Assembly: GCF_022539665.2 (NCBI RefSeq)
Contig: NC_081339.1
Location: forward strand, 868,001-932,000
DNA from: Daphnia carinata
Lineage: Eukaryota > Arthropoda > Branchiopoda > Diplostraca > Daphniidae
DNA length: 64,000 bases
Direction: 5' to 3'
Notes under the pieces: generated by a model
Databases searched by the model: none
What the model was told of the DNA's origin: nothing
Seen by the model: only the letters and a program-made list of their open reading frames with translations
In this document: piece after piece, positions 1-64,000 of the stretch
Numbering within the stretch: position 1 is the first letter of the stretch
Layout of the letters: each line of letters opens with the position of its first letter
Position numbers and translations under genes: made by a program

Positions 1-122
1 ATTTTCGAAAAAATATTCGCGGACCTCAGGATAAAATGCGGACCGTTTCGTACTACGTGTACCGTTTAAAATTGCGGAACCGGATAGGGTAAACAGTGGA
101 CTGATATTTCGCGGACTTACAT
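1..122. repeat. GCGGAC-rich dispersed repeat, copy a (cut by window start)
   Basis: This stretch shares a block with 782-950 and 1102-1255: a CGCGGAC box, then AAAATGCGGACCG, then ACCGTTTAAAATTGCGG, then GGTAAACAGTGGACTG and a final TTTGCGGACTTAC-type end. The left end lies outside the window. No coding capacity was seen. The family is unnamed as far as I can tell. Confidence 0.6.
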
Positions 123-667
123 CACAATACCCATTGGCTACCCGGTTCCCATTACGATACCCTTGATATCGGTATTTAAATTATCAAATACTAAAACAAC
201 AAACTTAGTTATAATTAAGTCAACATACTGTTTATTGGAAATACGAAAGTAAAGGGCAGTTTCTATTCCAGGGTAATTTATTAACCGATAAACACATTGA
301 CACAAATATGGTTGGTTCATCCCAAAGTAAAAATTATCTTTCTTTGACATACGTCATCTTTTAAATAAACCAAAAATTTTACCTCCATCCTTGTATTTAA
401 ATAGCACTTAATCACTTTTTGATAATTTTCCCCTAAAAATACGTTGCACAATAAAAACACGCTCAAATGTGATGTCTTTGCTGTGAAATGTAATTCTTTA
501 ATTAATTTTTCTTCAATTTTAATTTTGCCAATTACGGTGGTAACTAATTTTGTCTCTTCACAGGCCTATTTGATCTGTCGTATCAAGCAGCACACGGCTG
601 GTTTGTCCACTTCATATGTTTACATGCTATGCTGAATTCCCGTATAATACGCGGACCGTTGTGGTAT

Positions 668-733
668 GGATAAACTGCGGACGTTTGTCAAAAATTTCGT
701 GACAGCCCGCGGCTAAAAGTCCGCAGTTTATCC
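668..733. repeat. Perfect 15-bp inverted repeat of the GCGGAC family
   Basis: GGATAAACTGCGGAC at 668-682 is matched by its exact reverse complement at 719-733, with a 36-bp spacer. The same GGATAAACTGCGGAC string begins the copy at 1102, so this is probably two element ends facing each other. Confidence 0.7.
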
Positions 734-781
734 AGTCCGCAGTCCGCGTCAGCATTTTACGCTGACACAATGACGACTGCA

Positions 782-950
782 GACTGGACAAACTGCGAAC
801 TTTTAGCTACGGACTGGCTCAACAAATTTGATCGGTTTTTCGCGGATTAACGGGTAAAATGCGAACGATATCGAATACGCACTGTACTCTGTACTGTGTG
901 AAATTTCGGGCTAGGCAGGGTAAGCTGTGGATTGATGTTTGCGGACTAAA
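782..950. repeat. GCGGAC-rich dispersed repeat, copy b
   Basis: A direct copy of the unit at 1102-1255: it starts ACTGGACAAACTGCGAAC and ends TTTGCGGACTAA. It is diverged by point changes and small indels from the other copies. Confidence 0.6.
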
Positions 951-1101
951 ATTTCAATTACCATTATCTCACAGCTCCATGGGCTCAAACTAACAAAAAC
1001 TTCGTTATCCAAATATACCAGTATGAAACTGACCAAAAATTAAAAAGCAACATGCTTTACTGAAAAATACCAAAGAGGGAAAGAATAAGGTATGGATGCG
1101 T

Positions 1102-1255
1102 ACTGGATAAACTGCGGACTTTTAGCTGGAGACTGGTCTAACATTTTTGACAAACTTTTGCGGTCTTCGGTGTAAAATGCGGACTCCTTCTTGCGTGTGC
1201 CGTTTCAAAGCGCGGGCCGGGCAAACAGCGGACTGCAACTTGCGGACTTGCATTA
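1102..1255. repeat. GCGGAC-rich dispersed repeat, copy c
   Basis: It starts ACTGGATAAACTGCGGAC and ends TTGCGGACTTGCATTA. It lies directly upstream of the Tigger copy that starts at 1286. Confidence 0.6.
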
Positions 1256-1285
1256 CAATACGCATATTCTAACCGGACCCCATTA

Positions 1286-3545
1286 CAGCAGCGGGCCACA
1301 AACTGGATTATGCTGTGCAAGGGGGGCACGCTTCTCACTTTGCAGGTTTATCCCACTTTGCGGGTCCCCATATGAATACATTTATGGGATTAGGCAACCC
1401 GGCTAGGCTCAGCGAGGACTATTTTAATGCATGCTTCTCCCAAGATATGAGTTGGTGAACCACTATAATAGATTGTATTGGCTACAGCTTTCAATTTTTA
1501 TTATTTATCTGTTACGTAAGATTGTGTACAATTGAATGCGAAATACAGTATGAATAGTAGCTATTTTAAAGTTGTGCAACAGATTTATGAAAGTAAAATA
1601 ATTGATAAAAGAAAATACAAGTAGTTCTTTTAAGTAATCAGGTTGTAGAATAGTCACCATTATTGAAATCACAGTAAATTGCTGCTCTCGAAAGGAGCAG
1701 ACAAGACACTGTTGTACCAATACTGGCGAAAACACGACCAGTAGATCGATACGCTTTTTCAATATCCAACATCTAATACTCCTGCATGCTGACTAATTGT
1801 TATTTCTAGGTTAGTTGATAGACTAAGATAGATAGAGGTGGTTCTGGTAATGTAGTTTCTTAGTGATAATGTATCTGGGTTATAATAGTAAAAGCATAAC
1901 TTTAGGTAACATTATTTCGTAAAACATGCAAGATCTATAAATGCTACATCAACTTAACTAGTAAATAGATTTTAGAATATTTAGAATATTTTATAAATAT
2001 TTCTTTAGAAGTGCAAAATAAGCTTATCCGGCCCATAGGAAAACTATAAATTACAATATTATTTGAAAGTAACCTTCAATTTCGCTTCACATTTGAAGAT
2101 ACGACCGACGGGTGACGTCAATTAAGATAGAATTACCAGATTCCATGGCTTTTTGTAGCATATCTTTTGCTGAGTTCACATTTCATCTATATCTCTTGTA
2201 TTAGAACAGGTGCAAGCAGAGTCATTTGAATCACACCAGATATCCATCGGTGTTTCCCCTTGACAAAAATCATGGCTTATGGAGGGAAGATCAACAAATT
2301 CATTGCCACCCTGTGTGGAATTTATGTGAAGAAAACTGTCTGATGATTCAGACAATGAGGCTAATGACCCTTTAGTGGCAGAATCATTCGTTGCGTCTAA
2401 TATTACATTCCGCTCTTCTGCGGCAATAATATCAGAATCGCTCTCTAAATATAGCCATCTTTTTATTCACGATATCTTGCAGTTCTTCTAGGCTTGCATC
2501 AACTATCGTTGAGAGACCCAATGAATCAGCCATTTGCCCACGAACAACCAGTCCTATAAAAAAGTCTTTCGCTTAGTGAAATTGAAGAAATGGCGGAAAA
2601 TTTTATAACGTTCTAGTTGCTTGCAGACTTCATTGGCGGCTTCTGACTGAAGCTCTCGATGAATATCTGCACTTACGTCGGCGGATGCTATAGAAGGTAT
2701 TCTAGTAGTTGTTGTTGTAGTACGCATTCATCGCGATCTTTTCCAGCACCCAGAGATAGTTGTTAGCGGCAATTCTTCGCAACAACACTTGATCAATACA
2801 GCCGCATCTAAAATATGGGCAGAAAGCGCATATATCTAACCGGTCCGTTCATTTGCCACTGTCGCTGCTTCAGCTTGAAGGATTTCAAAATTGTCGGGCA
2901 CATTGATTTGTTCTTCCAACATTCGGGTTTGATATCGAGCCTTAATAACCTTAATAATTCCTTGATCTTGGGGCTGATAAATTGGTGTAGTATTAGGTAA
3001 AAAAAAATAGAATATTAACTTACCATCTGGGACGATCCAGGTTTTGTCATGTTCCGAGCAGGAATCTATAAGCAGGGCTAGTTTCTCTTTGGTACACATC
3101 CAAATTTGGCAGTAAAATATTCGTCCACCAGTACCTGTAGCTCTCTTTATCAACCCAGAGCTTTTGTTGATCAGTGTAAGGCAGCGGACATGCAGCATTT
3201 TGAAACATTGTGGCTTTTTAACGGCCCTATCAGTAAGGGATCTATTTTGTATGATCCCGTACCATTGACGCAGGTACAATGGTCAACCTATCCTTTGCTT
3301 TCATAGCTTTCATCCCTTTACCTTTTTTATATATTTATCGCGTGTCGCCATCTTCTATTATATAACTCCTGTTTGGCGTGCAGCGGGAAAATAAACCAGT
3401 TTCGTCAATATTAAATATACTGCCTTCTTCGTATCCTTCATCTGCTAGTTGTTTCCGCATCTCATTAAGGAGTTTTCCAGCTTCTCCGGTGTCACTTCTC
3501 CATGTAAGCGCACTCTTTTTTCAATTTTATTCCGCCATACCCTAG
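1286..3545 (-). mobile_element. Tigger/pogo-like DNA transposon, decayed and truncated
   Basis: The right terminus of the intact Tigger at 45,274-48,161 reappears here inverted: CAGCAGCGGGCCACAAA at 1286, preceded by TA, followed by the internal boxes CACTTTGCAGG and CCCACTTTGCGGG and then the GGCAACCCGGCTAGGCTCAG stretch. Minus-strand translations match the transposase of the intact copy through the DDE domain (2836-3279) and the C-terminal region (about 2100-2530). Similarity stops near 3545, inside the coding region after the DNA-binding half, so the element's 5' end and its left terminal repeat are missing. The copy has many stops and frameshifts. Confidence 0.85.
2836..3279 (-). pseudogene. 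Tigger transposase DDE domain remnant
   Basis: A minus-strand reading frame of 147 codons carrying the second and third catalytic blocks of a pogo/Tigger DDE_1 transposase: LLIDSCSEHDKTW (second Asp) and PNTTPIYQPQDQGII (third Asp). It ends ILQAEAATVAN, as in the intact copy near 46.7 kb. Its N-terminal part (about 60 codons) is out of frame relative to the intact copy. The rest of the gene is present only as broken pieces upstream and downstream, so this copy cannot make a transposase. The intact-copy alignment was done by eye. Confidence 0.85.
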
Positions 3546-4763
3546 CAAGTGAAAACCGGCTGGAGATGCGTTTCAGCTGAGTCTTTCGACTGCGTTTTGC
3601 GAACCATACGCAGATTTCCGGCGCTAATTATCTGCCAATAAATACGCAGTTTTAACGGTTTCTAGACTAGTTTTTGTAAGACGACATTAGTGCTAGTTCT
3701 GAAAGCGTTTCTCGTACTCATTTTGAACGTGTTTTCCTGTTTGATTTCAGTACGATGGTACCGTTTAAATACGGTTTATGAAAGGCAAAGAAAATGCGTA
3801 CGTATTCCGTATGTAATGTAATTATGTACTAGAACCCAATCAGTATAAAAATAAGTTTATTTACCAAGTTTCAGTAAAATTATAGTAAATAGTGAAATAT
3901 AAAATGATTTTTGGTCAAGGAAACATTATTTTATAGAGATTCTGGTGAAATGCTTAGCGAAAATAGGTTCAAACAAATAACACCATCACCTGATTCTCTC
4001 TTGTGACCTGTTGGTAATGGATGCTTTGTTGGTAGTTTCCTGGACATTGTTATTAATTTGAAATGTAAGACTAGAAAACAAATAGATATTAATTAAAATT
4101 TAGAATGGATTCAACGGAAATGTAAGAAAGGATGACACGAGGCGTCCTTTGTGTTATCATCGCAGTACATTCACAAGCATTACAATGTATGTAAGAAAGA
4201 TTTTACCTTTTCAGGGTGTTTGGTTATTACTTATTATTATAGTATATTTATTATTATAGTGTAGCATATTATTAATAATAGTTACCTCTACAAGTTATTT
4301 AATCCTTAGGTAAGTGAAAATCAGCACAACAGTAATTATCAGATTTTCAGAAAACACTAAGCACTAAGCACTAAGTACTAAATACTCGTCGCTATGGTTG
4401 ACGATGACGCTATGTCGCTCAACTTACCAAAAATCTAGTTTCGAGACGCTACCGCTACGTGTTTCCACACAAAGCATTAAAAATAAAAAAAAAATTTAAG
4501 ACCAAAACGGTTTGGAGACGGAAAATCCAGGCGCAATGTTATTTATAACAACGGTACGCAAACAATGGCGACCATACGCATTAAAACTGCAAATGAAAAC
4601 AGTATAAACTTAGTATGTTAAACGAAATAACGAAAACTAAAAAAAATAACTGTTGTACGACATTGGAACTGTTTTCAAAGGGATATTCCGTATAGATTTC
4701 AGTATCAAATACCAATACCGAAATCAGACGGATTTCACTTACTAGGGTAGCCAGTTACGGAAC
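3546..4763. other. No gene recognised
   Basis: AT-rich sequence without a convincing reading frame. A short run of CACTAAG-like repeats lies near 4359-4383. Nothing else could be supported. Confidence 0.5.
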
Positions 4764-5335
4764 CCGTAGCCGGTGAAACAGGACTAAAACGAAATAGGAC
4801 TGGAAATTTCCAGTCCTATTTCTACCGGAGAAATAGGACTGGGAGAAATAGGACTGAGTTTTCAAAACTTTTAGGTCAGTCCTATTTCTCCATGCCATCG
4901 GTCCTATTTCTCCTTAGAAATAGTCCTATTTATTTTATTTTGTTCCAATAGGAACATATTGCATAAGAGCGTCGGATTATATCCATTTCCCTTTGTAAAA
5001 AGCCGATGGTGTTAACTTATTACTTAAATGGTTTACCAAACATTTATCTTTTATCCTATTTTAATTTTAATTGCAGGGGACCATGAAATATGTTATATCT
5101 AATACAGTTCATTTAATAAAATACTACAACGGCCACACCAGAAATATTTATTACATTTTTCTTACTTTTAGTGCATAAATAACTTTTTTAGTTGCAGTAA
5201 TGTTGTACTTGCTCATACAACTATCAGCAACGAATAACAAGCAAGTCTTACCATATTGGTAGCGCTCTAAGCTGTGACACGGGTTGTCCCGTGTTCGATC
5301 CTCCGTGATTACATTTCTTTTGAGGTTTTTAATAA
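4764..5335. repeat. AGTCCTATTTC / tRNA-like repeat family, copy A
   Basis: The left 170 bp hold many GAAATAGGACTG boxes in both orientations, including the palindrome GGACTGGAAATTTCCAGTCC. A 300-bp AT-rich body follows. Near the right end (about 5249-5306) is a tRNA-like stretch with a D-arm-like GGTAGCGCTC and a B-box-like GTGTTCGATCC, oriented to the right. The same arrangement, inverted, is at 10,484-11,029, and part of the body is at 13,240-13,490. Short open frames here, such as 5151-5369 minus, are conserved only because the repeat is conserved. Confidence 0.75.
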
Positions 5336-5507
5336 TTATTCTATGAAAGAATTCTTGGGTAGAAAACAATTACTGGTGTTTAGGGTAATACTACTGAAAT
5401 GGCATATAATGGTAGTTCTGACTTCCCAATTTTCACATGCGGTTTCATCATTTCAGCCAGTCAGTATTTAGATCTTCATGGTGTAGGTTGTCGTCGGTGC
5501 TTCGAAT

Positions 5508-5551
5508 GTGCCGTGAATGTGCTGTGAATGTGCCGTGGATGTGCCGTGGAT
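5508..5551. repeat. 11-bp tandem repeat, four units
   Basis: Four units of GTGCCGTGAAT/GTGCTGTGAAT/GTGCCGTGGAT/GTGCCGTGGAT in a row. They lie in a GC-richer stretch that ends at a strong splice-donor-like CC|GTAAGTAC at 5657/5658. Confidence 0.8.
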
Positions 5552-6172
5552 GGAGTTTGTGGATATGGCTGCTTTCCCTGCCTAATCATCTGTTGTTCGT
5601 GTCCAGCGGCCTGCCCAGTCCTGCCCAGCTGCGGATTGTTTCTAAGGAGTCCCAACCGTAAGTACATTTTTTATTTCACTAGTGCTGGGCCGTACCCGGA
5701 CACATTGTATCAGGCTCGGAACGGATAGGCAACGGTTTGAGTGCTGGCATTGTTAATTTAAGTATAAGGGCATTGAGACTTGTCACCTCAATGGGCACAG
5801 GTATCGGGATTGATTTCCCAGTGTCGTCGTGAAAGCAATTGTGTGACCCAGGTCAGTGGACCTTCAGTTAGATAGATATCTTAGTCGGGACGTAGGCCGA
5901 CTAGGATTAGAAATACTTACGATAGTTATTAAATTATATCGGCAAATTATGGGTATGCCATCTAACTTTACTTCACGTCACTTAATGCTTTTACGCATTC
6001 TTTTTATTGTGTTTTGATTGAACTTTGATTATGTTTTACTAATTTTTTTTTCTTCTTTGTAGGTTTTGCCTGGCAATTTTTTTACAGTTTACTCAGGCCG
6101 GTTTAACGTTTGTTTTATTTCTTAAGTTCTTTTTTTGCCTTTTTCATTAATTTTATTTTTCTTTTTTCATAG

Positions 6173-6395
6173 GGAGCTTTGATCAACGAAGTCTTAAACC
6201 GTTCTTCCGGACGATTGAAAGCTTTTGCTTTCTCTTATCATTCGTTTGGTAAATGGTTGGATGGACTTAAACATACAAGGTAAATTCATTTATAGTTATA
6301 TGGAGTACATTTGTATAATTATTGCAATTTTTTTTAGAACAATCATCTTCTCGGGAATTGGTGCCACGAACCAAAACCATCAATCGACACATTAG
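6173..6395 (+). CDS. Possible terminal exons of an unrecognised gene
   Basis: A pyrimidine-rich tract and AG end at 6172, a frame runs from 6173 to a donor-like CAAG|GTAAAT at 6279/6280, and a 58-bp intron-like stretch ends in TTTTTAG at 6337. The joined frame continues to TAG at 6393-6395, giving about 54 residues with no recognised domain. A further donor-like site (5657/5658) could mark an upstream exon, but the frame across that join is ambiguous. Without transcripts this is only a suggestion. It could equally be non-coding sequence upstream of the MULE gene's 3' end. Confidence 0.2.
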
Positions 6396-6493
6396 TCGTC
6401 GCTTGTACAACAAGTATTATCGTAATAATACAAGCATAATGTATTACATTACATATTACATTAAAATAAAAAAGTCAATTGAGATTATGTAAG

Positions 6494-6499
6494 TTTATT
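6494..6499 (-). terminator. Polyadenylation signal AATAAA of the MULE gene
   Basis: TTTATT on the plus strand (AATAAA on the minus strand), 63 nt downstream of the MULE gene stop codon. Confidence 0.5.
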
Positions 6500-6561
6500 T
6501 ATAAAGTATGTTAATTTGTAAACATTCGTCAAATAAAATACATGTGACAAACAAACAAATG

Positions 6562-9114
6562 TTATTCAATTATAGACATATCTAGTTCATCATTAACATT
6601 ATTAATAGCAACATTAAGGGCATGTGAGGATACAATAGCGGGAAAAGATGATCTAAGCTCTAAAACTATTTCTTCTAGTAGATCCATTGTAGATAGCTGC
6701 AAAAACAATGATTAGTTATAGGGAAACTTTTCTTTCTTGTAAATTTAGAAAACATACCTCATTATCTTGATAGCCCGCCCAAAGCTGGAACGGTACGGAA
6801 TTCTTAAGTTGGGTCTCTTTCTTCCGGTGAGCCCTTATTTTGTCATGGCAGAGTAGCGTGCTAGTAAGGGAAACTTCTTCGGCCAGTTTCCGCAATACCA
6901 TTGTCATCTTGTAGAATTTTAAATTAGATCCGCCTGCCAACTACAAAAATTCTTGTTATTAATTATTCATTACATATTATTGTTCAAATTTAAATTGCCT
7001 TGTTCCATTGGTGGTACATTCCTTCACAGCCGTTATTGGTACGCGTTAATATGTTGAAGCATGACCAGTTCTCAGGAGTCCAGAACTTGCCCCGAATCCA
7101 ATTACGCTCCATATAATCCATGAGTGCTGGAAGTTCGCTAGGTGCCGAGCTCTTCAACGCGTCAAACACACCAGGGATTTTACCAGCTACAAAAAATTAA
7201 AGTTCACAAATGTTATTTATGACAATTAAATATAACATTTGTGTGCTATTTACCAGGAAGATATGCAAGGCATAGCAGGCGAAAGTCTCGCACTGAATTC
7301 GGTCCCTTGTTGTTGTAGAGGGTGGCAAGGTGAAGATCCCGGACCTTTTTCAGAACGGCTTGGCACCAGTGGAAATTGCAGCCAAAGTGCTGGCAATCCA
7401 CAAAGTGCCTGCGGACAGCCGTAAATATAGCACGTTCGAAATCGGTCACGATCCGCTGGACTCTAGGAAGGGGGATTATATCCTATAACAATATAAAATT
7501 AATTATTTTTACATAACAAACTATTTGTAGATTAACTACTAACAACTAACAAACTATTCGTACAAACTAACCTAACCTAACCTAACCAACAAACTATTTG
7601 TAGATGAGATAGTATCTATACCTTTATCTTCTCGAAGACAGCGCTATAGTCGGCTGCTCTTCTCCTGGTCATGCAGCAAAACAATAAGGGTACTTGTTTT
7701 ATTTCATTCTTGTCTTTTTTGATGAACCCATTGTTCGTGAAGAGCTATATAGAGAGAAATAGGTTATAGTTAAATTTGATTACATTATCAAGATAATTAA
7801 ACGCACCTGTTTGATGGGTTCATCAACAAAATAGAATGTTGCGTCCATAAACCATGTCTTGCAGTCTTCTAGTTGGCGCTTCATGGTAGGGGTGAAGAAC
7901 AGAAGGTGCCGGGCACGGTCTTGGGCCTTTCCAGCGAAGATGGCGCCCTGATACCAGTCGGGTGGGAAGAAATTCTTAACTACAGGAAAGAAAGGGTTAT
8001 CTTTCCTGGAATTGGCAGGCATAACCTTCGCTCTTTTGTAACTGGAATATAAACTTTAATCGTTAACCATCCAAAAGGGTAGTTTTCTTTTGTTTCACGA
8101 TGGCTTTACATGGGTTTCCAGAAGGTCGGGAAGTACAGCGCCATGTATATGTGCTCTTACTGATGGCTTTTTTGCTGAAGCAAAATCCTATAGTAAGAAA
8201 GGAATTCCTCTTTTAGTCTTATTCAATTAGCACTTATATTCGAATTATTACCTAATCCATCAGTAAGCTTATGGAGTCCCTTGTTCGTTCCCTCGTCATG
8301 AATCTTGTAGGATGGCTCCGTCGGTTCCTCATACGATGATTGCTAACAAAAACGTTTAGTTAATAAAATACTAAGACATGTTGCGATAAAGAAGAAATAT
8401 ATACCTCCATTTTCGATTCGCTGGGTTCGGCAAATGTTTCTTCTCTTCTTCCATCGCTTGCATATGAACTCCTTGGGATTGCAGCTTCTGGAGACAGGTC
8501 TGGTAGCTGAGGTTGGGCCCTGCGACTCGTCGTGGTGGTGGAACTGGAGGAGTTGACCTAAGAAGAGGAGACAACATAAAAAGAAAAGGAGATACAACAA
8601 GACTCACCAAAGGTGACATTGTCAACGGAGAAAGTGGGGAGGTTGGAGAAGACGGAGTTGCTGGACGACGCGGAGAATTAGTCTGAGGAGATGTGCGAGG
8701 AGTTGATCGCTGTCGTGGTGATGAGGGACGACGTGGAGAAGCTGGAACTAGAGGCTTTTTCTTGCCTACGTCGGAAGGGTCAAAAATGTTCCTCGGTTTC
8801 AGCAATCTCTTAGGACGACCACCTTCAGCACCAGCAACAGCAACAACAGCTACATCGCTTTTTGATCCCCCAGCTACTGCACCATCAACATCCGCTACAT
8901 CTTCGGTGGAACCTTGGACTGCACTACCACTAGAACACATGGCGCACCGATAAAAATTGCTGAACTCCTTCCATGAAGGCGAAACACCCTTATGGAAGGT
9001 AACACCACAACAAAGACGATGAACTGGAACAGGGCAGCCTAGGCAAACGCAGAATTGCTTCCGGCCGATAACACTGGATTTGCATCCCGAACATTGAAAG
9101 CGAGCTGAAGACAT
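6562..9114 (-). CDS. MULE transposase-like protein with N-terminal zinc finger and FLYWCH domain, ten exons
   Basis: Proposed exons, minus strand: 9114-8608, 8557-8405, 8342-8252, 8187-8099, 8025-7807, 7744-7622, 7482-7254, 7186-6999, 6940-6758, 6696-6562 (638 codons plus stop, no internal stop). The N-terminus has a Cys-rich PHD-like cluster (FQCSGCKSS...CLGCPVPVHRLCC...CAMC), then a Ser/Pro-rich linker. Exons 3-4 give a FLYWCH-type finger (LTDGLGFCF...YTWRC...CKA). Exons 5-7 are the MULE catalytic region: TWFMDATFYFVDEPIKQ with the first Asp, VPLLFCCMT, VTDFERAIFTAVRRHF with the second Asp, and the GCNFHWCQ block; exon 8 starts with AGKIPG and carries the RTNNGCEG block. Introns are 50-140 bp. 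The exon 4/5 join is uncertain (the best-looking acceptor does not keep frame), and one intron would be GC-AG. Either a potentially functional element or a domesticated transposase; no terminal repeats were identified. Confidence 0.75.
7567..7586. repeat. Interstitial (CCTAA)n telomere-type run
   Basis: About four units of CTAAC/CCTAA, i.e. TTAGG on the other strand, the common arthropod telomere repeat. It sits inside an intron of the MULE gene. Confidence 0.7.
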
Positions 9115-9289
9115 GGTAATGGTAAGTGCTAGATCGAAGTCTAAGACGAACTATTAAAGTTGTATGGTATTATTATATCCATATATATAGTCGGCCAAAA
9201 AGGGGAGGAGCCAAACGCTATTACACCTCTCGGCAAATAGGAAGGAAGCACTTCTTGCTGTTGCGGTGAGTGAAGATTACCTGGATTTA

Positions 9290-9600
9290 CGTAAACCTTT
9301 TCTTTCCATTCGCCGCAGGCAAGCGTCATCAGCTTCCGAGATACAACGTCGTATGGAGTAGTCATTAAATGTGGTGCAACAATAAGTCTTAAGCTGCTTA
9401 ATCCGAAGATCTCTGACCTTCCTAAATCTTTTCTTTCGATTCGCCGCCGGCAACAATCTTCGTCCTCTTCGTCTTAAGCACCCATAAGTCTTAATCTGCT
9501 AAAGCCGATGATCTTTTAGTTCTGCAAATATCTTCTTTCTATTCGCCGCCGGCAACCATCTTCAACTTCCTTGGCTTTAGCACCCATAAATCTTCTTCAT
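9290..9600. repeat. Degenerate direct repeat of about 100-130 bp upstream of the MULE gene
   Basis: The block TTCTTTC.ATTCGCCGCCGGCAA recurs at about 9300, 9431 and 9533 (CGCCGC at 9311, 9442 and 9544), each followed by a CATC/ATCTTC stretch; the second and third are followed by AGCACCCATAA. It lies 190-490 bp upstream of the MULE start codon, so it may be promoter or subterminal repeat sequence. Confidence 0.6.
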
Positions 9601-9619
9601 CAATTTTATTTCAATGTCA

Positions 9620-10480
9620 ATATAAATATTGTAACGAAAATTAAAATGTTAGTTTTGTTAATCAGGAAATAAAAATAAAACTAGAAATAAAAAAGTCATT
9701 TGAAGGTTGCCCTAAACCCTTGGGAGAAATCGAAATTAAAACGAACATCCGGAAATGTAAAAGGATCCCGCGAATGATGCAAGATTGTCGTCGATCATGC
9801 ATCAGGGGATCGTGGGTTTTGCGTTGGTGGCGAGAAGTTTATAAAAAAAAAGGTAGGGCAAAAAGGAGGGAGTCAACAGGGAAGAACGATACAGAGAGAG
9901 TAAGATTCAATTATTGTTTTTAGTTTTCTTCGATCGACATTTCGTTAGTAGAGTGACAATTGGTGTTTGTTCAGACAGTGTTGGTTTGGTGAGCTTGAGT
10001 GTGAGTGTGTGGTGGTTCTTTGATTGTCGATAGTGTAGAGGCCCGGCGGCCTGACATGTTAAACTTCGGATCTGTATCAAATTAATTTCAGACCGAAGAG
10101 TAACTATCAAGACTAACCGGTGGCCATAACGCTCCAATCTCGTTAAAAACAGAAAAGACCCCTGCTACATTGGACGTTCGCGTCCAAGTGTACTTTTACA
10201 ATATTAACTTAATCCTTTGGCATACGTCACTTGATGAGTAATGCTATGTCATGCTTGGCCATCCCCTTCTGTGGTAGAATCCTCTTCTTGGTAAAGAAGT
10301 TGAGGAATTGTTAAAATGTTAAATTACAAATAATTTATTTTTCGCCCATCTACCATCTCCTCTCTCATCCATTCTCTTCTATTTCAACAATTCTTCTTGC
10401 TTTGGTGAGGAACTCGTTTTCATACAGGCGAAGATTCATTAACATTCTTCAACGATTCATAGTTAACTTAACCGCAAATG
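9620..10480. other. No gene recognised
   Basis: Only short open frames without family features (for example 9720-9923 plus and 9907-10137 minus). Nothing could be assigned. Confidence 0.45.
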
Positions 10481-10483
10481 TTA

Positions 10484-11029
10484 TTAAAAATCTCAGAAGA
10501 AATGTAACCACGGAGGATCGAACACAGGACTACCCGTGTCACAGCTTAGAGCGCTACCAATATGGTAAGACTTGCTTGTTAATCGTTGCTGATAGTTGTA
10601 TGAGCATTACTGCAACTAAAAAAGTTATTTATGCACTAAAATTAAGAAAAATGTAATAAATATTTCTGTTGTGGCCGTTGTAGTATTTTATTAAATGAAC
10701 TGTATTAGATATAACATATTTCATGGTCCCCTGCAATTTAAATTAAAATAGGATAAAAGATAAATGTTTGGTGAACAATTTAAGTAATGAGTTAACACCA
10801 TCGGCTTTTTACAAAGGAAAATGGATATAAACCGACGCTCTTACGCAATGTGTTACCTACCGGATTGGAGGCATATCGTTCCTATTGGAACAAAATAAAA
10901 TAAATAGGACTATTTCTAAGGAGAAATAGGGCCGATGGCATGGAGAAATAGGACTGTTCTAAAAGTTTTGAAAAGTCAGTCTTATTTCGCCCAGTCCTTT
11001 TTCGTTTCAGTCCTATTTCACCACCAATC
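10484..11029. repeat. AGTCCTATTTC / tRNA-like repeat family, copy B (inverted relative to copy A)
   Basis: It matches copy A in reverse orientation. The tRNA-like part is near 10,510-10,570 (reverse strand), the body follows (ATTTCATGGTCCCCTGCAAT), and the inverted AGTCCTATTTC boxes end at TTTCACCACCAATC at 11,029. It directly abuts a Tigger fragment. Confidence 0.75.
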
Positions 11030-11308
11030 ACGGTACCAACCCTCAGACGGTACAAATTTCTTGATACCTAGATTCGCTGCCACATATTTCGAACGAAATT
11101 GAACAATGGCACGCGTAACAGGCAGAGATTTGCATCTGACGTTTGGATGTGTTATGTTAACGAACCATTCGTATGCTTGTTGGTCGATTTGGGGAAACTT
11201 CGCTCTTGTTGCGTAGACTTTAGACTTCAACATCAAGGAACGATCCATCTTAATATTCTTCAAATTTTCACCCTTACTCTTCATCAGTGCAACAGACGAC
11301 TTTGAAAT
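11030..11308 (-). pseudogene. Tigger transposase N-terminal fragment
   Basis: The minus-strand frame (88 codons between 11,018 and 11,284) matches residues of the intact Tigger at 45,760-46,030, in the CENP-B-type DNA-binding half: a KSKVYATRAKFPQIDQQAYE segment and KFVPSEGWYRDWW. The match continues on nucleotides to about 11,308 (GCAACAGACGAC). The rest of the element is absent, and the right flank changes to unrelated sequence. The left break coincides with the end of repeat copy B, so one insertion probably cut the other. Confidence 0.8.
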
Positions 11309-11309
11309 T

Positions 11310-12276
11310 TTTACCGAAATTTTCGAATTTTTTTTCGAAAATTCGACGAGAAAGGACGAAATAAAAAGTCAAGAAAATTTACAAAGAGAAAGTTTCGTCC
11401 GTGAATTTTTTGTCTTGAAAAAGACATTTTATTCTGCACTGCTAGAGGACAGGACATTCAGAAAATATTAAAAACTGCTAAGTGTTCATGCATATTTTGG
11501 CCCATTCCTAGTAATCTTGGCTTCCGCACATTGTTTCTTTTGCATATTAATAGATTAGCAGAATCTATAGGACTAGGTAAAACCCGAATTAGTTCTGGAA
11601 ATTTTTTCATTGAAAATTCCACGTACTTTATTCTTTTTTTTCCGTGACCAAGATAAGCGGGGGATGGGGGAGGAAATGATGCAATTTAACTATCGCGAAA
11701 CGAGTTCCGTTGAAAACAAAAATAACAAAATGGTTAACCCAACAGAACTTTTTGTCTTCTGACGACGTCAGAGGGGAGACACAGTCAAACATGCTATGGG
11801 GCTAACGCATCACGTTTCTTATGGGTGTTTGTTTTTGTTGATTTTCCAACGGAATGCCCTGGGAAGTCGGGGGCATTGCTGGATGTGCGGTGGTGGAGCA
11901 TCAAGTACGTACCACCACCACCGAAGATTAGTATGGACTTCCCAAGCTTCACGTTGTGGGTTTTCTTTTTTGAAATTTTGTTTGGATTATGAAGATGGCC
12001 GTTCACTGTGATCGGGTGACGACCAAGTTCGCACACGAACACTGTCTAACTCACCCTTTCATTGTTTCGTGTCGAATTTTCAGTTTTCGCAGTACGGGAA
12101 TAATAGGAACGATCACAACTCATTATTCAAATTTCCGTAATTGGCGGTGGAGTGCTGCTTTAAACGCCACATGCGCGAAACATAATTGACTTCCAAAAAA
12201 AAACGTAGTCATGGTGTTAAGATCGTACGTGTTACAGATCGTAAATATGTTCTGCCGTTAATTTCCTTCAGTTGAC
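11310..12276. other. No gene recognised
   Basis: Low-complexity AT tracts to about 11,650 and then unassigned sequence. Overlapping frames on both strands at 11,794-12,042 have no recognisable features. A possible TCAGTT initiator lies at 12,269, just upstream of the gene at 12,277. Confidence 0.4.
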
Positions 12277-12808
12277 ATGACAAGGACTAAACAGGAGCAT
12301 TCTTGCCGTATGATCGCTGCACAAATAGTACAGGACCTAAAAAGATGTTTTGACCCCGAGAATGACTTTATTAAAGGTCAGGAGCTACAGCAAATTATAG
12401 TTTACTATGCTGAACAAATACTTGAACCTGTTGGTTGGAAAGCTCTGTGGATGTCTGATTCCAATACCAGTTCAACTTTGAAAGCAAAATTTGCGAGTTC
12501 TATCTTAGTTGAGGTTTGTTTGAACATCAACATGCCTGTTCTTTCATTAATTCGCCTTATGTGTAAACTTTTTAGGTAAGCCATGTGGACTATTTTTGTT
12601 TTTACCAATCCCTTTGTGTATTAGAAATCGTGTTCGACTTCCAGAAGAAAGAGGAGATCCACTTCTCAGAAAAGTAATGGAGGAAAGGAGAGCCAAATGT
12701 AAAATTCCTACTCGCCTTCTGCAGTTTGTGAAGCAACATCAGGAGAATGTTAAGGCATTAGTTAGAGAAAAAGAAACCGGAAAGGATGGGTACAACTTTG
12801 GATATTGA
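12277..12808 (+). CDS. Unrecognised two-exon protein, about 160 residues
   Basis: Exon 1 is 12,277-12,575 from an ATG. It ends at a strong donor TTTAG|GTAAGC. The 49-bp intron ends CCCTTTGTGTATTAG at 12,624, and exon 2 is 12,625-12,808 (TGA). The join preserves frame (phase 2: AG plus A) and gives an unbroken, charged, helix-rich protein without signal peptide or membrane segment. Its C-terminus is basic (EERRAKCKIPTRLL, then KALVREKETGKDGYNF). I do not recognise a family. The exact intron phase and consensus sites argue for a real or recently real gene. It could also be an internal exon set of a transposon. GC-richer sequence follows to about 13,130 with no clear continuation. Confidence 0.45.
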
Positions 12809-13239
12809 TCTTCGGGGAGATGCTGGCATGTCATACATAATTTTGTAAATAACAAATTGTAATTGTGGTTTATATTCAGGCGACACCCACACGGCACATC
12901 CCCTTCCAGGGAACCTCCTAAAAGGCTCTTAGCCTCCCCAGCGCATCAAACATACCGTTGAGATGTACTGAGGAGGGCCACAAGACGCTGGAAAGTTGTG
13001 GAAAAACATGCCAGTATTTTCAATTCAAGAAATTGTTGGTGACATGCTCAGGAGTGCTTTAGGAGGTCCCTCCATGAGAGTAAGACTCGTGAGTTTTAAA
13101 GTATCGCAAAAACATTTGGCTCAAGTAGAATTGTTAGATAATGTAAATTTTGGGGTTTACCATTTGAAATTAGAATTAAAAATTAGAAATTTAGAATTAC
13201 GTAACGATAGTAGTATGAAATAGTAAAAAATTTATGAAA

Positions 13240-13490
13240 TTTGAAAAGTTTGTTGTGACCACTATAAAGTGCAATATAAGTAATAAATATTTCTGATTTT
13301 GCTATAATAGTATTTTGTTAAATGAACTCTATTAAATACAATATAGTTCATGTTCTCCTGTAATTTTAATTAAAATAGCATAGGAAAAAAGGTTTTGTGA
13401 ACCATTTAAGTAGTTAGTAAACACCACCGGTGTTTTAAAAAGGAAAATGCATATAAGCCGACGTTTTTTTACGCAATATTTTGTCCTTTA
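13240..13490. repeat. AGTCCTATTTC / tRNA-like repeat family, copy C (body only)
   Basis: It matches 10,660-10,850 in the same orientation (TAATAAATATTTCTG, TTAAATGAACT, TTCATG.TC.CCTG, GAAAATG.ATATAA.CCGACG). Both the tRNA-like segment and the AGTCCTATTTC boxes are missing. Confidence 0.7.
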
Positions 13491-13819
13491 ACATTCATTT
13501 TTTATTTTATTTACATTAAAATGCTTGGTTCTATAACTGGTTCTGTATTGGTTCTATTCTATATGCTAATACCTTGGGAGGTTATTGGTACTAACTGAGG
13601 ATGATGCAAGAGAGACTGAGGAGCCTGTCAGGCAGCTACCAGGTAACCAAAAAGAAGCTTGTAAGAGGAATCGAGGAGGGTTATGGGAAAGACTGGGGAG
13701 GATAGCAAGATGCTCTGAGGAGGTACCTAGGAGCCAGTTGTGCTGTGTGGGCAGTTTCGTGATTGGGGATATAGAAGCATCAGCACTTGATTTGTCAGAC
13801 CAGTTAAAGACTTACACAA

Positions 13820-14599
13820 TGGGGAAAGTTGGCAAACGGATTTACAGCCGCCAGAGACTATGTTGTTGAAAACAGCAGGCCTTAAACCAGTGTAATATCC
13901 TCATGCGGGAACTTCATACAATCCAACTTTCCAGGATCATCAAGCCTTATCGATAGAGGCTAACAATCTCAAGATAAAGGGATGAAGGAAGAAATCAGAA
14001 CTCGGCGAAGGCTAGGACCAATGCTAAAGAAGATTCCCGTACAAAGAAAAGAAGTCATTTTTGCAAAAATATTTGGGCGATTGGTTATACTAATAGCTTT
14101 ACTAAATACTAAGAAGAATGGTGGCCCGAAATGACGCAAGGTTTGGCCGATGGAGAAGAGCCAGCCAAAGAAGAGGACGAAGACGTTCCTTGCGTTCGTC
14201 AAACCAAACCCAAAATTCGCGTGCAGAAAATCAGAGCCAAAGCCCTTAAATGGCAAGATATGCGGCGAAAGAAACTGAAAGAAGCTAAAAAGCGTTTACT
14301 GGAACTTGAAAGGTAATTTGAATATGTACATCTGTTTAAATACGAATATCATTTCATATTGTTCATCCGTTTCTCATTAGATTGAGGTCAATTGCCGAGA
14401 AATTCGAAAGTCTGAAGAGCTGACTGCCAAGCGAATTGAATTAAGAAAGAATGAGAAAGAGGCCAAAATATTTAAGCCAGCCATGCTGGGCCGACACAAA
14501 TACAAGCCCCCGCCAATTGAAGTGAACCTCAGCGAAGAGATTACTGGCACTTTACGTGGATTAAAGACAGAAGGTATCGTCTATGAAATTAATGATTAA
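13820..14599 (+). pseudogene. NOP53: NOP53/GLTSCR2-like ribosome biogenesis protein, pseudogene
   Basis: Several blocks match the NOP53 (GLTSCR2) family, a nucleolar protein of 60S ribosomal subunit maturation. In order they are: LLKTAGLKPV...YPHAGTSYNPTFQDHQAL (near 13,850-13,950), a Glu/Asp-rich stretch and a basic helix IRAKALKWQDMRRKKLKEA (14,131-14,313), and LGRHKYKPPPIEVNLSEEI followed by GTLRGLKTEG (14,480-14,580). A GT-AG intron is still visible (14,314-about 14,381), so this is not a processed copy. The blocks are in different frames, separated by an in-frame TAA near 13,893 and at least two frameshifts. The conserved C-terminal tail after LKTEG is missing. I call it a decayed partial duplicate; alternatively it is a real gene whose exons I have misjoined. 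Confidence 0.6.
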
Positions 14600-14967
14600 A
14601 AGGCAAGCATGTCTTCTATTTTAATATACAATACTTTTCCTTATACAGGTCATCATCATCCTTATACCTTTCCTTGTCAGGTCACGTACTACATAATGTA
14701 AAAGTAAATGTTATTCAACCACGGTAATAAAGTAAATACTGGCGTTCGATAATATGGCAGGGATCAACCGTTGCTTATGTCATTGTAATACTTTTAACGC
14801 GGCCGTTGAGGCCATAGTGTTTTAACTTAAATGTATGGTCAAACTTTTTACGATGGCCGTGGGAGCCATAGTGGTGAGAAACGCTTTGATAAATCATTCC
14901 GGTCGAATAATTAGCAAAAAAAAAAGTTTGTGGAATGTAAAATTTTGGGTTTGAATAAGTGAACTAG

Positions 14968-15110
14968 CAGGGTTGGAAGCGGTACTTTTAAAAAGTATCG
15001 ATACCGCGGTAGCGGTACTACCGCGGTAATTTTTTTCCAAGTAACGCACGGTAACGGTAGCGGTAAAAATTTTTTTTCCATAATACGATCAAACTTAATG
15101 AAAATCATTC
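14968..15110. repeat. hAT-type terminal inverted repeat and subterminal GCGGTA boxes
   Basis: CAGGGTTGGAAGCGGTAC at 14,968 has the usual hAT terminus form. It is followed by interleaved TACCGCGGTA, AGCGGTAC and GTAACGGTAGCGGTA boxes in both orientations. It probably marks the end of the minus-strand hAT whose zinc finger is at 15,449-15,856. Confidence 0.55.
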
Positions 15111-15448
15111 CTGTATTGATGCGATTTTACTATAACAAACTGTTGGCCCTTAAAACCAGTCAGCCATATTGCAGAGCCATTGTGCTTCATTCAGGTTCCC
15201 TTTGATTCTTATCTTTTTCTTTCGAAGGAAACACTTATCGCACTTCTCACAGTATCGTTTTGTTTTGACTCCAAGACGAGTGCATAGCATGCACAAAAAA
15301 AAATCTAAGTTTCGGTCTCATAATGTAATTAAGACCTAAAATTCGTAGGTTGCCACTTTACGATAGTTTTGTTTGAGTTTCTTTTAATATTGCTGCAGTT
15401 CCTTGTGTTTTCAGGAAAGAACTACTTCGTTTCACTTTGAAATTCGTT

Positions 15449-15856
15449 TCACTTGGTAATGTCAGTTTCTTTGCATAGAAAATTGAAATTTTCTAAATTT
15501 TCTTTGTTATGTTTAATTGAAAGGTATTTTGTGATGTTGCCTCTTAAATTGTCTACTGCTGATAGTGCCTTTGGCTTTACTTTGCACTGTCCAATAAGGC
15601 AATCATCATACGAAGTTCCCTTTCTATTGCCTTGTGCGACTTTTTTGATAAGCATTTCAGGATAGAGAATGATATATTTTCGCCAATTTAAAATTGAACT
15701 TGGATTTATAATGTGAATTAATTTGATTGGTTTAAGGTTTGTTTCATGTTTCATTTTCTCACCTTTTTCCCCTTTTGTTTTTGAACGTGTAGAACTAGTT
15801 TTCGCCTCACCGATGTTGGTGGATATGTCAAGAGATGGTTCAGGGACAATATCCAT
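15449..15856 (-). pseudogene. BED-finger region of a hAT transposase
   Basis: A 135-codon minus-strand frame. Its C-terminal half has a BED-like zinc finger layout (CLIGQC...NITKYLSIKH), and the N-terminal half is Lys/Thr-rich. No catalytic RNase-H-like domain or hATC domain was found between it and the terminus at 14,968, so the element is either internally deleted or non-autonomous. The finger assignment rests on Cys/His spacing only. Confidence 0.4.
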
Positions 15857-16207
15857 ACTTGAATCAAATTCGGATATGTAATTATCATTAGTAGGAACTT
15901 CATAATAACCAACTTAGAATAGAAAAAAAATTCATTAAACGTAAGGCTAAAATAAACTAGACTATCATAACCTCTATCTCTCTTTAATAACTTGAAGTAC
16001 ACATAAATAATAGCAACATTTTTTACAATATTCTATGGATGGCTGCAATACTTAAAAATTTTAAATACTGCTGCAATAGCAGCCATAAAACATTCCTAGT
16101 ACTAGCCTAGAAAAACCTGCAAAAGTGAGAATGCAACTTGTGGTGGGTACCATAGTAGCGTTTGTCCGAAATTTAGACGTATTTGATTGATCGAGGTCCC
16201 TCATACC

Positions 16208-18981
16208 CAGAGTTGGGGGGAGCGCGCTCTGATCGAGAGCGAAACGCGAGCGCGCTCACGATTTTCAGTGGGCGACGTGCGAGAGCCGCTCAAATTTAAA
16301 AAACGCGAGCGTGAGCTTGAGCGAAAGGCTGGTGAGCGAGCGCTCACACCGTTTTATTCCATCTTTCGGCAGCAATTTAAACTTTTTTTAATACAGCAAA
16401 GAATTTGCGGGAACGACACAGTAAATGCGCAGACGACGCAAACAATTCTGTCAGTTTAATATTGTTTACAGAGTGGGCAAGTACAATTTTTGTTTTTTTT
16501 TTGCATGATTTAAAAGCTTTAATTAAGGAGATGTAATATTAATTTTTTGTTGGTTTTTCCAAAGATTGCGTTATTTCTTATGGCTTCCAATTCAAGTAAT
16601 ATTCACGATGGAGAAGACCGAGACGAAGACTATGAAAAAGAAATTGGTGTTACTTCACATTCAGATTCAGAACCTTTTGATGACTCTCTTTGTGATACAT
16701 CGTAAGTGTAGTTAACTAAGTTCCATTTGTATTGTCATTTCATATTTTCTAATCTGCTGTAGGGTGAAGGAAAATGAAGTCAGTCAATTTAGTGCTGATA
16801 GTGCGTCAAATAAGTCAAGAATTCAACTGCCAGCCAAGTATTTCACACTCATGCACGACCAGATGAGTGGGAAGGGATTTAAGGTTAAATGCATGTTATG
16901 CCATATGCATAAGACCAGGTACGGAAAAAATGGAAAGGCAGAGTACTTGTCCATAACCAACAACTCGGTGTACAATGCTAAAAGGCATATTAAGGTATAT
17001 ACTTTTCAAAAGTGATAGCGTAATAAGATTAATATAAGATTTACTCCCAGTTTATAATGGTTTAATGTTTATCGTTCCAGACTAAACACCCTTCCCATCT
17101 CTCTGATTTCATTGCTTCGGGGAACAATAAGAGAGAGGAATGCGCATCTCAAGCTACAAGCAATACAACAAAGAAAATGACACAAACCAAACTGAATGAT
17201 CATTTGCATTCGAGTGTCTCAAAATTTAAACAAATAAGAGTCCAAGAAGAACTTGACGAGGCGATCTTGGTGGCAAACATTTTATTATATATTTCGAAAC
17301 AGGACAATATATTTTTCTTTCATTTTTTATACAGAATCATGTCATCGCAGATCTTTTGCCATTAAGCGAAATCGAAAAAGACGGATTCCAGAAGCTTATT
17401 GGGGGATTGATTGGCCCACTTGTCATCAAAAGTCGGCGTTCGATGATGGAGACTTTAAACCAAAAATACGCAAGAACTAAATCAAACCTTATTTCAGAAC
17501 TTGAAAAGGTGGATTATGTTTCCACCACAGCTGACTGCTGGACATCCCACTGCAAGAGCTTTTTGGGAATGACGGTTCATTGGCTAGGGGAAGGAAAGGA
17601 TGCGAAAGAGATTATCCGTCGAAGTGATTGCCTTGGTGTTCGGCGATTTTATGGAACACACACTTACGACGTGCTTGCCAAGGCAATGGCAAATCTCCAT
17701 ACTGAATTCCGGATTTGCAACAAAGTAAACATCACCATTACCGACAACGGGTCGAACTTTCTAAAAGCTTTCAAGATGTTTCCATCTAAGGAAAAGGAAG
17801 ACTTACCATGAGCTTCGTGTGTAGAAGATGACTTAATTTACGATGAAGATGACAGTGAAGACGTCATTTACGTAGATATCGGTTTGATTTTGGATCATCG
17901 CAACGACATTCCAGTGGACGTAGAAAGCGGCGAGCCCTGTGACCTTGCGGTGTCAATGCAAGAAAGTGAGTTAAAGACAACTCAAGATGAGATGGAGTTC
18001 GAAAGCGACAGTGATATTTGCGACGTTGAAGGCAGAATTTTTCTTCCTCGTCATTTCCGCTGCACTTGTCACTCCTTAAATCTGATCGCCACAGCAGATG
18101 TCAAAAACATCACCAATCGTTAATTTACAAAATTGAAGAAGAGTTCCCTAGCTTCTGATTTCATAAGAAAGACAATAGGTGAGTTATTCGTTTTCCATAA
18201 CATAATACGGTGGAACAGCTATTACAACGCGATGCGCAAAGTGCATTATTTCGTATCGAAGAAAAATGAAGAACTTCAAACAATTTTTGAACATTTCAAG
18301 CTTAAAAAACTGTCAGGCGCTGAACAAGAATTCCTTAAAGAGTTCATTAAAGTTATGAAGCTAATTTCTCAAGCCTTGGACGTGTTCCAAAACGAAGAAG
18401 CGATGTCATTGGGATGTGTTCTTCCTGTCATTACAATATTGAAGGACAAACTTACAAGTCTCCAACAAGATAGATGTATCGTCCATTGCATTCCACTTGT
18501 CAATTGTCTCTTCGATGGTGTAAATAGAAGATTCAACACCTTGTTTGACGACGACCATATGCGTCTAGCGGCTATCAGTGACCCGCATTTTAAGCTATCT
18601 TGGGTTCCAGAGAATCGGGGAAGTAGATCGGTATTTCAATGATGTCGCCGGTTTTCTGGAAGATCTAAGTCGTTTCCCGACGATTAAACAGATAGTTATG
18701 TAACATATTTTATTTAATACATTTTATATTTTATGTAATACATTGGTGCAGTTAAACATGTTTTATTTACTTTAAGTTTTAAGTTTTTTTGTGGATGCGC
18801 TGTGCTTTAGATTTGAACAATATTTTAATAGAAATTATAAGTGGATCAAAAATTCAAAATGCATGTTTTACGCGGGTTTTTTTTTTCGAAAAGAGCGCGA
18901 GCGAAAAATGAGCGAGAGCGCGCCCATTTTTTTTTTGGCGAGCGAGAGAGCTTTTCCGCTCACTTTGAAGCACCGAGCGGA
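16208..18981 (+). mobile_element. hAT transposon, right terminus missing
   Basis: The left end CAGAGTTGGGGGGAGCG (16,208) has the hAT consensus and is followed by GAGCG/CGCTC-rich subterminal sequence. Similar GAGCGCGAGCG and GCGAGCGAGAG blocks occur at 18,890-18,950, so the right subterminal region is present. The expected CCAACTCTG terminus is not there: the sequence switches at about 18,982 to a 62-bp-type repeat. Confidence 0.75.
16580..18703 (+). pseudogene. hAT transposase with BED finger, several exons, broken
   Basis: Exon 1 is 16,580-16,701 (acidic N-terminus). Exon 2, 16,763-16,994, has a BED finger (FKVKCMLCH...YNAKRHIK). Exon 3 from 17,081 holds KHPSHLSDF, which completes the finger. 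The catalytic region runs from about 17,340: DYVSTTADCWTSHCKSF (first Asp), NITITDNGSNFLKAF (second Asp), FRCTCHSLNLIA, then IRWNSYYNAMRKV and an alpha-helical insertion. AISDPHFKLSWV leads into the expected C-terminal part. Stops occur at about 17,809 and 18,121, and a frameshift near 18,620 is followed by FLEDLSRFPTIKQIVM and TAA. The hATC dimerisation domain is absent. The protein would bind and cut element ends; this copy is dead. Confidence 0.85.
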
Positions 18982-19040
18982 GTCCGACACATCTACCCCT
19001 TTGATTAATACAGTCGGACATACCTACCCTTTCGATTAAT
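18982..19040. repeat. Single inverted copy of the 62-bp repeat
   Basis: GACACATCTACCCCTTTGAT...GTCGGACATACCTACCC is the reverse complement of the unit repeated at 22,119-22,447. Confidence 0.75.
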
Positions 19041-22000
19041 GCAACTCTAAGTGGAATTGGGAATACTGATAGAAAAGATTGTTTTATTTTGCATATTATA
19101 TGAATTTTACTTAGTAATAACCTATACGTAGCGGAAGAGGCAAAGAAGGTAGAGGAGGTGATGGCGACTCCTCCTGTTGTCGAATGTTTCCCTTTACTGG
19201 CGTTGCTAAAACTCCGTTTATTCCTTTCCGAATCTGTTGTCGAAATGTCTTCCATCTCTAAAGCCGATTTGCATTACGCCTTTTTCCTTGGTGTTACGTG
19301 AGAGATAAATTATTTTAAACAACAAACAACAACAAACAAATTTTTGAAAAAATCAATAAGAATTGTAAAATAGGTTTGCAATGTAACCTAAAAACGAAAC
19401 CCATACCGAAGCCTTTCCTAGCACGGGCAGGATGTTTTCCCATTTGTTCCTATATGGCTCTTACCCAAATTCTATGAATTTTGTTAAATGCTTGCATTTG
19501 GGGGCCACAAAAAAAAACTTTGCCGTCAAACCATGAAATGAGTACTGTTGCAGCCCATGGATCGTCTTTGCATTTTAATAAGAGAAAAATTCCCACCAAA
19601 AAACAAATATTTGGATTTTGGACTGGTAAAAGGATTTTAGCCTCATCCCGATCAGCCCACAACGTTGATTTTACCCTATTTATTTGCGAAATCCTATACC
19701 CTATTATTGCCGAATCAAATCAATGAGCGTAGCACAATCCATCGGGTAGCGCGTAAAACTGACAAAATATCGTGTTAATGTTCGAATTGGAATGCAAGGC
19801 TTTATGTGAATTAAAAAATATATATCATTTGGCATAAAAACATCGATAACCTTTTGTGATACATAGGTATCGTAATATTCAAGGCATGGAACTTTATATT
19901 TTATATTTGGAGTAGACACTGATAATCGACATCAATACAGAAAAACTACAATTGTTTCTCACGGCATCACATACTTATATTATCATCAATTTTAGTACCA
20001 TGAATTCAAATACCAGCATAGGTAAACATTGAAAAAAACCGTTACGGAAAAATGTAACCTGAAGTGTGAGTAAATTATGAAAAAAAAACCGTAGTCAAGT
20101 TCACGTACATGATATTTGTCAGCCCTTTTTTTTGGTACGTGGGCGTTCAAAGAAGGTCTGATAAATGAAACATGGCACCAACGCGCCATTAACTCACGTG
20201 CCGTAGCAAATCATTCGCGTCTGCTTTGAACAACAATGGGTCCTCAAGCTCCACAGAAACCAGCGACATAATTCAGATTTAAAGAAGGTTTGATTTAAAA
20301 AAACATCTCGTAGAAATAAATTTTTATAAGATATAGGTAATGTAACACAAAATATTAGATGAACAAGAACTATATTTTCAGGGACTGTTTAAATAAGAAG
20401 CCAAAAGTTCTTAAGCAGAAATCAAGGATACACATAATAATTACCTTACACGTCATCCTTGCTGAAATAAAAAGTATACTTATTCCAAAAATCTTAATCA
20501 TTTACTGCTTAATTTTAAATTAACCATGGTTGGATTATATTGTGGATGAGTAGGTGCCTGAATATTGAGTTACAACTAATGGATACTAAATACAATGAAC
20601 AACAAGCCCTGTGAGCAACAGGAACTTCTAAATGTGCATGACGTTCCATTAAAGTACAATAATTCCTTACAATTCTCATTCTGTTAATTAATTTTATTTA
20701 ATCATTGATTAAACGGAAAGAAACAGATAAAAGGTTTGTGTACTCTTGTTGGCTAACCTTCAGGGCACAGAACGGAACGAGCCAAATGTGAAGGCAAGCT
20801 GTTTTATGGCAATACATCAAGCAAGGGAACAGACACAATCATCAATAACATTATGTCATGGTAAGTCCTATAATAAAAATTAGTAATGATGGTAGTTATC
20901 AAAGATTCATCGTTTGACACTTCAGCCGTACTAAAATAGCAACCAAAGCTATCCCTAGTCTGTTTGAAATTGTAGGCCAGCAATATCAAATTGGATTATA
21001 CATTCAACAATAGAATTGATATGTGTCACCCTCAATTCTAACTTGTATTACTAAAGCAAATTTTACTATCCATTTCAATTTGCAGAAAAACCATCTAAAA
21101 GACACTGCTGCACATAATCTTTGTGGCGTGTGCCTAATAAACACCATAGATACTGCTTTTATTTCGTGTGGGCAATCCTTATGAGCAACATGTGTAGAGC
21201 GTGTCGTCCTTTTTCTGCTTTTGTCGGGCGCGCATTCAACAAATTTTAAGGATTTTTGTTCAATAAATTCTCACAGTTGATATGAAAACAACTTGTGCTT
21301 GGTGCTGAATATTAAAATAAGAACAACTTTCATAAGTGAAATGTTCATTTTGACTCTTACGAATAAAATAATTTTCACAAAGAATATGTTAGATGAATTA
21401 GTAAATATCACAATCAGTAAAATAATATTTTACAGCCAAAATGTATAAATATTTCATAAGAAAAAATGTTACAGTTGTAATAAGTATCACAGATAATATG
21501 ATAATAAGTGAAGGAATGCTAATTAAAAGTAAAAAGTTCCAGATGTAAGGCAAACTGGTAAACAACAGAAGACAATACAGCGGAATTGTTGGTAGGAAGG
21601 TATAGGTGAAGAAGAAAGGGCTGGTCTTTCGGCTCGTTTTTCTGAGGGTTGTACAAGTAAAAATCATGAGTTATTATTTGTAGTATTACTTGTAGGGTAG
21701 TCGCGGCAACACATTTATTGTCGTTCTACGACAGAAAAACATCCAACGTTTCTCCCATAAGTCGGCTATCATTTCTCTTTCCCACAATTCCAAAACGAAC
21801 CAAAAGGCATAAGTAGTTTCGTTCGTCATTTCAAGGTAACAAATACTAGTATGGAGACGGTAACCTGAATAGGAAATTTCTAGGAACTTTCTTCATTGAA
21901 TATTTTCCAGTCTGTCTTTGGAACCCCCTACATAGCATCATAATGTTGTTAAAGCTGATGAAATAATACAAGCAGTAGGATATTTTACATTAAATTTATA

Positions 22001-22118
22001 TCATCTTGTTTCAGTACCTTATATCCTTACAGAACAAAAGGTGATTAAAAACGGGTGGTGCTTATCACAGGTAGAGTTAAGGCAGTCTAATACATAAATA
22101 AAAAAGTCTGTAACAAAT
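19041..22118. other. Non-coding interior between inverted 62-bp repeats
   Basis: No reading frame on either strand shows a recognisable domain; the longest are 60-130 codons without family features. The segment is AT-rich. Confidence 0.5.
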
Positions 22119-22447
22119 GGGTAGGTGTGTCGGGCTAAATTGAACGTAGGTGTAGGTAGGTCAGATTTTTGAACACAAAAGGGTAGGTTTGTCGGGCTTC
22201 ACTAAGCGAAGGGGTAGGTGTGTCTATCAGCTTTCAACAAAGGGTTAGGTATGTCGGTCTGTATTAATCGCTGGGGTAGGTGTGTCTTCCGGTCTCCAAC
22301 GAAGAGGTAGGTATGTCGGACTGTTTTAACTGAAGGGGTTGGTGTGTTATTCAATTTCCATCGAAGTGGTAGGTATGTCGGATTGTGTTAATCGTAGGGG
22401 TAGATGTGTTGATCAGTTTTAAACGAACGGGTAGGTATGTCTGTCTT
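22119..22447. repeat. Tandem repeat, 62-bp period, about five units
   Basis: The anchor GTATGTCGG falls at 22,249, 22,311, 22,373 and 22,435 (last one GTATGTCTG), an exact 62-bp spacing. Each unit has a second half-repeat GGGGTAGGTGTGTC, so the unit looks like an old dimer. Related GGGTTACGTATGTCGG and GGGGGTACGTCTGTCG motifs occur at 22,589-22,640. Confidence 0.9.
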
Positions 22448-22858
22448 AATAAAACAAAAGGCTACATACGACGGCTGTAGTTGTAGTATATTTATAATGG
22501 GGTAGATTTGACGGGAGAGTTTTTAAATTTTTTATTATGTACCTATGTTGAGGCAGCTTTGGCAGAAGATGTTTTTCCATTTTCTGCAGGGTTACGTATG
22601 TCGGGGCAGGTTTGTTGTTTTTGGGGGTACGTCTGTCGAAACCTCTAGGTACTTTGATGGCGGGTAGCACTGTCCTCGTGCCCATCTCTGAACCAAGAAG
22701 TCCACAAATGATGCAAAACAGAATGCTGGAGCTAAGCAGGAATAAGTGAAGAAAGGGGTAGGGCAATGTTGGAAAAGATATAATGGTACTCTTATTTTAC
22801 TGGCAGAATTGCCACGACTGATCAGTGAAAAGATGTTATGTGGAGAAACACCAATATG

Positions 22859-23050
22859 GCAGTACTAGATACAGGTGCAGCAACTAGTGTTATATCACCA
22901 GACTGATTGCAAATGAAACTGTCCAAAGGAAGGCTCAGAAGTTCCAGTGTTCTCGTCCTGGCCGTAAGTCTTGAAGTCACTTCAAATATTCCGACTGCTG
23001 GTAATATTATTCTGAAAATGTCCATTGATTGGCTCAAATGTACACAACTT
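22859..23050 (+). pseudogene. Retroelement aspartic protease fragment
   Basis: AVLDTGAATSVISPD followed by TGA and a continuing frame (LQMKLSKGRL...PTAGNI) matches the active-site region of Gypsy-type retropepsins. It is isolated, with no reverse transcriptase nearby in the same orientation. It differs from the protease of the Gypsy element at 26.8 kb, so it comes from another family. Confidence 0.7.
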
Positions 23051-23189
23051 CTGGACTTCACTAATCTGTAAATTTTTTTTTTCGCACTGCGTCATGCTTC
23101 GAGGCATATCGTTCCAAAATCCTGCTATTACAAGCGTACCTGTTTGCTCGTGCTCGTTTGGAATTTGCATAATGGTAAACCTATTTTAC

Positions 23190-23330
23190 TGCACTCCCGG
23201 AGGTAATGCTCGGGCTGCAACATATTACCTACCGGATTTGAGGCTCATCGTTCCAATTGGAACAAAGTAAGGATCAGGACTATCTTGAAGGACAAGTAGG
23301 ACTAATACCGTAGAGAAAATTTAAATTTTA
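23190..23330. repeat. Fragment of the AGTCCTATTTC / tRNA-like repeat family
   Basis: TTACCTACCGGATTTGAGGC, then ATCGTTCCAATTGGAAC and a decayed TAGGACTA box, matches 10,850-10,930. Confidence 0.6.
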
Positions 23331-23461
23331 AATGGTTATGGATGTAAAAAAATTCCAAAATCGATTTACTATTATATCTTAGTCTTGTGGTGTACTGAGT
23401 CAATATTACAATAAAAAAAATTATATTATTTTTATTCGGCTTATTTTTTTCATATCTTTTA

Positions 23462-23465
23462 CATG
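23462..23465. repeat. Target site duplication CATG, left
   Basis: CATG precedes the left LTR and follows the right LTR (36,501-36,504), a 4-bp duplication as expected for Ty3/Gypsy integrases. Confidence 0.85.
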
Positions 23466-23830
23466 TGTAATGAGTCAATATACCCTTTCATGTATACTTG
23501 ACGGTAGCCTATGCTATCCTTGACGTAGGTGCGACGCGTAGTGTACACACTACGTCACCACCTATCGAATAGGAGCCGCTCTGAGTATGTTTAGCGCAGC
23601 GCCTCTATGACACGGAGTTGGGTATGGCGCGTGGTATACAGCCATCGCGCCATGACCTTGTCACGCCCCCGCCGTCTAAGCGTGATGCTAATTATCACCA
23701 TGACGTGCGCTGCTGTAGCCCCTTACTGGTATATAAACCCGTGTTTCTTAATCATTAATCGGAGTTGCCTTTGCTCTGTCACTGTGTGCACTTGTACTGG
23801 GGTATAATAAACGGTTATGAGAACCTTACA
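23466..23830 (+). repeat. 5' LTR, 365 bp
   Basis: It starts TGTAATGAG and ends CCTTACA, and is identical to 36,136-36,500 except for two bases. It holds a TATATAAA box at 23,730-23,737 and AATAAA at 23,806-23,811, so the U3 promoter and R/U5 processing signals are both visible. A TAGTGTACACACTA palindrome lies near 23,548. The 66-codon open frame inside is not a gene. Confidence 0.95.
23730..23763 (+). promoter_or_regulatory. LTR core promoter of Gypsy-1
   Basis: TATATAAA at 23,730-23,737, with an expected start site near 23,760. The initiator is not a clean match (CGGAGTT). Confidence 0.55.
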
Positions 23831-23850
23831 TTTAGAGGTCCCAACGAGAC
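23831..23850 (+). other. Probable primer binding site region
   Basis: The sequence directly after the LTR (TTTAGAGGTCCCAACGAGAC) is where a tRNA 3' end should pair. It lacks the usual leading TGG, and I cannot assign a tRNA with confidence. Confidence 0.35.
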
Positions 23851-23947
23851 ATTCAGATATATAAAAGGTTCACCGTAATAAACCCTAAAAGTACATGCGT
23901 ACCACATGAAGTAAGAGCAAAATATACGAGTCCGAAGTTGACGTAGA

Positions 23948-23957
23948 CGAGGTAAGC
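23948..23957 (+). promoter_or_regulatory. Candidate 5' splice site for env mRNA
   Basis: GAG|GTAAGC, with the cut after 23,951. It lies in the leader upstream of the first in-frame gag ATG (24,110). Paired with the acceptor at 30,305 it would place env directly behind the leader. Confidence 0.45.
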
Positions 23958-24109
23958 GAATGTAAAGCACTTTTAAAAATATACAAGTAGTGGCAACTCT
24001 CGAAACCAACCCGATCTACCCAGACTTACCCGTCGTAACATTACCTCCACTATATCCTACCTTACCAACACAAAACTCTGAGACACAAACCCTCAAAGAA
24101 AATTTTGCT

Positions 24110-26692
24110 ATGAAGTGGAAAGAGCTCGTAGAGCTAGAATATAACTATCTCCTCGAGAAAAATAAAACATACCAAACAACTTCAACAACAACAAATATAA
24201 AACAATTGGAAGAAAGGAGAAAACTCTCCCACAGAGAGCTAAACAACGCTCTACAACTATACACTCACTCACTAATAAAGCAAAATCTCGAGACAAAAGA
24301 CGACACCACCTCACACGAGTCAATCAGCAAGACCACTGAAGCCATAAAAAGTCAACTAGCGAAATCTGGCGAAGAAAATAATTTCGTCGACACTCTTATC
24401 CACCAGTTAAAAACAGTCCACGGCAAAGAAAAAGAATTCCTCAGCAAAACGTTAGCTGTCCTTCAAAGTGAAACTTTACACCAGCAAGTAGAAGAGCAGC
24501 AAGCAAAAGATCAGATTACCGCAGAAAATACCAATCTACCAAAACAGATCGAGGGCAACAAGAAAAAGGCAAAGAGTTCAAAGTACACGCTCAGCAGTTC
24601 CCTAGAGGGCCTGCAAGAAAACAACGAGTCCTTAAAAAATTCACTTGAAAAAGCAAATATCCGAATTGCAGAATTGGAGAGTGACTTACAAAAATCACAA
24701 GAAGCTGAAAAATATTTCGAAGAACGGCTGAAAAAGAGAGAAGAAATTACCGAAAACGTTGAAAGAGAGGGTCAAGAGACAATTAATAAACTCGAAGCAG
24801 AAAATATCCAACTACAAGAAAAACTAAACAGTACCAGAAAACAGATAGCAGTAAACGTTGAAAGGATAAAAGAATTAGAAGCAGCTACAAAAGAAATAAA
24901 AACTCAGCTAGACAAGTCAAAAGCAGAAAAAGTCACGCTAACTAAGACACAAGCAGAAACTGTTCTTAAAAATAAAGACCTTGATCGAGCACTTCAGCAA
25001 ATAAAAAAGTAGACAGCAGAACAAGAAAATAAAATATCCCGCCTGGAGAATCGTATCGCAGAGTATAAACAACGATTCATCGAAGCCGAAGAGACCCATA
25101 CAAAACAGGAACAGCCCGGGGAAGTAACAAGATTAATTAATGAAATATACGACCTATCCTCGTTAAGTGAAGTGCAAGATAAATCACTACATTTTGAACT
25201 TGAAGCTGAGCAAATAACAGAACTGCAAAAAGTTATTGAACTATTGGGAAAACAAGTTGAATCCCAAAGTAAAAATATAACCTCCTTGGAAAAAGAAAAC
25301 TATCATCTCAAAAGGACCATGGGTAAACACCACGACGATTCCACCAGACCGGATCTAGGAAGCAGAAAATATACCGCTGAAGAAGAGGCCATGATGAGCA
25401 TCACTCAACCCATTGTAAGAGTGCTGGGAGAGCTTTTTTCGAGGGAAGACAAGAAATCCATCCCGCCATTCAAGGGTAAAAGCACCGATAAATTAATAAC
25501 CGAATGGCTCAAAGCAGCTGAGCACGTGGCCCGAAATAACAACTGGGACGACGAGCAAAAGCTACAATTCTTCTCGGACCGACTTAAAGGAGAAGCCATG
25601 GAATGGCATGAAGCTTACGTCGACGAGAAAGGAGACGAGCTGGAATATGGAGAGTGGAAAGCAGCAATAATTGAAAGATTTCAAGATGCATTTGACATAG
25701 CAGCGCTGAAGAAAAAACTAATGAAGATAAAGCAGAAACCTGAAGAAAATTGCAGAGCTTTCGTGTCGAGATTAAACAGCCTATAGACACCATAGAGGGA
25801 AAGGAAGAAAAACTCGACCACGACAAAACAATAATAGAGGATCAACTATTTAATAAAGTAAAGAAGATGAGAGATGCGACAAAGATAAAAATATTACTTC
25901 AAGGGATCTTACCTAAAGTAAAAGCGGAGCTATACCTCAGACTTCGATTCGCTTTGTAAACAACTGTTCATATCAGAACAGATATTGCACGAAAAGGAAA
26001 ATAATGAAGATAGAGAAATAACGGCAGTAATTGCTGGAATTACAGACCGTGAGAAAGAACAAGATCACGAATTGTCTAAACAAAAAACTGAACTAGAACA
26101 ACTTAGCCAGAGATTATTAGAGTTGGAATGTTTTAATAAAGATCGTGAATCATCACAGGAAAGCAGTGTGCAGATTGCAGCCACCGACCGTTACGGCAAC
26201 AGCGGACGGCAGTCGAACATACGCCAAGGTAGACCAGGTTACCCCAGAGAACAGTACTCAGGCAGAGTCCGTTTCCGAGATACCTTAGACCGCAGCAGAG
26301 CGTCAAGTTATTCACGCAGTAGAGAACCGAGTTTTTCAAAAAGCAGAGAAGCGAGCCCGTTTAGGAGAAACGAACCTACACAACGTTGGGGGCATAACGC
26401 ACCAATAAGGGATCGTGAACCAACATATACAACAGGCTTCCGAAACCAACGAAACCACCCCTATACACATCAACCGGGAAGATACCAACAACCTTTCAGG
26501 ACTAACAACCACGCAGATATCAGGTACCCGCAGCAAAACGATAGCAATCGCCAATATCGCAGTACAGGAGTCCGTACCCCAGTAAACAGAGATATAATTT
26601 GTCATAAGTGTAACAAAAAGGGACACATAGCAAGAGAATGTTGGACCAATATGGCACTTATGAATTATGCGAATCACCAACAAATAGAATAG
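24110..26692 (+). pseudogene. gag: Gypsy-1 gag: coiled-coil region, capsid-like domain, RS-like region and CCHC knuckle
   Basis: The open frame begins at 23,990 without an ATG; the first in-frame ATG is 24,110. Residues to about 400 are Glu/Lys/Gln-rich heptad sequence that should form long coiled coils. The retrotransposon gag domain follows (PPFKGKSTDKLITEWLK...AMEWHEAY...FVSRLNSL, about 25,450-25,790). After it come an Arg/Ser-rich stretch (RSRASSYSRSREPSFSKSRE) and a CCHC zinc knuckle (CHKCNKKGHIAREC) near 26,600. Breaks: TAG at 25,010-25,012, and two compensating frameshifts near 25,785 and 25,940. Function: structural polyprotein packaging the element RNA. The long coiled coil ahead of the capsid domain is unusual. 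Confidence 0.85.
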
Positions 26693-27642
26693 ATAAGGCA
26701 CTAACCCGCAGTAGCATAAAATCGGATAAATTAGATTCTAACATACCCCAACTAATACGCATACCCATTAGAATTTATGGAATAGTAATTAGAGCTTTGA
26801 TAGACACTGGAGCAGCAGCCAGTCTAGTTTCCGCAGATACCTTACTCAGCATAAATGAAAAAGAACTAAAACAAATAAAAAATAAAAATATGCCCACATT
26901 TAGGACCGTATCCGGTCAGACACTAAAATCAATAGGGCAATATGAACTAACAATTACCATAAATAATAACCATTATCACTACTTCTATGCCATAGAAAAA
27001 CTGAACGAAGATTGCATTTTAGGCTTAGATTTTCTATCTAACAATAACGTGAAAATTAATACTAGAAATAGAGAAATATGCTATGACCATTTAGGCGTAG
27101 AACATAGCTATAGGCAGAATATACCGTTATATAACCTAACCTTCGAGAATGCGGGAATTAACATACCAATAATACCAGTACTTACTAACAATCAAGAGGA
27201 AAAACTAACAGCAAAAGATCGCCGTAACTTAGAACCTTTCAGCCAGTGTGATATCTCGAAACAAGACAAGACGAAAGCGCTAGATAGCCAACCACCACAA
27301 TTCAATATCCCAGAATTTGAAACTGAAGTCTTAACAAAAGTAAAAAACTTACTTAACAAACATGAGCAATTATTTGCGGACAAGGAATCAGACCTTGGGC
27401 TCGTATCACGAGTAAAACATTTTATAAATACCGGACATGACATCCCGATTAATCAACGACTCCGTAGAACACCCGAAGCACTGAAAGAAACCGTAAAATC
27501 TAAAATTGAAGTAATGCTAAAAAATAAGATAATAAGGGAGAGCCACAGCCCGTTTGCCGCAGCCATCGTAATGGTACCCAAAAAGGATGGAGAGATGCGT
27601 ATGTGCATCGACTATAGGCCGCTAAATAAAATAACAAATTAA
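26638..27642 (+). pseudogene. pol: Gypsy-1 pol, first part: protease and start of reverse transcriptase
   Basis: An ATG at 26,638 overlaps the gag end by 55 nt in the -1 frame, so translation by frameshift or by reinitiation is possible; no classic slippery heptamer is evident. The aspartic protease motif ALIDTGAAASLVS has its DTG at residues 56-58. The linker ends with SRVKHFINTGHDIPINQRLRR, the entry to the reverse transcriptase, and block 1 ([20 protein letters not shown]). A TAA at 27,640-27,642 interrupts the frame just after DYRPLNKIT. The older copy at 45.2 kb has a lysine codon there, so the stop is a private mutation. Confidence 0.9.
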
Positions 27643-28566
27643 GATAAATACCCTTTACCAAGAATTGACGATACTGTGGATGCATTGTGCGGGTCTATGT
27701 ATTTTTCATCATTGGATCTTTTGAGCGGATACTGGCAAATCGAGATTGAAGAAAAGGATAAATATAAGACAGCTTTCATTTGCGAATTTGGACAGTACGA
27801 ATTTAACAGAATGCCATTTGGGTTAACAAACGCACCAAGTACGTTCCAAAGAGCAATGAATAACATTCTGAAAGACGTGCTGTACAAATTCGCCCTAGTA
27901 TACTTAGACGATATAATTATATTTAGTAAATCGATTAAGGAACATCTATCGCACCTAGATAAAGTTTCCGAGCTTTTGGAAATTGCGGGACTTAAGCTAA
28001 AAAGAAAGAAGTGTGAATTTTTTAAAGAAGAATTGGACTATCTCGGATACATCGTTTCTAGAAAAGGGATAACACCAAATTTGAAAAAATTAAAAGCAAT
28101 TATAGATTACCCCGCTCCCAAAAATACAAAAGAATTGAGTTCATTCTTAGGTTTGGCTAGTTACTACAGGAAATTTATCAGAGCTTTTGCTGATAAAGCT
28201 CATCCATTGACTGCACTTACGAAAAAGTCAGCAGAATGGAAATGGGGAGAGTCAGAAGGGGACGCCTTTAATTGTATAAAGAACTGTCTCATCACTAGAC
28301 CTATCCTGAGTTATCCGGATTTTTCGCGCGACTTTATCATCTATACGGATGCGTCAGGGTATGGAATAGGAGCAGTCTTGGCACAAATACAATCTCTACC
28401 TCAATCAGCGGATTCAGGTGAGACTAACGAACCAGTTCTCAGTGAATCAGACGACACAGAAGTCGTCATTGCATACAGCTCCAAACATCTGAATGACCGC
28501 GAAGCCAAGTGGTCCACCACAGAGAAGGAAGCTTATGCGATCGTTCATGCAATCAACGTATTTTGA
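27643..28566 (+). pseudogene. pol: Gypsy-1 pol, middle part: reverse transcriptase core and RNase H
   Basis: Same frame as the preceding segment. Reverse transcriptase blocks are LDLLSGYWQIEI, FNRMPFGLTNAPSTFQ and the catalytic ALVYLDDIIIFS, then the thumb GLKLKRKKCEFF and LGYIVSRKGI. RNase H follows with IYTDASGYGIGAVLAQ and SSKHLNDREAKWSTTEKEAYA. These copy the RNA genome into DNA and degrade the RNA strand. A TGA at 28,564-28,566 breaks the RNase H; Gypsy-2 has an Arg codon at that site. Confidence 0.92.
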
Positions 28567-28911
28567 ACCTACCTATACGGACGTAAATTTACAGTATACA
28601 CCGACCACCGACCGTTAGAATGGTTAATGAGTAAAGCGGAACCAGCAGGACGACTAGCTAGATGGGCACTCAAAATCCAAGAATATGACATCGTAATTGG
28701 ATATCGACCAGGTAAATCGCACCAAAATGCGGATACCCTTAGTCGTACCCCAGTAGCAACTATAGCTAGTGTAGACGCAAGAGCGATTAAAAGCGAAATT
28801 AAAGAGGAAGAAAGCGAATGGGTTCGACTACAGCATAACGATATAAATTGCAGAAGAATTATAGGTAATTTAATGAAAAAAAAGAAACAGGGAACCAGAA
28901 AGGAAGACTAG
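28567..28911 (+). pseudogene. pol: Gypsy-1 pol, RNase H C-terminus and tether
   Basis: The frame continues after the TGA with YTDHRPLEWLMSKAEPAGR and GKSHQNADTLSR, the last RNase H blocks. It ends at TAG (28,909) in an 11-bp tandem repeat. The next part of pol is in a different frame. Confidence 0.85.
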
Positions 28912-28947
28912 TGGACGACTAGTGGAAGACTAGTGGAAGACTAGTGG
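28905..28947 (+). repeat. 11-bp tandem repeat, four units, inside pol
   Basis: GGAAGACTAGT, GGACGACTAGT, GGAAGACTAGT, GGAAGACTAGT. Gypsy-2 has only one equivalent (GGAAAACTAGT at 49,650), so three units look recently gained. Confidence 0.85.
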
Positions 28948-30242
28948 TACCAGGAAATACAATAAGAGAAATAATGGAAGAAAATCATGATCACATGTTA
29001 GCAGGACATTTAGGAATAGCGAAGACTTTAGCGAGACTACAAAGACAATATTTTTGGCCAAACATGAGAACAGATGTTACGACATACGTTAACAGTTGCT
29101 TAAGATGTGCAAGGCGTAAAGCCTTCGGCGCAACGATAGCACCATTGCAACCTCTGCCACCAGTTGACAGAGTATGGCAACGCATTGCAATGGATATAGT
29201 AGGACCAATTCAAGAAAGTGTTAAGGGATATAAATATGTTCTAGTTCTGTCTGATTATGCCAGTCGTTTCGTTTTTGCATTTCCAATGAAAAACCAGACC
29301 GCCCAAACAATCGCATCCATTATGGTAAATAAAGTGATAACGAAATATGGAGCACCCGAGATTGTGCTAACCGACCAAGGAATGAATTTCCTTTCGAGTC
29401 TTGTTCAAGAAATGTGTAAACTCTTTAAAATCAAGCAGATAAGAACTACCGCCTACCATCCGCAAACCGACGGACTAGTAGAAAGATTCAACAGAACACT
29501 GTGTGATATGCTAGCTTGCTACGTAGTAGATGAACCGGAAGAGTGGGACAAATACCTACCATTTGTCACCTTTGCGTACAACACATCACAACAAGCTACG
29601 CTAAAGGACACCCCATTTTACCTTTTCTTCGGAAGAGAACCAATTCTACCTAACGACATAAAAATAAATCGGAACTTCGAGCACGACGAAGGCAGTAGTG
29701 GATTATACTACCAAAAATGGAGAAACGCTCAAGACCTGGCAAGAAGTCACCTCTTCAAAGCACAAACTAATCAGAAAGGATACTACGATGAAAGAGCAAA
29801 AGGAATTGCGTATAAAATTGGTGACTTAGTAATGCTAAAAGCTCCACCATCAGCAGGTAAATTCATTAACAGGTGGAACGGACCGTTCCGAATCACACGA
29901 AACTTCTCAGACATAACTTACGAGGTCGAAAACATTGAAAACAAAAAACAAAAAGCAACCGTTCACTCTAATCGCCTGAAACTCTATATCCCTCGAGAAA
30001 GTGTACCAAACACCACAGAAGCACTAAATCCAAACGTGAAAATCGAAAGTAAAAACAAACGAGGTCCTGGAAGACCACGTAAAAATATAACAACAGAGAT
30101 TAGCCCCGTAAATTTGAAAAAAGAAATGAACCCCACGAATCCTTTATCCCGGATCACAAACCAAAGAATGTCCTATGCCGAACCAAACACCCCAACCAAT
30201 TCGAGAAATGCCCGCTATAATCTTAGGAAAAGAACTAATTAA
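28944..30242 (+). CDS. pol: Gypsy-1 pol, integrase with GPF module and AT-hook-like tail
   Basis: A 432-codon open segment of pol. It contains the HHCC zinc-binding region (HDHMLAGHLG...CLRCARRK), the catalytic core with DIVGP (Asp), VLTDQGMNF (Asp) and HPQTDGLVERFNRTL (Glu), and the C-terminal RWNGPFRITR module typical of Ty3/Gypsy integrases without a chromodomain. Near the end KRGPGRPRKN resembles an AT-hook, which could help bind AT-rich DNA. Gypsy-2 has a partly matching LGPGRTRKH. The segment itself has no internal stop. It ends TAA at 30,240. Confidence 0.92.
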   Translation: MVPGNTIREIMEENHDHMLAGHLGIAKTLARLQRQYFWPNMRTDVTTYVNSCLRCARRKAFGATIAPLQPLPPVDRVWQRIAMDIVGPIQESVKGYKYVLVLSDYASRFVFAFPMKNQTAQTIASIMVNKVITKYGAPEIVLTDQGMNFLSSLVQEMCKLFKIKQIRTTAYHPQTDGLVERFNRTLCDMLACYVVDEPEEWDKYLPFVTFAYNTSQQATLKDTPFYLFFGREPILPNDIKINRNFEHDEGSSGLYYQKWRNAQDLARSHLFKAQTNQKGYYDERAKGIAYKIGDLVMLKAPPSAGKFINRWNGPFRITRNFSDITYEVENIENKKQKATVHSNRLKLYIPRESVPNTTEALNPNVKIESKNKRGPGRPRKNITTEISPVNLKKEMNPTNPLSRITNQRMSYAEPNTPTNSRNARYNLRKRTN

Positions 30243-30250
30243 GCAAAACT

Positions 30251-30271
30251 AAAAAAAAAAAAAGAAAAAAA
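30251..30271 (+). repeat. A-rich tract between pol and env
   Basis: Thirteen A, G, seven A, then CCTTTAATAATAAAAAG. It separates the pol stop from the env splice acceptor. Confidence 0.8.
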
Positions 30272-30292
30272 CCTTTAATAATAAAAAGTACT

Positions 30293-30305
30293 TTTTATAT
30301 AACAG
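30293..30305 (+). promoter_or_regulatory. Candidate 3' splice site immediately before the env ATG
   Basis: TTTTTATATAACAG precedes ATG at 30,306. Gypsy-2 has TTCCAAATTTCTTTCTCACAG directly before its env ATG (51,043). The AG-ATG junction is kept although the flanks have diverged. Confidence 0.6.
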
Positions 30306-32891
30306 ATGGAGATATCCCTACTAGTAATTTGCGTGTTAGCTACCCTTGAAACTTCCAAAACACTTTACGTGTCCGTATGCGATTGTAAGAATGTGAAAAC
30401 AAGAGGCATACTGGATATAAATTCACCCTATTATTGCGATAAAGAAAATGTCGAAACCAGGCTACATTTCCCACGTTTCCCCACTAGTTATACTCTAATG
30501 ACAAAACAAAAACCCATTAAAACATGGAAAGGATGGACTTGTAAACAATGGATAAAAACAAAAAAAATTACGGGATCCTTTTGGGTTGGATCATTCGACA
30601 CGGTTTTCTCCCAAGAAACAAAACTGATTTCACCGTTAGAATGTTGGGAAATGGTTAACGATAAGAGATGCGGAGGCAATATTATGCAGGCCACCCCAAC
30701 CTCATTAAGTTTCACAGCAACCCCAACGGGAGAGGATGCGTGGTATGCCATTAAAGAATATCGCGTCCTAAATTGCCTTGCAGAAGAGATAACATTAAGA
30801 CAGGAAACCCCTGAAAGCCCAATTGAAAGCCCTTTTGGATATTTAAATGCTACCCAACAAGACGGCCAAATCATTCAAAATCATAATACAATAGTATGGG
30901 GAGATAAATCTAGTAATTTTTCCAATTCCCAAATAATCCTTAAAGGTATTGGATATCTAGAATTGACCCAAACCACAGAAATCGTAAATACCAGTAGACT
31001 CTTAGATACCAGTAGACAAATTGAAATATCATTCTTTAACACCCCTGATAATAATAATAAAGAACTAGCTCAACCCAGCTTTAAAGTAGTCGGCATCCCC
31101 CTAACCTTTTTGATATTCCTCGCCGAAACAACAAGAAAGTTATACAAAATACATAAAAACACCCTACCCTCCTGTAAAAATCAAACCAATATCGACTCAT
31201 GGTCATGCAATGAGTTTGCTGAACCGAGGAATAGCAAAACGAAAAGATCCATAAAGCAAGAAGTCGAAGTCCTTTTAAACGATCCACTCGAAGAAACAGA
31301 ATTGGGAAAACGACTCTACAGCATTTCTTATGCTTGGGGATGGATTCGTTTAGGCCATCCAAAAATAACAAAGATAGAAGAAAACGGCGTAATACGCAAA
31401 CAAGATTCAATCGTTTACATCAAGATAATGTACACCCAAAAACAAGTGACCATCCATAACCAATTCGACATAGACGAAAAATTACCTTACGGAACAGACT
31501 TCGAGTACCTAATGGAACACACCTTACGAATCAGAAGAACCACCACGTGTATAACGACATCGGAGGTAAACACCATCATTACGGGACAGTGCGGTGAACG
31601 GACGTCGCGCTGGCTATTCGATACAAAAAACCACCAGCTAATATCAATGGAAAAACACCTATGCATCACACTACGAGACGAGGACGAAGGAACCAAACGC
31701 TCTTTAATCATGCAAAAATGCAGCAGACCTGACGATATGGACGACAACCAGCAATGGGTATTTGAAACACTAAATTCAAACCCAGAAGTATTAGAGAACT
31801 TCCCAGAAACATCCATCGACGAGCTGGAAGAAATAAGACTAGAACAGAGAAGAGCAATAACGACAACCATTAATTCGCCGATTTTTGGAAACTTAATTAA
31901 ATTCAACCACGGACATGGAAACATCATATGGGATATGATCAGCTGGGGACTACTTAAAAGCGGAAGACCACCAAATGAAAAATGTGTAACATACAACGGA
32001 ACTAACACAATGATGACGCTGGAAGAATGCGACCGAGACTGGATCAAATGCCAAAGAAGCCTACACAAATTGCTAACAAGCAATGACCCACTAGTACAAA
32101 CTCAAACGACAGTCGCAAACTGCAGTAGGACATTGGAACGAGGTCAAGCGTTCGAATATTCAGCGGATTTCCCAATCAGACCTTTCAATACCAACAACTG
32201 TATCAAGGCTAATACAACGATGTTAGTCTTACAGGACTGTTCAAGTACTAGCTCAGTATGGGGAACATTCGAACACACGGGACAATTTATGGCAACGGAT
32301 AGAACGGGATCACACTCACCTGCCTCAGACAGAAAATGTCTGACACTGAAAATAGAAAAGTTAAGCCTAGGACATTGCCACGAAAGGAGCAAGAAACAAC
32401 ACTTCAGCTTCGAGTATAAAAATCCTCACCAAATAAAAACCTTGCCAGCATCAGCTATCATAGCTTTATATACGCAACAATCGTTCGACGGGAAAACTGT
32501 ACCACGAATCCCACCGTTAAACAAACATGAAAATATCAAATCAGTTTTTAGAAGTGAAACGGAAGAACCCCCTACAACAACAGCAAAATCAGTTGGCACA
32601 TCAACCGCCAAACCGACTACGACGACAACGCATCGTCCTATTACAACGAAAACTACAACGACACTTAAACATACAACGACTAGTAAACCAGTGCCTACAA
32701 CGACGACAAAACCATCCACAACGACAAGGCTAACAACAACGACATCAAGATCCACATCCACCACGACAAAACCAACTGCAAAGACAACCTTACCGACGGC
32801 AAAACCTACATCGCCTTCAATAACCACACGAATGGTTACCGCAGCGACATTCAGCATCACTATAGCAAAAATACTACTCCACGACCAGTAG
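30306..32891 (+). CDS. env: Gypsy-1 env-like glycoprotein, N-terminal and mucin-like part
   Basis: 861 codons. A hydrophobic signal peptide (about residues 1-18) is followed by a Cys-rich ectodomain whose spacing is shared with Gypsy-2 (FDCKN/CDCKN...GILDI...PYYC). A KTKR-type basic site near residue 314 could be a furin cleavage site. Around residues 410-490 is a ricin-B-like pattern (RWLFD...CITL...QQWVFE). The last 100 residues are Thr/Lys/Pro repeats typical of mucin-like, heavily O-glycosylated stalks. The frame breaks at 32,891, and the remainder lies in another frame from about 32,860. Envelope role is inferred from position, signal peptide and downstream membrane anchor. The arrangement resembles virus glycoproteins captured by arthropod LTR elements, but the origin is not established here. 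Confidence 0.7.
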   Translation: MEISLLVICVLATLETSKTLYVSVCDCKNVKTRGILDINSPYYCDKENVETRLHFPRFPTSYTLMTKQKPIKTWKGWTCKQWIKTKKITGSFWVGSFDTVFSQETKLISPLECWEMVNDKRCGGNIMQATPTSLSFTATPTGEDAWYAIKEYRVLNCLAEEITLRQETPESPIESPFGYLNATQQDGQIIQNHNTIVWGDKSSNFSNSQIILKGIGYLELTQTTEIVNTSRLLDTSRQIEISFFNTPDNNNKELAQPSFKVVGIPLTFLIFLAETTRKLYKIHKNTLPSCKNQTNIDSWSCNEFAEPRNSKTKRSIKQEVEVLLNDPLEETELGKRLYSISYAWGWIRLGHPKITKIEENGVIRKQDSIVYIKIMYTQKQVTIHNQFDIDEKLPYGTDFEYLMEHTLRIRRTTTCITTSEVNTIITGQCGERTSRWLFDTKNHQLISMEKHLCITLRDEDEGTKRSLIMQKCSRPDDMDDNQQWVFETLNSNPEVLENFPETSIDELEEIRLEQRRAITTTINSPIFGNLIKFNHGHGNIIWDMISWGLLKSGRPPNEKCVTYNGTNTMMTLEECDRDWIKCQRSLHKLLTSNDPLVQTQTTVANCSRTLERGQAFEYSADFPIRPFNTNNCIKANTTMLVLQDCSSTSSVWGTFEHTGQFMATDRTGSHSPASDRKCLTLKIEKLSLGHCHERSKKQHFSFEYKNPHQIKTLPASAIIALYTQQSFDGKTVPRIPPLNKHENIKSVFRSETEEPPTTTAKSVGTSTAKPTTTTTHRPITTKTTTTLKHTTTSKPVPTTTTKPSTTTRLTTTTSRSTSTTTKPTAKTTLPTAKPTSPSITTRMVTAATFSITIAKILLHDQ

Positions 32892-34048
32892 AGGAAATCC
32901 CAGAAACAATTCCCACCTCAACGATCCCCACCCCCAAAATCACAAATACACCGACTACAGAAAACACAAAACACAGCCCCAACACCACCGAATTGGAATA
33001 CCCGACACCAAGTGAAAGCGACACGACGACAACCCAAAAGCCAAGAAGCGGAATAACAAAAAGAGAAAAGGAAATGACAAACGATTCATCATCACCACGC
33101 CCTAAGGAAGATACCAAAACGGAATTATTGGTGTCCACGAAGGACCTAAACGATCGGCTGAAGTACGAAATAAGTAAAATGCACGAGCAATATAAAATAA
33201 ACATAGAGACGGAACACGAAAATAAATTGGCCAAAGAAATTAGAGACGTATACTGCCAATTAACAAAGATAAAAAGAACACAAGCAATTATATTGGCCCA
33301 AACGAATGGCCTGCTAGCAGCAGCTGCCATAGGCCTACCTACATGTTCAAGACTTTATGGTTTTGGGCAAGCCATGACGCTACAACAATGTGAGCAAAAA
33401 CGAATTTTACTATCGGCAAAAGAAACGAAATGCGGATTCCAACCCTTCTTTAAGTATGGAAAAATGAATTGCACAATTGGAACAGATGGGTGGTCTATTC
33501 ACCCATATTCTGATTTTTTCTGGAAAACGCAACTAGTGAACATCAATGGATACCCGCATTCATGGGAACATAAAGACACCAACGGTGATTGGGTAAAACA
33601 AGACGCAACAATCCACACACCAAATCTTGATCTAATCGCAGAATTTGACGAACTTCATCTAAACAATTTCGATTATACACTTAAAAGTCACCCAGCCCAT
33701 AACGCAATGGAGATGGAACAATTAAACATACTGAACGATTTAGTCGGAAAACTGCAAGAAGGAGAAGCACGATCACTATCGGACATTGTAGTATCGGAAG
33801 CGCAAGAAAATAAAATTGGAAACATGTTCTCTTGGTTCGACACGTTAAAAATCCTAGGCCTAACATCAATTGGGTTTATACTATTCATAATATGCCTGCG
33901 AGTATTTATCGCATGCAACCCATGCCCAAGATTACTAAAGAAAATCAATTCAAGAAAAGTAACCGCGAAAAATGACAAAACAGCTAAACGCACCATCATC
34001 ACCATCCGCACCAGAAAAAGAAAATATTTACTCAGCCGAGGAATCTAG
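32860..34048 (+). pseudogene. env: Gypsy-1 env-like glycoprotein, membrane-proximal part and anchor
   Basis: A continuation of the mucin stalk in a shifted frame (the track of open codons extends upstream of the first ATG at 32,993). It contains a helical region (LKYEISKMHEQYKI...NKLAKEIRDVYCQL) that is also in Gypsy-2, a small Ala-rich segment (LAAAAIGLPTC) that might be a fusion-peptide-like element, and Cys-containing ectodomain. A transmembrane helix (ILGLTSIGFILFIICLRVFI, about 33,848-33,907) and a short basic cytoplasmic tail follow. One frameshift separates it from the upstream env segment, so this copy cannot make a full product. Gypsy-2 has lost everything after RDVYCQL. Confidence 0.75.
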
Positions 34049-34169
34049 TTGGGAAAGAGGCAGACAAAAAACCTGCACAGGTAATCATACGACATGCTCA
34101 TATGTCGTTGGGCATGGTATGGTGTGGGAAGACTTGTGCAAATGCGCAGGGAGCTTGGACACAGGGATT

Positions 34170-34192
34170 AAAAAAAAAAAAAAAAAAAAAAA
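34170..34192 (+). repeat. Run of 23 A residues after env
   Basis: An uninterrupted A23 tract 120 bp after the env stop, followed by TTG and a second A9 run. It resembles a captured poly(A) tail. Confidence 0.85.
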
Positions 34193-34430
34193 TTGAAAAA
34201 AAAATAATAATAAGTGAAAAACACAAGGCATTAAAAGAAAGTAGTATATTACATACATCAAAGTAAAAATACAAACACAGCAAGTCAAACAGTAATAGAC
34301 AAAAACAATAAATAAAGCTTATAGTAGGATAGTTCTGCTCTAATAGACACCTAATATGATACCCCATTTAAAAGATAACCCAAATAAAAGGCCGAGCTAA
34401 TGATGAAAAGCCGACAAACCAAATGGGTAC

Positions 34431-34467
34431 TATAAAAGATGATGTACACTAACACTAACTTCAGTTT
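34431..34467 (+). promoter_or_regulatory. Internal TATA-Inr promoter of the ankyrin gene
   Basis: TATAAAAG at 34,431-34,438 and an arthropod-type initiator TCAGTTT at 34,461-34,467. The initiator A (34,463) is 32 nt from the first T of the TATA box, which is the functional spacing. The start codon follows 91 nt later. Confidence 0.65.
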
Positions 34468-34553
34468 GGAAACAAATCTTAACAAGAGTCAAGAGACACT
34501 TCGAACAACTCCTGACTTTCTTCAATTCCTAACCTACTATCCCTAAAACCAAG

Positions 34554-35396
34554 ATGTCGTCTACAATCAACAACGAACGGGATCCAATCAAACAGGAACG
34601 CCCGTGCTGGGTTGAAGATCTAGTAAACGACTGGATAGGAACCGATGAAACTCAACAAGCCATAAAAATCGAGAAAGGACCGACGTCTGACATAGGGCCT
34701 GAATTGTGCACTGAAGTAGAAATCGCGAAACACGAAATAGAAGAAAGTGGTGACGATGACCCAAATTGGCTAAGAAAAATGATTGAGCAGATCAAGAAGG
34801 ACGAAGATATCGCGGACAGCGACGCAACGACAGTAGAACTGCCAGACATGCACCACAATCGGGACGAGAAACAGTCAAATTGCAATCACAGTAAAGGTGA
34901 ACCGCCCCAAGAAAACACAAGTGAAGGTGAAGAATCCATTAGTAGCGAATACGACGATGGGCACTACACCACGTCAATGGAAGACAGTAGCAGCGACAAC
35001 GACGACGTGTATCATACGACCGGAAGCTTTGAAAGTACTTCAAACGCTGGGCCGTACGAATATGACGACGAAGAAAGTGTGTTTCACAGTGACGACGATC
35101 GGAGTAAGATGGGACACAGAGGTGATTACTACGACACACCCGCAAGCAACGAAGAAGGAGGACTAAACCACGCCCAAAAAGAGCACATCACTCGCAGTTG
35201 CCGTAACTGCATGCTAAAGACCTTCCCTCCTTTAGTGGCCGGCGATGCAGCCAATCAACGCATCGAGAGGCTAGCCACCATAGCAGCCGAACGAGGACAG
35301 TTCGTCTTCGAAATAATCAACGCCCCTCGAGAAGCGTGGGAAGCTTGTTGGATACGAAATTCCCAAACGGAAGAACCATGCTCCACGAAAGTGTAA
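34554..35396 (+). CDS. Gypsy-1 ORF4, acidic N-terminal part of the ankyrin protein
   Basis: It starts at ATG in a good context (AAGATGT). 280 codons, with a strongly acidic Asp/Glu/Ser-rich region to about residue 215 (EGEESISSEYDD, SMEDSSSDNDDVYHTTGS, EYDDEESVFHSDDD), then a short Cys-containing segment (RSCRNCMLKTFPPL) and a helix (RIERLATIAAERGQFVFEII). No signal peptide or membrane segment, so a cytoplasmic or nuclear location is expected. The ankyrin repeats continue in the +2 frame from about 35,330, so a single frameshift probably splits one gene. I do not recognise the N-terminal domain. Retroelements of this group do not normally encode a protein here. Confidence 0.75.
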   Translation: MSSTINNERDPIKQERPCWVEDLVNDWIGTDETQQAIKIEKGPTSDIGPELCTEVEIAKHEIEESGDDDPNWLRKMIEQIKKDEDIADSDATTVELPDMHHNRDEKQSNCNHSKGEPPQENTSEGEESISSEYDDGHYTTSMEDSSSDNDDVYHTTGSFESTSNAGPYEYDDEESVFHSDDDRSKMGHRGDYYDTPASNEEGGLNHAQKEHITRSCRNCMLKTFPPLVAGDAANQRIERLATIAAERGQFVFEIINAPREAWEACWIRNSQTEEPCSTKV

Positions 35397-35917
35397 ATAA
35401 GAAAAAATACGACGTCACGGAACTATTATTGACTTTCGGCGCAAACATCGACATCACAGAAAAGGGTGAAACAATAGCTCACCGAGCCGCCGCAGACAAC
35501 AACGAACACTTACTCAGAACCCTGTCATTCCACAGGTGTCAGTTTAGCGAATGGAACTGTCTAGGGGAAACTCCCCTAATGGTGGCCATCGCATTAAAAA
35601 ACGAAGAAAGCATCGGTTTTCTGTGGATAACTCCACTGATAAAACAGTTAAGTCGCGATGGAGAAACGATCCTACACTATGCAGCGAGATTCAACAGCAA
35701 GAAAGAATATGTCAACAGTGCATGCATGCACGGTGTAAACGTCAACCGAAAATCTCTGACGCGCCGTGAAACGGCCCTTATTGCAGCCGTACGATATGGG
35801 AACCCCGAGATAGTTGAAGTGCTGTTAAGGAACGGCGCAAGATATGACGAACCAAACTATCTTGGAAATTATGCCACGGATTACATAATCAATCGAATCG
35901 CCGCACCCACCAAGTAG
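35336..35917 (+). CDS. Gypsy-1 ORF4, ankyrin-repeat domain
   Basis: About 193 codons without an ATG at the start (the frame opens upstream of a GTG at 35,336). Five ankyrin units are visible: GRTMLHESV...LLLTFGANID, GETIAHRAAADNNEHLLRTL, GETPLMVAIALKNEES, GETILHYAARFNSKKE and ETALIAAVRYGNPEIVEVLL. A matching five-repeat domain is at 54,066-54,623 in Gypsy-2. Ankyrin domains bind other proteins. The overall layout (acidic Ser-rich N-terminus then ankyrins, no enzyme domain) superficially recalls IkB/vankyrin-type proteins, but no specific homology is claimed. It ends TAG at 35,915-35,917, with AATAAA 21 nt further on. Confidence 0.85.
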   Translation: MGSLLDTKFPNGRTMLHESVNKKKYDVTELLLTFGANIDITEKGETIAHRAAADNNEHLLRTLSFHRCQFSEWNCLGETPLMVAIALKNEESIGFLWITPLIKQLSRDGETILHYAARFNSKKEYVNSACMHGVNVNRKSLTRRETALIAAVRYGNPEIVEVLLRNGARYDEPNYLGNYATDYIINRIAAPTK

Positions 35918-35937
35918 AACTCAGAGTACAATATTAA

Positions 35938-35943
35938 AATAAA
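35938..35943 (+). terminator. AATAAA behind the ankyrin gene
   Basis: A polyadenylation hexamer 21 nt after the ORF4 stop. A functional signal here would make a separate short mRNA with the promoter at 34,431. Confidence 0.4.
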
Positions 35944-36095
35944 TACATGCTAGATATCTTGGAACGTTCGGGACCCTAGACTTAGCCTCAAGAAAAAATG
36001 TAACCCAAGAAAGCTTATTCGTATAAACAATGTTGAAGTGTGTAGTTCCTATTTGTACACGCCTAGGGCATAAGTAATATCTAGTGTGTAGTATG

Positions 36096-36113
36096 GAGTT
36101 GGAGGACCAACTC
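36096..36113 (+). other. Hairpin conserved upstream of the polypurine tract
   Basis: GAGTTGG-AGGA-CCAACTC. Gypsy-2 has AATTGG-AGGA-CCAATT at 54,918-54,933: same loop, with a G-C pair replaced by A-T. Confidence 0.55.
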
Positions 36114-36123
36114 TTATCGACAA

Positions 36124-36135
36124 AGGGGGGAGGAA
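36124..36135 (+). other. Polypurine tract of Gypsy-1
   Basis: AGGGGGGAGGAA directly precedes the right LTR, as needed for plus-strand priming. Confidence 0.85.
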
Positions 36136-36500
36136 TGTAATGAGTCAATATACACTTTCATGTATACTTGACGGTAGCCTATGCTATCCTTGACGTAGGT
36201 GCGACGCGTAGTGTACACACTACGTCACCACCTATCGAATAGGAGCCGCTCTGAGTATGTTTAGCGCAGCGCCTCCATGACACGGAGTTGGGTATGGCGC
36301 GTGGTATACAGCCATCGCGCCATGACCTTGTCACGCCCCCGCCGTCTAAGCGTGATGCTAATTATCACCATGACGTGCGCTGCTGTAGCCCCTTACTGGT
36401 ATATAAACCCGTGTTTCTTAATCATTAATCGGAGTTGCCTTTGCTCTGTCACTGTGTGCACTTGTACTGGGGTATAATAAACGGTTATGAGAACCTTACA
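36136..36500 (+). repeat. 3' LTR, 365 bp
   Basis: TGTAATG...CCTTACA, two substitutions from the left LTR (TATACCC/TATACAC and CTCTATG/CTCCATG). Followed by CATG. Confidence 0.95.
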
Positions 36501-36785
36501 CATGCAATGATTAAACAATTAATGGTTACTACAGGAAACATCGCCACTTTCATTTCCTTAGCTATTGCCTTTCACGATACGTATGTTGTTTGTGTCCTTA
36601 TTTACACGAAACTGGAAGGATAAAAAATAAAATTTAGATAACTTCTGTTAATAAAAAAAAAATGCCTGATTCAAATTACCTGTAACAGTTCTGATCTGTG
36701 TTCCACCACTATCTGGGATTCCAGACGTTGTCCGGCAATTAAGTTTTCTTCATAAATATGATTTAATTCTTTTACTAGAGATGTT

Positions 36786-36990
36786 GATTGGCGGTGAAAT
36801 AGGACTGAAACGAAATAGGACTGGAGAAATAGAACTGAAAATTTCCAGTCCTATTTCTACCGGAGAAATAGGACTGGGAGAAATAGGAATGACTTTTAAT
36901 AACTTTTAAGACAGCCCTATTTCTCCATGGCATCAGTCCTATTTCTCCACGGCGTTAGTCCTATCACTCCTTAGAAATAATGCTATTCAT
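36786..36990. repeat. AGTCCTATTTC box cluster
   Basis: It starts GATTGGCGGTGAAATAGGAC, with GAAATAGGACTG boxes in both orientations and a TTTCCAGTCCTATTTC segment. It corresponds to the outer end of repeat copies A and B, without their body. Confidence 0.75.
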
Positions 36991-37175
36991 TTTTCTTTGT
37001 TGTGTAATAAACCCTAAAACCTTTCTCTCTAAAATTTCTTCCTTTTTCCTTTCTTGCACGCACACTGCCGCTCAGTTAAAAAAAATAATTTTATGAATAA
37101 TCTTGGGTCTATTTTGAAATTTGACACATTGACGCACACGGCGCTTCAACAGCTGAGATATAGCTTGGTGGTGTA

Positions 37176-37575
37176 TGTGGAGCTGGATGGCGATTGCTTT
37201 ACTGTAATTTCGGTAACGGGTAGCGATTCCACTTACTGAGGCTTTGGCGAACCGTAGGTTGATAGAAATCAACTCAGTTCAAATAAATGACAAAAAAAAC
37301 ACAAGAGAAGGCTTTTATTACCATTAATATTAGCAGGATAATACAGCCGAATTTAGTTGTGGTGATCTGGATGACCTGAAGAAGAATGATTACTTAACCT
37401 CAAAAACGGTCAGCTTATATACTAGCGCATAACGTATAGTTACAATACAACGTTTCTTAATTAGAGGGGCTAACCAGTAAATTCTTGGTATTCGGAGGGG
37501 TGAGCGCATGACTCATAGTTATTTGGAATTTTGTTTTAGTTTGGCGCCCCCTCCTGGTAATATCTCGAAACTACA
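37176..37575 (-). repeat. BEL 3' LTR
   Basis: On the plus strand it runs TGTGGAGC...GAAACTACA. The adjoining TCCTCCCCCGG (37,576 on) is the reverse complement of a polypurine tract. It matches the right LTR closely. Confidence 0.8.
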
Positions 37576-37664
37576 TCCTCCCCCGGTTGATCAGGATGAT
37601 CAGCAATTATCGGTTGATAATTAAACTCCAGTGGCAATTTTGCAAATGTTGATCAGTGGATGGA

Positions 37665-39011
37665 TTATTGACGTCCGGGGCAATATTCGAGGTGTTCTCT
37701 GCAACAACTGCGTCGGGTTCGTCTGATAAAACTTTCAATGGGAATAGATTTTGGATAGGGCGAATCGTTTGACCTGATACTAATCTCCACTACACGAACT
37801 ACTCCGTCTGATCCGGGAAATAATCGTGTAACTATTCCATAAGGCCATAATTGTCGCTTGATATTGGATTCATGTACTAAGACAATTTCACCAACCCGAA
37901 TGGGGCGTGTGGGGCGATTTGCAGTGCGAAAATCAGATAAGTCGTGCAAATAGTCTCGCCGCCAACAGTTCCACAAATGGGTAAGAACTCGATTCCGTTT
38001 AGTTTCTAGTGGGGGTTGGGGTAAGTTTTGTTATCGTGGAGTGATTTGTTCTGGAATGGAGTTTGTAGCCGTAAATAAGATGGCTCAGGGTGAGGTTCCT
38101 CTTGACAAGTGCAGTTTCTACTTGCATAAATGATCTTCCGATGGTTTTCCGTAACACTTGCTTAAGTGTACGAATCATTCTTTCCACCATACACCCCACC
38201 AAGAAGCTAGAATTGGCAGAAAATTTTCAGGGGATATTGTTATTGGTGAGGAAATTGTATACCTCTTGGGATCCTCTTTGATTCCTTGGAAATAGGAGGC
38301 AGATGTTTTGAATGTTTTTGCTTTGTCCGAGTAAATTGTTGTTGGCATGCCTCTGCGACCAATGAACTTTCTTAGTGCACAGGTGAACGTGATGGTCGTC
38401 ATGTCGGGAATTAATTCGACATGGATCGCTCTGGTTGTTGTACAAGCTATGAATAGGGCGTATGAATTTATAATATCTTCAGACTGGGATTCACGGGTGT
38501 GGAGTGGGCCTGTGAAGTCTAATCCAACAAATTCAAAAGGTCATGCTTGTTGGACACGACATGTTGATAATGCTGCTGCTACAGCGCCGAACGATAGTGA
38601 TTGCGTTTTCTTGCAGTTGTTACAGGTTGATAAAATCCTTTTCACTTTTTCTCTACCATGAATAAACCAGTAGGTTACGCGGATTTCTGCATGTGTAGCT
38701 GAAATACCTTGATGGCCAACCTTGATGTGAGGTTCTATTATGATTAAGTCAGTAACATGATGATTTTTTGGCAACATGATCGGAGCTCTTGCGTTGGACT
38801 CAAGAAAGTGGTGTTCAATTCGTCCTGTAACTCGGATTACTTTCCGGCGATGATCCCAGATTGGTCGCAGTGGTGTCCAGTTGTGGGACCGTGGCAGTGG
38901 TTTCCCTTTTGAGAGGAGTTTATACTCCGTCTGAAACTTATGTCTCTGGATGAGTTGGATGATTTGTAGTTGGCTCAATGCTGTTTCGGCTACTACAAGG
39001 GATGGTACCAT
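37665..39011 (-). pseudogene. pol: BEL pol: integrase and DUF5641-like C-terminal domain
   Basis: From 39,011 leftwards: zinc-binding region of the integrase (LPKNHHVTDLIIIEPHIKVG, HAEIRVTYWFIHGREKVKRI, CNNCKK), the catalytic core in fragments (TTITFTCALRKFIGRRGMP, YSDKAKTF, WWGVWWKERMIRTLKQVLRK), and at 37,665-37,976 the domain that follows the integrase in BEL/Pao elements (RVGEIVLVHESNIKRQLWPY, GIVTRLFPGSDGVVRVVEI). Several frameshifts separate the pieces. It would insert the DNA copy into the host genome. Confidence 0.85.
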
Positions 39012-39211
39012 TACGGTATTTTTTTGTATATGGTATTGGAATAGTGGATGAATTAGGAATGTCGGTTCTCAATTTTCCAAACAGGTTCATCCAAGCTCGG
39101 ATTTTATGAGTTTGACGAGCGTGCTGAAACGAGAAAATAGGAAGGGTTCTGGTTGTCCCAAAATTTATTGATGCAACGATGGTTTTCTTTCCCTCCAGAC
39201 TCAATTCTTCC

Positions 39212-40023
39212 TTAAAGGTGCTCACATCTAATTGGGATGTAGGATGATGTGGTCAATGATTTTCTTCTGTTTGTAGCCACGATGGTCCACGTAGCCAAAA
39301 ATTCTTGTTCAGGACATCTATTGTTGCTCATCTGGATGCTAGATTTGCAGGGTTGTCCTGTCCGGGACAATGTGCCCAATTTGAATTCTTGGTGAGTTGA
39401 TTGATGGTTATGATTCGATTTCTGACAAATGGTTTCCAGCGTTGTGGATCGCTTTTTATCCATGCTAATGTGATTCGAGAATCGGACCAAAATTGAAAAA
39501 TAGTAGTGATAATATGGAAAATTTTCTTGACGTAGTCTGACAGTTCATCTCCTAGTAAGGCGGCCATAAGTTTTTTTCGGGCTTGGCTCATTTCTTTTCC
39601 ACTAGGTGCTACTCTAGTTTTACAGCAAAGTTGCGATACTGATACTTTTTTGGTTGTTGATTTTTCTCTAATGTAGACGACGGCTCCGTAAGCTTCTACT
39701 GAAGCATCGCAAAACACGTGGATATTAATTACTTCAGGTGATGTGAATAGGATTTTTCTTGAGATCCTAACATGTTTAAGTTCGTTGAGACTGTCCAATG
39801 CCTTCTTCCACTGATAGTATACTTCATTTGGAATCGGTTGATCCCATTCGATATTAGCTTCCCAGATCCGTTTGTATAATATTTTTGCAATGAGGTGAAC
39901 GGACCGAGGGCTCCCATAGGATCGAATAGTTGTGACGAAATACTGATGAATTGGCGTTTGGTGACAGTTCCGGTTAATCCTGTTATTTGGGTTTGAAGCT
40001 TGTATAAGGTTCGAATAATGTCT
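39212..40023 (-). pseudogene. pol: BEL pol: connection and RNase H region
   Basis: Reading leftwards: TVTKRQFIS, MGALGPFTSLQKYY (the FDPLG-like block that follows the BEL reverse transcriptase), then RNase H-like VINIHVFCDASVEAYGAVVY and FWSDSRITLAWI, NRIITINQLTKNSNWAHCPG with DNPANLASR. Frameshifts at about 39,750-39,800 and 39,330. The upstream side ends at the 9-bp duplication bordering the inserted element. Confidence 0.85.
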
Positions 40024-40130
40024 GTTCCTTACTTTTAATTATTAGATTGGGAATAGTGATGATGCGTTGTATTGTTGCACGGATGGTCGAGTATTCTACA
40101 ATGACCAAATTATTAGTTGCCGAAAGGATA

Positions 40131-41108
40131 GGGGAGAGCGGACCCAAGCGGGACAAAAAACTTATTTTGTCAATATCTCGGAAAAAAAGGATTTTAGCGC
40201 TTCAAAAGATATTATATTGTAAAGTGTACTTAACTTTATATTCACAATTTTTTTCATTGAAATTGGTTGAGTAGTTTAGGCGTAAGCACATTTTAAAAAA
40301 ACGGGAAAATTAAAAGAAAAAAAATTTAGGGGGGAAAACGGGACATACGGTGTACCACATTAGACATGGCCTTTAAGACTTTATATATTGAAAATACACA
40401 CTTCGAAAAAATAGTGTGACGTTGGGATTCCATTAAGCTATTTGTGTATGTATTATAAATACCGTAAACTAAATGTAATTATATCAAAATTCGTTAATGA
40501 TTGACTGGGGGGGTGAAATGTGCAAAGTAGCTTGAAAAAAATGAAAATAGGAGGGGCTTGTTAAGTATTAATTAATAACTTATTATCGATTGCCAATAGC
40601 AGTAGAAGATAGCAGACGACACTCCGAAACTCTCAGGTTTCTGCCTTTGTTTACGGTTTTTTCCCGTAACTAAGCAACCTAAGCCCCGCCCCAGAAATAA
40701 CGTTTGCGTCCGATTACACCCCCAAAACTGTGTCCAGTATCTCCCACCAGAAGGAAATTTTTTAAAACGATAATAATTATTAAACTAGTTCTCCTAAAAA
40801 TTAAAACAAGCCAGGGAATTGAAAAGGGAAGAATTAGCTTTTTTTTAGTATAACGAAAGTTATTTTTCATTATGTGGTTTACACGTGATATGAAAAATTA
40901 AAGTAGCCAAATAGATCAGAAGAAGGGCTGTATTTTCTATTTTTAGATAACTACACGAAAATTTGTAGTATGTTTTTGAAATTTTTGCCCTAAGTGTGGA
41001 ATGGAATTTCCCATCACACACTATTTTTTAAATTTCATTTTATTAATATCCCTTCGAGTTTTTGTGGTTGTCCAAATTGGTACGTGTCCAGTTTGGGTCC
41101 GCTCTCCC
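40131..41108. repeat. Inverted-repeat-bounded segment, 978 bp
   Basis: GGGGAGAGCGGACCCAAGCG at the left is mirrored by GTTTGGGTCCGCTCTCCC at the right. The interior is AT-rich and non-coding. Confidence 0.75.
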
Positions 41109-41137
41109 TCACTTACTGAGACAGAGATGGCAACTGA

Positions 41138-41312
41138 AAGTAGACTGATTGAAAGTTAAAAGTGGACTGACTGAGAGCTTAAAAACACACTGCTTGGGGC
41201 GTGAATTGAAACTGGAATTAGACTGAAACACACTCGCTGGAAGATAACAGTAGACTGCCTGGTGGCTAGAAGTAGACTGCCTGGTGGCTAAAAGTAGACT
41301 GATTGACAATCT
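41138..41312. repeat. Degenerate 22-bp tandem repeat
   Basis: Units centre on AGTAGACTG; the best two are AGTAGACTGCCTGGTGGCTA in direct succession (41,250-41,293). About seven or eight decayed units. Confidence 0.7.
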
Positions 41313-41534
41313 GGAAAAAGGACAACATTTATACGATGGAGCAAGGTCGTTTAGGATTAGGTGTCCCAACGGGAATAAATATTCTGCGTGTAAATGTAAC
41401 ACCTTTGTGAAGAATTGACAAGTTTGAAGGCCAGAGCTATCGGTAGAGATTTGTTGGTGGGAGAGTGGGGGGAAAAGGGTTCTATGCGTGGGAATGAGAG
41501 GGGAAGATAAGGAGTACGGCTGGCCGTTCCTTAC

Positions 41535-42330
41535 ACTTGGATGCATCATAGTAGAATTCGTCTCTTGTTGAGTCCCATCCGAGTCCAAGTACTCTTGCGG
41601 ATTGATAACTGGTGAGATTGGATCCTATTAGGCCATCTGCATGGTTGGATTGTTCTTTAGACTGGATGGGATGTAGGAGTTCTTCCTGGGTCGCAATCCA
41701 TTTCTTCATGTCTAGTTTGGCGTCTGCCTGTTCCGCATAGTTGGTCTTCGACATAAAGTTGGTCTCTTATAAACTGAACTGCTTCGGGATAAATATTTTC
41801 GTATTTCTTAATGTGGGTGAGTATTACCATTCTTAATATGAATGGGCTTGACGTTAGTCCAAATGGGAGTCGAGCCCAGGTTAACTTGACTACTGCTGAA
41901 TTGAAGTCCTCTGGATCTTTTACCCAGAGGAAACGCAAGGCTTCAGAATCAGTTTCTGTGAGTTGGATTTGAAGAAAAGCCTTTTTAATATCGCTTATCC
42001 AGGCGTGCTCAAATGTGCCAAAGCGAAGTAGAACGGCTAGTAAATCGGTATTTAGATTCGGTCCGGGTTCGAGGCAATCGTTCACACTGATTTTTATGCA
42101 CCATTGAACACTGGCCAACGTTAGTGGTTGTTTTATCATTGCGTACTATTGGATGGTGTGGTAAATACGTAAAAATCCGATTGAAATTTAGATTGACTTC
42201 TTTAACAAATCCTAGTTGGATATATTCCTTAATTTGATCATTATATGCTTTAAGTAGGTTCGGCTTAGCTCCTAAGCGCTCTAATAATCCGTCCAGACTC
42301 CTTTATGCGATGAATTTGTTATTTTGGAGT
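41535..42330 (-). pseudogene. pol: BEL pol: reverse transcriptase
   Basis: Minus-strand blocks in order: PNLNTDLLAVLLRFG, WISDIKKAFLQIQLTE (first catalytic Asp), LRFLWVKDPEDFNSAVVKLT, LPFGLTSSPFILRMVI, then EAVQFIRDQLYVEDQLCG, the position of the YVDD catalytic pair (YVED here, so one Asp is replaced). LDMKKWIATQEEL and RVLGLGWDSTRDEFYYDASK follow. A frameshift near 41,700-41,750 separates the halves. This corresponds to the Pao-type reverse transcriptase, with its normal order between peptidase and RNase H. Confidence 0.88.
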
Positions 42331-42449
42331 TCATTCACCTTGTCGCTCCAATTTAATGGTGCGATTTATCTTCCATGGCTAGTTCTGTTGATTCCTAACT
42401 CGTAGTTGTCCACGAACGGATTTTTGGTTTCGGCGGTTGGTTGAATACT

Positions 42450-43070
42450 ACACGCTTCAAGAGTCCAGAATGCTCGTAGTTCGAAGGATTCGTCGGCTTG
42501 GCCTTCATTGTTGAAAGGTTGATCTGACACGGCTGGATTAAGGATGTCTGCTGTTGCTGTGGAGGCATCGTGCTGATTGACTAATAGAGTTGTAACTGAC
42601 AGGATCTCTGTTGGGTTACTTGCTGGAAGGATTTAATGTAAAGCCCAGCCGAATACAGTGTTTACGGCGGTCAGGCCTATGTTACTGGAAATCACTTCAT
42701 TCAGTACGATAGAGCTATAGTAATAGGTTCCGATTAAGACATCGATCTCATTTGGGATTTTCCTATTTGGTAGAATTCGTTCGTCAGCTAAACATTTTCC
42801 GGATTGTTTGATTGTTCTGGCGAATTCGGATGCGTGATATGGTGGCGTCATTCAGATTGTATCTGCTCCTTGTAATGATAGTTGAATTGCTTCAGCTCCA
42901 GGCTGCGATGACCGTACATTGAGATTGAATTGATATACGGCTTTAGTAGGTTCCACTTGTGTTCCAAAAGACTGGAATTGATGAGTTTCCACTCCATTTG
43001 TTGCGAAATTTAATTCAGTTGCGAGTCTGTTACTACGAATGAGCGTTGAGTTCCCCTATCGTAAAGTAAT
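42450..43070 (-). pseudogene. pol: BEL pol: aspartic peptidase and linker
   Basis: The frame at 42,633-42,851 reads PYHASEFARTIKQSG, EIDVLIGTYYYSSIVLNEVI and GLTAVNTVFGWALH. These are the strongly conserved blocks of the Pao retrotransposon peptidase region (DVLIG.DY, T.FGW). The active-site side upstream (about 42,850-43,070) is broken, with only VALLYDRGTQRS-like traces. Confidence 0.8.
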
Positions 43071-43099
43071 GCAACCTTTTTTGAACCTCTCGGGGTTCT

Positions 43100-43919
43100 A
43101 CCCAGACCGTGGCAATCATTACAATTCACCGTTTACCTTCGTGAGTAGGGAGGTGTACGAGACTAGTTACTGTTGCTGGTGCGGATGGATTTTTTACTCG
43201 GACAGAGCGTGATGTGGTGGTTGTTGTTGCAATGAAGGCATCGGCGGTCGCACTTTGTGTGCGTTCTTGCTAGGCAGTGATAACATCTTTTCTCTTTTGT
43301 AACGATTCCTCGTTTTTCTTGTAATGATTTGTTGCAAGGTTTTTTATCATGAGATATTTTTCAGTATGCACAAAATTGGATTTTAGGTTTCATTCCTTTT
43401 TTTGATGATCCATCGTTTATGACAAGCTGAGTTGTTCCTAGATGCTGTTGTTTGTTGGTTCGATTGTTGTTGTCTTGATGGTTGATTGAGGGCTTGTTTC
43501 TAGTTGGTAGATGTTTTCCCGGGCGATTAAGTCATGCTGAATGAAATCAATGAAAGTTGCTACGTCTTCATACCGGTGGTTTGGTTGTCTATTCCACATG
43601 ATTTGTAATTGGTTCTAGGTATTCGTTCTAAAAGAATCGTCTTGATCATTATCCAATACTGGTCTAACGAGATGTTAGATCTTCCAAAGCACGAATATGC
43701 ACCAATGCTGAATCGACAAGTGTTGTTAAATTTCGAGTATGTTCGACTTTCGTGACATTGTGCAGATTAAAAAGACTTTTAATGTGTGATTGTGCAATGA
43801 GGTGGTTCTGTCCATAACGTCTTTCAAGTAGTTGAATGGCTCTTAAATAGTTAGTTCCAGTAACTGAAAGACCTGCGATGATTCTTGCAGCAGCTCCCTC
43901 GAGATAGTATTGACTGAAA
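43100..43919 (-). pseudogene. gag: BEL gag, C-terminal half
   Basis: From 43,919 leftwards: QYYLEGAAARIIAGLSVTG, NYLRAIQLLERRYG, VTKVEHTRNLTTLVDSALVH. This is the classic BEL gag capsid-like block. A decayed Cys-rich knuckle region follows. Its N-terminal half continues at 55,166-55,663 beyond the Gypsy-2 insertion. Confidence 0.85.
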
Positions 43920-45227
43920 CGTCAATCGTAGCAGAGAGAACCGCCCATACCGCAACAACTATACTTCACAACGAAGAGAAGGTACCTCTCCGGGGTATAG
44001 ACAACCCAATTACCCAGCCTATCGAACAGAGCGACTTCAGTACAGCAACGGACCGATACATTACAATCAACCAAACTTTCAACAACACAACAATCAACAA
44101 GTGTATCATCAAAATCCGGGTTATCCTCAACATCACCCACAGCCACGACAAAACCAGCCACACACCCCTGACACCCTTGGGACTAAGATTATTATCTGCT
44201 ACTTACTGCTACTAAGTGCATTAAAAGAGGACAGATTGCACGAGAATGTTGGACAGATATGGCACGTATCAACAATCCGAACCACCGTCCAATGCAGTAA
44301 ACACGATATCCTTACCAAAAAATTCCCCAAACAATAATTTAGAATCTGCGATACCCAAACTAATACGTATATCCGTTTGAATTTTTGGAAAAGAAATTAA
44401 CGCTTTAGTAGACACAGACACAGCCGCAGCCAGTTTAATTTCAGACAGCATATTTTTTACCCTAAAGAAGAGAGAAGAAATTAAAGAAATTACAGACATC
44501 CTCCACTATTCAGAACGGTGTCAGGACAAATACTAAAATCAATAGGGAAATTTTAATTTTCAATTATCATTAACGACAATCACGTTATTAATCATCATTT
44601 TTTTATCATGGAAAACTTAAGTGAAACTTGCATTTTGGGGTTAGACTTTTTAGTGAACAACAATTTAAAAATTAATACCGGAAACAGACAGATCAACTAC
44701 GACCATTTTGGGGTAGAACACAGCTTTGGAAAAAACATACACCCAATATACAGCCTCACATTTGGCAAAGCAGGCATCCACATCCCACTTCTCCCAGACC
44801 GTTCATCAGAAAATAACGACAACAATGATCTTACAGAAGCAGATTACCGTAGCCTCGAATCTTTCACCCAATCAGACAATAACAAGAAATCCAAGCGAAT
44901 TAAAAAAACTCAAGAAAGTGAAACGACTAGCATCTCTGACGAAATCCGCATTAAAATCGAAATTTTATTGAAAAAACACGAGGCCCTATTCGCAGAAAAA
45001 GAATCAGATTTGGGTTTAGCGACTGATGTGAAACATTCCATTAACATAGGACATAACGCCCCAATTACTCAGCGATTGCGCAGGACACCAGAAGCATTAA
45101 AACTTATTGTCAAAACAAAAATTGAAGTAATGTTAAGTAACAAAATCATTAGAGAAAGTCATAGCCCATTTGCAGCAGCAATTGTAGAGGTACCCAAAAA
45201 AAGATGGAGAAATGCGTATGTGTATTG
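43920..45227 (+). pseudogene. pol: Gypsy-2 gag end, protease and start of reverse transcriptase
   Basis: The gag end is recognised by the knuckle tail (GATTGCACGAGAATGTTGGA, corresponding to the IARECW segment). A degenerate protease follows (ALVDTDTAAASLIS near 44,400, with the active-site glycine lost). The open frame 44,608-45,228 gives CILGLDFLVNNN, KHSINIGHNAPITQRLRRTP and [13 protein letters not shown], then a frameshift within the RT block-1 codons. RT continues past the Tigger insertion at 48,164. Confidence 0.85.
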
Positions 45228-45592
45228 ATTATAGGGCACTAAACAAAATAACCATAAAAGACAAATACCCATTACAGTAGTGGTCCACAAAGTGGGAGGC
45301 CTGCAAAGTGGGAATTCCTGCAAAGTGGGAAGGGGCGGTGCTTGCACGGAAATGAGCCCTCAGGGTCTGCCTAACGCCAACGAAGCGTGGTAGGTTTGAA
45401 ACTACGCAATGTTTTGTTTCATGCCGCCGGAGCTTGCTTAGATAGCTTAACAACTATAACAATTTCTGGTTAAAAAATGTTTCTAGAAATACATGAAATA
45501 TTTTGGAGAAAATATCCCTATTTTACGAATTTAGTCAGTTTGTTTTAGTCTTTGTACCTAGTCAGTTCTTTCATTCCTAGTGTTTAGAAAAA

Positions 45593-47020
45593 ATGCCAAA
45601 AAGCGTGCAAAAAGAAAATAAGGGATGTGATAGTTTTAAAAACCGAAAGCTTCATCAACGTATTTCGTTAGGCGATCAACTAAAAGTTATCGAGCAGATT
45701 GAGAATGGTAAGTCGCAGGCAGATGTAGCGCGCGAGTTCGGTCTTTCGAAATCGTCTGTTGCAAGGATGAAGAGTAATAGTGAAAAGTTGAAGAATATTA
45801 AAGCAGATCGTTCCTTGACATTGAAGTCTAAAGTCTCCGCAACAAAAGCGAAGTATCCTGAAATCGACCAACAAGTATACGAATGGTTCGTCAACATAAC
45901 ACATCCAACCGGAAGATGCAAACCTCTGCCTGTCTCGCGTGCCATTCTTCAATCTCGTGCGAAACGTGTTGCAGCGGATCTAGATATTAAGAATTTTGTA
46001 GCGTCTGATGGTTGGTTCCGTAACTGGCGATGGCGGAACGAAATTGGGAAAAGTGTGCGCTTACATGGAGAAGCAGGTGACGTCAACATCGGCGAAGCTG
46101 AAAAACTTATGAATGAGATGCGGAAACAACTAGCTGATGGAGGTTATGAAGAAGGTAATATATTTAATATGGATGAAACTGGTTAATTTTTCCGCTGCAC
46201 GCCAAATAGGAGTTATATTATAGAAGATGGCGACGCGCGCCAAATAGGTAAAGGGACGAAAGCTATGAAAGCTAAGGATAGATTGACCATTGTATTATGC
46301 GTCAATGCTACGGGATCATGCAAAATAGATCCCTTATTGATAGGAACAGCAAAAAAGCCCCATTGTTTTCGAGATGCTGCATGTCCGCTGCCTTACACTG
46401 ATCAACGAAAAGGCTGGGTTGATAAAGAGCGCTACAGGTACTGGTGGACAAATATTTTTTTACCATGTATTCGCAGGTTTACCAATGGGAAAGTAGCCCT
46501 GCTTATGGATTCCTGTTCGGGACATGACAAAACATGCATCGACCCAGATGGACAAGTTAATATATTTTTTTTCCCACCCAATACTACATCAATTTATCAG
46601 CCCTTAGATCAAGGAATTATTTCAGTCATTAAGACTCGATATAAAACCCGAATGTTGGAAGAACTTATCAATGCGACCGATAATTTTGAAAGCCTGCAAG
46701 CTGAAGCAGCGACAGTCGCAAATGGAAGGAAAGGTTTGAAATATGGGCTGCCTGCCCATATTTTAGATGCGGCAATATTAATCAAGTGTTGTTGGGAAGA
46801 ACTGCCGCAAACAACTATCTCTGGGTGCTGGAAAAGAGCCCGATGTCTACCTACTACAACAACAACTACTACAATAAGTTCTATGCCATCCGCTGACGTA
46901 ACAGCAGATATTCATCGAGAGATTCAGTCTGATGCCGCCAGTGAAATCTGCAAGCAACTAGAACGTAATAAAATTTTCCGCCATTTCTTCCATTTCACTA
47001 ACCGAAAGACTGTTTTATAG
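45593..47020 (+). pseudogene. Tigger transposase, one internal stop
   Basis: A single frame from ATG 45,593 to 47,020, interrupted only by TAA at 46,184-46,186. The N-terminus is a CENP-B/Tc5-type helix-turn-helix (LGDQLKVIEQIENGKSQADV, FGLSKSSVARM) and a second DNA-binding helix domain (FVASDGWFRNWRWR). The catalytic triad of the pogo group follows: NMDETG (first Asp), VALLMDSCSGHDKT (second), PNTTSIYQPLDQGII (third). The stop falls two codons after the first Asp block, at a position where the family has Leu, so it is one substitution. Transposase cuts and pastes at TA. The frame ends after HFTNRKTVL. Confidence 0.9.
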
Positions 47021-47040
47021 GACTGGTTGTTCGTGGGCAA

Positions 47041-47463
47041 ATGGCTGATTCATTGGGTCTCTCAACGATAGTCGATGCAAGCACAGAAGAACAGCAAGAT
47101 ATCGTGAAAAGATGGTTATATTTAGAGAGCGATCCTGATATTATTGCCGCAGAAGAGCGGGATATTATATTAGACGCAACGAACGATTCTGCCGCTAAAG
47201 GTTCATCAGCCTCATTGTCTGAATCATCTGACAGCTTTCCCGATTTCCGTCAAGGGGTAACACCCATGGATATCTGCTGTGATTCAAATGTTTCGACTTG
47301 CACCTCTTCGAATAGAAGAGACATAGATCGAATCATGAGCTCAGCAAAAGATATGCTACAAGTTGCCATAGAATCTGGTAATTTAATGTTAATTGACATC
47401 GCCCGTCGGTCGTATCTTCAAATGCGAAGCGAAATTGAAGGTAAATTTAATATAATATTGTAA
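47041..47463 (+). CDS. Tigger C-terminal region in a shifted frame
   Basis: 140 codons starting ATG: MADSLGLSTIVDASTEEQQD, RWLYLESDPDIIAAEERDII, a Ser-rich stretch, and an amphipathic helix. Acidic C-terminal tails like this follow the DDE domain in Tigger transposases. It is offset by one nucleotide frame from the main transposase, so either a frameshift split it or it is a separate small product. The copy at 1286-3545 retains the same region. Confidence 0.6.
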   Translation: MADSLGLSTIVDASTEEQQDIVKRWLYLESDPDIIAAEERDIILDATNDSAAKGSSASLSESSDSFPDFRQGVTPMDICCDSNVSTCTSSNRRDIDRIMSSAKDMLQVAIESGNLMLIDIARRSYLQMRSEIEGKFNIIL

Positions 47464-48163
47464 TATTTAGTTTACTACAAGCCCAGTTGATGTTGTAGTA
47501 ATTATACATCTTGCATGTTTTATAACATAGTGTTATCTAAAATTATGCTTTACTTTTAAAACCTAGATGCATTTATCACTAAGAAACTACATACCCAGAA
47601 CTATCTCTATCTATATTCATTTGTCGAAGTAACCTAGAAATAATAATTAGTTAGCATGCGGGAGTATTATGTGTTGCATATTAAAAAAGTGTATCGATCT
47701 ACTGGTCGTGTTTTCGCCAGTAGTGGTACAACAGTGTCTTGTCTGCTTCTTTCGAGAACAGCAACTTACTGTGATTCCACTATTCGTGACTATCCTACAA
47801 ACTGTTTAGTTAAAATAACTCTTTGTATTTGCTTTTAAAATAATTTTACTTTTATAAATCTGCTAAAGAAGTTTAAAATAGCTACTCTTCATTATGTATT
47901 TCGCATTCAATTATACAAAACCTTACGTAAAAAATAAATAATAAAAATTAAAAACTGCAGCCAATACGTACAATCTATTGAATTGGTTCCGCAACTCATC
48001 TTTGGAGAAGCGTACATTTTGATAGTACGTACTCGCTGAGCCTAGCCGGGTTGCCTGACCTCATCCATGTATTCTTATGGGGACCCGCAAAGTGGGACAA
48101 ACCGGCAAAGTGGGAAGAGTCCCCCTTCGCACAACTTGTCCCACTTTGTGGACCGCTACTGTA

Positions 48164-49035
48164 CCAAGAATTGACGAAACCATTGATGCATTGAGCGGAT
48201 CAGTTTTCTTCTCAACATTGGACTTACTAAGCGGCTACTGGCAGATCGAAATAGAAGAAAGCGATAAACACAAAACCGCCTTCATTTGTGAATTAGAAAA
48301 TACGAATTTAATAGAATGCCATTTGGATTAACAAATGCACGAAGCACTTTTCAACGAGCAACGAATAACATCTTGAAATCGGTATTGTTTAAATTTGCAT
48401 TGGTTTATCTGGATGACATCATAGTGGTCAGTAATAATATTACGGAACATGTGACGCATCTGGAGACAGTGTTTAAGCTTCTTAAAGACGCAGGACTAAA
48501 GTTAAAAAGAAAGAAATGTGAATTTTTTAAGGAAGAATTAGATTATTTAGGATACATTGTTTCGAAAAAAGGAATAACACCGAGTACGAAAAAGTTAGAA
48601 GCAATCATCAAATACCCAGCTCCCAAAAACGTGAAAGAATTGAGCTCATTTTTAGGTCTGGCTAGCTATTACAGAAAATTCATCCGGGCTTTTGCTGATA
48701 AAGCCCACCCACTGACAGCGCTAACGAGAAAATCAGCCGAGTGGAAATGTGGAGAGAAACAAAGGGACGCTTTTGTCTGTATCAAGAACTGTCTCATAAC
48801 TAGGCCTATCCTAAGTTATCCAGATTTCATGCGCGAATTTATCATCTACACAGATGCTTCAGGATACGGAATAGGAGCAGTCTTGGCTCAGATACAGACT
48901 CTACCTCAATCAGCGGATTCAGCGGAGTCCGACGTACAGGAACCCCGTGAATCAGACCGCGCGGAAGTCGTCATAGCGTATAGCTCTAAACATCTGAACG
49001 ACCGCGAGGCCAAGTGGTCAACCACAGAGAAATAG
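48164..49035 (+). pseudogene. pol: Gypsy-2 reverse transcriptase and RNase H
   Basis: It continues the RT from before the Tigger insertion: FFSTLDLLSGYWQIEIEE, a frameshift near 48,300, MPFGLTNARSTFQ, ALVYLDDIIVVS (catalytic pair intact), LGYIVSKKGITP, IYTDASGYGIGAVLAQ, SSKHLNDREAKWSTTEK. TAG at 49,033. The following RNase H end (TDHRPLEWLM at about 49,110) is in frame but unlinked. Confidence 0.9.
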
Positions 49036-49552
49036 GCTTACGCAATCATCCATGCGATAGAAGTATTTAGAACATATATATACGGACGCAGATTTACGGT
49101 ATTTACAGACCATAGACCTTTGGAATGGCTAATGAGCAATACAGAACCCGCAGAAAGATTAGCTAGATGGGCACTAAAACTCCAGGGAAGTCACATCAAA
49201 GTGCTGATACCCTAATCGTATTCCCATAGTGCCACTAGCACGAGTAGAAACAAGAGCAAGACAAAAGGAAATCATGATGAGAGAGCTAGAAAGTCTTCGG
49301 AAGGAAAGGGACAGAGTAAAAGAACAAGTAAAGATTAAATTATTGGAGAAGCAAGAAAACCTTAAGACAGAAAATGAAAGTGAAAGTTAAGAAAGAAAAA
49401 GTCTTCAAAAAGATAGCGAAAGTTTTAAGAAGGAAAGTCTTCAGAAGAAAAGCCTAAGTTTAGAAAGAGAAATGGGAAGTGAAAGTGAAAGGTCTTGGAG
49501 AGAAGACAGATGACTAGAACAACAGCAAGTCGATCCATAATGCCAAAAACTA

Positions 49553-51015
49553 ATGAAGAAAATACAAGAAGATACTCAGAAAAATAAAAATAGCCGATTC
49601 AAGAGCAAATTCATAATCAACGAAAAAGGTCTATTAGCAGATAGGCAAGGAAAACTAGTAGTCCCTACACCATATATCAAAGGGCTCTCACGAGGAAATC
49701 ATGATCACATGTTAGCAGGACATTTAGGAATAGAAAAACAGTGGCTAGACTTCAAGAGCAATACTTCTTCCCACACATGCGACAAATTGTAACAGAACAC
49801 ATAAAAAATTGCTTAACATGCGCAAAACGCAAAGCTGTGGGAGGAAGTAAAGCACCATTGCAACCTATGCCCCCAGCCGAAAGAGTGTGGGAAAAACTTG
49901 CGATGGATATTGTGGGCCCAGTTCAAGACAGCGCAAAGGGACACAGGGGGACACAGGGACACAGATTACGCCAATCGCTTCGTTTTTACAGTACCAATGA
50001 GAGATCAAACTGCCCAAACAATTGCTAGAACCTTGGTTAATGATATTTACACCAAATATGGATCCCCAGAAGTCGTTTTAACAGATCAAGGGACTAACTT
50101 CCTTTCGAGCCTAATCCAAGAAGTCTGCCAATTATTCAAAATCAAACAAATCAAAACAACAGCATACCATCCCCAAACGGATGGATTAGTGGAACGATTC
50201 AACAGAACCCTATGTGACATATTAGCTTGTTATGTAACGGAAGAACCCGACAATTGGGACAACTATCTTTCATTCGTCTTATTCGCTTATAACACAGCGA
50301 AATAATCAACATTGCAAAACAATCCATTCTTCCTATTTTTCGGGAGACAAGCAGTACTCCCCAACGACATCAAAATTAACAGACGGTACGAATCGTACGA
50401 AGACACCTTGTAATGTACTCACATCAGTGGAAGAGAGCTCAGAAACTAGCGAAGGAACATCTATTTCGGGCCCAGACAAAACATAAAATATATTACGACG
50501 CAGGAACAAAAGCAGTCAAATACAACATCAGTGGCTTTGTACTACTGAAAGCCCCACCAACTGCCGGTAAATTCATCAACAGATGGAATGGACCATTCAA
50601 AATCACCAGACTTTTCTCAGATCTCAATTACGAGATCCAACACGCCGAGAATAAAAAATTAAAATCGATAGTACAAATCAACCACCTGAAACTATACGGC
50701 TCAAGAAACCGAAAAACAGAAGAAAAACCTTGTGCCTTTTATTCCTCTTCGTCTTGCGCGAAAAACACTAAACCGAAAAAAGAAACAGTTCGACTAGGAC
50801 CAGGAAGAACAAGAAAACACTTCAATAGCAAACAAAAACGGCCTCCTCCTAAAATGCGTATACTACGCGCAACAGGAGCAGAGTCCGTAATGATCATCGG
50901 ACCAGGAATTCCCCCACCAAGTGCTACCTTCACCATCCCAAATGACCCTGCATACACTAGAATGACAAATCAACGATACAACTTGCGGCAACGCCAAGGA
51001 GTATCAAGATTCTAA
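49553..51015 (+). pseudogene. pol: Gypsy-2 integrase
   Basis: Pieces in order: HDHMLAGHLG and CLTCAKRK (zinc-binding part), AMDIVGPVQ then a frameshift near 49,940 with a small GGGACACA duplication, VVLTDQGTNFLSSL and HPQTDGLVERFNRTL (catalytic residues kept), TAA at 50,303, RWNGPFKITR, and a basic tail with LGPGRTRKH. Same design as the Gypsy-1 integrase at 28,944-30,242. Confidence 0.88.
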
Positions 51016-51042
51016 AAAACCTTCCAAATTTCTTTCTCACAG

Positions 51043-54000
51043 ATGGAAATGATACTATTATTCATCAATTTACTCACCATAATTCCATCAACATATCCCA
51101 TCTATTCGACCGTATTCGACTGTAAGAACGTCAAGATCAGAGGAATTTTAGATATAGAGGCACCATATTATTGCAACAACAAAGAAGCTGACACAGCACA
51201 CTTACCCAGAATACAAACTTTATACACCTTAAAAACGACACAGAAACCGGCACCTTCTTGGAAAGGCTGGACATGCAAACAGTAGATAAAAACGAAGAAA
51301 ATAACAGGGTCATTTTGGATTAGATCTTTCGACACAATATATTCGCAAAAAACTAAACTAATAACCCCACTGGAATGCTGGAAAATGGTGAACGACAAGA
51401 AGTGTGGCGATAACAACATGCAGACCGGACCAGCAGGACTGAGTTTTACAGCCACCCCAACAGGCGAAGGGCAATGGTATGCCATAAAACAGTATCACAC
51501 CCTCAACTGTGTAGCGGAACAAATCACGTTACGGCAGGAAAACCCAGATGACCCCATCGAAAGCCCGTTTGAACCATTAAACACCACCCAGCAGGAAGGA
51601 CACTTCATTTAAAACCAAAACACAATAGTGTGGGGAGATAGGACAACAAATAACTCACAAACGTTGATTAAAGGAAGCGGATATCTGGAACTTCCAAGAA
51701 TGCCGGAACACGAAAACACCAGCCGTCTCTATGACACGAATCGACAAATCGAGATATCATTCCTCATAAAACCGGATCGGGACATCACACCACAAGGCTA
51801 CAAAGTTGTCGGTATATCACTAACATACCTAATTTTTCCAACGGAAACTACAAGAAAACTATATGAGATGTTTAAAAAAACTGTAAATACATGCCTGCAG
51901 AATACTCACCTGGATACATCAGTATGCAAGGATTATAGAGAACTCCAATTAGCCAAATGGAGACGATCCATCCAGCAGGAAGTTACATTCTTGTTAAACG
52001 CTCCTCTCGAAGATTCAGACATAGGAAAACGCCTTTACAGCATTTCTTACGCCTGGGGATCAATAAGAATGGGATATCAACAAGCAGTAAAGATCAAAGA
52101 AAAAGTACGATTCACCATACATAATGCCACGATACACATAATCTACGCACCTGGAGATACCAATCCATTACCTGCTCACTTTCGCCTCAACAACAACGAT
52201 CCACTCCCACAAAGATCGGAATTCAAATACATTGTTGATCAAACAATACGATTACAGAACAGCGATTCCTGTGTCAGGGAAGGAGAAGTGGACCGACTGA
52301 TTGTAGCCAAATGTTCGGAATATTCAACACGATGGATCTTCGATCAACAAAATTATCAATTAATTTCACAAGGATCGCATCTATGTATTACACTAGGACC
52401 AATCCAAGATATCATACTGGAAGAATGCAGAAACAACAACGTACAACAACAATGCATCTTCGAACTGTAAACACCAACCCTGAAATCCTCGAAAACTTTC
52501 CGGATACAAAATTACCAGAAATGCTAGAAATTCAGCAAGAACAACGAAAGGCAATCACCACCACGATTAATTCACCACTATTCGGAGGAATTTTAAAAAC
52601 TAATCACGGTAGCGGAAATATAATCTGGGATGTGATTGCCTGGGGATTGTTGAAAAATGGGAAAGAACCGAGTGAGAAATGTCTAACTCACCATGGAGTA
52701 AACAAACAAATGACGCTGGAAGAATGTGACGCTGATTGGACAAAATGCCAAGAAGAACTAAGAACACTGGTTAGCAGTAATGACCCATTATTGCGATCAC
52801 AAACTACAGTTGCTAACTGCAGCAGAACAACAGAACGAGGACAAGCTTTTGAATATACATCTGATTTCACCATCAGACCATTCAACACGAACAACTGTGT
52901 AAAAGTCAACACAACAATGCTCGTTCTCCAGGAATGCGCCAACACAAGCTCAATCTGGGGCACATACGAACACACAGGACAACTCATGGCAACAAATAGA
53001 ACTGGATTATATTCACCTTCATCAGACAGGAAGTTTCTAGCACAGAGAGTAGGACGTGTGAGCCTGGGGCATTGTCACAGCTCCAGTAAAAAAAACAACG
53101 CTTTAGCTTTGAATATCGCAACCCACATCAAATAAGGACGCTTTCAGCGACAGCCATTATAGCGCTACACACTCAACAGGTCATTGGACGGGAAAACACT
53201 CCCATCTATACCGTCACTAATGCAAAGGGAGATCAACAACCAATCAGAAAAGAACAAAACTTTGGCCACTCCCCCTGCCACGCCCACAACGGAAAAATCC
53301 ACAACAACGACAAGCGCTACGACGACTACAAAGCCCACAATAAAAAGCAACCTTGGGACCAACGACAAAAACAACGGTAAAAACATTGACAACAATTAAG
53401 CCAGCTACAAGCACAGCAGCCAACAAACCGACGATAACACATAAAGCGACAACCAAACCCAGTATGACATCAACATCAACAAAACATTCCATTACTACAA
53501 AACCAATAGTCACGTCAACAAGCACTAAACCCACCACTACTACTACTAGATATACGACAACTGCTAAAGTAACTTCAACTTCAACAACCACTACAACTAC
53601 AAAAATTATGTCAACAACAACAACGGCCACTATGACAAGTTCCACAACAACAGCGACAACACCAACGCATCAGCCAAGCTCGACTACGCCGAGTACGACA
53701 ACAGTAAGGGAAAGTTCGACGACTCCGCAGTCAACACAGACAGACGAAATGACCCCATTAACAACAACAGAAACAACGTCTACAACAGAAGTAAGTCAAA
53801 TTCAGGCCATTGAGGAAAACAACATTCAAAAATTACCACCAGCAGAATCCTTGATAATTTCAATGGATCAGAAAACTGAAGATTCACCAATTAATGAATA
53901 TTTGGAAAGCGGTCTACCGAACAATATTGAAGAGTTCAACGACAAAATTAAATACGAATTAAATAAAATGCACGACCAATATAAAATCAGCATCGAAACG

Positions 54001-54056
54001 GGACACGAAAACAAGCTTGCAAAAGAAATTCGAGACGTTTATTGTCAACTATCAGT
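51043..54056 (+). pseudogene. env: Gypsy-2 env-like glycoprotein
   Basis: The same layout as in Gypsy-1: signal peptide (MEMILLFINLLTIIPS), FDCKNVKIRGILDIEAPYYC, PLECWKMVNDKKCGDN, a basic site (KWRRS), CITLGP block, then a Thr-rich mucin-like stalk (53,250-53,800) and the conserved helix HDQYKI...NKLAKEIRDVYCQL. Stops at about 51,283 and 51,610, frameshifts near 52,440 and 53,080. The ectodomain distal part and the membrane anchor present in Gypsy-1 are missing: the sequence passes straight into the ankyrin domain. The conserved cysteines between the copies show env was under selection in the ancestor. Confidence 0.8.
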
Positions 54057-54065
54057 TGACAGAAA

Positions 54066-54623
54066 ATGGCCACATTCCTCAATAAAAGATTCGAAGAGGA
54101 AAAGACGCTACTCCACACAAGCGTACGAAGATATCGATACGACATTACCGATCTTTTACTATCCTTCGGAGCGGACCCAGAGATACTGTATCACGGAAAA
54201 ACAATCGGCCATATCGCAGCTGCCGTAAATGATCTACTATTACTACGAATCCTGAAGCATAGCAACTGTGAATTTACAGCTCGCAACTACAACGGAGAAA
54301 CTCCCTTAATGTTGGCAATCTCACGCGAAAACCAAGAATGTGCGAAGTTAATATGGACACCAACTAACACCAACATTGTAACACCTGAGGGCAGAACCGT
54401 TTTGCATTATCTAGCCATGTATGGTCTCGAAGACCTGGCTACTCAAATTTGTGCAAAAAGAATCATCAACATCACCCAACAAGATGATTCAGGCGAAACC
54501 GCCTTACACGTAGCAGTCGGATTCAATCGAATCGACATGATTGAAATATTACTTTTACATGGAGCAGACGCATGGATAAAAAAACTCCCATGGACACACG
54601 GCGGGATCAAAACCATGCAGTAA
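54066..54623 (+). pseudogene. Gypsy-2 ankyrin-repeat domain (remnant of ORF4)
   Basis: 185 codons with five ankyrin units aligned one-to-one with Gypsy-1: KTLLHTSVRRYRYDITDLLL, GKTIGHIAAAVNDLLLLRIL, GETPLMLAISRENQECAKLI, GRTVLHYLAMYGLEDLATQI and GETALHVAVGFNRIDMIEIL. The acidic N-terminal half, its promoter and the env anchor have been removed by one deletion ending near 54,057. The repeats themselves have stayed open, although the rest of the element is full of stops. Protein identity to the Gypsy-1 domain looks moderate, so the two have diverged for a long time. Confidence 0.85.
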
Positions 54624-54957
54624 AAGAGCGCAAGCCATCTTTGAAAAATGGAAACAAAAACATAACGGTAACCCCCAGACTAAAACTAGAAGAAAAGAAC
54701 ACCAACAATACAGCCGCGAGGAAAATGAACAAGCCATAATCAACATAGCCGAAATACCGGGCAGAAAGAAAAGCAATAATCAAAGAAGAAAAGAAAGAAG
54801 ACAATACACCAACAACCTTATTCAAATCACATCAACTCTTTTTCTTAAATTTTAGGTGAAGGAACAAGTTTTATTATTCAACCATAGCAACAACTGTAGT
54901 CGGTGACGGAAAATGCAAATTGGAGGACCAATTCTTCTTACCGAAGAGGGGAAGGAA

Positions 54958-55161
54958 TATAAAGAGCCCAAAGGCTATCCAAAGGAAGCCACACCTCATA
55001 CATCCCTCAAGCGTTTCACAAGTGAAAGTGAAAGTATCTTCTCCCACTTTACCTTCATAATCTGTATCCTTTAGTAGTATAAATACTGCATGATTGTAAC
55101 ATGTAATTCGGAATTGTTTCGGCAATCCACTAACAATACACGAGGTTAAGGAAACTCTACA
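54958..55161 (+). repeat. Gypsy-2 3' LTR, about 204 bp
   Basis: It follows a polypurine tract (GAAGAGGGGAAGGAA), begins TATAAAGAG (compare TGTAATGAG) and ends CTCTACA. TATAAATA at 55,078-55,085. Shorter than and largely different from the Gypsy-1 LTR. Confidence 0.6.
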
Positions 55162-55165
55162 ATTG

Positions 55166-55663
55166 TTCACTTATCTAAGTGCAGGATTTTCGTGGATAGA
55201 ATCTCGAAACGCTTCCCACAAGGGTCTCCATTGTTGAATATCCCCATTGAATTTTTTAGTTCGAGCGCTGTTAAATTTCGGGTCAGTAAAGGTGTTGATT
55301 CTTGTGGTTATACCGCAGGCAGTTAAGGTGGTTCGATGATTTGATTTGATCGAATTTCTAGCTCTATCATTTCGTCATTTTCGTCATCGTAGCTTTCCTC
55401 GTTGACGTAATCATCTGATTCGTCTTCGGATTAAAGTTGTTTATTGATTTCGATAACTTGTTCCTATTTATTTTTTAGTAATGCCCAGTTGATTTCAGTT
55501 TTTCTTGGTCACGGGCTTGGATTGTCTTTTCAAGCTCGACAGCAATTGTTTTCCAGACTGTCATCAATGTTGGTCGACGTTTTACGAGTTTTACTTTTGT
55601 CCCTGAAGGTTCAATAATATCTTCATTTGATTTGGATGCTGAATCAGTTTTCTTTTGAGACAT
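55166..55663 (-). pseudogene. gag: BEL gag, N-terminal half
   Basis: It starts ATG at 55,663 (MSQKKTDSASKSNEDIIEP). The later part reads KKFNGDIQQWRPLWEAF and SIHENPAL, the conserved BEL gag entry block, and stops exactly where the Gypsy-2 insertion begins. Its continuation is at 43,919. A stop lies between the two ORF pieces near 55,470. The 530-bp leader upstream includes a 63-codon Pro-rich frame (55,683-55,874) that may be part of an N-terminally extended gag. Confidence 0.8.
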
Positions 55664-56177
55664 TTTTTTTTCATAAAATGGTTTAGTAGAATAAACGTTT
55701 AATGAGTTGGTGCTTTTTAGTTGAAGCGAAAAGTAACCGTGCTAATGGTAATGGTTCTTCAGGCTCGGTCGTTAATGTTGGTGGAATTTGTATTGGCGAA
55801 GGTGAATCTTCCCCCAATCTGATATCAGGAGTTGGCGGGAACTCTAATTCTTCATTGGATTTTAATGGTGTCAATGGAATTGCGTCCGTAGATGATTCAG
55901 CTGGAGGGCTTTATTCTTGGCTCTAATCCTATTTTTTTCCCCTTTTGGTGAAGTTTGGAAACCTTTTGGCGGTCCTGAGATTATGGCCAAATGGTAAAGA
56001 CCTGTAGGTAAATAAATACCTGGTTCTATGTAACCCGGTAACCCGTACACAATTTGTGTCGATCGGACTTACCAATGTGCACTGTAGCCGCGTATGACGA
56101 TCGGTTCACAGGTACGAACCATTGACAATTATTGCCCGGTTCTTGGTTGCTCAATAAATGAATTCGCTATCGGCTTC

Positions 56178-56191
56178 GGTTCGAAGGACCA
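56178..56191 (-). other. BEL primer binding site
   Basis: GGTTCGAAGGACCA on the plus strand reads as a tRNA 3' end (T-arm plus CCA). It lies 3 bp from the LTR. An arginine tRNA would fit, but the isoacceptor was not verified. Confidence 0.65.
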
Positions 56192-56194
56192 AAG

Positions 56195-56593
56195 TGTGGA
56201 GCTTGAAGGCGATTGGTTCACTGTGATTTCGGTAACGGGTAGCGATTCCACTTACTCAGGCTTTGGCGAACCGTAGGTTGATAGAAATCAACTCAGTTCA
56301 AATAAATGACAAAAAAACACAGGAGAAGGCTTTTATTACCATTAATATTAGCAGGATAATATAGCCGAATTTAGTTGTGGTGATCTGGATGACCTGAAGA
56401 AGAATGATTATTTAACCTCAAAAACGGCCAGCTTATGTACTAGCGCATTACGTATAGTTACAATACAACGTTTCTTAGTTAGAGGGGCTAACCAGTAAAT
56501 TCTTGGTATTCGGAGGGGTGAGCGCATGACTCATAGTTATTTGGAATTGTGTTTTAGTTTGGCGCCCCCTCCTGGTAATATCTCGAAACTACA
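56195..56593 (-). repeat. BEL LTR shared by the main copy and a deleted second copy
   Basis: Nearly identical to 37,176-37,575. On its right it is again followed by TCCTCCCCCGG, i.e. the polypurine tract of another BEL copy. Confidence 0.8.
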
Positions 56594-57011
56594 TCCTCCC
56601 CCGGTTGATCAGGATGATTAGCAATTTTCGGTTGATAATTAAAATCCTGTGGCAATTTTGCAAATGTTTTTCTGTTGATCAGTGGATGGATCATTGACGT
56701 CCGGGCCAATATTCGAGGTGTTCTCTGCAACAACTGCGTCGGGTTCGTCTGAGAAAACTTCCAATGGGAATAGATTTTGGATAGGGCGAATAGTTTGACC
56801 TGATTCTGATCTCCACTGCACGAACTACTCCGTCTGATTCGGGAAATAATCGTGTAACTATTCCATAAGGCCATAATTGTCGCTGAATATTGGATTCATG
56901 TACTAAGACAATTTCACCAACCCGAATGGGGCGTGTGGGGGCGATTTGCAGTGCGAATACGGGATTGTGTTTTTGTTCGGCGCTCCCTCCTGGTAATATC
57001 TCGAAACTACA
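56594..57011 (-). pseudogene. Remnant of a second BEL copy: DUF5641 end joined to an LTR tail
   Basis: 56,594-56,958 repeats the last pol domain (RVGEIVLVHESNIQRQLWPY). It is joined directly to GGATTGTGTTTTTGTTCGGC...GAAACTACA (56,962-57,011), the outer end of a BEL LTR. Most of the copy is deleted. Confidence 0.75.
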
Positions 57012-57346
57012 GTGTCTACTGCAGTCACAGTGGTTGGGCCAATCAAATTGCGAGAATCGTGTGCCGCTGGGAACCCGAATGGTCGAGTCAACTTCCCAGA
57101 GACCATGTTGCATTGACATCCGATATGTGAATATGATAACGATATTTCGCAGGGCCATCTACCAGTAATAAATAACAACCAAACGCGGATTTCCCACGTA
57201 ATTTAATAAAAGATATGAAAATCTTAAGGATGTAAGCCAATGACTTAGAGTAATGGATTTTATAGTAAACAAAGCCCTTTGATTGACGATACTTTATTAG
57301 TTCATTCTACTAGTTTTGTTACATTTGTTTTTCAAAATTTGCTGAA

Positions 57347-59550
57347 AATGCAAAATAACAGGAGTTTATTGTGGAATTTCTTTCCTCGGGGGGATAGATA
57401 TGCTGTAGACCACAAAGTTACATGCAACAAATGTGGTAATACTATTCTGACCAGCGGGAATACCCTACAAGATAACATTTATCAAAAGTATTTGGATGAG
57501 GTTGCTGAAAAAGCACTGCCGCATGCCACGCTATCCACTAGGGCTACTGATGCGTGTAACCAAGGTAAACTATGATAAATTACAATATAAAACTTCAACA
57601 ATATAATTTTTAACAACAATTTTGACAACAAAGATTCGTCGAACGCCGTTCCATCATCAGAAACCAACCACTCACGTCGCAGGGATAATAACTAGGTTGT
57701 TCATTATCCAAAAGATGGAGTCTTTATGCAAAGTTTTTTATAAAAATATGGCTGAATTCATCGCCAGAGAAATGCAACCCATTCATGTGGTTGAAAATAA
57801 TGGTTAATTTTGATACATACGCTATAGATAATCGACGTTTTAAATATTTTTCTTTACAAATTTTTGCATGCTTCAACGATCTACTAGAGTACCTAGATCC
57901 TCGCGTTATATTGCCATATAGAACAATTCTGACAAACAATTAGATTCCTAGTGAATTTCAAAGCGCTAGGGCAGGGTTGTTTGAGGAACTTCGGTCCTGC
58001 ACCCTATGTTTCTTTAACAACCGACTGTTGGTCGCCTCCAGCGAACTGTCCATTTCATCGTGAATGGACAGTTGTAGTCCCGCGCTTTGTCCACAACTTT
58101 CCTGACGGGCTTGCACATGGTACGCGAACTGAGGGGAAAATAGGAAAGGGTGGTGTTGGATTGGGGAATTACTAAGAAAGTGGTTTGTGTAGTAAGTGAC
58201 CACGCGGCCAATATTGTTGTCGCGATCAACAAGCTCACGGAAATGTTTAAGGACAAAGTTAAGACAATTCAATATTTTGAAATGCATAAAAACTGAATTA
58301 CGATTTAAGTCAAAGAAACAATTGTTATAGCTATGTTTATTTAAATGTAACATTTTTAGGGTAGCAAGAAACTATAAACATCTAAATAACGATGTTTCTT
58401 TTATCAAGCCTTTGTAATCATATTCCCTGTGTTGCCCACAACCTTCATCTCGCTGTAATGAGACCATTAATTCCCCCATTGTATCCTACGCTATGAAGCA
58501 GTGTAGAGAAATCGTCACCTACTTCCATTCTAGCCATTCAGCAGTTGATGCTCTCAAGAAACATTGCTCAAACAATGGTGGCCTTAATGGACGTCAGCTG
58601 CAGCAAGATGTCGTTACAAGGTGGAACAGCCAGTTTATTATGAAAAAAGCATGTTGGATCTCGAAATACCCAGAAGTACAGCCATTGGCGACCTCCACCG
58701 AATGGATTTAGCTTCCGAAGTTGAGCAGTTGGACCTTCTGGAAGAAACTAGCAAGGTGCTTAGTCCATGTGAAAAAGTAACCGGAGAGCTTTCCTCACAA
58801 AGATATCCTTCATCATTAAAGGTAAAACTACTAGAAACATAACGAGAAAAATTAAAGCCGATATTTATTTTAACAACGTCACCCAAGTTCAAAGGACTCC
58901 TTATCTTCAGAGATCGGCTGAGGAGGAACATTAAGCATTGCTCTTATAATTGATAACAAACTAACCCGGACACAAGGCTCAGAACGGCCATTTGTTTCAT
59001 CGGCTACTTTTATTGATGCAAGGGATACAAAATAACAATTTTAAAGTTACATTAGCTTCATATTAAAAATTTTTATTGGAAGATTCAAAGGCATGTGCCA
59101 TATGGACATTTCCCGGGCGGAGAAACACCTTGAGAATCTTCTGTTCGGCAGTTCTCATGACGTGGAAGAACAGCCACCTACGCCAGCTACATCATCTACC
59201 AGCAACCGAACTTCTTTGTGTGTGAATCACGACCAGCGAGTTGTACGAATCAACGAAATAAGCAGTCGGCCAAGCACTAACTCCAGATCTAATGCTATGA
59301 ATCTCATAGAGAATATAAACTGCTCCCAATGATCGCCGGAAACGAGGATCCCTCTTCAGTAGTGGAGATCAAAAGCTGACCATTGCCTGTTAACAAATTT
59401 GATTCCTTTAATTGAAAAATTCACTGTGCACGTGCTACATCGGTGCTTTCGGAACAAGTCTTTTCCCACGTTTCGGACCGTATATCTTCCAATGGTAGTC
59501 GGATTTCTGGTAGCACAGTTGAAATGCTCCTCTTCCTCAACAGATAAAAT
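57347..59550 (+). pseudogene. ZBED-type hAT transposase, decayed
   Basis: Blocks in order: BED finger (DHKVTCNKCGNTILTSGNT), FNDLLEYLDPRVILPYRTI (hAT N-terminal catalytic entry, about 57,870-57,945), SLTTDCWSP (first catalytic region, about 58,012), AHNLHLAVMRPLIPPLYPT-like traces near 58,440, RQLQQDVVTRWNS, a helical insertion, and ATSVLSEQVFSHVSDRIS...VEMLLFLN (hATC dimerisation domain, about 59,430-59,545). Exons with GT-AG borders are visible, but stops and shifts are frequent. Terminal repeats were not identified. The order is that of ZBED/Activator-like transposases that cut with 8-bp duplications. Confidence 0.8.
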
Positions 59551-59837
59551 TTCTTTGAGGATTAAACCCCTTTTTCTTGTATTGTTTCGTGAAATACAGT
59601 TGAAGCAAACTATCAGCTCTTATTTTTTTAAATATTTTAACTCCCTAAGAAGTTGAGGATATGTTAGAAGCAAATAAAAAACATTTCAACCTTTATTCCC
59701 CTCCAACCTCCTACTTTTTTCTTGAACCCCAACTGCTTAACCCGTTTACCTCCTTACATCCTCAATGTCTTCTGTTGCTATCTACTGGAATTACTTCTTC
59801 ACACAATTTTTCAAGGAATTAGCAGTAGCGAAGTAAT

Positions 59838-59903
59838 AAAAAGCTGGTTTCGAACCTGTGCCTTCCTTGCATATTGCAGCCGCTCTAACCACTTATCCGT
59901 AGA
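59838..59903 (-). repeat. tRNA-like segment with A and B boxes
   Basis: On the minus strand: GTGGTTAGAGCGG (A box, 59,892-59,880), GGTTCGAAACC (B box, 59,856-59,846), then AGCTTTTT as a possible RNA polymerase III terminator. The T-arm and anticodon stems do not pair well, so this is a tRNA-derived repeat or tRNA pseudogene rather than a working tRNA. Confidence 0.6.
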
Positions 59904-59915
59904 AAGTTATAATAT

Positions 59916-60797
59916 TGCCCCCTATCAACGTATAGCTAAGTTACTTAGTAGTTTAGGGGGGTTATGTTAGAATATGGGAAAATGCGGAAAAAAATGCGAT
60001 AGACGTTACAGTGGATGCGAGACATGAATGAGCTCGTGTCCTTACATCGCTAAGGGGTTAGACAAATTGCCGTTAGGCAAAACCAAAAATTTTTACAAAT
60101 CTACTACAAATTGTATTTGCACTGGGCTACGGGAGACAGACTTCGGGATGGGAAGTCTCGTCTCCATGGTAACTAATTTAATGAATCATAGCATACGCTC
60201 CTTTTTCAAAATCTTTGTTTTTATGCGTTAAATTAGTATAAAAACGGGGATTGAACTATAGAACTGACACAGTTCATTAGTTATTCATCAGTTCATTAAC
60301 TATTGTGGAAAGAAGGTCTGTGGTATCGTTCGGCCTAGCCGTGTACTCAATAAATCAAATTTCCCGAAAATTAATTGTTTGCGCTATTTTCGCGAAACAT
60401 TTATATGAACTGTATCAGTTTTATAATCGAACCCCCGTTTTTATACTAATAAATAAAAAAATAAAAAGAATTAAATTTTGATCATTTAACGCATAAGAAC
60501 AAATATTAAAAAAAAGGCGCGTATGCCATGATTCGTTAAATTTCTTACCATGGAAACGAGACTTCCCATCCCAAAGTCTGTCTCCCGTAGCCTAGTGCAA
60601 ATACATTTTGTAACAGATTTGTAAAAATTTTTGGCTTTCCTTAACGGCAATTTGTCTCACCTCTTAGCGATTCAAGACACTAGCTAATTCATGTCTCGTT
60701 TCTATGGTAACGTCTACTGCATTTTTTCCCGCATTTTCCCATATTCTAACTTAACCCCCCTAAACTAGTAAATAACTTAGCTATACGTTAGGGGGCA
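59916..60797. repeat. Foldback element: near-perfect inverted repeat of about 370-390 bp
   Basis: The left arm 59,916-60,285 and the right arm 60,408-60,797 are reverse complements, with scattered differences (TGCCCCCTA...TAGGGGGCA at the tips, GGGAGACAGACTT/AAGTCTGTCTCCC inside). The loop is about 120 bp and non-coding. Each arm contains TATAAAAACGGGG pointing inward. Confidence 0.9.
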
Positions 60798-62405
60798 TTT
60801 TTTTTTAAGGGGGGTAGTCGGATTTTTTTGGAACATACTGTACCTTAGAATAATAGCTGACGAGCAGACATTATTGGGTTCAAACCGTTATACAGCACAA
60901 AACCCAAAAATAACTGCAAGGGTATTTTATATGACTGCAAATTGAGAAAATTTATCGGAGAACCGATAATTATAATAGAAAATAGTTTGTCTGAAGAATA
61001 GATACTCCTGGGGATTAGACAGGTAATTATCGAAGAGGCTTAGGTCACCATTTTTACATGTTTTCGATGTGTCCTTAGCCTCATTGTTGGTGGTATTTAG
61101 ACTTTTTATGAAAACAAGAAATTTGATATTGCTTTAGAAAATGCATGTACAATGCACTAATAATAAAATAACTAGCTGTTGTAAAGAATCTACTCAAAAG
61201 TTTTTTCTTTTGTTCGTTGGATCGCAGATTTTTTGGCAACCTGGATCTCTATCCCTTGGCAAACGCATATATTTGGATGTTGTTCGGATTTTCTACGATT
61301 TATCTTGTTGGTTTTTAAAGATCGACGATTTATTGTGCGATGTATCAAAACATCCTGGTCATTTATATGCAAAATTATAGTTAGTTTACATTAACAACAA
61401 GTTTTGTTTACATAAATGGATACTCTGCAAAATTCACGAGAATATCCCCAAAACAATTCGTTTGATCAAAAATATTATCATGGTAATCAGCAATTTATTA
61501 CGTTCGCAAACAAATTACTCGCTGTGGCCCACAAGCAGGAACTTCGCCAAATGGATGATCGAATTCTTGATCTGAAAACCCGACTTTTCAAGGCAGATTG
61601 CCCGCTCCTTTGCAAAGAATGCTGTTGTAGCAGGAAGACTGGACATTTTAAAAAATATGCACCTAATCTGCATACTAATCCGAAAAGGCTGTAAGCATCC
61701 TGATCGCAAGCGGATTGATCAGCACCAGTGATTTTCACTGGAATGCAGCAATATCCACGTAAAATTAGCATTTCTTCCCGACACGGCGTTTTAATTGACG
61801 CCGTATCATACATTCTTCATCAGAACCAGTTCAGTGATGTGCCGTTAAATCCCACAATATCAAAGTTGTAATGACCACAGATACCCTTATCGGAACAACT
61901 TAACGAGGCCGGGGCTCGAAAGATGTATTCCTGAAGAAACCAAAAGTGCAGTTTAAAACAGATAACAGAAAGAAGCTACCCACAGACTCTTCTATTGAAC
62001 GGAACGGGTAGTCATATGAGAGGGAAAACGCTGGAAGGTAACACCAAGATGGTCATGAACATTTCCGTGACCTATAGAAACGGAAGGGTTTGTGGGGCTA
62101 ACTAACTGCCCCATAGGTGCCTATCGAAGATTAAGTGGATACATTTACTTCGTCCTTATGAAGTTAAAGAAGTTAAGAAGAAAAAGAAGTTCAGTCGATG
62201 GACGTGGCACGAAGAAGTTATTAGCACGCGAATGCCTTCTGAAGCCTAGTGACAATATCACCTCTTCGAAACTAGCAGATATATCCTTACGAAAATATAC
62301 GTATTTTCTTATAAACAATATTTTTGACCGGTTTTGTAACAAAAACATTTAACAAAACAGAATAATTCGCACTGCTGCATGTAGAGCTGAAGAACCTCAT
62401 GGTAG
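60798..62405 (+). other. Unassigned region; one small open frame
   Basis: The frame 61,416-61,694 (92 codons from ATG) has a helical part (HKQELRQMDDRILDLKTRLF) and a Cys-rich end (CPLLCKECCCSRKTGHFKK). It matches no family I know, and no splice or promoter context supports it. The rest shows nothing recognisable. Confidence 0.3.
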
Positions 62406-62417
62406 AATGCCCTTGGT

Positions 62418-62527
62418 AGCCGGTGAAATAGGATTGAAACGAAATAGGACTGGAGAAATAGGATTGAAAATTTCCAGTCCTATTTCTACCAGTCCTATTT
62501 TGTTTCCGTTCTATTTCACCGCCAATC
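62418..62527. repeat. AGTCCTATTTC palindrome
   Basis: GGTGAAATAGGATTGAAACG at the left is mirrored by TTTCCGTTCTATTTCACCGC at the right. Internal GAAATAGGACTGG boxes run in both orientations. This is a minimal, palindromic member of the clusters at 4.8, 10.9 and 36.8 kb. Confidence 0.8.
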
Positions 62528-63018
62528 TTGCCCTTTTATCTTGTGAAATAAATCTTCACATGGAATGTCCCTCCATTTGGGTTGTGATTTTGCGCTTTCA
62601 TTCGCTGATTCCTCCATGGTACAATACGCATTCGTCTACCATATGGTATAAAATCTCCCACTCCTCTACTAGCCAAGAGTAAACCCTACTATTTCTCTAT
62701 GTTTTGGTTCTACTATGTATGGTGGTAGAAACTACGACTACGAAACTACAAACTCTATATCATCTTAACTTTTATGATGTATTCTTTACATTAATAATCG
62801 AATCATTTGTAGTTCAGGAAATTGGAGTGCTTGTAAATGAAATTCAATTTACAGGCAGAACTCCCCAATTATTGGTACGGCGGTGATAAACTTATCGTAG
62901 TAGGCGCTCGAGTGTTAATCCCTCTATACCTTGGCGCGATATACAGCGAAACGTAATCATGATTTACCGAGGGGAATCAAAAATCCACCAGCGAGTCCGA
63001 CAGACTATGTACTGGCAG

Positions 63019-64000
63019 CAGTGTTCGGCAAATCACTTGAAAAATGATTTTTAAATCAAATCATTTTTTTTAAATCGCTCAAAATCAAATAAAAAATCAA
63101 TCATTTTTCGAGAATTTTTTTCAAATTAAATCAAAATCAAATCAAAATCAAATCTTTTATTTGTATAGAAGAAGTAGCGAATAAATTAGCAGAAAAACTT
63201 TGAATTTGCAAATTTCCTAGAGTTTTTTGGCTATTTTCAGCAAAATCATGTACTCTAATAATTTGTCTCTCAGCCGGCTTCTTCTTGCGGACCAATGAAG
63301 CAATGCTGAAGAGACGTTCTACAGGGGCGCTGGAAGGTACAGCAGTATTGTACTTAATAAAATAGATTTAATTAATGGTTGTCTGTCTAACATTGACAAA
63401 CTAGTGTCTTTGTCAGACAAATATAGATCTCATCTTTGGTTGGGGAGGTCTCATCATCAGTAAAGCTATAGGGATCGTTATTTGTGGAGGAAGAAGCAGA
63501 AGGGACAACACGTTTAGAAAAACTATTCTAAGTCTAGAATTTAATCTACTGCGGGCGTGTTCCCTATCATCTTTAGATGACATCCAGGTAAACTTGAATT
63601 TAGGATGGGAGACGGATGCCAATATGTAGTCATCCTTAGTGAAAAGAGCACCAAATCTAAAGTAGGCAATACATTACATGGTCAGTAGGCTACTAATTAA
63701 CAATACTAGTTACCTTTGCTCAAGTTTTTCAAGTAATTTGTCGCGGATTAAATTGCCCTTTTCGAGCACTAAACCTTCAAGCTTTACTCGTATTTTGGTT
63801 CATGTCGGCAAAACATGGCCCAAGAAACAGTTGTCCTCACCCTGAAGAAGATCCAAATAAATTGAAATAGGCTGCATTATTGCAACATATTCAAATGGGT
63901 ATTCAAGATCTTCTTCGTTTATAGATGGGATGGTCAAGGTTTAGTACCACAGCCAAAGAACCAAACAAAGAATTCCACCTCGTTGGGCAAGAAGTTGGGA
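63019..64000 (-). mobile_element. hAT transposon, right part beyond the window
   Basis: CAGTGTTCGGCAAATCACTT at 63,019 is a typical hAT terminus, followed by repeated ATCAAAATCAA subterminal sequence. The coding strand is minus. Confidence 0.75.
63175..64000 (-). pseudogene. hAT transposase C-terminal part
   Basis: Minus-strand blocks from the window edge leftwards: INEEDLEYPFEYVAIMQPIS, LDLLQGEDNCFLGHVLPT (a hallmark hAT block), the ASVSHPKFKFTWM block, then VPSSAPVERLFSIASLVRKK (the hATC dimerisation domain, near 63,280-63,350). Frameshifts separate the blocks. The start of the gene lies beyond 64,000. The domain order matches hAT elements and the terminus at 63,019. Confidence 0.8.

What the first reader, a model, noticed from the sequence alone, without database searches (positions are those of the whole stretch)
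34554..35917. A Ty3/Gypsy element carrying a fourth gene with five ankyrin repeats
Seen: behind env and before the polypurine tract, an acidic Ser/Asp-rich region is followed by five clear ankyrin units, split by one frameshift near 35,330. Known: Ty3/Gypsy elements encode gag and pol, sometimes env; accessory genes at this position are uncommon, and an ankyrin gene is not something I know as a standard component. Inference: the element acquired a host- or virus-derived regulator. An IkB-like decoy acting on immune signalling is one hypothesis, resting only on general layout.
Basis: partly seen in the sequence, partly recalled or inferred. Interest (0 to 1): 0.88.

Follow-up and report, generated by a model that had tools for sequence, protein, structure and literature searches.

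The report
Ankyrin gene in Daphnia retroviral elements
A family of virus-like jumping elements in water-flea genomes carries an extra, selectively maintained ankyrin-repeat gene next to its envelope gene, and nearly identical elements carry swapped versions of it, which suggests the gene deals with something in the host.

Summary
The window lies in a Daphnia carinata assembly. A 13,035-bp Ty3/Gypsy element (23466-36500; 365-bp LTRs, 2 differences; CATG duplication) carries ORF4 between env and the 3' LTR: an acidic arm, a pre-ankyrin segment and five ankyrin repeats. The window copy is broken; 28 of 108 matches in one search and 4 of 150 in another keep a full-length open frame. ORF4 lies within 5 kb downstream of 85 of 113 related env matches and of 0 of 23 distant env matches. 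Ten Daphnia magna protein models show the env-ORF4 order. dN/dS is 0.15-0.37 in 14 pairs with dS 0.42-1.19, so it is a constrained element gene, not host flank. Splice-like signals suggest its own mRNA. In five pairs its dN is 4.7-7.7 times that of the env C-terminal part; it varies most on the predicted ligand-binding face in 7 of 8 pairs; two versions sit in backbones about 98.5% identical. My reading: a host-interaction accessory protein whose ankyrin module is exchanged between elements. The target is unknown and the IkB-decoy idea has no specific support. Planarian Burro elements carry ankyrin repeats inside Gag-Pol; ten answered paper searches listed no separate post-env ankyrin gene.

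The parts
23466..23830 (+). 5' LTR, 365 bp; 4-bp duplication CATG outside both LTRs
23831..23850 (+). primer-binding-site region; TTGGAGGTCCCAACGAGA-type block in other copies; primer tRNA not identified
23950..23962 (+). predicted major 5' splice site AG|GTAAGCGAATG at the predicted gag start; block identical in 8 of 8 aligned leaders
23966..26692 (+). gag region, three frames in this copy (Ty3_capsid, zinc knuckle); a stop follows the predicted start
26614..30242 (+). pol: protease, reverse transcriptase, RNase H, integrase; interrupted by stops in this copy
   Evidence: several other copies have 1219-1293 aa frames
30303..34048 (+). env: ricin-type lectin domain, then a C-terminal part with a hydrophobic segment (my reading); one frame of up to 1386 aa in other copies, two overlapping frames here
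34449..34464 (+). predicted ORF4 3' splice site (branch-like CTAAC, then TTCAG), 89 nt upstream of the ORF4 ATG with no ATG between
34554..35333 (+). ORF4 first part: acidic arm and pre-ankyrin segment (residues 1-260 of the intact relative L002)
35330..35917 (+). ORF4 second part: five ankyrin repeats; basic C-terminal tail lost in this copy
36122..36135 (+). polypurine tract
36136..36500 (+). 3' LTR
54060..54843 (+). ORF4 part of a second, degraded element of another family of the same clade (two frames, N-terminal half not matched)

Best explanation
ORF4 is a fourth gene of a Daphnia clade of env-bearing Ty3/Gypsy elements. It most likely is read from its own spliced mRNA (leader 5' splice site just before gag, joined to a 3' splice site 72-89 nt before the ORF4 ATG). 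It makes an accessory protein: an acidic arm, a short segment special to these proteins, and a five-repeat ankyrin scaffold. The scaffold binds a host protein through its concave face and so helps the element multiply or escape silencing. Because the bound target varies or fights back, this gene changes faster than env, and ankyrin modules are swapped between co-resident elements by recombination, probably during reverse transcription. Shown by computation: element membership, conservation, purifying selection, recombination. Predicted from sequence: splicing. Inferred: host binding and a defence-related role; target unknown.
For: ORF4 within 5 kb downstream of env in 14/17 close and 71/96 intermediate env matches. 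Ten of the 70 database proteins that I compared (of 223 retrieved), all named D. magna, join env and ORF4 in that order. LTR pairs with duplications flank ORF4 copies in the window and in L028 (0/201 differences), L026 (1/204) and L038 (3/206). dN/dS 0.15-0.37 in 14 pairs with dS 0.42-1.19. Splice-like sites. env C-terminal part dN/dS 0.04-0.06 in 6 of 7 pairs. L021 and L022 differ from L033 and L028 by 15.4% across ORF4 +145 to +1278 and by 1.3-1.6% elsewhere; L025 is a further recombinant. Concave-face positions differ more than convex ones in 7 of 8 pairs, Fisher p<0.01 in 4.
Against: No expression, splicing or binding data. No pN/pS or dN/dS above 1, so positive selection is not shown; a merely relaxed concave face would also vary. 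The L002-L009 pair runs the other way (3/38 concave, 10/50 convex, p=0.14). Pairs share sequences, the position classes are recalled, and there was no host-ankyrin control. Recombination is known in LTR elements and need not reflect selection on ORF4; gag and pol were not tested for the same exchange. No known domain besides ankyrin reaches its Pfam cut-off, so nothing points to a target. 61 of 154 ORF4 rows have no env match within 6 kb upstream.
Confidence: 0.55

Rival explanations
1. ORF4 is a nuclear regulator of the element's own RNA (export of unspliced RNA or transcription), functionally like CERV of Cer1 or Rev/Tax of complex retroviruses; the ankyrin repeats recruit host export or transcription factors.
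For: Position and predicted spliced message fit; an element with two predicted spliced mRNAs must export unspliced RNA. Several versions have a basic tail (e.g. L002, L026, P0002). CERV is a novel protein from a spliced Cer1 mRNA needed for genomic RNA export (PMC10309623, abstract and passages).
Against: Simple nuclear-signal patterns occur in 9 of 13 representatives, but shuffled sequences match in 13-74% of trials, so this is not significant. L025/L021 lack the basic tail. The distant env lineage has no ORF4 match (0/23).
Confidence: 0.25
2. ORF4 is an IkB-like decoy that holds Rel/NF-kB factors, as polydnavirus vankyrins do.
For: An ankyrin stack; virus ankyrins with this activity exist in arthropods (PMC3359993 and PMC3757122, listing with abstract openings; passages of PMC3757122).
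Against: Best sequence matches are general ankyrins; no IkB or NF-kB named in the top 60 of 496. [quoted passage not shown] carinata ORF4 representatives have 206-292 residues before the repeats. The concave face is the less conserved face across 16 sequences.
Confidence: 0.08
3. ORF4 serves the particle or env (assembly, cell-to-cell spread, or superinfection exclusion) rather than acting on a host defence.
For: Found after the lectin-type env in 19 of 20 fetched loci; ORF4 and env distances correlate (Mantel r 0.61, p 0.0044, 11 loci).
Against: A distant env lineage has no ORF4 match; near-identical env go with two ORF4 versions.
Confidence: 0.1
4. ORF4 is captured or flanking host sequence without function in the element.
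For: The window copy is broken in two places; many genomic copies are broken.
Against: Low dN/dS, open frames, deep ORF4 clades, presence in two species, position inside LTRs.
Confidence: 0.02

Closest known systems
Burro / GYPSM1 giant Ty3/Gypsy elements of planarians (PMC6431247, passages)
   Same: Ty3/Gypsy element carrying ankyrin repeats among presumed host-interaction domains; env homology noted by the authors
   Different: There the repeats lie inside one huge ORF1 polyprotein; here they form a separate gene after env with its own predicted splice site. I did not compare the sequences.
Additional ORF3 genes of bdelloid rotifer LTR retrotransposons (PMC5408684, abstract and section list)
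   Same: Extra genes besides gag and pol, shared between element types
   Different: Those are env-like, GDSL esterase and DEDDy exonuclease genes; the search listing counts no 'ankyrin repeat' in that paper
CERV of Cer1 in C. elegans (PMC10309623, abstract and passages)
   Same: Accessory protein of a Gypsy/Ty3-type element from a spliced mRNA
   Different: CERV shares peptides with Gag; no ankyrin repeats in what I read; a role in RNA export is shown there
Polydnavirus vankyrins (PMC3757122, passages)
   Same: Ankyrin proteins of a virus-derived system in arthropods, multigene family
   Different: The two used there are 171 aa and lack the regulatory ends of IkB; intact ORF4 is about 410-511 aa with an acidic N-terminal arm and no demonstrated IkB relation
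LTR elements of Daphnia pulex (PMC2996953, passages)
   Same: Gypsy elements, up to 12,862 bp in its table, in a Daphnia genome
   Different: The words ankyrin and lectin do not occur in its main text

Membership tests
Ty3/Gypsy LTR element with env | Two LTRs and a target-site duplication | tested here: met
   365-bp LTRs, 2 differences, CATG
Ty3/Gypsy LTR element with env | PR-RT-RNaseH-IN order and gag with capsid and zinc knuckle | tested here: met
   Pfam matches in that order
Ty3/Gypsy LTR element with env | env gene between pol and 3' LTR | tested here: met
   single frame of up to 1386 aa in other copies, lectin domain; fusion activity not testable
Ty3/Gypsy LTR element with env | RT phylogeny within a named Ty3/Gypsy lineage | not tested
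   no RT tree was built
Ankyrin-repeat protein | tandem 33-residue ankyrin repeats above Pfam cut-off | tested here: met
IkB / vankyrin | closest similarity to IkB among ankyrin proteins | tested here: inconclusive
   no IkB in the top 60 of 496 solved-structure matches; that ranking favours long repeat arrays
IkB / vankyrin | short ankyrin protein without N- and C-terminal extensions (vankyrin) | tested here: not met
   410-511 aa with 206-292 residues before the repeats in D. carinata representatives
IkB / vankyrin | binds Rel/NF-kB | not testable with these tools
   needs a binding assay
CERV/Rev-type RNA regulator | made from a spliced element mRNA | tested here: inconclusive
   conserved 5' site in 8/8 leaders; 3' pattern in 13/18 ORF4 copies but also in 6-34% of shuffles; no RNA data
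CERV/Rev-type RNA regulator | nuclear localisation | tested here: inconclusive
   motifs in 9/13, not more frequent than in shuffles
CERV/Rev-type RNA regulator | needed for export of unspliced RNA | not testable with these tools
   needs experiment
Burro-type ankyrin elements | ankyrin repeats within a Gag-Pol polyprotein | tested here: not met
   ORF4 is separate, after env

The most novel reading that the evidence does not exclude
ORF4 is a swappable recognition cassette of an endogenous retrovirus-like element. Elements in one water-flea genome exchange alternative ankyrin genes on backbones that are about 98.5% alike, and the differences concentrate on the ligand-binding face, as expected if the module tracks a varying host antagonist (for example a silencing or antiviral factor) or a rival element.
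Probability: 0.35. Interest if true: 0.8.

Novelty: new variant of a known kind. Interest (0 to 1): 0.62.

Why it matters
Invertebrate LTR elements with env bear on how retroviruses arise, and accessory genes in them are little known (from general knowledge). A fourth gene kept in two Daphnia species, with allele exchange that coincides almost exactly with that gene in the copies compared, gives a tractable case of possible host-element conflict in an ecological model animal. It also warns that automated annotation calls such copies host ankyrin genes (e.g. 'serine/threonine-protein phosphatase 6 regulatory ankyrin repeat subunit C-like').

Tried and rejected
Host-flank explanation: rejected by LTRs, linkage and selection. 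Recent capture from a Daphnia host gene: the two non-element matches I fetched (L053, L054) look like ordinary host ankyrin genes at 29-31% identity; other weak rows were not read. Viral origin: no relative in the IMG/VR collection with L002 ORF4, the env protein P0194 or P0012. A SUMO-interacting motif in the N-terminal arm looked attractive by eye, but my pattern was met in only 6 of 13 representatives, which are related to each other (shuffles 3-12%), so I do not claim it. Nuclear signals: 9 of 13, not above shuffles. Rfam: nothing at the gathering threshold in 23400-36600. Protein searches: apart from Daphnia and environmental sequences (a third clade P0010, P0011, P0012, P0014, P0017, P0021 at about 40% identity), the listed hits are general multi-ankyrin proteins; only 8000 candidates were scored and 120 of 428 hits listed in the second search.

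Dropped rows and misses: the linkage count used 136 of 148 env rows and 96 of 97 integrase rows, leaving out second pieces of the same copies, and 150 ORF4 rows plus 4. 61 of these 154 ORF4 rows have no env match within 6 kb upstream. 28 of 113 close or intermediate env matches had no ORF4 match within 5 kb; I inspected 5. Of 9 fetched 5' ends, 3 gave an LTR pair with a matching duplication; L044, L045, L047, L048, L049 and L052 did not. L040 of 20 fetched ORF4 loci had no env match and L023 only a short one. Of 7 pairs with both env and ORF4 rates, 2 (L021-L025, L026-L025) were left out of the 4.7-7.7 figure because their env and ORF4 have different histories.

Full report
WHERE IT IS. The window is contig C9:868001-932000 of a 108-Mb genome. 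Two NCBI proteins lie on contigs whose lengths equal contigs C7 and C4 of this genome and are named Daphnia carina[name cut off] and Daphnia carinata (with contig lengths); one of them, P0001, is encoded letter for letter in locus L006. I take the host to be Daphnia carinata.

THE ELEMENT. LTRs of 365 bp at 23466-23830 and 36136-36500 differ at 2 positions and are flanked by CATG, giving an element of 13,035 bp. Pfam finds a Ty3-type capsid, zinc knuckle, protease, reverse transcriptase with RNase H, and integrase in order. env has a ricin-type lectin domain; several other copies have one env frame of up to 1386 aa (e.g. 1297, 1306, 1372), while the window copy has two overlapping frames. gag, pol, env and ORF4 are all interrupted in the window copy; open frames of pol, env and ORF4 exist elsewhere in the genome.

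ORF4. It begins at 34554 and has an acidic Ser/Thr-rich arm, a pre-ankyrin segment with a CxNCxxKT-like motif in the two Daphnia clades, and five ankyrin repeats. Intact relatives of the same family (L002, L005, L008) are 511 aa from the ATG and end in a basic tail. The window copy aligns to L002 at 97-98% in two blocks, residues 1-260 and 278-466: one short internal deletion with a frame change before repeat 1, and loss of the tail.

COPIES IN THE GENOME. A search with the ankyrin part of the window returned 150 matches (150 of 192 candidates scored). A search with the L025 version returned 108 (101 of 508 candidates scored), of which 28 cover residue 13 or earlier to residue 405 or later of the 412-residue query without a stop (my count). 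In the close family 4 of the 150 rows have a 518-codon frame without stops. The counts are lower bounds, and some copies give more than one row.

POSITION. In a coordinate count ORF4 lay within 5 kb downstream on the same strand of 14 of 17 close env matches (86% identity or more), 71 of 96 intermediate ones (58-79%), and 0 of 23 distant ones (36-43%). For integrase matches (within 9 kb) the figures were 15 of 20, 33 of 57 and 0 of 19. Seen from ORF4, 93 of 154 rows had an env match within 6 kb upstream. Among 20 fetched loci of the intermediate class, 19 showed env before ORF4, one of them (L023) with only a short env match; L040 showed none. Three loci of the distant lineage have the env tail and then no ankyrin signal in about 3.5 kb. 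Of 28 env matches without ORF4 in the first two classes I inspected 5: three run into a 100-N assembly gap, one loses element homology in the env tail and one at about the ORF4 start. So among those inspected no complete element without ORF4 was seen; 23 were not inspected. LTR pairs with matching duplications flank ORF4 copies in L028 (0 of 201 differences, CACG), L026 (1 of 204, AATG) and L038 (3 of 206, GTAT), besides the window; the other 6 of 9 fetched 5' ends gave none. The L028 insertion, with open env and ORF4 frames, looks recent.

SECOND SPECIES. Of 70 database proteins that I compared (of 223 retrieved), ten contain both the env C-terminal part and ORF4, in that order (one-residue overlap in P0018); all ten are named Daphnia magna. 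A tree of 23 ORF4 sequences shows three groups: one joins L002-type D. carinata with D. magna P0002 and P0190 (support 91/88; P0190 is a long branch), one joins L025-type D. carinata with D. magna P0003 and P0006 (94/94; the program warns that two long branches meet here and the join may be false), and one holds only environmental sequences (100/100). ORF4 is therefore probably older than the split of the two species, or it has moved between them. env relatives also occur in D. sinensis and D. pulex; ORF4 of those species was not among the listed hits, which does not show absence.

SELECTION. Of 22 pairs (Nei-Gojobori), 14 with dS 0.42-1.19 have dN/dS 0.15-0.37; 6 with low dS have 0.24-0.52; 2 are saturated. 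The env C-terminal part has dN/dS 0.04-0.06 in 6 of 7 pairs; the seventh has almost no changes. In the five pairs with comparable dS in both genes, dN of ORF4 is 4.7-7.7 times that of env. ORF4 is constrained but changes faster than this part of env.

EXCHANGE OF ORF4 VERSIONS. Over about 5.4 kb, from env to the 3' LTR, L021 against L033 and L022 against L028 differ by 1.3% and 1.6% outside one segment, and by 15.4% inside it. The segment runs from +145 to +1278 of ORF4, i.e. from codon 49 to just past the stop. L025 carries the L028 version up to about +1025 and then a segment that differs from L028, L030 and L033 by 13.6-14.4% up to +1278, where it is 97-98% like L021. Such sharp borders mean recombination. 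L038 against L021 or L025 also shows low dS in the N-terminal arm and high dS in the repeats. Recombination among distantly related Athila LTR elements has been reported (PMC2410132, abstract opening in the listing), so the process itself is known. The part of the element upstream of these stretches was not compared.

WHICH RESIDUES VARY. Using ankyrin position classes that I recall from designed ankyrin proteins (concave face 1, 2, 3, 5, 10, 13, 14, 33), concave positions had more amino-acid differences than convex ones in 7 of 8 pairs, with Fisher p below 0.01 in 4; L002-L009 runs the other way (3/38 against 10/50, p 0.14). Across 16 sequences the mean pairwise identity is 0.32 concave, 0.43 convex and 0.68 core (p 0.025 concave against convex). 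The pairs share sequences and no class reached pN/pS above 1. This fits a face without one fixed ligand; it does not prove positive selection. I had no host-ankyrin control.

HOW IT MAY BE EXPRESSED. The block AGGTAAGCGAATG, a strong 5' splice site at the predicted gag start, is identical in 8 of 8 aligned leaders from two deep families. env is preceded directly by an AG splice-like site in the 2 copies examined. ORF4 has a branch-like and CAG site 72-89 nt before its ATG, with no ATG between, in 13 of 18 copies; five (L023, L024, L026, L032, L039) lack my strict pattern, though L023, L024 and L026 keep a pyrimidine-CAG stretch in the alignment. Shuffled upstream sequences give the pattern in 6-34% of trials, so a single hit is weak. 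Insect endogenous retroviruses make env by splicing (PMC12992720, passages). No RNA data were available to me.

FUNCTION. No Pfam family other than ankyrin reaches its cut-off in 8 ORF4 proteins. The best matches in solved structures are general ankyrins, with no IkB among the 60 shown of 496. I commit to an accessory protein that binds a host factor, most likely one that limits the element (0.55); an RNA regulator like CERV is the main rival (0.25).

WHAT IS KNOWN. Planarian Burro elements have ankyrin repeats inside a polyprotein with Gag and Pol (PMC6431247, passages), and bdelloid LTR elements carry other additional genes (PMC5408684, abstract). Ten answered paper searches listed no title or abstract opening that describes an ankyrin gene after env in a Ty3/Gypsy element; the library lacks most subscription papers. 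The D. pulex LTR survey does not use the word ankyrin in its main text (PMC2996953). I therefore call it a new variant of a known kind.

Noticed in passing
window 30303-34048; L025, L028, L031, L033: env is a very large single frame in several copies (up to 1386 aa) with a ricin-type lectin domain; relatives in D. magna, D. sinensis, D. pulex and environmental contigs. No paper held all of ricin, lectin domain, envelope, retrotransposon and gypsy.
   Followed up: partly
L030 oriented 5404-6453 and 7075-7695: Two further ORF4-like frames lie downstream of ORF4 on the same strand; they may be remnants of other elements lying side by side or extra ankyrin genes.
   Followed up: no
proteins P0010, P0017, P0021 (and P0012): The environmental ORF4 clade has an additional similar C-terminal region without a Pfam match where scanned (P0010, P0012, P0017).
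   Followed up: partly
L044/L002 and L046/L028 flanks: A satellite with a period of about 70 bp lies next to the LTRs of these copies.
   Followed up: no
window 37665-42145, minus strand: Frames that look like another retroelement (my reading: BEL/Pao-like pol fragments) next to the element.
   Followed up: no
L004: One copy has a Thr-rich stretch like that of env in one frame with ORF4 (525 codons), presumably through a deletion.
   Followed up: no
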